The notes under the pieces: generated by a model
Database searches by the model: none
The model's input: only the letters and a program-made list of their open reading frames with translations
What the model was told of the DNA's origin: nothing
Program-made: the position numbers and the translations under genes
In this document: piece after piece, positions 1 through 34,575 of the stretch
Position numbering within the stretch: position 1 is the first letter of the stretch
Layout: each line of letters opens with the position of its first letter
Source of the DNA: Saprospiraceae bacterium
GTDB taxonomy: Bacteria; Bacteroidota; Bacteroidia; Chitinophagales; Saprospiraceae
Direction of reading: 5' to 3'
Length of the DNA: 34,575 bases
NCBI GenBank assembly: GCA_020847915.1
Contig: JADLBE010000037.1
Span: 1 to 34,575 of the forward strand

Positions 1-23
1 AGGTTCGAGCCCTGTCGGGATCA
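1..23 (+). tRNA. 3' end of a tRNA gene (truncated by window edge)
   Basis: The first bases read as a T arm and acceptor 3' strand. The T loop is TTCGAGC at 4-10, closed by AGG (1-3) and CCT (11-13). The T-stem 3' strand ends at 15, the acceptor 3' strand CGGGATC is at 16-22, and the discriminator A is at 23. No CCA is encoded, as is usual in Bacteroidota. The anticodon lies outside the window, so the amino acid cannot be named. A strong terminator follows directly. Confidence 0.75.
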
Positions 24-27
24 CATT

Positions 28-62
28 AAAAAATCACCCCAAGTTTTTGGGGTGATTTTTTT
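28..62 (+). terminator. Rho-independent terminator of the tRNA
   Basis: A perfect 15-bp stem (28-42 pairing with 47-61) with a 4-base GTTT loop has a CACCCCAA/TTGGGGTG core and ends in a T run. It lies 5 bases after the tRNA discriminator base, so it most likely ends the tRNA transcript. The symmetrical A and T tails mean it could also work on the opposite strand. Confidence 0.85.
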
Positions 63-166
63 GTTTTAGCGCTTTAATTTTCAAAAATCCGATATTTGTT
101 TGCCGGAAAAAACCAAAACAACCCCACCACTCGAATATGTAGGCAGCATCAATAAAAAACATACAG

Positions 167-2461
167 ATGAAACACACGTACGCCATCTTTTGCTTCTGCC
201 TGCTCTCCTTTGCGCTCACAGCCCGGCCTGCCGGACTTACGACTTATGACTTACGACTTCACGTGGGGTCGCTGAACGGGCTCGTCCGGGACGCCGCAAC
301 CTCTGCTCCCTTACCCGGCGTGGTGGTGCGTATAACCGAAACCGGGCAAGCGACACAAACCGACGAGGTCGGCAGGTTCCGGTTCAAAAATGTTGAACCA
401 GGCGCCTATTCACTTACCATGGCCTGTATCGGATTTGCAGCCGGGGAAATAAAAAACGTACGTGTGCTCGACGGCGAAGCGACGTTTGTGGAGGCCACCC
501 TTGAAGAAACATCACTCGACCTGAAAGCCGTTGTCGTGTCGCCCGAAGCCAGAAGTAATACCAGCGTCATCAACACGGTGGATATAAACATGCGTCCTAT
601 CAATTCGTCGCAGGACATCCTGCGCTTTGTGCCCGGACTTTTTATCGCCCAACACGCCGGCGGCGGTAAGGCCGAACAAATTTTCCTGCGCGGTTTCGAC
701 ATCGACCACGGCACCGACATTCAACTCACGGTGGACGGCATGCCGGTAAACATGGTTTCGCACGCACACGGTCAGGGCTACTCCGACCTGCATTTTGTGA
801 TCCCGGAACTTGTGAGCCGTGTCGATTTTGACAAGGGAACATATTACGCCGACAAGGGCAATTTCACCACCGCCGGATACGTGGATTTCCGAACGGCCAA
901 CGTTTTGGACGAGTCCTTTGTAAAAGTTGAAGCCGGTCAGTTTGATACGTACCGCGGTGTTGCAGCTGTGGATGTTTTGGGAAAAAAAGCACATCAACGC
1001 GATCAAAACGCTTACGTAGCCGCAGAATATTTGTTTTCAAACAGCTATTTTGATAGTCCGCAAAATTTTCATCGTCTCAACCTCGCTGGTAAATACCACG
1101 GCAGGGTAGGAGCAAACACGTGGCTGAACGTGTCGGCAACACATTTCGACAGTCGCTGGAACCATTCCGGACAAATCCCCGATCGGGCCGTGGAAAGTGG
1201 ACAAATTTCGTTTTACGGCGCCATCGACGATACAGAAGGCGGCATTACCGACCGCAGCAATTTGAATGTTCAACTTTTGGGCACCACACCACGCGGCGAT
1301 GTTTGGAAACAACAGGTTTACGCTACGCGGTACAATTTTGAACTGTTTTCCAACTTTACGTTTTTTCTGGAAGACAGCATCAACGGAGACCAGATCAAAC
1401 AACGTGAAAACCGTTTCCTCACGGGTTACAACGGCAGTTTTTCATGGGAACGCCAGCTTGGCGGCAAAACGGTGCGTTACACCACCGGTTTGCAAGCTCG
1501 TTACGATGCTGTGGACAACAACGAACTGTCCCACACCGTAAACCGCTCGGAAGTGCTCGAGCGCCTGGCTTACGGCGATGTGCGGGAATTTAATACCGGC
1601 GTGTATGCCGAAGCCGAAGTGGATATAAGCAACGCATGGATGCTTCTTGCAGGTTTGCGGGCCGATGGATTTGCACACCAATACACCGATTTTTTGGAGG
1701 GAAACAAAACCAGCAATGCAACGACGGCGATTGTTTCGCCCAAAATGCAATTGTTTTACACGCCTTCGGCAAAATGGCGTTTTTACGCCAAAGGGGGTAA
1801 AAGTTTCCACAGTAACGACACCCGTGTGGTGGTGGCGCAGGAAGCCAGGGAAATCCTGCCGGCAGCCTGGGGCGCTGATCTGGGCGTAGTTGCCAAACCA
1901 GCGGACCGCCTGCTGCTTCAGGCAGCCTTGTGGACGTTGTGGCTTGATCAGGAATTTGTGTACGTGGGCGATGCCGCCGTGGTGGAAGCGGGTGGCCGCA
2001 CCCTGCGCCGTGGTTTCGACCTCAGCGCGCGGTACCAGGCCAACGGCTGGTTGTTTTTCGATGCGGACCTGACGTATTCGCACGGACGCAGCGTGGACGA
2101 CCCCGAGGGCGAAAATTACCTGCCTCTGGCGCCGCGTTGGACGGGCATCGGCGGCATCTCAACCCGTTTTGAAAATGGCATCAATGCCTCCTTGCGGTCC
2201 CGGTGGTTGGGCGACAGACCGGCAAATTCAGACAACAGTACGGTGGCTCGCGGCTACAACGTGTTCGACGTACAGGCATCGTACAACACCAAACGGTGGG
2301 AGGCTGGTTTTTCCATTCAAAACCTGTTCAACACCGAATGGAAAGAAGCGCAATTTGAAACAGAAACACGTTTGCGCGACGAGCCTGCGCCGGTAACGGA
2401 GATTTGTTTTACGGCGGGTACGAAGTTTTATGCAAGGGTGTTTGTGACGGTGAGGTTTTGA
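167..2461 (+). CDS. TonB-dependent outer-membrane receptor with CarboxypepD-like N-terminal domain
   Basis: The 764-residue protein is an energised outer-membrane importer. An N-terminal signal peptide (about 1-21) is followed by a CarboxypepD_reg-like beta-sandwich (about 37-120). Next come a TonB plug (about 130-240, with GFDIDHGTD and VDGMPVNMVSHAHGQGY) and a beta-barrel that ends in the aromatic residue expected of outer-membrane barrels (VTVRF). The plug is histidine-rich (DHGTD, SHAHGQG, DLHF), which may hint at a metal or metal-chelate ligand, but the substrate cannot be named. The start is the first ATG in front of a good signal peptide. Four tandem heptamers encode the stretch just after the signal peptide. 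The gene converges on a response regulator/kinase pair 20 bp downstream, a possible but unproven regulatory link. It has the single-receptor form and no SusD partner. Confidence 0.9.
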   Translation: MKHTYAIFCFCLLSFALTARPAGLTTYDLRLHVGSLNGLVRDAATSAPLPGVVVRITETGQATQTDEVGRFRFKNVEPGAYSLTMACIGFAAGEIKNVRVLDGEATFVEATLEETSLDLKAVVVSPEARSNTSVINTVDINMRPINSSQDILRFVPGLFIAQHAGGGKAEQIFLRGFDIDHGTDIQLTVDGMPVNMVSHAHGQGYSDLHFVIPELVSRVDFDKGTYYADKGNFTTAGYVDFRTANVLDESFVKVEAGQFDTYRGVAAVDVLGKKAHQRDQNAYVAAEYLFSNSYFDSPQNFHRLNLAGKYHGRVGANTWLNVSATHFDSRWNHSGQIPDRAVESGQISFYGAIDDTEGGITDRSNLNVQLLGTTPRGDVWKQQVYATRYNFELFSNFTFFLEDSINGDQIKQRENRFLTGYNGSFSWERQLGGKTVRYTTGLQARYDAVDNNELSHTVNRSEVLERLAYGDVREFNTGVYAEAEVDISNAWMLLAGLRADGFAHQYTDFLEGNKTSNATTAIVSPKMQLFYTPSAKWRFYAKGGKSFHSNDTRVVVAQEAREILPAAWGADLGVVAKPADRLLLQAALWTLWLDQEFVYVGDAAVVEAGGRTLRRGFDLSARYQANGWLFFDADLTYSHGRSVDDPEGENYLPLAPRWTGIGGISTRFENGINASLRSRWLGDRPANSDNSTVARGYNVFDVQASYNTKRWEAGFSIQNLFNTEWKEAQFETETRLRDEPAPVTEICFTAGTKFYARVFVTVRF
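234..261 (+). repeat. Four tandem heptamers inside the receptor gene
   Basis: The sequence gacttac-gacttat-gacttac-gacttca is four consecutive 7-bp units that differ by one or two bases. It lies inside the coding frame, encoding roughly residues 23-31, just after the predicted signal peptide. Seven-base units do not keep a codon frame, so gain or loss of one copy would shift the frame. Confidence 0.8.
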
Positions 2462-2480
2462 GGTTTAACCCAAGCCTCCC

Positions 2481-3224
2481 TCACACCGTTTTAATCCGCA
2501 TCAAAAACTCCTCGCGCATCGACTTGCTCAACGGCAATGCTTTCGAACCAATCACCACGTGGCTTTCGTCCACTTCATTTACCTGTTTCAGGTTGACGAT
2601 GTGTGAGCGGTGGATGCGTTGGAAAAGTGTGGCGGGAAGTTTGTCTTCCAAACTTTTCATGGGCATGCTCAGCAGGTATGTTTTGGTCGGTGTAACCACG
2701 TTGCAATAGTTGCGCTCTGCCTCGATGTAAAGAATTTCTTCCAGCAAAATTTTCACCATTTTTTCCTTGTAACGCACAAAAATCCGGTCTGCAAGCACGT
2801 AAGGAACATCCTCATCGGCCGGTTTTTGCTCCGGAACCGGTTGGTTGGCCATCAGACTGATGGTGAGTTCCAGAGCCCTTTGCAGGTCCAGCTTTTTGAA
2901 TGGTTTGATCAAAAAAGCGTAAGGTTTGGTCCCTTTTGCACGGTTGAACGTTGCGTCGTCGGCATTGGCGGTAAGGAAAATGACGGGGATGTTGTACTCC
3001 GTGTGCAACACCTGCGCCAGGGCGATGCCGTCCATACTGCCTTTCAACTGGATGTCGAGCAGGGCGATGTCTGGTGTGTTTCCGGGCAACACCGTTAAAA
3101 CTTCCTCAGCACGGGGAAAAATGCCGGTAACCTCATAACCAAGTTCGGTGAGGAACATGGAAATTTTAGCCCCGATGATCATTTCGTCCTCAACAATCAG
3201 AATCTTAATGGGTTGCTCGGTCAT
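2481..3224 (-). CDS. LytTR-family response regulator
   Basis: The 247-residue two-component regulator has a receiver domain (about 5-125) with acidic pocket E12/D13, predicted phospho-acceptor D57 (LLDIQ), T85 (FLTAN) and K107 (LIKPF). A LytTR DNA-binding domain follows (about 145-247; EILYIEAERNYCNV, FQRIHRSHIVNL). LytTR domains bind direct repeats in promoters. The start ATG overlaps the stop codon of the upstream sensor kinase (ATGA, 4 bp), so the two are translationally coupled and are probably a cognate pair. The stop lies 20 bp from the end of the convergent receptor gene. The target genes are unknown, and no LytTR site was recognised here. Confidence 0.93.
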   Translation of the reverse strand: MTEQPIKILIVEDEMIIGAKISMFLTELGYEVTGIFPRAEEVLTVLPGNTPDIALLDIQLKGSMDGIALAQVLHTEYNIPVIFLTANADDATFNRAKGTKPYAFLIKPFKKLDLQRALELTISLMANQPVPEQKPADEDVPYVLADRIFVRYKEKMVKILLEEILYIEAERNYCNVVTPTKTYLLSMPMKSLEDKLPATLFQRIHRSHIVNLKQVNEVDESHVVIGSKALPLSKSMREEFLMRIKTV

Positions 3225-5104
3225 GCAGCTTTTTTAAGGTTAAAATCAAAAGAAATGGTGGTGCCGTTTTGCACGTCTTCCCGCATGGAACCACTCAATT
3301 GCCGGGTGAGCAACGACACCAACTGGGTTCCGAATCCGGTGCCGTGTGTGATGCCCGACTTGCCCACGCCGTTGTCGGCGATTTCCAGATGCAAAAGTCC
3401 ACCGGGCCTTTTTTCCAGTTTGATGCGCACGTTTCCTTTACGTCCGTCGGGGAAAGCGTATTTCAGGGTATTGGTGAGCAGTTCGTTTACGATCAGTCCA
3501 AGGGGCACGGCTGTATCGATGTCCACATCCAGTTGCTCCATGGCACATTCGATGGTCACACGTTCGTCGGCGCCAAAAGAATCGAGGATGCTTTCGCTGA
3601 GGTTGAGGAAATAGTCCTTCATTTCGATGGCGCCCAGGTTTTCGCCCTGGTACAGTTTCTGGTGTACGATGCCGATGGATTGCACCCGGTTTTGGCCTTC
3701 AAGCATGGCGTCTTTGATGCCTTTGTCGTCGATTTGCGCCGATTGCAGGGCCAACAGACTGGACACGATTTCCAGGTTGTTTTTTACGCGGTGGTGGATT
3801 TCTTTCAAAAGCAGTTCGTTCTCCGCGTTTTTGGTGGCCAGCAGTTTGTTCGATCGTGTGCGGGCCTGGTAGCTGCGGTAGCCGAAAAACAAAAATCCGG
3901 CAAGCAAAACGGCCACACCGATGCTGAGCCATTGGACCAGCCGTTGTTGTTCGAGTTGTTGTTCCTGCGAAGCGATGGTGGCTTCTTTTTGTTCCGTTTC
4001 GTATTGGGTGCGCAGTTCCGAAATGGCGGCGTCGCTTTGTACGGATGCTGTGCTGTCGCGCAAACGGCGGGCTTTTCGTTCAAAATTCAGAGCCGATTTG
4101 TAGTCGCCCAGTCGTTCGTAAATGGTGCTTACGTGCCCGTAATTTTCGATCAGGTTGCTCAGGTCGTTGTCTTTTTCCTGCAATTCCACCGTTTTCAATT
4201 GGTAAGGCAAGGCTTCGGCGTATTGGCCCATCAACAAATGCACTTCACCCAGGTTGGCTGTGGATGCGGAAATGGCCGGAGGGTAGTTGGCTTTTTCACC
4301 CAAAGCCAGACATGTTTTGTAATCCTTCAACGCCTCTTCGTACCTGCCCAGGCGTTTGTAGGCATTCCCGCGGCAGTTGGTGATGTCCGCCAGATCCATT
4401 TCGCCAATTTTTAATAAGAGGGACAAGGACAGGGATTTTTCGTAAAACTGCAATGCCTGTTCATTTTTGCCCGCCGAAATGCACGCATCACCTGCCATGC
4501 GGTAGGCGTACATGGATTCCAGGTTAAATCCATTTTTTTCACAAATGGCAATGGCTTTTTGGGCATATTCCAGGGACTCTTCCTGCCTTCCTTGTCTCGA
4601 CAAATCTTCCGACACCCTGCCCAGGGCGCTGGAGATGCCTTCCTGGTCGTTCAGTGCTTCCATAAGTCGCAGTGCTTTGAGGTCGGCTTCCATGGCTTTT
4701 TCAATTTCCCCCTTCTTTTTGTGTACCCAGGCAATTTTAAACCAGGTTGTTGCCTGTCCTTTTTTGTTGCCAACTGCGGTGTAACCAGCCAGGGCTTTGT
4801 CGAAAAACAAGGTTGCCGAATCCAGTTGCAGCAAATTGGCGTGCATGCGGCCCTGCATTTCGTAAAATTTGGGTTGCCAACTTTTATCCCCTGTTTTTTC
4901 AGCCAAAGCCACGCCGCGTTTGGCATAAACCAGGGCGGTTTTAAGATCCGTTTTGAAGGCCACGGTCACCAATTGGCTGATCAGGTCGAGTTTCAGGGAA
5001 TCTGTTTTTTCGTTGGCAAAACGTTTTTCTAAACTGTCAATGGGTGTGTTTTGGCCAAAAAGATGTTGGCTAAAGAGGCAAAGCAGCAGGAGTAGGTTTT
5101 TCAT
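3221..5104 (-). CDS. TPR-containing sensor histidine kinase (HisKA_2 type)
   Basis: The 627-residue membrane kinase has a signal peptide at 1-17 (MKNLLLLLCLFSQHLFG). It is followed by tandem tetratricopeptide repeats to about 365, predicted to be periplasmic, a coiled-coil stretch, and one transmembrane helix at about 390-412. The cytoplasmic part has a HisKA_2-type phosphoacceptor box, HHRVKNNLEIVSSL, near 437, and a HATPase domain with N box VNELLTNTLKYAF (about 540), DNGVG and GTGFGTQL. It probably phosphorylates the LytTR regulator whose start overlaps its stop. The combination of TPR sensor and HisKA_2 kinase is common in Bacteroidota, and the ligand is usually unknown. A TAnnTTTG element lies 25 bp upstream of the start. 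Confidence 0.93.
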   Translation of the reverse strand: MKNLLLLLCLFSQHLFGQNTPIDSLEKRFANEKTDSLKLDLISQLVTVAFKTDLKTALVYAKRGVALAEKTGDKSWQPKFYEMQGRMHANLLQLDSATLFFDKALAGYTAVGNKKGQATTWFKIAWVHKKKGEIEKAMEADLKALRLMEALNDQEGISSALGRVSEDLSRQGRQEESLEYAQKAIAICEKNGFNLESMYAYRMAGDACISAGKNEQALQFYEKSLSLSLLLKIGEMDLADITNCRGNAYKRLGRYEEALKDYKTCLALGEKANYPPAISASTANLGEVHLLMGQYAEALPYQLKTVELQEKDNDLSNLIENYGHVSTIYERLGDYKSALNFERKARRLRDSTASVQSDAAISELRTQYETEQKEATIASQEQQLEQQRLVQWLSIGVAVLLAGFLFFGYRSYQARTRSNKLLATKNAENELLLKEIHHRVKNNLEIVSSLLALQSAQIDDKGIKDAMLEGQNRVQSIGIVHQKLYQGENLGAIEMKDYFLNLSESILDSFGADERVTIECAMEQLDVDIDTAVPLGLIVNELLTNTLKYAFPDGRKGNVRIKLEKRPGGLLHLEIADNGVGKSGITHGTGFGTQLVSLLTRQLSGSMREDVQNGTTISFDFNLKKAA

Positions 5105-5129
5105 AAAATCACTGCAACAGCTTGAAGTT

Positions 5130-5137
5130 CAAATTTA
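5130..5137 (-). promoter_or_regulatory. Putative -7 promoter element of the kinase/regulator operon
   Basis: On the minus strand the sequence TAAATTTG matches the Bacteroidota sigma-A -7 consensus TAnnTTTG exactly and lies 25 bp upstream of the kinase start codon. No well-spaced -33 TTG is obvious, so the call rests on the -7 element alone. Confidence 0.4.
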
Positions 5138-5267
5138 AAAACAACACCCCACAACGTTCGGTCAACCAGTCCCTGTGTTCGGGTAGTGAAACACGTCGTT
5201 GGGACAATAGCCAGGTATTCCGCCGGGCCGGAAGGGTACTTTTGAAATGGCAAGTTTATAGCCCGAA

Positions 5268-5300
5268 GGTAGCAATAGTCCTACGGGATTTGCTACCCGT
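5268..5300. repeat. Nested, mutually exclusive inverted repeats
   Basis: GGTAGCAA (5268-5275) and TTGCTACC (5290-5297) form a perfect 8-bp inverted repeat with a 14-base loop. A second pair, ACGGG (5283-5287) and CCCGT (5296-5300), uses part of the same bases, so only one hairpin can form at a time. No T-run follows, so it is not a standard terminator. It may be an interspersed repeat or an operator. Confidence 0.45.
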
Positions 5301-5664
5301 AAAACTACTTGTTTTTTGCCCTTTAAAAGGTTCAAAACCAGAAAGAAATCACATCTGCAAACGACGCACTTCAAGAAAGTAAAAACCATTGATAGCAATT
5401 CAGCCCTTGTCAATCACAGGATCGGCAGGGGCTTTTTAGAGCGAAGTTCCGTTTGGAAAGTCAAACATGCCATCGGGAAAAGACCAAGGGGTGTTAACCA
5501 CACAACAGAGCACTTTTACCCAATGGCTTTAAGGCAATACAAAACACTGTTTTACATCTGTGGAAAAACACCTGATTTTCAGTACCCCGTATTTCTACGC
5601 TGCTCCGGCAGGTTTGTAAATGCCAATTTTGCCATACCATTTCTAACCTTTTAATCTTTCTGTT

Positions 5665-7860
5665 GTGGGCACCATTCGATCAGTATCGCCGCCGATTACC
5701 ACCCCTCAAAAGGACCATGAATCTGCCCTTAAATGTCTTCGCAGTGTAGCGCGTCACCATGGAAAAATCATTTCCCTGCAGACCTTGCGCAGCAAAGACA
5801 AATCGGGCAAAGAGTCTGCTTCGCTGCGCAGCATTGCAGAAATAGCCGAAAGCTTTGGCTTGCGTGCGCGTTGCGTTGAAATGGACTACCCAACGCTGGT
5901 CAAAAACACGCCTTTACCGTTCATCATTAAATGGAACGGCCATGGTTTCGTGGTGGTTTCGGCCATCGTACAAAACCAAATTGCCATCGGCATCGACAAG
6001 GAAACGGTCACGGTTTCAACCAGCGAGTTTTGTAAAAACTGGCTGTACGAAGGCGAAATGGAAGGTGTGGTACTTTTGCTCGAAGCCACACCCGAATTTT
6101 ACAACGAACCCGGAGAAGAAGATGAAAAACAATCAGGCAGTTTTTCCTGGCTTTACGGCTACGTAAAAAAATACCCGAAGCTGGTACGCCAGCTTGTCAT
6201 CGGTATTCTGATCGGCACCGTTTTGAAACTGATTCCGCCGTTTCTGACCCAGTCTATCGTGGATGTGGGCATCAACAACAGCAACCTGGATTTTATTTAT
6301 TTGATTTTGTTTGCGCAGCTGATGCTGATGGTTGGTAAAAATTCCATGGAGGCCATTCGTGGCTGGTTGCTGCTGCATGTAAGCACAAGGGTAGGCATCT
6401 CGTTGCTGACCGATTTTATTGCCAAAATCATGCGCCTGCCGATGGCTTTTTTCAATGAAAAATCCCTGGGCGACGTGATGCAACGGGTGGAGGACCAAAA
6501 ACGCATCGAGGTGTTTTTGTCGACCCAGCTTTCGAACATCCTTTTTTCCATCGTCAACATCACCATTTACACCATCATTTTTGCCATTTACGACGGCTTT
6601 ATTTTTGGGATTTTTCTGGGCGCCACTTTGCTTTACATCGGTTGGATAAACCTTTTTATGCAAAAACGCCGCGATCTGGACGCCAAACGTTTTGAAATGG
6701 CTTCCGTGGAACGCGACAAGCTTGTACAAATCGTACAGGGCATGCCCGACATCAAACTGGCCAACGCCGAAATGCCCAAACGTTGGGACTGGGAAATGCT
6801 GCGCGCCAAATTGTTTCGTCAAAACATGCGCACACTCAAACTTTCGCAAGCCCAGCAAATCGGCGGTCTGGTGATCAACGAAAGTAAAAACATCATCATC
6901 ACGTTCCTGTCGGCCAAAGCCGTGCTCGACGGCCATTTGTCCATAGGCGCCATGCTGGCCGTGCAGCAAATGTTGGGACAAACCAACTCGCCCATCGAGC
7001 AGCTTGTTTTGTACATGCAGCAATGGCAGGACGCGCGTATGAGTATGGAACGGCTGAACGAGGTGCACAAACTGCCCGATGAAGAGGTGAATGAACACAA
7101 CAAGATCCACCAATTGCCCGCAGAGCGCAGCCTTGTTTTGCGCAACATCAGTTTCAATTACCCCAATACCAACACGAAAGTGCTGAACGACATCAAATTG
7201 TACATTCCACACGGCAAAACCACGGCCATCATCGGTTCGAGCGGCAGCGGCAAAACGACCCTGCTGAAAATGTTGCTCAAGTATTACGAACCGACATCGG
7301 GGGAAACATTGTTGGGCAACACCGATCTGCGCAACATTTCCAACCACACCTGGCGCAGTGAGTGTGGTGTCGTGGGGTCCGACGGATTTGTGTTTGCCGA
7401 CACTTTCCTGCAAAACATCGCGTTGGGCACCGAAGATGTGGATTTCGAACGGGTGAAAATGGCGGCAAAAGTGGCCAACCTCAACGAGTACATCGAAAGC
7501 CTGCCCATGGGTTATTATTCGCCGGTGGGTGGTGAAAGCGGCGGACTCAGCCAGGGCCAAAAACAACGGTTGCTCATTGCGCGCGCTGTGTACAAAGACC
7601 CTGAATACCTGTTCCTCGACGAAGGAACCAATGCCCTCGACACCCAAAACCAACACATCATCATGCAAAACCTGCGCGAATATTTTAAAGGGCGCACCAT
7701 GGTGGTTGTGGCACACAGGCTGAGTACCATCCGACATGCCGATCAGATTGTGGTGATTGAAAAAGGCAGCATTGTGGAAAAAGGCAACCACGATGAACTT
7801 ATGGCACTGCAGGGACGGTATTTTGAACTGCTGACCACACAGATTGAAATGGCCGCCTGA
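5665..7860 (+). CDS. ABC exporter with degenerate C39 peptidase-like domain
   Basis: The 731-residue transporter fuses an N-terminal C39-like domain (about 1-135), a six-helix exporter membrane domain (about 165-460) and a nucleotide-binding domain. The latter carries Walker A GSSGSGKTT (about 524), signature LSQGQ (about 626), Walker B YLFLDEG (about 649) and H-loop VAHRLST. In C39 peptidases the catalytic Cys sits in a DCG..CL motif; here the equivalent is E19-S20-A21-L22-K23-C24-L25, so Ser replaces the catalytic Cys. The catalytic His is also displaced (H93-G94-F95). The domain is therefore probably a non-cleaving substrate receptor, as in HlyB. The start is GTG: the in-frame stop at 5644 leaves no upstream ATG, and the next in-frame ATG would remove half of the domain. 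A HlyD-type partner follows 51 bp downstream. Confidence 0.9.
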   Translation: MGTIRSVSPPITTPQKDHESALKCLRSVARHHGKIISLQTLRSKDKSGKESASLRSIAEIAESFGLRARCVEMDYPTLVKNTPLPFIIKWNGHGFVVVSAIVQNQIAIGIDKETVTVSTSEFCKNWLYEGEMEGVVLLLEATPEFYNEPGEEDEKQSGSFSWLYGYVKKYPKLVRQLVIGILIGTVLKLIPPFLTQSIVDVGINNSNLDFIYLILFAQLMLMVGKNSMEAIRGWLLLHVSTRVGISLLTDFIAKIMRLPMAFFNEKSLGDVMQRVEDQKRIEVFLSTQLSNILFSIVNITIYTIIFAIYDGFIFGIFLGATLLYIGWINLFMQKRRDLDAKRFEMASVERDKLVQIVQGMPDIKLANAEMPKRWDWEMLRAKLFRQNMRTLKLSQAQQIGGLVINESKNIIITFLSAKAVLDGHLSIGAMLAVQQMLGQTNSPIEQLVLYMQQWQDARMSMERLNEVHKLPDEEVNEHNKIHQLPAERSLVLRNISFNYPNTNTKVLNDIKLYIPHGKTTAIIGSSGSGKTTLLKMLLKYYEPTSGETLLGNTDLRNISNHTWRSECGVVGSDGFVFADTFLQNIALGTEDVDFERVKMAAKVANLNEYIESLPMGYYSPVGGESGGLSQGQKQRLLIARAVYKDPEYLFLDEGTNALDTQNQHIIMQNLREYFKGRTMVVVAHRLSTIRHADQIVVIEKGSIVEKGNHDELMALQGRYFELLTTQIEMAA

Positions 7861-7911
7861 CCACAGCTCCCATTGTATTTTCCAAAAACAATTTTAAAAA
7901 TTGACCATACC

Positions 7912-9180
7912 ATGAAAACCCATCTCAGCGAAGAAATACTGGACATCATCAACGAATCCCCACGATGGGTTGTCCGCATGGGAGCCACCGTCATCATGCT
8001 GCTGTTGTTGATGATTCTGGCAGGCACCTGGTACATTCGTTACCCGGAGGTGCTGAAAGGCGCGGTGGTGGTGACCACAACCGCACCCACCATCAAAGTG
8101 GTGGCTGAAAAAGAAGGTCGCATCATGCGTTTGCTCGTACACAACGGGGCAAACGTGCGAAGAGGCGATGTTTTGGCCGAAATGGAAAACCGGACCAAAC
8201 TCGAAAATACACCGCTTCTGGAGGCATTGCTGCTCGAGTCACAGGCTTTTTTAAAAAATCCACGCCGTGCCATCACCCTGCCGGAAAGCAACCTCACGTG
8301 GGGCGATTTGCAGACCGACGTGAATTTGCTGGTGCAAAATTATGTTGATTTGAAACAGTTGCAGTCCGATGGTTTTCATGCCCGGCAGGTCCAAAATTTG
8401 AAAGAACAAACGAAAGCGTTGCGGCAGTTGCAACAAGTGCTTTCAACCAAAAAAGAGCTCAGTACGGAAGCCCTGAGCAACACGTTTGCAAGTTACAATG
8501 CCGACAAACAACTGTTTGAAGAAGGTGTTTACAGCCGCGCGGAATTCATGAAAAAGGAGAACGATTACCTGGCAAAAAAACGGGAGCAGGAAGACCATTC
8601 GGAAAACCTGATCAACAACGCATTGAAACTGGCCGAACTGGAAGAAACCATGCAACGCCTCGATCATGACTTTTTGGAAAAACAGCGGCTTGCACTTGCA
8701 AACATCAACCAGGCGGTTCACAACATCGGGAACGGGCTCCGCAACTGGCAGCAGCAGTACCTGATCACCGCTCCGTCGGATGGCAAAATTGCATTTCTTC
8801 AAAATCTGACGGAAAACCAATTTGTTAAATCCGGAGAGACCTTGTTTACGGTGCGGCCGTCGAAACAGGATTTGGTTGCCATGGTCGACATTCCCGTTAA
8901 GGGCATGGGCAAAGCCGGCGTTGGGCAAAAAGTGGTGTTGAAACTGGATGATTACCCGTTTCAGGAGTTCGGTACGGTGGAAGGTATCGTAGAAAGTTTG
9001 GCGCCATCGTCGGACGTTAAATCCTACCGCATGGTGGTTTCTTTGCCTAATGGCTTAAAAAGCAGTTACAACCGCACGTTTTCGTGCAAATCGGAAATGT
9101 CGGGCACGGCGGAGGTCATCACCGAAGACATGCGTTTGTTCGAACGTGCCTTTTATGGGATAAGGAAAATGGTGATGTAG
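7912..9180 (+). CDS. HlyD-family membrane fusion (periplasmic adaptor) protein
   Basis: This is the adaptor that links an inner-membrane ABC exporter to an outer-membrane channel. It has 422 residues from the chosen ATG at 7912; an in-frame TTG 39 bp upstream is less likely. A short cytoplasmic N-terminus precedes one transmembrane helix (about 22-43, VIMLLLLMILAGTWYI). Next come the first half of a lipoyl-like domain (VVAEKEGRIMRLLV), a long coiled coil (about 130-275), the second lipoyl half (APSDGKIAFLQ) and a beta-barrel domain (about 310-400). It sits 51 bp after the exporter gene, so the two form a type I-like export pair. No outer-membrane TolC-type gene and no substrate gene are next to it. 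Confidence 0.9.
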   Translation: MKTHLSEEILDIINESPRWVVRMGATVIMLLLLMILAGTWYIRYPEVLKGAVVVTTTAPTIKVVAEKEGRIMRLLVHNGANVRRGDVLAEMENRTKLENTPLLEALLLESQAFLKNPRRAITLPESNLTWGDLQTDVNLLVQNYVDLKQLQSDGFHARQVQNLKEQTKALRQLQQVLSTKKELSTEALSNTFASYNADKQLFEEGVYSRAEFMKKENDYLAKKREQEDHSENLINNALKLAELEETMQRLDHDFLEKQRLALANINQAVHNIGNGLRNWQQQYLITAPSDGKIAFLQNLTENQFVKSGETLFTVRPSKQDLVAMVDIPVKGMGKAGVGQKVVLKLDDYPFQEFGTVEGIVESLAPSSDVKSYRMVVSLPNGLKSSYNRTFSCKSEMSGTAEVITEDMRLFERAFYGIRKMVM

Positions 9181-9191
9181 GGTGTATGCTT

Positions 9192-10172
9192 CTACAAATG
9201 CACCAATTTCGTGGAATACGACACCGGTTTGATGCTGTCCTTGCCCTGATTTTTACCGGGCAAAAACTGCCAGGGCGTCACCTGTTTCGTCCAGTCGAAA
9301 TTGTCTTTTTCAAAGTATTTACGCCTGTATTCCATGGGTGTGCAGGAACGGTATTTTTTGAACAACCTGTTGAAATTCGCCAGGTTGTTGAAGCCCGATT
9401 TGAAACTGATCTGGTTGATCGTTTCATCCGTATTGAGCAGCAACTTGCAGGCGTGGCCTATGCGCACATCGATCAGGAACTGGGTAAAACTCCGGAATGC
9501 TACTTTTTGGAAAAAATGGCTGAAAGCAGAATCACCCATGTTGACCTGGGCCGCTACCTCACCAATTTTTAAATCCGGATTGGTGAAATTTTTCAAAATG
9601 TAACCGTACACCACCTGGATGCGGTTGTTTTCGGCGCGTGGTGTGCGGGGTGAAAAACCCTCACTGGCCAGAAATGATTTTTCGGTGGATTGCGAAAGCA
9701 GGTCGAGCAACTGCAGGAACTCGATGATGTTGGTAAAACCTTTGTCCTCCGTAAGGTTCACCATCATGCGCATGGCCTCCACAAATGTATTGCCGTGGAA
9801 ATGGATGCCGCGGCTGGAATCGAGCAGCAACTTTTGCATGTTGGAAAAACGCTCCTTTTGGAACAACTGCCCGCCGCTGAACAGGTCCATGGCAAACTGG
9901 ATCGTGATCACACGGTAGGGTTGGCCACCCCTTTCCAGGTGTTCGTCGCCGTCCCATTTGTGGTACAAATAGGGACCCAAAATCACCAGATCATAGTCTG
10001 TATATCGCTCAATGGAATCGCCTACGATCCTGGTGCCCGACATGCCGGCCACGAGGTTGATTTCGAACTCGGGGTGGTTGTGGATGGGGTAATCGAAGCC
10101 GTTGCAAACGGAATCGAGCACCACAAATACATCCGGAGCTTTGAGGGGGGTGAGTTCGCGGTAGATGTGCAT
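9192..10172 (-). CDS. AraC-family transcriptional regulator with cupin sensor domain
   Basis: The 326-residue protein has an N-terminal cupin-like sensing domain (about 10-160; PIHNHPEFEINLV, ILGPYLYHKW) and a C-terminal pair of helix-turn-helix motifs (about 190-290). The latter include LKIGEVAAQVNMGDSAFSHF, INQISFKSGFNNLANFNRLF and the family motif PMEYRRKYF. The gene is divergent from susC, with 182 bp between the start codons. This is the usual place for a PUL regulator, and that gap holds two 11-bp direct repeats. It probably activates the PUL on binding a sugar (inference). Its 3' end converges on the HlyD-type gene with 11 bp between them. Confidence 0.93.
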   Translation of the reverse strand: MHIYRELTPLKAPDVFVVLDSVCNGFDYPIHNHPEFEINLVAGMSGTRIVGDSIERYTDYDLVILGPYLYHKWDGDEHLERGGQPYRVITIQFAMDLFSGGQLFQKERFSNMQKLLLDSSRGIHFHGNTFVEAMRMMVNLTEDKGFTNIIEFLQLLDLLSQSTEKSFLASEGFSPRTPRAENNRIQVVYGYILKNFTNPDLKIGEVAAQVNMGDSAFSHFFQKVAFRSFTQFLIDVRIGHACKLLLNTDETINQISFKSGFNNLANFNRLFKKYRSCTPMEYRRKYFEKDNFDWTKQVTPWQFLPGKNQGKDSIKPVSYSTKLVHL

Positions 10173-10176
10173 TTTA

Positions 10177-10184
10177 CAAATTTA
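10177..10184 (-). promoter_or_regulatory. TAnnTTTG match immediately upstream of the AraC gene
   Basis: TAAATTTG on the minus strand matches the -7 consensus but lies only 4 bases from the ATG. Real use would give an almost leaderless mRNA. The AT-rich stretch may instead help translation initiation, which in Bacteroidota often relies on unstructured A-rich leaders. Confidence 0.25.
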
Positions 10185-10268
10185 ATTTTTAGAACAGGCG
10201 TTTCGCTCAATTTTTGTTTAAACGACGCTTGAAGACGCAAAATAAGAATAGGTTTTTGATTTATTCAC

Positions 10269-10300
10269 AATAGTACCATGTTTTTGCATAATAGTACCAT
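10269..10300. promoter_or_regulatory. Candidate AraC operator: two direct repeats 21 bp apart
   Basis: The 11-mer AATAGTACCAT occurs at 10269-10279 and again, identical, at 10290-10300. The start-to-start distance is exactly 21 bp, two helical turns. AraC/XylS-family dimers bind tandem direct half-sites with this spacing (araI1/araI2 of E. coli). The repeats lie 55-86 bp upstream of the susC start and 97-128 bp upstream of the AraC start, so they suit activation of susC. Confidence 0.6.
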
Positions 10301-10354
10301 TGGGCTGTTCTGGTAGTTCCCACTTTTGTCAAACAGAAACTCAAGTACCTCGTT

Positions 10355-13300
10355 ATGAACAGAAACTCTACTTTAAAATTAAGGCGGGCAACAGTAGGTT
10401 TGTCGCGGATGTTTTCCGCCATCCTGTGCCTGTTGTTTTTGGTTTCCCTGGCGGGCAGTATCCATGCCCAAACCTTTACGGTTTCAGGAACCGTACTTTC
10501 CACAGAAGACAACCAACCTCTTATAGGTGTAAGCATCAAAGAAAAAGGTGTTGGAAACGGCGCCATGTCCGATGCGAACGGAAGGTTTAAACTGGAAGTA
10601 GCCTCTCCCGATGCCGTGTTGGTGTTGCGGTACATCAGCTACACGGAACAGGAAATACCGGTTGCAGGCCAGTCCGAACTGTCGCTTACGATGAGCCCGG
10701 AAGCCAACCTGTTGCAGGACGTGGTAATCACGGGTTACAAAAAAGAGATCCGGAGCGACATTTCCTCGTCCATCTCGTCCATAAAATCCAAAGACATTGA
10801 AAACCTGGTGGTTGTGGGCATCGATCAGGCGTTGCAGGGACAAGCGCCCGGGGTGATGGTTACCCAGGTCACTGGTTCGCCCGGCGACGACATCGCAGTG
10901 CGCATACGGGGCGCCGGTACCCTCGGGAACAACAACCCACTTTACGTGATCGATGGTATACCTACGACGGGCAACATCAACATGTTTTCCCCCTCCGACA
11001 TCGAGTCGATCGAAATCCTGAAAGATGGCGCCGCAGCCGCCATTTACGGCGCCCGTGCCGCCAACGGTGTGGTGCTGATTACCACCAAACGTGGCAAAGC
11101 AGGCAAACCTGTCTTTCAGTTTGATGCCTATGCAGGCGTTCAAAATGCCATCAAACTGCCCGAACTGCTCAATGCTGAAGAGTTTCTCGCCATCCGCAAC
11201 GAGGCCATCACCAATGCCAACGAACTGCGAAATCCGGCCAACCAATTGCCAACGTACGATCCGGCCATCCTCGACACCCTGCCCGACAACGACTGGCTCG
11301 ACATGGTGTTCAATCCGGCGCCCATACAACACTATGCTTTGTCGGCCATGGGTGGCAGCGACAACAGCAGCTTTTACCTCTCCGGCGAATACCACAAGCA
11401 GGATGGCATTTTTAAAGGACAAAGTTTCGACAAGTACCAGGTGCGTTTCAACGGCGACATCGGCAACAGTTGGTTTAAGGTGGGCAACAGTTTGTCCTTT
11501 TCCCACACCGACCGCAAAGTTATCGGCGCCTCGGGCGACGGTTACGGCGCGGGCAACGAGCTCAGCGGTGTGCGTTATGCCCTCATCGCTGCGCCACTTT
11601 TTCCAAGCCAGTATGCCGACGGCACCTACGTTAATGTAACGTCCGAACTCGGCGAGCCCAACCTTTTTGGCGACGGCAACCCCAACCCGATTGTATTTAT
11701 CAACAACACCGACTGGCACATCAAACGTTACCGCATGTTTGGCAACGTGTTCGCCGAATTCAAACTCATGGAAGGGTTGAAATTGCGCACGACCCTTGGC
11801 GGCGACATGCAGTTTGAACAGGAAAAACTGTTCAAGGAATACCTTTCTCCCGCCATTTACGACCCCACCTCGCTCAACGAGGGAAGGGTGTTTAACCAAA
11901 CCCTTGTTTGGAACAATACGGCGGATTTTCAACGTACTTTCGGCAACCACCGCGTGTCGGGCCTGCTGGGCATGGAGGCCATCCAAAACCACACCGACTA
12001 CCTGGGAGCGTCGGCCAGCAATTTCATCCGCACCGACCCACTTTTCCGCTACATCGATGCCAGCAACCCTGAATCGCTCGAAAACATCGGCGCTTCCGGT
12101 ATTGCCACCGAATGGGCGTTGTTGTCCTACTTTGCCCAGGCAGGTTATTCTTATCAAAACAAATACGTGATCGGAGCAGCCGTGCGCCGGGATGGTTCCT
12201 CGAGGTTCGGCGAAAACAACCGCTGGGGTGTTTTTCCTTCGGTTTCCGCAGCATGGAACATCTCCAACGAGCACTTTTTTCAAAATGTCCGGTTTGTCTC
12301 CGCCCTGAAAATCCGGGCAAGCTGGGGACAACTCGGCAACCAGGAAATCGGCAATTACCCGTACAGCTCCATGGTGAGCACGGGCAATTACGTGTACAAC
12401 TTCGGCGGCCAGATCGTTACCGGGGCAACCATTGTAGAAACAGGCAATGAAAACATCAAATGGGAAACCAGCACCCAAACCAACCTGGGTCTGGACGTCA
12501 GCTTTTGGGAAGACCGCTTGTCGATGACCCTCGACGTGTACCGCAAACAAACCGACGACATCCTCGTACGGGTTCCTGTTCCACAGGCCGGAGGATCGGT
12601 GCGGCCACCTTTTGTAAATGCCGCTTCGGTGGAAAACAAAGGCATAGAGCTTGGTTTGTCCTACCGAAACAGGATTGAAAAATTCAACTACACCATCGGC
12701 GCGAACATCGCTTCCGTGCGCAACGAAGTGTTGTCCATCGCCAACGGCGAACCCATTTTGGGCGGCTTCGGCTTGTCCGACGGCCCGCTTACCAGAACCG
12801 AACCCGGATACGCGGTTGGTTCGTTTTTCCTGTACGAAATGGACGGTATTTTCCAGACACAGGAAGAAATCGACGCCAGTCCCTTCCAAACGACCTTCAC
12901 CCGTCCGGGCGACGTCAGGTTTGTGGATGTAAACGGCGACAACATCATCGACGACAAGGACCGCAAACATACGGGCAACCCGTTCCCCGACTTCACCTTC
13001 GGCATCAACCTGGGTTTCAACTGGAACAATTTTGATTTTTCAACCCTGATTCAGGGCATCCAGGGCAACGACGTGTATTTCCTCTACGGAAATTTCGCCT
13101 ACGAAACACAACTGCGCGGTTTCAACTCCTATGCCGACATCCTCGACCACTGGACGCCCACCAACACCGGCGCCAGCATCCCGAAAGTGAGTGTGGACGA
13201 CCGCAACGGCAACCGCCGCGCATCCACCCGTTTCCTCGCCGACGGCTCCTACACCCGTTTCCGAAACATTACCCTCGGGTACAACTTTAAGGACTTGTTC

Positions 13301-13510
13301 AACTGGAACAACCTCGGAAGTTTCCGATTTTACGTCACCGCACAAAACGCCTTCACCTTCACCAAATACCCGGGCATGGACCCTGAAATTCAGGCCAATG
13401 CCAACGATACCCGCGGATTGGGCCTTTCGTCCGACCTCGCAGTGGGCATCGACTGGGGTACGGTTCCGGCTCCGCGCACATTCATCGCAGGTGTAAACAT
13501 GACCTTTTAA
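10355..13510 (+). CDS. susC: SusC/RagA-family TonB-linked outer-membrane transporter
   Basis: The 1051-residue glycan importer has a signal peptide at 1-38 (cleavage near SIHA-Q) and a CarboxypepD_reg-like domain at about 42-115 (VSGTVLSTEDNQPLIGVSI). A TonB-box-like stretch, QDVVITGYKK, is at 121-130. The plug (about 135-250) has the SusC hallmarks LYVIDGIP (196-203), IEILKDGAAAAIYGARAANG (219-238) and VLITTKRGK. A barrel of about 800 residues follows, ending AGVNMTF. SusC imports oligosaccharides captured by its SusD lid, whose gene begins 26 bp downstream. This is the first gene of the PUL, divergent from the AraC regulator. The symbol denotes the family, not a proven starch system. Confidence 0.96.
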   Translation: MNRNSTLKLRRATVGLSRMFSAILCLLFLVSLAGSIHAQTFTVSGTVLSTEDNQPLIGVSIKEKGVGNGAMSDANGRFKLEVASPDAVLVLRYISYTEQEIPVAGQSELSLTMSPEANLLQDVVITGYKKEIRSDISSSISSIKSKDIENLVVVGIDQALQGQAPGVMVTQVTGSPGDDIAVRIRGAGTLGNNNPLYVIDGIPTTGNINMFSPSDIESIEILKDGAAAAIYGARAANGVVLITTKRGKAGKPVFQFDAYAGVQNAIKLPELLNAEEFLAIRNEAITNANELRNPANQLPTYDPAILDTLPDNDWLDMVFNPAPIQHYALSAMGGSDNSSFYLSGEYHKQDGIFKGQSFDKYQVRFNGDIGNSWFKVGNSLSFSHTDRKVIGASGDGYGAGNELSGVRYALIAAPLFPSQYADGTYVNVTSELGEPNLFGDGNPNPIVFINNTDWHIKRYRMFGNVFAEFKLMEGLKLRTTLGGDMQFEQEKLFKEYLSPAIYDPTSLNEGRVFNQTLVWNNTADFQRTFGNHRVSGLLGMEAIQNHTDYLGASASNFIRTDPLFRYIDASNPESLENIGASGIATEWALLSYFAQAGYSYQNKYVIGAAVRRDGSSRFGENNRWGVFPSVSAAWNISNEHFFQNVRFVSALKIRASWGQLGNQEIGNYPYSSMVSTGNYVYNFGGQIVTGATIVETGNENIKWETSTQTNLGLDVSFWEDRLSMTLDVYRKQTDDILVRVPVPQAGGSVRPPFVNAASVENKGIELGLSYRNRIEKFNYTIGANIASVRNEVLSIANGEPILGGFGLSDGPLTRTEPGYAVGSFFLYEMDGIFQTQEEIDASPFQTTFTRPGDVRFVDVNGDNIIDDKDRKHTGNPFPDFTFGINLGFNWNNFDFSTLIQGIQGNDVYFLYGNFAYETQLRGFNSYADILDHWTPTNTGASIPKVSVDDRNGNRRASTRFLADGSYTRFRNITLGYNFKDLFNWNNLGSFRFYVTAQNAFTFTKYPGMDPEIQANANDTRGLGLSSDLAVGIDWGTVPAPRTFIAGVNMTF

Positions 13511-13536
13511 CCATCGAACCGCAAAAGAACTTTACC

Positions 13537-14967
13537 ATGAAATTACATCCACCATTCTATGTTCTGATGCTTTTGACGGTTTTTTCCTGTCAGAGTATCC
13601 TGGATAAAGAACCCATTGCGATTCTGGACGCCGGTTCGTTTTTTCAAACGGAGGACGATGCCATCCAGGCCATGAATGCGGCTTACCAGCCACTCTTGTT
13701 CAGCAACAACAACAACAACTTTTATTGGGCTTTCGCCGTAATCACGTCCGATGAGGCGATCACAGGCGGCGACGGCTCCCGTCCGGGCCTCAATGAGCTT
13801 GACGCCTTTACCTACACGCCCCGCACCGAAGAGTTCAACGATTTTTGGAAACTTCAATACGCCGGCATCACGCAGTGCAACCTGGTGCTCGAACATTTGC
13901 CGGACATTGAGATGCCGCAAAGCAAACGCGACCAGATCACCGGCGAAGCGCTTTTTCTGCGTTCGTATTTTTATTTCCTGCTCACCCAGGTGTACGGCGA
14001 TGTGCCACTTTTCACCTCGCTCATTCCACCCGACGAACTAAAAGTGCCCCGGACACCTACGGCAGACATTTACGCACAAATCAAAACGGATTGTGAACGG
14101 GCAGCCACATTGTTGCCGGTGCAGTTTACGGCTGCGGAAGCCGGTCGACCCACCAAAGGCGCTGCCTATGCTTTGGCAGCAAAAACCGCACTTTACGGAA
14201 AGGAATGGGAAAAAACCCTCGAATACGTCGGCAAAGTGAAGGAACTGGGCGTGTATTCCCTCATGCCGGACTACCAGGACAATTTCCGTGAAAACACCCA
14301 GAACAACATGGAATCCGTTTGGGAAATACAACACACCAACCTGGAACTGGGCGTGGGTAATTTCCTCAACCAGTGGTGGGCATCCAAAAAATACGAAGGT
14401 TACGGCTTTGCCGATGTTACGGCCGAGTACACGAACAGTTTCGAAGCGGACGACCCACGCCGCAAGTTTACCATTGCAAAAAACAACGAGGACTACTTTG
14501 GTGTGGTGTACAAAAACTCGTTTTCATCCACCACGTTCGGCGTGCGCAAATACCTGCAGGCCAAGGACTCCGTGACGCAAAAAGCCGACGGCGACATCAA
14601 TTACACGGCCATTCGTTACGCCGAGGTACTTCTTTGGGAAGCAGAGGCTCTGACCGAGCTGGGCCGCATTATGGATGCGCAAATCCCACTTGAAGTGGTG
14701 CGCGCCCGTGCCCGTGCCCAGGCTACCGACCCGGCCACGGCACTTCCGCCGGTAACCACCACCGACCAGCAAACCATGAGGGAGGCCGTTCGAAACGAAC
14801 GCCGCGCCGAATTGGGTTTTGAAATGCACCGGTTTTTCGACCTCGTGCGCTGGGGCATTGCAGCCCAGGTTTTGCCTGGATTCCAGGTAGGTAAACACGA
14901 AGTTTTCCCTTTGCCGCAAACAGAAATGGACCTCAATCCGGCCCTGATGCAGAATCCCAACTATTGA
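13537..14967 (+). CDS. susD: SusD/RagB-family surface glycan-binding lipoprotein
   Basis: The 476-residue lipoprotein has a signal peptide with lipobox TVFSC and lipidated C18. It carries SusD hallmarks: FFQTEDDAIQAMNAAYQPL near 30-48, LRSYFYFLLTQVYGDVPL near 139-157 in the TPR-like helical core, and RNERRAELGFEMHRFFDLVR near 420. It forms the hinged lid over the SusC barrel and binds oligosaccharide on the cell surface. The gene follows susC at 26 bp and is 22 bp ahead of the next gene, all in one operon. The length is a little short but normal for the family. The glycan cannot be read from the sequence. Confidence 0.96.
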   Translation: MKLHPPFYVLMLLTVFSCQSILDKEPIAILDAGSFFQTEDDAIQAMNAAYQPLLFSNNNNNFYWAFAVITSDEAITGGDGSRPGLNELDAFTYTPRTEEFNDFWKLQYAGITQCNLVLEHLPDIEMPQSKRDQITGEALFLRSYFYFLLTQVYGDVPLFTSLIPPDELKVPRTPTADIYAQIKTDCERAATLLPVQFTAAEAGRPTKGAAYALAAKTALYGKEWEKTLEYVGKVKELGVYSLMPDYQDNFRENTQNNMESVWEIQHTNLELGVGNFLNQWWASKKYEGYGFADVTAEYTNSFEADDPRRKFTIAKNNEDYFGVVYKNSFSSTTFGVRKYLQAKDSVTQKADGDINYTAIRYAEVLLWEAEALTELGRIMDAQIPLEVVRARARAQATDPATALPPVTTTDQQTMREAVRNERRAELGFEMHRFFDLVRWGIAAQVLPGFQVGKHEVFPLPQTEMDLNPALMQNPNY

Positions 14968-14989
14968 ATTTTTTTCAAATAAGATATCC

Positions 14990-17900
14990 ATGAAGCGATT
15001 GCTCCGTGTAGTTTTCGGCACGCTGAACCTTTTATTTACATCAGGGTGGCTCCTGGCACAGGCTGGGCAAGTGACTGTTCCCCGCGTGGAACTGATGCCC
15101 AGCCAGCCATCCCCCTACAACATGCGCAACTGGAGTCAGGTGGCCATGCGTTACGATTCCTTTGTGTACGATTTGGCAAAAACGGGTCAGTACCTGCCTT
15201 TGACTTTCCTCGGGCCTTCGGGAATCAATTACCCTCAAAACCCCACGTACCGTATGCATACGTATGTGGGCACCAATTCGCCGTTTGGCAACGAAGCCAT
15301 CAATGTTTTGCCTTCTTTGGTAAGCGCCTCACTTGTCGGCGCCGACAAAAGCAACCAGTTCGGTCAAAACTGGCTGCTGTTGAGCCAGGATTTTTTCAAC
15401 AAAAACAACGGACAAAACATCTACCTCAACAATCCCGGGGCAACCAGTGGGGGAGACTGGTGGTACGACCTGATGCCCAACGTGTTTTTTTACCAGTTGT
15501 ACGACCTCTATCCCGATCTGGGTGGTGATTCGGATTTTCAGTTTACCGCCATTTCCGACAGATTCCTCGAATCCGTACGCGCCATGGGTGGCAACGATGC
15601 GCCCTGGAACCCTGCATACATGAATTACCGCGCCTGGAATTTCCAAACCATGCAACCCAATGCCAACGGTGTACCCGAGCCCGAAGCGGCCGGAGCTTAT
15701 GCCTGGGTGTTGTACAACGCCTGGAAAACAACCGGAAATCCGGAATACCTTAAAGGCGCCGAGTGGTCGATGGAGTTTTTGAACGAATGGACCACCAACC
15801 CTTCCTACGAACTTATGCTGCCATACGGCACCCTTACGGCGGCAAAAATGAATGCCGAACTCGGCACGAAATACGATGTTGAAAAAATGGTCAATTGGTC
15901 GTTCGACCGCGGTCCGCTGCGCGGCTGGGGCACCATTGTAGGTACCTGGGGCGGTTTCGACGTGTCGGGACTGGTAGGAGAGGCCAACGACAACGGCAAC
16001 GATTATGCCTTCCAGCTCAACGGTGTGCAACAGGCGGCGGCTTTGGTCCCGATGGTGCGTTACGACAAACGGTATGCACGTGCCATCGGCAAATGGGTGC
16101 TCAACCTCGCCAACGCAACCCGCCTTTTTTATCCCGGTTTTTTACCTTCCAACTTACAGGACGCCTCCGCCTGGAGCACCGCCAACGATCCGCAGCAGGT
16201 GATGGGTTACGAGGCCTTGCGCGAGTTGTGGCAGGGACAATCGCCCTTTGCCACCGGCGACGCCCTTCAGGGAGGCTGGGCGGCTACCAACCTTTCCTTG
16301 TACAGCACGTCGTCGATAGGTTACCTGGGTTGCCTGGTTGAAAAAACCAATGTGGATCAAATCCTCAGGCTGGACCTGTTAAAAACCGATTTTTACGGTG
16401 CGGAAGCCTATCCGACTTACCTACTTTACAACCCCTATCCTACAGCCAAACTGGTGCAGGTAGACGGCGGCAGCAATCCTGTGGATGTATACAATGCACT
16501 CACCGAAACTTTTGTGCAGCAAAACGTATCCGGCACGTTGAGTCTGGCCATTCCTGCCAACCAGGCCATCCTGATCACCCTTGCTCCGGCAGGAGGCGTT
16601 GTGACCTACGATAAAAACCGCATGCTGATCGATGGGGTGGTGGTGGATTACGACCAGCACGTGTTGCCTTTTTCCGCAACACCACGCATCAAAGCGCTGG
16701 CTGCCGTAAAAAATCCGCTGGAAATCGGCGATTCAACGGCTGTTTACGCCACCGTGGAAGACACCGATTCCGGCAACATCACCTACACCTGGAGCGTCAC
16801 TTCCGGCGCCATCAACGGTACCGGTGCAACGGTCAACTACCTGCCGCCTGCTGTTTCGGGCAACCCTGAAATCAAACTGATTGCCACCGATCCGGAAGGC
16901 AACGCCGATACGGCCACCTTGCTGTTGTCGGTGGTACCTGAAATAAACGATGCACCGCAAATTGTATCCATTGAAAAAAATCCGGCCTATGTGGCGCCGG
17001 GCGGCGTGGTACAACTCACTTGTGTGGCCACCGATGCCAACAACGATCCATTGAATTATGTGTGGTCGGCTGCTTCGGGATTGCTCAGCGGCAGCGGAAG
17101 TTCGGTAACCTGGACCGCTCCGGTGACCCAGGGTATTTACACCATCAGCGTGGTCGTTTCCGACGACGAAGGGCTGACAGCGCAGACCACAACAACCGTT
17201 TTGGTCAAAAATTTCACGGCCGGTTCGGGCGACATCATTGCCGATTATCCTTTTACCGGCAATGCCAACGATGTGAGCGGCAACCAGTTGAACGGTACGT
17301 CCAACGGCGCGCTCCTCGTGCCTGGCATCGACGGCACGCCGCAAAGCGCGTATTATTTCAACGGCGGCTCACAGCATATTTTGGTGGCCAACGACCCCTT
17401 GCTCAACTTTCAGGACGGCATTACAGTAAGTTGCTGGTTTAAGGCGAATGACTTGCCGGAAAAAGAGTCTTTCCTGCTTTCGCACGGCAGTTGGCAAAAC
17501 CGATGGAAAATATCGATCACACCGGAAAAGCACCTGCGCTGGACGGTCAACACACTCAACACCGTAGCCGATCTTGATGCAACGGTAACCCTGGAAACAG
17601 ACAGTTTTTACCACGCAGTTTTGACCTACGACGGGTCATTGCTGGCCATTTACCTGAATGGGGAATTGCAAACGTACAAGTTTCTGACTGGAAAGATCCG
17701 TACCACCTCGGTCCCGTTGCTGATGGGACAAATGTTGCCAGGACAACCGGAATACAATTTTAAAGGCGTTATCGACGCCGTGAAAATATTCGATTACGCC
17801 TTGGTGCCAGATGCCGTAGAGCTGCTTTACGAGCAGGAAACTTCACCTGCTTATGAACCTCTGGCGGGTACAAAGTTGGGGTTGTATCCCAACCCTGTTG

Positions 17901-18109
17901 CTGAAATACTTACGGTACAATGGCCCGGCACTGTCGGAGCCGAAATAAACGTGGAGGTTTTTGACCTCAACGGACGAATGATGATACAGCGGCAAACCAC
18001 AGGAAACGAAACCATGGATATTGATGTAAGCACTTGCAGGTCAGGTATTTATGTTGTTGTTCTGCGTTCGGTTCAAGGTTTGGTTGCTTCGCGGTTTGTA
18101 AAAATTTGA
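14990..18109 (+). CDS. T9SS-secreted protein of unknown catalytic-like family with PKD-like and LamG modules
   Basis: The 1039-residue protein has a signal peptide at 1-24. Its domain at about 27-545 belongs to no family I recognise but is clearly paralogous to the lipoprotein at 25894-27615. Shared motifs are WWYDLMPNVFFYQLYDLYP (about 157-175), GWG.....W.GFDVSGL (about 310-327), MVRYDKRYARAIGKW (about 356-370) and DFYGAEAYPTYLLYNPY (about 466-483). The paired-helix, aromatic-rich pattern followed by a beta-rich tail resembles alpha/alpha-toroid carbohydrate enzymes (inference). Two PKD-like domains (about 566-740) and one LamG domain (about 746-950, with WQNRWKIS) follow. The end is a T9SS type A sorting domain (about 958-1039, LGLYPNPV...SGIYVVVL) for surface attachment or release. 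It is third in the PUL and the leading candidate for its depolymerase. Confidence 0.8.
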   Translation: MKRLLRVVFGTLNLLFTSGWLLAQAGQVTVPRVELMPSQPSPYNMRNWSQVAMRYDSFVYDLAKTGQYLPLTFLGPSGINYPQNPTYRMHTYVGTNSPFGNEAINVLPSLVSASLVGADKSNQFGQNWLLLSQDFFNKNNGQNIYLNNPGATSGGDWWYDLMPNVFFYQLYDLYPDLGGDSDFQFTAISDRFLESVRAMGGNDAPWNPAYMNYRAWNFQTMQPNANGVPEPEAAGAYAWVLYNAWKTTGNPEYLKGAEWSMEFLNEWTTNPSYELMLPYGTLTAAKMNAELGTKYDVEKMVNWSFDRGPLRGWGTIVGTWGGFDVSGLVGEANDNGNDYAFQLNGVQQAAALVPMVRYDKRYARAIGKWVLNLANATRLFYPGFLPSNLQDASAWSTANDPQQVMGYEALRELWQGQSPFATGDALQGGWAATNLSLYSTSSIGYLGCLVEKTNVDQILRLDLLKTDFYGAEAYPTYLLYNPYPTAKLVQVDGGSNPVDVYNALTETFVQQNVSGTLSLAIPANQAILITLAPAGGVVTYDKNRMLIDGVVVDYDQHVLPFSATPRIKALAAVKNPLEIGDSTAVYATVEDTDSGNITYTWSVTSGAINGTGATVNYLPPAVSGNPEIKLIATDPEGNADTATLLLSVVPEINDAPQIVSIEKNPAYVAPGGVVQLTCVATDANNDPLNYVWSAASGLLSGSGSSVTWTAPVTQGIYTISVVVSDDEGLTAQTTTTVLVKNFTAGSGDIIADYPFTGNANDVSGNQLNGTSNGALLVPGIDGTPQSAYYFNGGSQHILVANDPLLNFQDGITVSCWFKANDLPEKESFLLSHGSWQNRWKISITPEKHLRWTVNTLNTVADLDATVTLETDSFYHAVLTYDGSLLAIYLNGELQTYKFLTGKIRTTSVPLLMGQMLPGQPEYNFKGVIDAVKIFDYALVPDAVELLYEQETSPAYEPLAGTKLGLYPNPVAEILTVQWPGTVGAEINVEVFDLNGRMMIQRQTTGNETMDIDVSTCRSGIYVVVLRSVQGLVASRFVKI

Positions 18110-18144
18110 AAACAATTTCTCAATACAATTTAAACTAAAAAAAT

Positions 18145-21100
18145 ATGAAACGCAATGTTTACCTGCTGTTCATGCTTGTCGGTTGGCTGTTGTCAGCGGT
18201 TGGCCTGAACGCGCAAACACCTGTGGCGTATTATGACTTTAACGGTGACGCCAAGGACCAGTCCTCGTTCGCCAACCATGCTGCCGTAAATGGCGCAGCA
18301 TTGACACAGGACCGCTTCGGCTGGTCCAACAGTGCTTTCAGTTTTGACGGCGTACAGGATGGCATAACCGCCCCGAACTCCGCCCCGCTCAACTCTCCCA
18401 ACGCGACGATCAGCTTTTGGATCAAGGTTAACGAATTGCCCGCACAGGGCGAAGTATTCCTGCTTTCCAACGGAGGCTGGCAGGAGCGCTGGAAAATCTC
18501 CATGCCTTCACATGGCAAACCGGTGTTTACGACACACCCCGGTTTTTGCTGCAGCGACATGGACAGCGGTACGCCGCTCACCGTTGGTGTTTGGACACAC
18601 GTCGTGATGGTTCACGACGGCGTTAAAGACATCATCTACTTTGATGGTGTTCAGGTGGCTGAAAAAAATGTAGCCGGTGCACTCGACAACACCGTTTACC
18701 CGTTCGGCATCGGTTACAATCCGATCGACAACGCCAATTTTTTCAACGGTGCACTTGATGAAGTGATGATTTTCGACCAGGCTTTGAGTGCCGGACAAAT
18801 TCTGACGCTTTACAACCTGCAAAGCGCGGAACCACCCATCGCACAAGGCAAAGTTGCTTCTTACGCCTTCAACGGAAACGGTTTTGATGCAACCAGCTTT
18901 GCCAACCACGCCGATGTGCTCACTGCTGACATCACAACCGACCGTTTCGGTTACGGCAACAGTGCCCTGGCGCTCAACGGCACCTCCAGTGAAGTATCGG
19001 CTTCGAATGCCGAACAGCTCAATTCGGGCGCCGCTACGGTGAGTTTCTGGGTAAAACTGAACGAACTTCCCGCCAACGGCGAAGTTTTCCTGCTGTCGTA
19101 TGGCGGCTGGCAGGAACGCTGGAAAATTTCCCTGCCCATGCACGGCAAACCGGTGTGGACAACCAACCACAGCAACGGCATTTCCGACATGGATTCAGGT
19201 GACGGTAACGAACTGCCGGTAGGCGTTTGGACACATGTTGTGATGGTACATGACGGCGCCAAGGACAAAATTTTCATCGATGGCACCCTCGCGGCTGAAA
19301 AAGTGGTTGCAGGTACCCTGAACAGCACCACCAAACCCCTGGGCATCGGTTACAACCCGATCGATGGCGGCAACTGGCTGAATGGTTCGCTGGATGACAT
19401 CGAACTTTACAACTTCGCACTTTCCGACGGCGACATCGCTGCCTTGTACACCGCGCAATCCACCTTCCCCGGAACGGCGGACAACCTGGTGGCCAGCTAC
19501 AGTTTGAACGGCAACGGCACCGACGATACGCAATTCGGCAATACGGCCATCCTCGACGCAGAAGCAACTGCCGTGACCAACCGTCATGGCTGGGGCGGCA
19601 ACGCGATGGACGGACATGCCACGGCTGAAAACTCCGCTGCCCTGCAATCGGACTTCACAACCATCAGTTTCTGGATCAAACCAGCATCTTTCCCTGCCAG
19701 TGGCGAGGTATACCTGCTGTCGAACGGCGGCTGGCAGGAACGTTGGAAAATTTCCATGCCCAACCACGGCAAACCTGTTTTCACCACCCACTCCGGCGGC
19801 GCATGCTGCAGCGATCTCGACAGCGGTACGCCGTTGACCCTGGACGCGTGGACACACGTGGTGATGGTACACGACGGGGCTCAGGACATCATTTATTTCA
19901 ACGGCGTTAAAGTGAATGAAAAAAACACCGCAGGCGCTTTGGACAAAACCAACCACCCGCTGGGCATTGGTTACGATCCGATCGACAACGGAGGGTTTTT
20001 CGATGGTTCGCTCGACGATCTTCAGATTTACAACAACGCTTTGTCGGCAGCTGAAGTGGCTGCACTTTTCGCAGCCCAAAATGCTGCTCCGGTGGTACCC
20101 GGCAACCTGGTTGCTGATTACAAAGCCAGCGGCAACGGCAACGACGCAACCGCCTACAACAACCACGCTACCGTACTTGGTGCGCAACTCACCAAAGACC
20201 GTTTTGGAAAATCCAACAACGCTTATGCCTTCAACGGCGTAGACCAGTCTTTGGTAGCAGCCAATTCGCCACAACTGAATTCGGCCAACACGACCATCAG
20301 TTTCTGGATCAATCCGGCTTCCTTCCCGGCCAGCGGCGAGGTATACATCATGTCGAACGGTGGCTGGCAGGAGCGCTGGAAAATTTCCATGCCCAACCAT
20401 GGCAAACCCGTGTTCACCACCCACTCCAACGGCGCATGCTGCAGTGACCTCGACTCGGGTACACCCCTGACGATCGGTACGTGGACACACGTTGTGATGG
20501 TGCACGATGGCGCCAAGGACATCATCTATTTCAATGGTGCTAAGGTCAACGAGAAAAACACCGTCGGTGCTTTGGATCCAACCGCTTCGCCACTCGGTAT
20601 CGGTTTCGACCCGATCGACAACAACTACTTCTTCCACGGCTCGATGGATGAGGTCCGGATTTACAATACCGCACTTTCCGACGCTGAAATCGCCGCTTTG
20701 TACACAGCACAAAGCACGCCTCCGGTGGTTACCGACAACGAAGCACCCTGTGCTCCGCTCAATCTGACGGCAAGTGTAACCTTTACCAACGTGTTGCTTT
20801 CGTGGCTGCCCGGTACCGACAACGTGGGTGTAACAGCCTACAATGTTTACCAGGACGGTGCACTTGTTGCAACATTGCCAGGTACTTCGTTGTATGTTTC
20901 GGGACTTACACCTTTGACCGATTATGTTTTCGGTGTATCGGCCGTAGATGCAGAAGGCAATGAATCCCTGCAAACCACGGTGAATGTAACCTCCGGTCCG
21001 GACGAAACACCCGACACCACACCACCAACCGTACCCGGCAACCTTTCGGGCACGGCTTCGTCCAACTCCGTGCTGCTGACCTGGGATGCGTCCACCGACG

Positions 21101-22236
21101 ACACACAGGTAGCCGGTTACGTCATCTTTGTGGATGGTGTTTATTTCGATTCGGTAGGCGCCCAAACCTTGTCCGTACTCATTGGTGGACTGGATACGGA
21201 AACCCCTTATTCGTTTGAAGTGTATGCCTTCGACCTTGCGGGCAACAACTCTGCATTCGCTGAGGTTACCCTGAGCACCACCGAGCCCATCGATACCGGT
21301 GAACCGGGCCTCGTGGCGCATTATCCGTTCGACGGAAACGCCAACGATGCTACACCGTATGCCAACCACGGCGCCATCGGCGGCAACCCGGTGTTTGAAA
21401 ATGCCACCCACCCGGGCGGCGGACAAAACATCAAGTTCGACGGCGACCAGGATTCTGTTTTGGTACCCAATGCGGTTCAGTTGATCTCCGATTACCAGAC
21501 GGTTTCATTCTGGATACGTGTAGACGATACCAACCTTGCAGATGCGGAAGCTTATGTGATGGACTTCGGTCACTGGGACCAGCGCTGGAAAATTTCGCTG
21601 CCACAACACTTGAAAATCGTGTTTACAACCAACGGCAACAACGTACAGTTCGCAAACTTCATTTCCGACATGGACAGCGGCGACGGCAACGAAATGGTGA
21701 AAACCTTTTGGTGGTATGTGACCATGGTCCACGACGGCACGAGCAACATCATTTACGTAAACGGTCAGCAGGCAAACATCAAACCTGTGAATACCGAGCT
21801 CAACAGCACGTCGCGCCCGCTTTGTTTCGGCAACAACCCCATCGAGGGCGGTCAGTATTTCATTGGTGCTTTGGACAACGTGAAAATTTACAACAAGGCA
21901 CTCACCGCCGGTGAAATCCAGCAGTTGTTCAATACCGGTACTACCGGCGTTGAAGACCTTGCCGGCAACCTGTGGAGAAGCCTCGTACTCAACGTTGCAC
22001 CCAACCCAACCACCGACCGTTTGGTCATTTCACACACTTTCGACGGCAAACAGCCGCTTTTGTTGCGTGTATTTGACCTTCAGGGCCGTCAGGTAGACCA
22101 GTACAACTACGACAAAAATGAAGTGCCGGCCGATCAGCTTATGTTGCGCACGGGCAATTACCCACAAGGAACATACCTGCTCAACTTTGTTTTGGGCGGC
22201 AAAAACCTGGGCACAATGAAGTTTGAAAAAAACTAA
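18145..22236 (+). CDS. Surface protein with five LamG domains, two Fn3 domains and a T9SS sorting signal
   Basis: The 1363-residue protein has a signal peptide (1-24). Four LamG/concanavalin-like domains of about 206-212 residues start near 28, 234, 446 and 653. Two fibronectin type III domains (about 867-955 and 959-1045), a fifth LamG domain (about 1053-1265) and a T9SS type A domain (about 1281-1363, VAPNPTTDRLVIS) follow. Each LamG carries a W.[QD][EQ]RWKIS core and a SD[ML]DSG loop; copies 1, 3 and 4 add a CysCys pair before it. No catalytic domain is visible, so it probably binds glycan on the cell surface (inference). LamG 3 and 4 are also very close at DNA level, which points to recent duplication or gene conversion. 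The same LamG type occurs in the previous gene, suggesting a shared ligand. Confidence 0.88.
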   Translation: MKRNVYLLFMLVGWLLSAVGLNAQTPVAYYDFNGDAKDQSSFANHAAVNGAALTQDRFGWSNSAFSFDGVQDGITAPNSAPLNSPNATISFWIKVNELPAQGEVFLLSNGGWQERWKISMPSHGKPVFTTHPGFCCSDMDSGTPLTVGVWTHVVMVHDGVKDIIYFDGVQVAEKNVAGALDNTVYPFGIGYNPIDNANFFNGALDEVMIFDQALSAGQILTLYNLQSAEPPIAQGKVASYAFNGNGFDATSFANHADVLTADITTDRFGYGNSALALNGTSSEVSASNAEQLNSGAATVSFWVKLNELPANGEVFLLSYGGWQERWKISLPMHGKPVWTTNHSNGISDMDSGDGNELPVGVWTHVVMVHDGAKDKIFIDGTLAAEKVVAGTLNSTTKPLGIGYNPIDGGNWLNGSLDDIELYNFALSDGDIAALYTAQSTFPGTADNLVASYSLNGNGTDDTQFGNTAILDAEATAVTNRHGWGGNAMDGHATAENSAALQSDFTTISFWIKPASFPASGEVYLLSNGGWQERWKISMPNHGKPVFTTHSGGACCSDLDSGTPLTLDAWTHVVMVHDGAQDIIYFNGVKVNEKNTAGALDKTNHPLGIGYDPIDNGGFFDGSLDDLQIYNNALSAAEVAALFAAQNAAPVVPGNLVADYKASGNGNDATAYNNHATVLGAQLTKDRFGKSNNAYAFNGVDQSLVAANSPQLNSANTTISFWINPASFPASGEVYIMSNGGWQERWKISMPNHGKPVFTTHSNGACCSDLDSGTPLTIGTWTHVVMVHDGAKDIIYFNGAKVNEKNTVGALDPTASPLGIGFDPIDNNYFFHGSMDEVRIYNTALSDAEIAALYTAQSTPPVVTDNEAPCAPLNLTASVTFTNVLLSWLPGTDNVGVTAYNVYQDGALVATLPGTSLYVSGLTPLTDYVFGVSAVDAEGNESLQTTVNVTSGPDETPDTTPPTVPGNLSGTASSNSVLLTWDASTDDTQVAGYVIFVDGVYFDSVGAQTLSVLIGGLDTETPYSFEVYAFDLAGNNSAFAEVTLSTTEPIDTGEPGLVAHYPFDGNANDATPYANHGAIGGNPVFENATHPGGGQNIKFDGDQDSVLVPNAVQLISDYQTVSFWIRVDDTNLADAEAYVMDFGHWDQRWKISLPQHLKIVFTTNGNNVQFANFISDMDSGDGNEMVKTFWWYVTMVHDGTSNIIYVNGQQANIKPVNTELNSTSRPLCFGNNPIEGGQYFIGALDNVKIYNKALTAGEIQQLFNTGTTGVEDLAGNLWRSLVLNVAPNPTTDRLVISHTFDGKQPLLLRVFDLQGRQVDQYNYDKNEVPADQLMLRTGNYPQGTYLLNFVLGGKNLGTMKFEKN

Positions 22237-22241
22237 ATTTT

Positions 22242-22404
22242 AGCTGAAAGCTGAAAGTTGAAAGTGGAAAGCTGAAAGTGAAAAGTGGAAAGCTGAAGGT
22301 GGAAAGTTGAAAGTGGTGCTCTACACTATCAACTTTCAGCTTTCAACTTTTTACTTTTTACTTTCAACTTTCAGCTTTCAACTTTCAGCTTTCAACTTTC
22401 AGCT
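22242..22404. repeat. Near-palindromic heptamer array between the two halves of the PUL
   Basis: About ten tandem 7-mers of the type GYTGAAA (22242-22316) are followed, after a spacer of 13 bases, by about ten of the inverse type TTTCARC (22330-22404). The arms can pair over about 75 bp with few mismatches, and the outer ends AGCTGAAAG / CTTTCAGCT match exactly. It fills almost the whole gap between the five-LamG gene and the GH130 gene. In RNA it would make a long hairpin without a clean U tract. Confidence 0.9.
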
Positions 22405-22417
22405 AAATTCCAACCTC

Positions 22418-23458
22418 ATGGCTGAACGTTTTACAACAAATCCCATCATCAACACCAGGGACATTGCGCCGAGTCGGCCGGATTTGGTGGTGGAGTGTAT
22501 TTTGAATCCGGGTGTTTTTCATTTTGAAAATAAAATTTGGTTGTTGTTGCGGGTAGCCGAGCGACCTGTTCAAAAAGAGGGTGTTGTTTCTTTCCCGATT
22601 TTGAAAGAAGACGGCAGCATGGAAATCCTGGCATTTGAAAAAAACGATCCCAACCTCGACCTTACCGACGTACGTATGGTGGGATACAAGGGGAAAACGT
22701 ACCTGTCCACCATATCGCACCTGCGCCTGGTGTGCAGCGATGATGGTGTACATTTTTACGAACCGTCGGATTTTCCCACAAAGATATTTGGCAACGGTCC
22801 ACTGGAAACTTTTGGCATCGAAGACAGCCGGGTGAGTTTTTTTGAAGGGCAATACCACCTCACCTACACCCAGGTTTCGGAAAGTGGTGTGGGCGTGGGT
22901 TTGATGCGTACCCGTGACTGGCAGACTTTTTCCCGTGAAGGCATGATTTTGCCGCCACACAACAAAGACTGTGCGCTTTTTGAAGAAAAAATTGAGGGCC
23001 ACTACCATTGTTTGCACCGCCCTTCGGGCATCGATTTGGGTGGCAATTTCATTTGGATCGCACAATCGCCCGACCTCCTGCACTGGGGTGGGCATCAATG
23101 CATTTTGAGGACACGTGAGGGCTGGTGGGACAGCGCGCGCATTGGCGCCGGGGCTGCGCCCATCAAAACCAGCAAAGGTTGGCTGGAGATTTACCATGGC
23201 GCCGACCAACACCACAGGTACTGTTTGGGTGCTGTATTGCTCGACCTGAAAGATCCTTCCAAAGTACTTAAACGTTCACACGATCCGCTTTTTGAGCCGG
23301 ATGCTCCTTACGAGCAAACGGGCTTTTTTGGCAATGTGGTGTTCACCAACGGACATCTGGTGAATGGCGATGAAATTACCATGTATTACGGCGCCTCGGA
23401 TGAAGTGGTTTGCGGCGCAAAATTGTCGATTGATACTATTTTGTCGAAACTAGGGTAA
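22418..23458 (+). CDS. GH130-family glycoside phosphorylase or hydrolase
   Basis: The 346-residue cytoplasmic protein has no signal peptide and a five-bladed beta-propeller pattern. It shows the GH130 motifs GIEDSR (133-138, with the likely general acid D136), NKDCALFEEKIEGHY, LHRP (199-202), then SPDLLHWGG and GAGAAPIKTSKGWLEIYHGA. Known GH130 enzymes phosphorolyse or hydrolyse beta-mannosidic linkages. The H200-R201 pair in LHRP is of the kind that binds phosphate in the phosphorylases, so phosphorolysis is favoured (inference). The chosen ATG at 22418 follows the heptamer array; an upstream in-frame ATG at 22307 would translate the repeats. An MFS transporter gene follows at 26 bp, as expected for uptake and intracellular cleavage of a disaccharide or oligosaccharide. 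Confidence 0.88.
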   Translation: MAERFTTNPIINTRDIAPSRPDLVVECILNPGVFHFENKIWLLLRVAERPVQKEGVVSFPILKEDGSMEILAFEKNDPNLDLTDVRMVGYKGKTYLSTISHLRLVCSDDGVHFYEPSDFPTKIFGNGPLETFGIEDSRVSFFEGQYHLTYTQVSESGVGVGLMRTRDWQTFSREGMILPPHNKDCALFEEKIEGHYHCLHRPSGIDLGGNFIWIAQSPDLLHWGGHQCILRTREGWWDSARIGAGAAPIKTSKGWLEIYHGADQHHRYCLGAVLLDLKDPSKVLKRSHDPLFEPDAPYEQTGFFGNVVFTNGHLVNGDEITMYYGASDEVVCGAKLSIDTILSKLG

Positions 23459-23484
23459 CCGTTCATTCCTTCGAAAACAAAACG

Positions 23485-24729
23485 ATGTTTCAAAAACTGA
23501 CCAAAGAAATTCAATTTTTCAACGAACATCCGCTCGGCATGCGGATGTTGTTGCTGACCAACCTTATTTACGCTTTGGTGATGCCCATCATCGAGCTTTT
23601 TGTAGGGGCCTACATCATGCGCAATTCCAGCGACCTCTCTTTGGTGGTCATTTTTCAATTGGCCGTTTACACAGGCATTCCGGTGACCTTTGGCATCAAC
23701 GGCTGGTTGCTCAACCGCATGCCGATTGCGAGGTTGTACTCCTTTGGGATGCTGCTGAGTGGCATCTCGATGTTTGCCATGATGTCGCTCGACAACCTGG
23801 ATACGTTGGGTGTGTTTTTGGCCGGTTTGATCATGGGACTGTCCTACGGCTTTTTTTGGGCCAACCGCGATTTGCTGGCACTCAACACCACCCACGATAA
23901 AAACCGCAACTATTATTACGGTATTGAAACGTTTTTTTACACCATGACCGGCATTGCGGTGCCGCTGGCTGCAGGAGCATTCATTGCCGCTACGGACAAA
24001 AACGGATGGTTTGGCGGCAACACCAATGTGGCGTATTACTGGCTTACAGGTGCTGTTTTTGCACTTTCGGTTTTTGCCTCCATACTTGTCCACCGCGGAC
24101 AGTTTCAAAACCCCAAACGGGCGCCTTTCCTGTTTTTTAAGTTCGACAAACTTTGGAACAAAATGCTTGGGCTCGCTTCGCTCAAAGGTGTGGCGCAGGG
24201 ATACATCGTAACGGCGCCTACCATGCTGGTGATGAGTTTGGTGGGGAAAGAAGGCGAACTTGGCCTTATCCAGGGCGTAGCAGCGTTTGCCTCCGCCATA
24301 TTGCTGTACGTTTTGGGAAGAACTTCGGCGCCTCAGCACAGGCTGTTGATCTATTTGATCGGTTGTTCTCTGTTTGTGTTGGGCGCCATTTTTAATGCCG
24401 TTTTTTACTCGGCATTCGGCGTGATTCTTTTCATTTTATGCCTTTTGTTTGCCCGCCCTTTGCTCGACATCGCGTATTTTCCCATACAGTTAAAAGTGAT
24501 CGATGTGGTTGCCGCCAAAGAAGGCCGCAACGAGTTTTCCTACATTTTTAACCACGAATTCGGCCTGTTTCTCGGTCGTTTGTTCGGATGTGGTTTGTTC
24601 ATCATTCTGGCGCGGTACGTAAGCGAATATGTCGCTTTGCGGTATGCTTTGCTGATGATTGCTGTGGTGCATTTTATGGGTTATTTTATGATGAAAGTTG
24701 TTGTTCGTGAACTCGCAAAAGAAACTTAG
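23485..24729 (+). CDS. MFS transporter
   Basis: The 414-residue inner-membrane protein has about twelve hydrophobic helices in two halves of six, with a basic central loop near 205-230 (HRGQFQNPKRAPF). Features include GLIMGLSYGFFWANRD in helices 4-5 and FARPLLDIAYFPIQLKVID in the second half. It probably moves the oligosaccharide or disaccharide released in the periplasm into the cytoplasm for the GH130 enzyme 26 bp upstream (inference from context). Its stop is 2 bp before the next ATG, which indicates translational coupling with the oxidoreductase. The substrate and coupling ion are unknown. Confidence 0.88.
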   Translation: MFQKLTKEIQFFNEHPLGMRMLLLTNLIYALVMPIIELFVGAYIMRNSSDLSLVVIFQLAVYTGIPVTFGINGWLLNRMPIARLYSFGMLLSGISMFAMMSLDNLDTLGVFLAGLIMGLSYGFFWANRDLLALNTTHDKNRNYYYGIETFFYTMTGIAVPLAAGAFIAATDKNGWFGGNTNVAYYWLTGAVFALSVFASILVHRGQFQNPKRAPFLFFKFDKLWNKMLGLASLKGVAQGYIVTAPTMLVMSLVGKEGELGLIQGVAAFASAILLYVLGRTSAPQHRLLIYLIGCSLFVLGAIFNAVFYSAFGVILFILCLLFARPLLDIAYFPIQLKVIDVVAAKEGRNEFSYIFNHEFGLFLGRLFGCGLFIILARYVSEYVALRYALLMIAVVHFMGYFMMKVVVRELAKET

Positions 24730-24731
24730 GG

Positions 24732-25883
24732 ATGTACAACATTGGCATCATCGGTTATGGTGGGTTTGGTAAATTTTTGCACAATGCCTGGAACCAGCTC
24801 GGGGAAGTCCGTGTGGTTGCTGTTGCAGAAAAAGATGCTGCTAAAATGCAGGGTCTTGATGGGGTGAAAACCTACACCAACTGGCACGACATGTTGCACG
24901 ATCCGGAGGTTGATGTTGTTGCCATCGTCACCGAACCTTCTACCCACGAAACCATCGCCACGGCCTGTCTTGAAGTGGGCAAACACATACTGATTGAAAA
25001 ACCGCTCGCCGTTAACATGGCCGATGCGCAAAAAATCCTGGAAATACGCGACCAAACAGGCATGGTGGCAGGCATCGATTTTATCATGCGGTTCAACCCG
25101 CTTTTGGAAGCCATACGAGATCTCACGCAGAAGGGTGTTTTTGGAAAATTGCGCCGCGTTGACGTAGAAAATTACGCGCAGGACGAAGCACTTTTGCCCA
25201 GCCATTGGTTTTGGGACATCGGGCGTTCAGGAGGTATTTTGGTGGAACACGCAGTACATTTTATTGATCTTGTTCATTTTATTTCCTCTGCAAAAGTGTT
25301 GGCTGTCAACGGGTTAAAACACAATCGCAATCCGGGACAGGAAGACCAAATCATGGCCAACGTACTGTATGATGACGGACTCATTGCAACGCATTACCAC
25401 GCTTTTACACGTCCCGGTTTTTTTGAAGTCACCAAAATCAAGCTGGCTTACGACCTGGCCGATGTTGAACTTCACGGCTGGATTCCCCTGTCGGCAGAGG
25501 TGAAAGCACTGGTCGGTCCGGCCACCAGAACTTCCCTTTTTGAACATCCTTTGTTTAAAATGAATACCCTGACGCCAATAGAAAAGGCTTCCGATGAGTC
25601 GAGGCCTGCGGGCTGGGGACCTTTGGACAGCTCCAAAGACGAAACTCGGAAAACGGTGCGTTCAGGCGGAATTGCATACGAAGCCAATGAAATTGTGCAG
25701 GGTATTCTGAGCCTTGGCAAAACCAAACAGGAGGTGTACATCGATTGCGTGCAGGCGTCTCTGTTGGATGTTTTGGCCAAAATCAGCGATCCCAACCACA
25801 ACCTCACTGCACCTCTGGAGGCCGGTCTGGTTAGTCTGGGAATTGCCGTAACCGCATCCGATTCGGCCCGGAGTTATGTTTAA
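24732..25883 (+). CDS. Gfo/Idh/MocA-family oxidoreductase
   Basis: The 383-residue NAD(P)-dependent sugar oxidoreductase has an N-terminal Rossmann fold with GIIGYGGFGKF (about 5-15) and the family EKP motif (IEKPLAVN, about 94). The C-terminal substrate domain has SGGILVEHAVHFIDL near 173-187, the counterpart of the usual GG...D.G.H..D motif. Here Glu stands in the Asp position and Ala in the second Gly position. No signal peptide is seen, so it is cytoplasmic. It starts 2 bp after the MFS stop and probably works on a product of the GH130 reaction or on a modified sugar in the glycan (inference). The exact reaction cannot be told from sequence. Confidence 0.9.
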   Translation: MYNIGIIGYGGFGKFLHNAWNQLGEVRVVAVAEKDAAKMQGLDGVKTYTNWHDMLHDPEVDVVAIVTEPSTHETIATACLEVGKHILIEKPLAVNMADAQKILEIRDQTGMVAGIDFIMRFNPLLEAIRDLTQKGVFGKLRRVDVENYAQDEALLPSHWFWDIGRSGGILVEHAVHFIDLVHFISSAKVLAVNGLKHNRNPGQEDQIMANVLYDDGLIATHYHAFTRPGFFEVTKIKLAYDLADVELHGWIPLSAEVKALVGPATRTSLFEHPLFKMNTLTPIEKASDESRPAGWGPLDSSKDETRKTVRSGGIAYEANEIVQGILSLGKTKQEVYIDCVQASLLDVLAKISDPNHNLTAPLEAGLVSLGIAVTASDSARSYV

Positions 25884-25893
25884 GCAAATAGCC

Positions 25894-27615
25894 ATGAAAA
25901 AAATACAAATCCTTGCCCTTTTGATGTTGCTCCTGGCGGCATGCAACCGCCAAACGACGTTTACGCCCAACGCCATGCCGGTGGCTCAACGTCCGATTCC
26001 ACGTGTGGAAAAAATGCCCAACCACCCGAAGCCGTATGCGTGGAAGGACTGGAAACAAACAACCATCGATTTCGACAAATACGTGTTTGACCTGAACAAA
26101 AAAGGCGAACACTTGCCCCTGGTTTGGCTCGACAAAGCAGGTCGGAATTTCCCGGAAACAACCTTTGGCATGTACACGGCCATCGGCGACGTGCGCATGG
26201 GGCCGGCCGTAAACAACGGCGAAAACCACGAGGCGCTCGGGGCCATGGGCGCCGTTTTGAGCGCTGCCTTGGTGGGCATCGACAAACGCAAACAGGACGG
26301 CAACAACTATGTGGGCATGTTGCGCAATTATTTCAACCGCGACAACGGCTGGAACGTCATCATGAATTTTACCAACAAAGGCGCACACATCGGCGGTGGC
26401 TACGGCAACGATTTTTGGTACGAAGTACACAACAACGTGTTGTTTTACTGTGTGGCCGATCTGTACCCGGAAGAAAAAGATTTTGAAAACATTCAACGTA
26501 CCATCGCCGACCAGTTTTACCGCTCCGATTCGGTGATGGGCAGCAATTACAGTTATTCCTTTTTTGATTTTAAAAACATGAAACCGGGTACGAGCCACAT
26601 TCCCACACAGGAAGACGTGGCAGGAGGTTATGCGTTTGTGTTGTATTCCGCGTGGGTTAAATTTGGGGACGAAAAATACCTGCGCGCCGCCAAAAACGCC
26701 ATGAACGTGCTTTACAACCAGAAGGAAAACCGGTTTTACGAAGCTATGATGCCTGTGGCCGCTTACGTCGGCGCACGTATGAACGAAGAGGTGGGTACCA
26801 CATACGACATCCAGCGTTTCCTCGACTGGACCTTCGACGGCACCGCAGTGGGGCGTGAAGGGTGGGGCGTTTTGGCCGACAACTGGAACGGTTACGATGT
26901 GAGCGGACTGGCCGGCAGCACCGTGCACAACGGCGGTTACGGTTTTTTGATGAACACGTTCGATCTTATGATGCCGATGGCTGCTATGGTGCGTTACGAC
27001 CAGCGCTACGCGCGTGCCGTGGGCAAATGGGCCCTCAACGCCTCCAATGCCGCCCGTTTTTGCTACCCGTATGAAATGCCGGATTCGCTTCAGGCCATTC
27101 CGAAGCTCAAAGCGGTAACGGGAAAAGTGATTGCTTACGAAGGCGTGATCAAGGAGTCCGTGTACCCTGAGTTCAAAGGCATTTCGCCGTTTGCGCAGGG
27201 CGACGGACCGTTGTGGCACCCGGGCATGCCGCAGGAAACCATGTTTTCGGTGTATGGAAGTGGTCATGTGGGTTTGTTCGGCGGCACGTTGCAAAAAACC
27301 GACGTGCCTGAAATCCTGCAAATCGATTGCCGGGCCACCGACTTTTACCGCCGCGATGAGGCATACCCGACGTATTTGTACTACAATCCTTACAACACGG
27401 TCAAAGCCGTAGAGATCAATCTTGGCAGCCAAAAAGTGGATGTTTACGACACCGTCAGCCGGACCATTCTGAAACGCGATGTCAGCGGCAATCTCCGGGT
27501 TGATGTACCGATGGACGGCGCCCGGGTGTTGGTTTTGATTCCGGCGGGAAAAAAATACGTCGTGGAAAAAGGTGTTTTAAAAGCTGGCGGGGTAGTGGTT
27601 GATTACAGGTATTGA
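25894..27615 (+). CDS. Lipoprotein paralogue of the secreted PUL protein, unknown catalytic-like family
   Basis: The 573-residue protein has a lipoprotein signal peptide (MKKIQILALLMLLLAAC, lipidated C17), which decides the start over an ATG 18 bp upstream. The rest is one domain, colinear with residues 27-545 of the protein at 14990-18109. It shares GYGNDFWYEVHNNVLFYCVA (about 169-188), GWGVLADNWNGYDVSGLAG (about 323-341), MVRYDQRYARAVGKW (about 365-379) and TDFYRRDEAYPTYLYYNPY (about 482-500). It ends in a beta-rich stretch (VDVYDTVSRTILKRDVSGNL). The conserved Trp, Tyr, Asp and Glu positions suggest a sugar-binding cleft (inference). It lacks PKD, LamG and T9SS modules, so it is probably membrane-anchored and acts on shorter products. 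It is the last gene of the operon. Confidence 0.82.
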   Translation: MKKIQILALLMLLLAACNRQTTFTPNAMPVAQRPIPRVEKMPNHPKPYAWKDWKQTTIDFDKYVFDLNKKGEHLPLVWLDKAGRNFPETTFGMYTAIGDVRMGPAVNNGENHEALGAMGAVLSAALVGIDKRKQDGNNYVGMLRNYFNRDNGWNVIMNFTNKGAHIGGGYGNDFWYEVHNNVLFYCVADLYPEEKDFENIQRTIADQFYRSDSVMGSNYSYSFFDFKNMKPGTSHIPTQEDVAGGYAFVLYSAWVKFGDEKYLRAAKNAMNVLYNQKENRFYEAMMPVAAYVGARMNEEVGTTYDIQRFLDWTFDGTAVGREGWGVLADNWNGYDVSGLAGSTVHNGGYGFLMNTFDLMMPMAAMVRYDQRYARAVGKWALNASNAARFCYPYEMPDSLQAIPKLKAVTGKVIAYEGVIKESVYPEFKGISPFAQGDGPLWHPGMPQETMFSVYGSGHVGLFGGTLQKTDVPEILQIDCRATDFYRRDEAYPTYLYYNPYNTVKAVEINLGSQKVDVYDTVSRTILKRDVSGNLRVDVPMDGARVLVLIPAGKKYVVEKGVLKAGGVVVDYRY

Positions 27616-27639
27616 GGGTAAACAGAACGGAATGCCTTT

Positions 27640-28542
27640 TCAGGCCGTCACAGGCTGGTGCGCGGAAATAAAATCCCTTACAGTTGTCCAGTGCATTCCG
27701 GGATAACGATCGTTGTTTGTTTCGGAAATCGCACGGCCGTCCATCATGTTTCGCATGTATTGCATGCCTTGCCATGCGGGATAAAGTTCTTTTGTTCCGG
27801 GTGCAATGGTGCGTGCAATTTTTATGATGGTGCTGAGCCTTCCCAATCCGCCGGCGCGAAACAAACCGAATTTTTGTCTGGTTACCTCACCCACAACAAC
27901 GGACATTTCCCTTGCACTGAGCCGGTCGCCGGCCACACGCAAGTAGCGCGGCGTGGACGGATCCAGGGCTGCATTGGCTGTGAATTCGGCTGTGTTGCTG
28001 ATGGTTGTGAAGTCCATACGGACATCCGCGTTACCCCAATAAAGAATCCGCTTCAAGGGCAAAAGAATGAGTGGCATATCGCTTGTGAGCAGCTCAGCAA
28101 AAGCGCCAATAAAAATGGTCGTTGCCTTAATTGGCTGTTTATCAAGGTATTCGTGGAATTCGCGCCTTAAATCCAGGTTGCGGTTTCCTCCTGCAGGGAA
28201 ATCTGTAAAGTCAATCGAATAGTCAGAAGGAATAAAGCGGGGAACCTTGGCAGCAACAGCGCCATCAAGCAATACTTTTTGGGCGTCCACAACCACATCG
28301 CGCAAGCCGGCAAGGGCGGAGACAACACACGAGGCGCCTTCGCATACCCTTGCAACAGCCTCGGTATTGAGCATGTCCACTATGAATACTTTGGCGCCGA
28401 GTTTTTCAAGGTGCCTGATTTTATCAACATTACTTTCCGACCTTACAATTGCGTGCACTTCAGCGCCTTTTTCTACCAAGGATTTAATGATTCGCTCGCC
28501 CAAATTGCCTGTTCCTCCAGCCACCACTACGGTTTGTTTCAT
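27640..28542 (-). CDS. NmrA-like NAD(P)-binding reductase (atypical SDR)
   Basis: The 300-residue cytoplasmic protein has an N-terminal Rossmann fold with the atypical-SDR glycine motif VVAGGTGNLGERI (about 5-17) and an IVRSES segment near 30 that suggests NADP(H) preference. A following VVSALAG strand and the IPSDYSIDF stretch resemble isoflavone-reductase/NmrA proteins. It could be an enzyme acting on aromatic or quinone substrates, or a redox sensor. The start chosen is MKQTVVV; the ATG 36 bp upstream adds a tail unlike the family. The gene converges on the end of the PUL (24 bp) and is probably not part of it. Confidence 0.82.
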   Translation of the reverse strand: MKQTVVVAGGTGNLGERIIKSLVEKGAEVHAIVRSESNVDKIRHLEKLGAKVFIVDMLNTEAVARVCEGASCVVSALAGLRDVVVDAQKVLLDGAVAAKVPRFIPSDYSIDFTDFPAGGNRNLDLRREFHEYLDKQPIKATTIFIGAFAELLTSDMPLILLPLKRILYWGNADVRMDFTTISNTAEFTANAALDPSTPRYLRVAGDRLSAREMSVVVGEVTRQKFGLFRAGGLGRLSTIIKIARTIAPGTKELYPAWQGMQYMRNMMDGRAISETNNDRYPGMHWTTVRDFISAHQPVTA

Positions 28543-28653
28543 ATTGTGTTTGTTTTGCCCCAAGTTAGTAAAATTCAAGGCGGAATGCTTGTAAGATGAG
28601 GGGTTTTGAGATGCCGTGGTACTTCACGACATGTTGTTCATCAATGATAATTC

Positions 28654-30237
28654 TTAGAACTGTGCCTGATTGATGAGCGCAACAGTGAAAATGCTCAGAA
28701 GAAACCAGCCAATGAAGCCTTGTAAGATGCAGACATATCTTGCCAAGCCATGGGTAGGAATGTTTCCAAATCCCAGGGTTGTAAAAGCATTTAAGCTTAA
28801 GGTTACAGCATTTAATATGCTGATGGTGAATGCTTTCAATAATTTTATAAAGGACTTGCCGCGCCCTTTTTTGTTCTTTTTGGTAAAATCTTTGAAGTTG
28901 CGAATCAACCTGGCTTTACTGGTGATGTCCCAGTCTGAAGGAAAGAAAAAATAGAATATTCCAAAAAATAAAATGATATAAATGGATATTACAATTGCCC
29001 TTGCAGGATCTGTGCCATAGTTGGTATAGAATTTTAGCAGTTGATTTAATTTTAAACTGAACAGGTTTTTAAAATTAGGTTTAGAATAAAAAAGAAACTT
29101 AAGTTTGGTGCTCTCTATTTCTTTAATGCGAACATAAGTTTGGTTGGCTGAGCTTAAATCACCTGTTTCCTTGAAAAAGTCATATAGGTTTTTATTTAGT
29201 CTCAAATAGTGCTTAAGCGCAATGTCGTTATTTATTTGGTCAACGGTTGTCGCATCATAATAATCGCCCTGAAATATTCCAAAGTTCAAGTTTTTCAAAG
29301 ATTCCAGACTCAAATAGCTGTTTCTGTCTATGGAATTGAAGTCCAGTGTTAAATATTTTAAAAATTTATTGTTGTTTACGAACAAGTTGGATTCAGAAAA
29401 GGAGAGGTCAGTGTTTACATTAAATTCATTATTTTCTAAATTAATTCTTTTGCAATTTAGATTAAGTCTACAAAAATCATTTGATGTGTCAGTAAATTTT
29501 GAATTGGTGATTGAAACTGAAGAAATATCATCAAACTCCATGTTCAAAGATTCATCGTTCTGGAGGTTAAGGAATTCAGTTGAGTCTATTGATATCCTGG
29601 ATTCTTTGTGTAATTGAAGTCGAAATAAGTTCTTAAAAAGGGAGTTTAATATTTGGGTTGTTGAATTTTGCAGTTCTACATTAAAAGAATTAAAACTGGA
29701 ATGGTTGAATTTGGCGAAAAAACGGTACTCATGGTCCTTCCTAAACAGTATTTGAATATATTGATTAAATTTACACGAGTCAATAAGAATGGCGCCTCCA
29801 AATTTTTGCCCATACAATCCTACAAAGTCTTCGGATACAACTGGAAACTCGTTGTTCCTCATGGAAAATGTTCCATCAAAGATCACATTGGAGAACCTTA
29901 AATCTCCCTCAAAGGTGCAGTTATCAATATTTATACTTTTGCATTTGGAATGGTAATAACCAGATGAATCCTTCAAAGTACCTTTCAATTCGAGATACTT
30001 TTTGAAACCACCAAAAATGGTAACAGCCTCTATTGGAAAAAAATAGTTTGATAAAAAGCTCTCACTACCTTTATCTGGTAAGTCATTGACAAAATATACG
30101 TTTGAATAACTGACCTCTTTTTTGTTGCTAAAAAAAATCGCATCAGCAAGTTTGGAGTATCCAAGCGTGTCCTTGCTTTGTCCATAACAGGAAATTGCTG
30201 CTGAAATAAATGCAAGTAATGGAAACAATGCTTTCAT
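28654..30237 (-). CDS. Exported beta-helix-like protein fused to a potassium-channel-like pore
   Basis: The 527-residue protein has a signal-peptide-like N-terminus (MKALFPLLAFISAAISCYGQ). A long region (about 60-310) of degenerate repeats with regularly spaced N, F and L (for example INIDNCTFEGDLRFSNVIF) looks like a pentapeptide-type right-handed beta-helix. A hydrophobic helix is at about 408-430, then a basic stretch (FTKKNKKGRGK). The end has a pore-like segment TTLGFGNIP (about 485-493) and a last helix (about 497-520), as in two-helix Ion_trans_2 channels. The filter GFGN differs from the classical GYGD. Topology is unclear because an exported N-terminus would invert the usual channel orientation. 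The coding sequence is AT-rich relative to the PUL. It starts 17 bp after the outer-membrane barrel gene, so the two may be co-transcribed. Confidence 0.7.
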   Translation of the reverse strand: MKALFPLLAFISAAISCYGQSKDTLGYSKLADAIFFSNKKEVSYSNVYFVNDLPDKGSESFLSNYFFPIEAVTIFGGFKKYLELKGTLKDSSGYYHSKCKSINIDNCTFEGDLRFSNVIFDGTFSMRNNEFPVVSEDFVGLYGQKFGGAILIDSCKFNQYIQILFRKDHEYRFFAKFNHSSFNSFNVELQNSTTQILNSLFKNLFRLQLHKESRISIDSTEFLNLQNDESLNMEFDDISSVSITNSKFTDTSNDFCRLNLNCKRINLENNEFNVNTDLSFSESNLFVNNNKFLKYLTLDFNSIDRNSYLSLESLKNLNFGIFQGDYYDATTVDQINNDIALKHYLRLNKNLYDFFKETGDLSSANQTYVRIKEIESTKLKFLFYSKPNFKNLFSLKLNQLLKFYTNYGTDPARAIVISIYIILFFGIFYFFFPSDWDITSKARLIRNFKDFTKKNKKGRGKSFIKLLKAFTISILNAVTLSLNAFTTLGFGNIPTHGLARYVCILQGFIGWFLLSIFTVALINQAQF

Positions 30238-30254
30238 ACAATAAGGGCTACCTC

Positions 30255-30833
30255 CTAAAACTTAATACCAACACCACCCATCGCCGATTGCATGATGCCG
30301 TCGCGGTAATAACTGTTGGACATGTAGCCAAACTCATATTCAAGGTTCAGAAAGACATTTTCCCTGATGAAATACAGGATGCCTACGCCGCCCCCGCCAT
30401 AAAAACCGAAGTCATCGGAGGTAAGGTTGCCTTTGGGGCCATCGTATTCTATGTTGGCGAATTGCATACCTGCCATGGCTTTGACGAACCCTTTGAGGTT
30501 GTTTTGGCCAAACATGTATTTGGGTGCCAGGTACACGGGTATGGTCCCGACAGTTACGGTCGTGGTCGTATCCATATTGGTGTATTCTCCGGATACGCTG
30601 ATGTAACCCAGAGCGAGCCCCCAGGCCATCGGACCTTCGTTCGGATTGAGTTCGTACAGGCCATTGATGCGCCATCCGGTACCTGTGATGTCGTAATCCG
30701 CGGTAACGTCGTAATTGCTGGCAAACACATTGGCCCAGCTGTAACCGCCACTCACCGTAAAAATTTGTTGTTTTTGGGCGAAAATGGACACCGACAGCAG
30801 AAGAAAAGAAAGGGAAAGCAGTTGTTTTTTCAT
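30255..30833 (-). CDS. Outer-membrane beta-barrel protein
   Basis: The 192-residue protein has a signal peptide (MKKQLLSLSFLLLSVSIFAQ) and alternating beta-strand segments with glycine and aromatic residues (GGYSWANVF, GLALGYISVSGEY, FYGGGGVGILYF, NLEYEFGYM), ending in Phe (GGVGIKF). This is typical of the OmpX/OmpA-like eight-stranded barrels often labelled outer membrane beta-barrel protein in Bacteroidota. The start chosen is the ATG at the signal peptide; an upstream in-frame ATG adds only PLQQPPP. The stop is 17 bp before the channel-like gene on the same strand. Function is unknown. Confidence 0.85.
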   Translation of the reverse strand: MKKQLLSLSFLLLSVSIFAQKQQIFTVSGGYSWANVFASNYDVTADYDITGTGWRINGLYELNPNEGPMAWGLALGYISVSGEYTNMDTTTTVTVGTIPVYLAPKYMFGQNNLKGFVKAMAGMQFANIEYDGPKGNLTSDDFGFYGGGGVGILYFIRENVFLNLEYEFGYMSNSYYRDGIMQSAMGGVGIKF

Positions 30834-30910
30834 GGGTGGAGGTTGTTGCAGCGGCAATTTCGCGACTATTCTCCAAAATCAAAAACAATTAAAATCTGTT
30901 CCTTAAATTC

Positions 30911-31077
30911 TAGGGTGTTTCTGAAAAATGCTGCCGGAGATGAAAACAGCAGATTTTAGGTTCTGGACAAGTGTACTTTTTTGAGGAATAGTGGGTTCTA
31001 TTGCCCTAAAAAGACACGCCAGCCAGGGTCTAAAAGATGCGTTTTCAGCCTGGTGAGCATTTTTCAGACACACCCTA
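30911..31077. mobile_element. MITE-like element with 22-bp terminal inverted repeats
   Basis: The left end at 30911-30932 (beginning TAGGGTGTTTCTG) and the right end at 31056-31077 (inverse, beginning TAGGGTGTGTCTG) match at 21 of 22 bases. They enclose 123 bp with no open frame of note. Size and structure fit a non-autonomous miniature inverted-repeat transposable element mobilised by a transposase elsewhere. No clear target-site duplication is visible. The right end stops one base before the stop codon of the neighbouring membrane-protein gene, so it could also act as a bidirectional hairpin. Confidence 0.65.
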
Positions 31078-31078
31078 A

Positions 31079-31690
31079 TTAATACCTCATTGTTTCCTGT
31101 TTCGAAGCCGTTTCGTTTACATTGGGGTTTAAATTGGCCTGATTTTCAAAATGTGGTACTTGAAAGGCTTTCATCACAGGTTTGTAAAGCAGGATGTTGA
31201 TTCCGATGACAGAGAAAAACAATCCGATGCTCATCAGTTTTACTTCTTTGGTACTGCTTGTGTGGGCCAAAAGAATGACCGGACCAATTCCGACCAGTAA
31301 TCCAAGGGCCAACCGGACGATGAGTATCCTCGGGTTGATCTTGCGTTTCAGGTTGAACAACCAAATGGAGAAGGTGATTTCCGAAAAGGTATAAAACAAC
31401 ATCAGGGCTGCGGTAAAATACAGGAATCTTGAAAAAGATGGACAGAAAAAGAACACGGTAAATGCATAAACTATGAAGGCTAAGGCATGCATTTCATGGT
31501 AAGCAAATTGTACGTTTTGTTTGTCCCTTTTCATTGCCGTCAGGAAAGCAAACAATGCAGCGAGAACGAAGCATCCTGCTACAGTATATTTGACCCACTC
31601 CAACGAAGCATTTTGCAAAAAAAGCAGCAAAAGACCTGACAAAAGGATCAAACTGCCGTATAGGAACAGCGAAATTTCTTTACTTATCAT
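31079..31690 (-). CDS. Multi-pass membrane protein of unknown function
   Basis: About six transmembrane helices lie in 203 residues (from LFLYGSLILLSGLLLLFLQ to LMSIGLFFSVIGINILLY), followed by a polar, Asn-rich tail (ENQANLNPNVNETASKQ). I recognise no family. The ATG at 31690 (MISKEISLF) is preferred. An in-frame ATG at 31792 would add 34 residues and would overlap the putative promoter of the divergent gene, but it cannot be excluded. The 3' end abuts the MITE-like element. Confidence 0.6.
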   Translation of the reverse strand: MISKEISLFLYGSLILLSGLLLLFLQNASLEWVKYTVAGCFVLAALFAFLTAMKRDKQNVQFAYHEMHALAFIVYAFTVFFFCPSFSRFLYFTAALMLFYTFSEITFSIWLFNLKRKINPRILIVRLALGLLVGIGPVILLAHTSSTKEVKLMSIGLFFSVIGINILLYKPVMKAFQVPHFENQANLNPNVNETASKQETMRY

Positions 31691-31766
31691 ATCAAATTTT
31701 TTATAAAGGGTAAGATTATGCAACTGTAAAAATAGGATTGTACAAAGTGCCAGGTGTTGCATTCCA

Positions 31767-31799
31767 AAGGTTAATAGTTGTAAAAATCTCATAATTTTG
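31767..31799 (+). promoter_or_regulatory. Putative promoter of the NTF2-like gene
   Basis: A TTG at 31767-31769 and TAATTTTG at 31792-31799 are 22 bp apart, matching the Bacteroidota consensus TTG-N17-23-TAnnTTTG. The -7 element ends 18 bp before the chosen start codon. Confidence 0.45.
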
Positions 31800-31817
31800 A
31801 ATCAAACCATTACTTCT

Positions 31818-32276
31818 ATGAAGCATACATTCCTCTTTATCATCCTGCTTACCGCCGCCATGTGCAGCACGGTTTCCACCGATCCGGTAAAAGAAACGGA
31901 AGCCATTAAAAAAGTGCTCGAAAAAGAATCTGCTACCTGGCGCTCCGGCGACGTAAAAGCGCATGCCGAATGCTGGCACATCCAGCCCTACAGCCGTATC
32001 CTGGTTTCGCTGCCCGACGGAACGGTCATCGACGTTCCGCCCGACGCCATCATCAACCCGAAGCAGGACGACGCCGATCTTGGAGGCACATCCTCCAATT
32101 CGGATTACAAGTTCAGCATCCACGGCGACCACGCGTGGGTGAGCCACCAGGAGGAATCCATTTCGAAAGACGGCAACAAGACGTATTCCTACGAGATACG
32201 GATTTTGGAAAAAATTAAAGGGGATTGGAAACTGGTGGGGCAGAGCATCATGATCAGAAAGCCGGAGCAGGGCTAA
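31818..32276 (+). CDS. Secreted SnoaL/DUF4440-like (NTF2 fold) protein
   Basis: The 152-residue protein has a signal peptide (MKHTFLFIILLTAAMCSTVS; the Cys might be lipidated). A cone-shaped NTF2-like domain follows: helix EAIKKVLEKESATWRSGDVKAHAECW, then strands including YKFSIHGDHAWVSHQEE and WKLVGQSIMIRK. Such proteins have very varied roles, from isomerase to ligand binding, and none can be assigned. The start is the ATG at the signal peptide; an in-frame ATG 21 bp upstream overlaps the -7 element. The gene is divergent from the membrane-protein gene. Confidence 0.75.
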   Translation: MKHTFLFIILLTAAMCSTVSTDPVKETEAIKKVLEKESATWRSGDVKAHAECWHIQPYSRILVSLPDGTVIDVPPDAIINPKQDDADLGGTSSNSDYKFSIHGDHAWVSHQEESISKDGNKTYSYEIRILEKIKGDWKLVGQSIMIRKPEQG

Positions 32277-32356
32277 ACAATGGCTTAATGATCAGGATAC
32301 AATGACCATGATCAGCAATTGCTCTAACGGTGTTTCCATGGATCCAATATACCGGT

Positions 32357-33115
32357 TCAATAAATCTCTCCCCAATCTTCTTTCGATAAATTCAACAAAA
32401 ACATGCCGATTCGGTACATGCCGCTGTACGCCGCAGGGGCCCAACGGTGCATTCGTTTGTAGACTTGTTCATCGGAATATTCGGCGTGTTTTGATGCTTC
32501 GAGGCGCCAAGTGGAGCCGTCTAGTCCATACTCATCATTTCCATCGTACAGATCCCAAAATTCGTTTTGATCGACCACCTGTTCAAATGCCTTCCATTGC
32601 GAGGCCGTCAGAGCGATCTTTTTATTACGTGTGATTTGAATACAGGATTGGTCAAATGGTTTGGTACCAACCAAAAACGCACAGGATGGATCGATTGAAT
32701 GACCTTGTACCGTTAAAGTTGCAACGTTTTTGCGATTTTGAATGGTAATCAGGATGGTTTCGTGGTTGAATGCCCGAGAGATGGACAGGCGGTAGATGTC
32801 GGTGCTGTCGTGCAGGTTGAACGAGGAAATGTCGTCGAGGTGCAACACCTCGTAAAGGATTTTTTGCCTCGAAAATCTTGCGGAGTCTTCCCTGCGTAAG
32901 TTTTCTTTATTTTTGAAAAAACTGCTGTCATGCTGCATGATCCAATCCAAATCGCGCAGCAATACTTTTTTATCAACGAAATCCGGTCCTTGTTCGGTTT
33001 GTGTTTTTAATGCTTGCAGCGCCTTTGCGGTATCAAATCCTGAAGATTCCGGCTTTGGGGATTGGTTGCAGGCGAGGAGGAGGAGGGTGAGAAAAAAGGG
33101 TTGGGTAGGGCGCAT
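32357..33115 (-). CDS. Lipoprotein of unknown function
   Basis: The 252-residue protein has a short lipoprotein signal peptide (MRPTQPFFLTLLLLAC, lipidated C16). The mature part is a mixed alpha/beta domain with a C-terminal block, FWDLYDGNDEYGLDGSTWRL...HRWAPAAY, which resembles small Bacteroidota lipoproteins with a DG.W motif that have no known role. No catalytic motif is evident. Its upstream region is formed by the AGGATT-type repeat array, so its promoter, if any, lies within or beyond the repeats. Confidence 0.75.
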   Translation of the reverse strand: MRPTQPFFLTLLLLACNQSPKPESSGFDTAKALQALKTQTEQGPDFVDKKVLLRDLDWIMQHDSSFFKNKENLRREDSARFSRQKILYEVLHLDDISSFNLHDSTDIYRLSISRAFNHETILITIQNRKNVATLTVQGHSIDPSCAFLVGTKPFDQSCIQITRNKKIALTASQWKAFEQVVDQNEFWDLYDGNDEYGLDGSTWRLEASKHAEYSDEQVYKRMHRWAPAAYSGMYRIGMFLLNLSKEDWGEIY

Positions 33116-33125
33116 GATGGATTGC

Positions 33126-33384
33126 AGGATTTACATGATTTTGATCGTGGGTTACTTGGGTGATCCGGCAATTTTTTTGTCTGAATCAGGATTCACAGGA
33201 TTATAGGATTTACATGATTTTGATCGTGGGTTACTTGGGTGATCCGGCAACTTTTTTGTCTGAATCAGGATTCACAGGATTAAAGGATTTACATGATTTT
33301 GATCGTGGGTTACTTGGGTGATCCGGCAACTGTGAGCGAAAATCATGTAAATCCTATAATCCTGTGAATCCTGATTCAGACAAA
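33126..33384. repeat. Palindromic repeat element with tandem 79-bp duplications (left of the nuclease gene)
   Basis: A 79-bp unit (starting AGGATTTACATGATTTTG) begins at 33126, 33205 and 33284. The last copy completes a palindrome: a left arm ending at 33300, a 38-bp core at 33301-33338 (starting GATCGTGGG, ending CTGTGAGCG) and an inverted right arm at 33339-33384 ending CTGATTCAGACAAA. The same arm-core-arm element occurs right of the nuclease gene at 33890-34027. Confidence 0.9.
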
Positions 33385-33388
33385 TAAA

Positions 33389-33766
33389 TTAAGAAGGACG
33401 ATAGGGATTGTATATCTTTTTGTACTGCAAACTTTTTGCTCCAAAATTGATCAGGAGACCGATGGGATAATCGTATGCAACAACATAATTCTTCGCCTGG
33501 GCAAGATGAACGTCGTCAAGGTCAATCAAAGCCTTAAGTTCAACAATGATTTTATCTTCAACAATAAAGTCGGCTCTGCGGGTCCCGACTTCCACGCCGT
33601 TGTAATAAATAGTTTGTTCGATTTCCCGGCCGAAACTTAATCCGGCATTTCTGAATTCGAGGGACAGGCAGCGTTGGTAAATAACTTCCTGAAAGCCGTT
33701 ACCCATAGTGTTGTGCACCTTCATGGCACACCCATTGATTTTGTAAGTGATCTCGTCGAGCGTCAT
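33389..33766 (-). CDS. GxxExxY-family protein (PD-(D/E)XK nuclease superfamily)
   Basis: The 125-residue protein has the namesake motif GNGFQEVIYQ (G-x-x-E-x-x-Y) near 22-31. A PD-(D/E)XK-like core follows with RADFIVEDKIIVELKAL near 65-81, where D67, E76 and K78 are candidate catalytic residues. The end is a YVVAYDYPIGLLINFGAKSL strand-helix. The family is widespread in Bacteroidota, usually in several copies per genome, and its biological role is not established. The stop codon lies 5 bp from the left repeat element, and the start is about 120 bp from the right copy of the same element, so gene and repeats may be one unit (inference). Confidence 0.88.
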   Translation of the reverse strand: MTLDEITYKINGCAMKVHNTMGNGFQEVIYQRCLSLEFRNAGLSFGREIEQTIYYNGVEVGTRRADFIVEDKIIVELKALIDLDDVHLAQAKNYVVAYDYPIGLLINFGAKSLQYKKIYNPYRPS

Positions 33767-33889
33767 GGTTGAAATGTTTTTGTTTCATTATCAATGCATT
33801 ACAAACTCGGAGAATGTATGTGGCGATTAAAACAAAATTAAGTTACAGCTTCGCCATTCAAACATACTGTAATCTAACATTCCGCGCAA

Positions 33890-34087
33890 TTTTTTTGTCT
33901 GAATCAGGATTTTCGGGATTATTGGATTTACATGATTTTGATCCCCCGTAAACTGGATGATCCGGCAACTGTGAGCGAAAAATCATGTAAATCCTATAAT
34001 CCTGGAAATCCTGATTCAGACAAAAAAGCAACGTGAGAGACCAAGCCCACCACTTAGCAAAATCCTGGAAATCCTGATTCAGACAAA
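33890..34087. repeat. Second copy of the palindromic repeat element (right of the nuclease gene)
   Basis: The left arm at 33890-33939 (TTTTTTTGTCTGAATCAGG...) and right arm at 33978-34027 are inverted copies with about three mismatches. They surround a 38-bp core at 33940-33977 that shares GATCCGGCAACTGTGAGCG with the left element. A further half arm (starting AATCCTGGAAATCCTG) lies at 34060-34087. The orientation of the core is the same as in the left copy. Confidence 0.9.
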
Positions 34088-34104
34088 AAGAGCATCGTGG
34101 GCGG

Positions 34105-34575
34105 TTACCCCACCACCATTTTCGTCAAATTTTCCCAAGAGAATTTACCCTTCTCCTCCTCCACAGCCCTAACCATCTTCTCCCGATCCTCCTCCTCAAA
34201 AAACGCACTAACCGCCCCGGCAATCGCCTCGGCCTTTACCTCAACCACATACCCCGCGACCCCGTCCTTCACAATCTCCGGCAAACCACCCACGTTGGTC
34301 ACCACCATGGGTTTGTTGAAATGGTAAGCGATTTGGGAAATGCCGCTTTGGGTGGCGGTACGGTAAGGCTGCACCACCAGGTCGGCGGCGGAGAAATACA
34401 CTTTGACCTGCTCGGCGGGGATGAAGTCGGAAAACACGTGCACACGGTCGCGTAAGCCGTGTTTGTCGATGATGGACTGGTAGGGCGCCCAGTCGTCGTA
34501 AGGTTCGCCTGCGACCACGCAGTGTACATCCGGCGCAAGAGCCAGGGCTTCCAACAGGAGGTCGAGGCCTTTGTA
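34105..34575 (-). CDS. Glycosyltransferase, GT4-like, C-terminal part (truncated by window edge)
   Basis: The reading frame is open to the window edge and begins YKGLDLLLEAL, so at least 156 C-terminal residues are present and the N-terminus lies outside. Features of the C-terminal Rossmann half of GT4 (GT-B fold) enzymes are VHCVVAGEPYDDW, VHVFSDFIPAEQVKVYFSAA, and the nucleotide-sugar-binding block VVQPYRTATQSGISQIAYHF followed by PMVVTNVGGLPEIVKDG. The usual E-x7-E first Glu position is occupied by TATQSG-type residues, a variant common in the family. Donor and acceptor sugars are unknown. Confidence 0.88.
   Translation of the reverse strand, partial: YKGLDLLLEALALAPDVHCVVAGEPYDDWAPYQSIIDKHGLRDRVHVFSDFIPAEQVKVYFSAADLVVQPYRTATQSGISQIAYHFNKPMVVTNVGGLPEIVKDGVAGYVVEVKAEAIAGAVSAFFEEEDREKMVRAVEEEKGKFSWENLTKMVVG

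Follow-up and report, generated by a model that had tools for sequence, protein, structure and literature searches.

A GH130-linked family of predicted alpha/alpha-toroid proteins contains candidate depolymerases of a beta-1,2-mannan-like glycan in Bacteroidota

Which enzyme opens the polymer in a glycan locus whose sole recognisable sugar-cleaving enzyme (Pfam) is a GH130 that probably acts in the cytoplasm? This question is raised by a SusC/SusD operon within the stretch of 34,575 nt analyzed here (the window). A Pfam scan of 18 open reading frames of the window, short ones being left out, found no known endo-glycosidase or lyase, in agreement with the original prediction of binding and uptake genes and a GH130 without a known endo-enzyme, and it additionally matched the MFS, Gfo/Idh/MocA and AraC genes (Table 1). 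The adjacent SusC and SusD genes together with glycan enzymes and a regulator identify the region as a polysaccharide utilisation locus. PADLOC returned nothing, and a promoter and terminator scan remained near the level of shuffled sequences (17 vs. 14.3 and 37 vs. 30.9).

Table 1. Features of the locus with their coordinates in the window.
Feature	Coordinates	Strand	Profile matches
AraC-type regulator, divergent from the operon	9192..10172	-	Pfam HTH_18, HTH_AraC
SusC-like TonB-dependent transporter	10355..13510	+	Pfam TonB_dep_Rec_b-barrel, Plug, CarbopepD_reg_2
SusD-like glycan-binding lipoprotein	13537..14967	+	Pfam SusD_RagB, SusD-like_3
P0001: family domain (about residues 27-555), PKD, LamG, T9SS tail; candidate extracellular depolymerase	14990..18109	+	
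LamG-rich, fn3, T9SS protein	18145..22236	+	five Laminin_G_3 stretches (Pfam)
P0004: GH130, phosphorylase type	22307..23458	+	
MFS transporter, proposed oligosaccharide importer	23485..24729	+	Pfam MFS_1
Gfo/Idh/MocA oxidoreductase	24732..25883	+	Pfam
P0002: family domain and lipoprotein signal; candidate periplasmic hydrolase	25876..27615	+	

The candidates for the missing activity are the paralogues P0001 (1039 amino acids) and P0002 (579 amino acids). Both open reading frames exist, and for P0002 the second in-frame methionine at position 25894 (MFKQIAMKK...) is a plausible start. Over 553 aligned positions the two proteins are 39% identical (E 2e-122), and the common domain comprises about 530 residues, close to the 520 originally proposed. 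P0001 had been described as T9SS-secreted with PKD and LamG modules, and PKD, Laminin_G_3 and the T9SS sorting tail indeed all score above the Pfam and NCBIfam cut-offs; the lipoprotein signal claimed for P0002 is present as the lipobox LLAAC, read by eye, with Pfam LPAM_1 scoring under its cut-off. Two of the three sequence motifs given for the domain are correct, and the first has to be changed from W[WF]Y[DE] to D[WF]WY[DE] (DWWYD / DFWYE). The proposal of an unrecognised family also stands: the common domain has no accepted match in Pfam, NCBIfam, the PDB sequences or hhalign comparisons. The GH144-type glycoamylase family (PF10091) was rejected (no Pfam match; hhalign probability 0.24% against 10 homologues), and in the positive control one clade of the family matched the other with a probability of 100%.

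The AlphaFold model of P0002 is confident (pLDDT 93.8) and consists of an alpha/alpha toroid and a beta-sandwich. Foldseek detects a distant resemblance to GH127/GH146 and other toroid enzymes, and model and matches both agree with the toroid fold of the original prediction. The nearest solved folds are GH127/GH146 beta-L-arabinofuranosidases, which account for 16 of 18 matches at or below E 0.001 (one of the 16 assigned by title; best E 3.6e-6), but the TM-scores are only 0.24-0.37 at about 10% identity, and GH127 (PF07944) was rejected as the family of these proteins (no Pfam match with E of 1 or less; probability of 0.7% in hhalign with 8 homologues). The claimed conserved acids are present across 98 homologues: E119, E289, E422, D443 and D489 of P0002 are identical in all of them, D179 is kept in 97, and the positions of E183 and D247 hold D or E in all 98. 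Two of the five invariant acids and three further conserved acids are located at the starts of toroid helices, as placed by secondary structure only, and may contribute to an active site. The 823-amino-acid partner protein yielded a poor predicted model (pLDDT 61.3).

In a single genome collection, the candidate stretches contain at least 565 relatives of the family, and the two paralogues represent two old clades, one of them T9SS-secreted and the other probably periplasmic. Judged by its sorting signal, the T9SS member should be extracellular. The lipoprotein member probably sits in the periplasm, because its clade has no stretch of acidic residues behind the lipid cysteine and, of 78 placed members, 19 look plainly Sec-secreted. 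These signal features do not support the original prediction in one respect, as it had been read as placing both candidate depolymerases on the surface. Alignment A2 covered 56 of 80 loci and the two window sequences; L059 and L061, whose matched range contains a stop, were left out together with 22 others.

Across loci, the family is linked to GH130 and to importers. Where 4 kb or more of upstream sequence is available (69 loci), a GH130 gene accompanies the family gene in 65, the GH130 genes are on the strand of the family gene in 69/69 cases, and an MFS gene of the same cluster occurs in 71/80 loci. Within the secreted clade, GH130 is present in 8 of 12 loci, and the LamG-rich/fn3/T9SS protein is a conserved neighbor in many of them; a Gfo/Idh/MocA oxidoreductase of the same cluster occurs in 7/80 loci. 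At the genome level, the co-occurrence counts of family and GH130 (17/4/2/127, after G114 with E 4.9e-4 was dropped) correspond to a Fisher p of 9e-17 with relatedness ignored. The absence of GH130 in L060, L065, L080 and L081 despite ample upstream sequence, and in about 39 kb of G125, counts against the explanation favored below. Not informative were L173, where 16 kb hold no GH130, L119 with L186 and L187, where about 39 kb hold none, L121 and L123, both likewise lacking GH130 and the latter a short contig, and L174, whose family gene was not recovered by ORF calling.

P0004, whose true start is probably near codon 38, is a GH130 (Glyco_hydro_130, 150.3 bits vs. a cut-off of 26) and matches Uhgb_MS at E 1.4e-155 and the beta-1,2-mannobiose phosphorylase Lin0857 at E 7.5e-85. 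Its nearest solved relative is a mixed-linkage mannoside synthase, for which alpha-1,2-mannobiose is also listed as a substrate, and this counts against a beta-1,2-mannan, as does the failure of P0004 to reach the cut-off of any GH130 equivalog model, including those for beta-1,2-mannoside phosphorylases (NF050092, 396.3 vs. 550; NF052550, 207.6 vs. 450). The lysine reported as beta-1,2 determinant in GH130 (PMC4599007, excerpt) corresponds to K220 of P0004 and is invariant in 10/10 aligned GH130s (mapped by hand). According to the same excerpt, the BT3780-type beta-1,2-mannosidases are marked by glutamates at two positions where phosphate-binding residues would otherwise stand; P0004 holds Pro239 and Gly280 at columns with Glu in the GH130 of L180 (numbering mapped by hand), and its assignment to this type was rejected (65.3 bits vs. 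550). The L180 enzyme, which adjoins the most divergent family member, reaches 641.8 vs. the cut-off of 550 in the BT3780 beta-1,2-mannosidase model. A distant GH130 (L178:1691-2608) matches beta-1,4 enzymes nearly as well as beta-1,2 enzymes, which again counts against a beta-1,2-mannan. The linkage to GH130 supports the mannose-containing substrate of the original prediction, and this linkage, the lysine and the BT3780-type partner in L180 together suggest a beta-1,2-mannan-like substrate with a linkage that is probably beta-1,2-mannosyl. Exogenous yeast mannan is described as a target of beta-1,2-mannoside phosphorylases (PMC8950772). Yeast alpha-mannan is disfavored as substrate because the genome has no GH76 or GH92 match (97.6% complete in 534 contigs, hence not proof).

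We therefore favor, with a confidence just short of even, that P0001 and P0002 belong to an unnamed glycoside hydrolase family with an alpha/alpha-toroid fold and make a beta-1,2-mannan-like glycan accessible to a pathway of phosphorolysis. The T9SS-secreted member would cut the polymer outside the cell, SusC/SusD would import the fragments, the lipoprotein member would trim them in the periplasm, the MFS protein would move small oligosaccharides to the cytoplasm and the GH130 would phosphorolyse them to mannose 1-phosphate. It is possible, but still somewhat doubtful, that the missing endo-beta-1,2-mannanase has thereby been found as a new toroid GH family, divided into a T9SS clade outside the cell and a clade in the periplasm, and that this family and GH130 together make up complete loci for the use of beta-1,2-mannan throughout Bacteroidota; that cleavage would be of the endo and not the exo type is a guess.

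A new GH family could also cut the backbone of another beta-mannose glycan, for example a mannan with both alpha and beta linkages or an alpha-glucose-containing repeat of an O-antigen or exopolysaccharide, and the GH130 would then remove beta-mannosyl units from the imported repeat. This seems rather unlikely, but it would be in line with the mixed linkage of Uhgb_MS, with the beta-1,2-mannose of several O-antigens (PMC4264767, excerpt) and with a GH13 alpha-glucosidase-like cluster in 26/80 loci, which is unexpected for a pure mannan and counts against the favored substrate; the BT3780-type partner in L180 and the many loci with no other candidate backbone enzyme argue against it. Judged by Pfam, NCBIfam, PDB sequences and open-licence papers, in which no description of its function was found, the family appears to be new, and this makes it improbable that it is already classified in CAZy but lacks a Pfam or NCBIfam model.

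The predicted fold is common to many toroid enzymes, and a different type of reaction, be it that of a polysaccharide lyase, an epimerase or a phosphorylase, on this glycan or on one with uronates would fit the only lead of the profile searches, C5-epim_C (P0002, E 0.031 over 32 residues, 14.2 bits vs. a cut-off of 23.3; matches in 5/27 family members, best E 9.7e-4). We nevertheless regard it as quite improbable and rejected D-glucuronyl C5-epimerase (PF06662), since the matches are short, hhalign gave a probability of 2.6% against a single homologue and no uronate genes were seen in the window operon by Pfam. The usual lyase machinery relies on His/Arg, unlike the family, in which no His or Arg is identical in at least 97% of the 98 aligned homologues, and secretion would make phosphorolysis unlikely. 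Extra binding proteins are common in SusC/SusD-type loci, and the LamG and PKD modules of P0001 would suit a carbohydrate-binding or otherwise non-catalytic toroid that presents the glycan to SusC/SusD. Such a role is very improbable, because it would leave many operons without any extracytoplasmic enzyme and the conserved acids lie at helix starts in model and alignment.

Endo-beta-1,2-glucanases of the GH144 type work with GH94 in such a way that a secreted toroid endo-enzyme feeds a cytoplasmic inverting phosphorylase. The proposed hydrolases and GH130 would work alike, but the present locus has GH130 in place of GH94. Cytoplasmic beta-1,2-mannoside phosphorylases are already known, and no enzyme supplying them with oligosaccharides from a polymer was found in open-licence papers (bioRxiv not covered). 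If our assumption is true, the family would provide the missing first step in the bacterial digestion of an unusual mannose polymer, a tool for the cleavage of beta-1,2-mannans from yeasts and protists and a clue to the producer of beta-1,2-mannan in the habitats of these bacteria, and a widespread family still nameless in Pfam and NCBIfam would have a function open to direct testing. The beta-1,2-oligomannan salvage by Thermoanaerobacter Teth514_1788/1789 also combines an importer with GH130 beta-1,2-mannoside phosphorylases, but that cluster has GH5 and GDP-mannose genes, and the excerpt names no family member there (PMC4264767). The GH130 beta-1,2-mannosidases BT3780 and BACOVA_03624 have the beta-1,2-mannose target in common with the proposed hydrolases, but they are propellers, not predicted toroids, and come from loci tied to yeast alpha-mannan (PMC4599007, excerpt), in contrast to the present genome with its lack of GH76 and GH92 matches. 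GH2 proteins stand beside the family in the six (of eight) distant loci tested, with mannosidase-type Ig domains in three, which counts in favor of the explanation preferred here.

The operon in the window carries two genes which had been predicted to be paralogues of an unrecognised family, and our analysis confirmed this assignment. P0001, the T9SS-type protein, and P0002, the lipoprotein, align with 39% identity over 553 positions, and no name for their common domain was obtained from Pfam, NCBIfam, PADLOC or PDB sequences. At E <= 0.001, two family members were detected in the genome, both in this operon, along with two GH130 genes, one in the operon (P0004) and one on another contig. A known endo-glycosidase or lyase was not found in 10 window ORFs from outside the operon.

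Coordinates of the operon, of further genes in the genome and of recurrent genes at other loci (L, locus fetched from another genome; C, contig of the genome under study)
Feature	Location	Strand	Remark
Operon	10355-27615	+	SusC, SusD, P0001, LamG-rich T9SS protein, GH130, MFS, Gfo/Idh/MocA, P0002
AraC regulator			divergent from operon
Gfo/Idh/MocA oxidoreductase	24732-25883		between MFS and P0002
Peptidase C39 ABC transporter, then HlyD-type protein	5665-9180		resembles peptide export systems
Second GH130	C212:9016-9930		within 481-aa frame, outside window
Two PF10091 (GH144-type) genes	C529:26812-32546, 74225-79959		apparently identical pair, inverted order; either duplication or assembly artefact
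~420-450 aa protein	L077:6256-7578, L172:5647-7008, L184:3615-4871, L185:6659-7918, L189:1702-3018		
Conserved secreted ~820 aa protein	L085:11895-14366		six other loci
GH13 cluster	L085:14402-16030		25 other loci (best 80 of at least 565)

An AlphaFold model of P0002, built with a family alignment of 58 sequences (pLDDT 93.8, pTM 0.92), consists of alternating helices followed by a C-terminal beta-sandwich. The top Foldseek matches in the PDB are GH127/GH146 beta-L-arabinofuranosidases, which account for 16 of the 18 matches at E <= 0.001 (one assigned from its title; best E 3.6e-6, TM-scores 0.24-0.37, about 10% identity), and GH78-like, GH9, glucose-2-epimerase, GH116 and GH94 structures follow further down among the 50 matches listed. 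Profile comparisons gave probabilities of 0.7% for GH127 (8 homologues), 2.6% for C5-epimerase (one homologue) and 0.24% for PF10091 (10 homologues), whereas the two clades of the family matched each other with 100%. The structural matches support the toroid of the original prediction as a fold, but not as a family.

Conservation was counted over 98 homologues, near-copies included. E119, E289, E422, D443 and D489 of P0002 (E102, E274, E408, D424 and D467 in P0001) are invariant, and D179 (D156) is identical in 97. All 98 have D or E at positions 183 and 247 (D160 and E232). In the model E119, D179, 183, 247 and E289 lie at the beginning of helices 120-132, 180-196, 248-263 and 291-306 or directly ahead of it, and the active site of toroid enzymes is found at the inner-helix end, where these conserved acids sit. 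These positions make up a candidate active site. Neither His nor Arg reaches 97% identity at any position of the 98 rows, which disfavours the usual lyase chemistry.

In a tree of 98 sequences, a fully supported split divides the T9SS type (29 rows, about 1040 aa) from the short type (68 rows), and L142, a divergent short protein of locus L180, branches off between both clades. A recount of signals in 83 short ORFs revealed a lipobox in 53, followed at +2 to +7 by no acid in 38, one in 12 and two in three. Another 25 fall outside the lipobox pattern (about six lipoprotein-like by eye, 19 plain Sec-like), and five were unplaced, two of them edge fragments of the long type. In comparison, 45 of 50 SusD proteins match the earlier lipobox pattern, mostly with 2-3 acids. 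Surface lipoproteins of Bacteroidota are marked by an acidic run, and from this general rule we infer that the short clade is probably periplasmic, which, with a secreted T9SS clade, would place the family in two compartments.

At least 565 relatives were found among 593 candidate stretches of one collection. In the best 80 loci of these, the family gene is accompanied by clusters of MFS (71), GH130 (69), SusC (50), SusD (47), hybrid two-component regulators (36), GH13 (26) and Gfo/Idh/MocA (7). GH130 shares the strand of the family gene in every case (69/69; median gap 1305 bp) and is present in 65 of the 69 loci with at least 4 kb upstream, the exceptions being L060, L065, L080 and L081. For T9SS-type loci from the bacterial family of the window, GH130 was found in 8 of 12 stretches fetched, and a ninth T9SS-type genome has a different GH130 nearby, together with ABC importer genes. 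According to Pfam, L115 encodes a solute-binding protein, and L113 and L116 encode permeases; the remaining importer genes were labelled from similarity to these proteins. In several T9SS-type loci, MFS thus seems to be replaced by an ABC importer. Of 395 genomes sampled from the phylum, 21 match the family profile, two of these no better than E 1e-4. In 150 genomes, family and operon-type GH130 occur together in 17, the family only in four, GH130 only in two and neither in 127 (Fisher p 9e-17, relatedness ignored; one genome, G114, was left out due to a too weak match). The two GH130-only genomes (L184, L185) have two GH130s together with genes for ABC importers, and SusC/SusD gave no match in the stretches read; this is as expected for oligosaccharide scavengers.

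Evidence for the linkage comes from the GH130 partners. P0004 matches Uhgb_MS (E 1.4e-155 across 343 residues), a mixed-linkage mannoside synthase, and Lin0857 (E 7.5e-85), a beta-1,2-mannobiose phosphorylase (passages of PMC8950772), and remains under the cut-off for every GH130 equivalog model. According to excerpts of PMC4599007, one lysine of BT3780 is a key determinant for beta-1,2 specificity, and two glutamates are candidate bases in GH130 hydrolases. Mapped by hand, this lysine is K220 in P0004 and invariant across 10 aligned GH130s, and P0004 has neither glutamate. GH130s of other subtypes adjoin the family gene in six of eight distant loci (L172, L175-L179). Four of these scored best on NF050092, named only mannobiose phosphorylase, or on NF052550, the beta-1,2-mannobiose phosphorylase, all under cut-off. 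For one, the closest PDB entries are beta-1,2 enzymes and beta-1,4 entries are missing at E <= 1e-20, and for another (L178:1691-2608) beta-1,4 enzymes are almost equally close. GH2 was confirmed in all six distant loci tested of the eight (L172, L173, L175, L176, L178, L179), three of them with mannosidase-type Ig domains. The strongest beta-1,2 evidence is the GH130 of L180, which scored 641.8 against a curated cut-off of 550 for the BT3780 beta-1,2-mannosidase model and is located beside SusC, SusD, ROK and MFS proteins and L142, the most divergent family member. The family is thus accompanied by GH130s with beta-1,2 features, of the phosphorylase type in most loci and of the hydrolase type in one.

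The simplest set would pair a single depolymerase with a single phosphorylase on a beta-1,2-mannan, in the manner of the endo-beta-1,2-glucanase and GH94 systems. Two points argue against a pure homopolymer: Uhgb_MS, which P0004 matches, has mixed-linkage activity and the tested member of the GH13 cluster at family loci is closest to oligo-1,6-glucosidases, which suggests alpha-glucose in the natural glycan. Our guess that the family acts endo rather than exo is based on secretion and the LamG modules. Beta-1,2-mannosides occur in yeast, trypanosomatids and O-antigens, and Thermoanaerobacter salvages beta-1,2-oligomannan through ABC import and two GH130 phosphorylases (parts of PMC4264767); passages of PMC8626586 have no bearing on the P0001/P0002 family. 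As no endo-beta-1,2-mannanase was found in the open-licence literature searched, without bioRxiv, the P0001/P0002 family is probably a new glycoside hydrolase family, with a known fold and a known locus type.

Furthermore, two other proteins recur at these loci. The secreted ~820 aa protein adjoins the family gene in Flavobacterium-/Pedobacter-type loci; it had no match in Pfam, NCBIfam or PDB sequences and its structure model was too poor to interpret. The ~420-450 aa protein had no Pfam or NCBIfam match in the copies tested and is related to PDB 7tem (putative exported protein YPO2471, E 7.6e-85). It recurs near GH130 and ABC importers even without the P0001/P0002 family and is possibly another mannoside protein.
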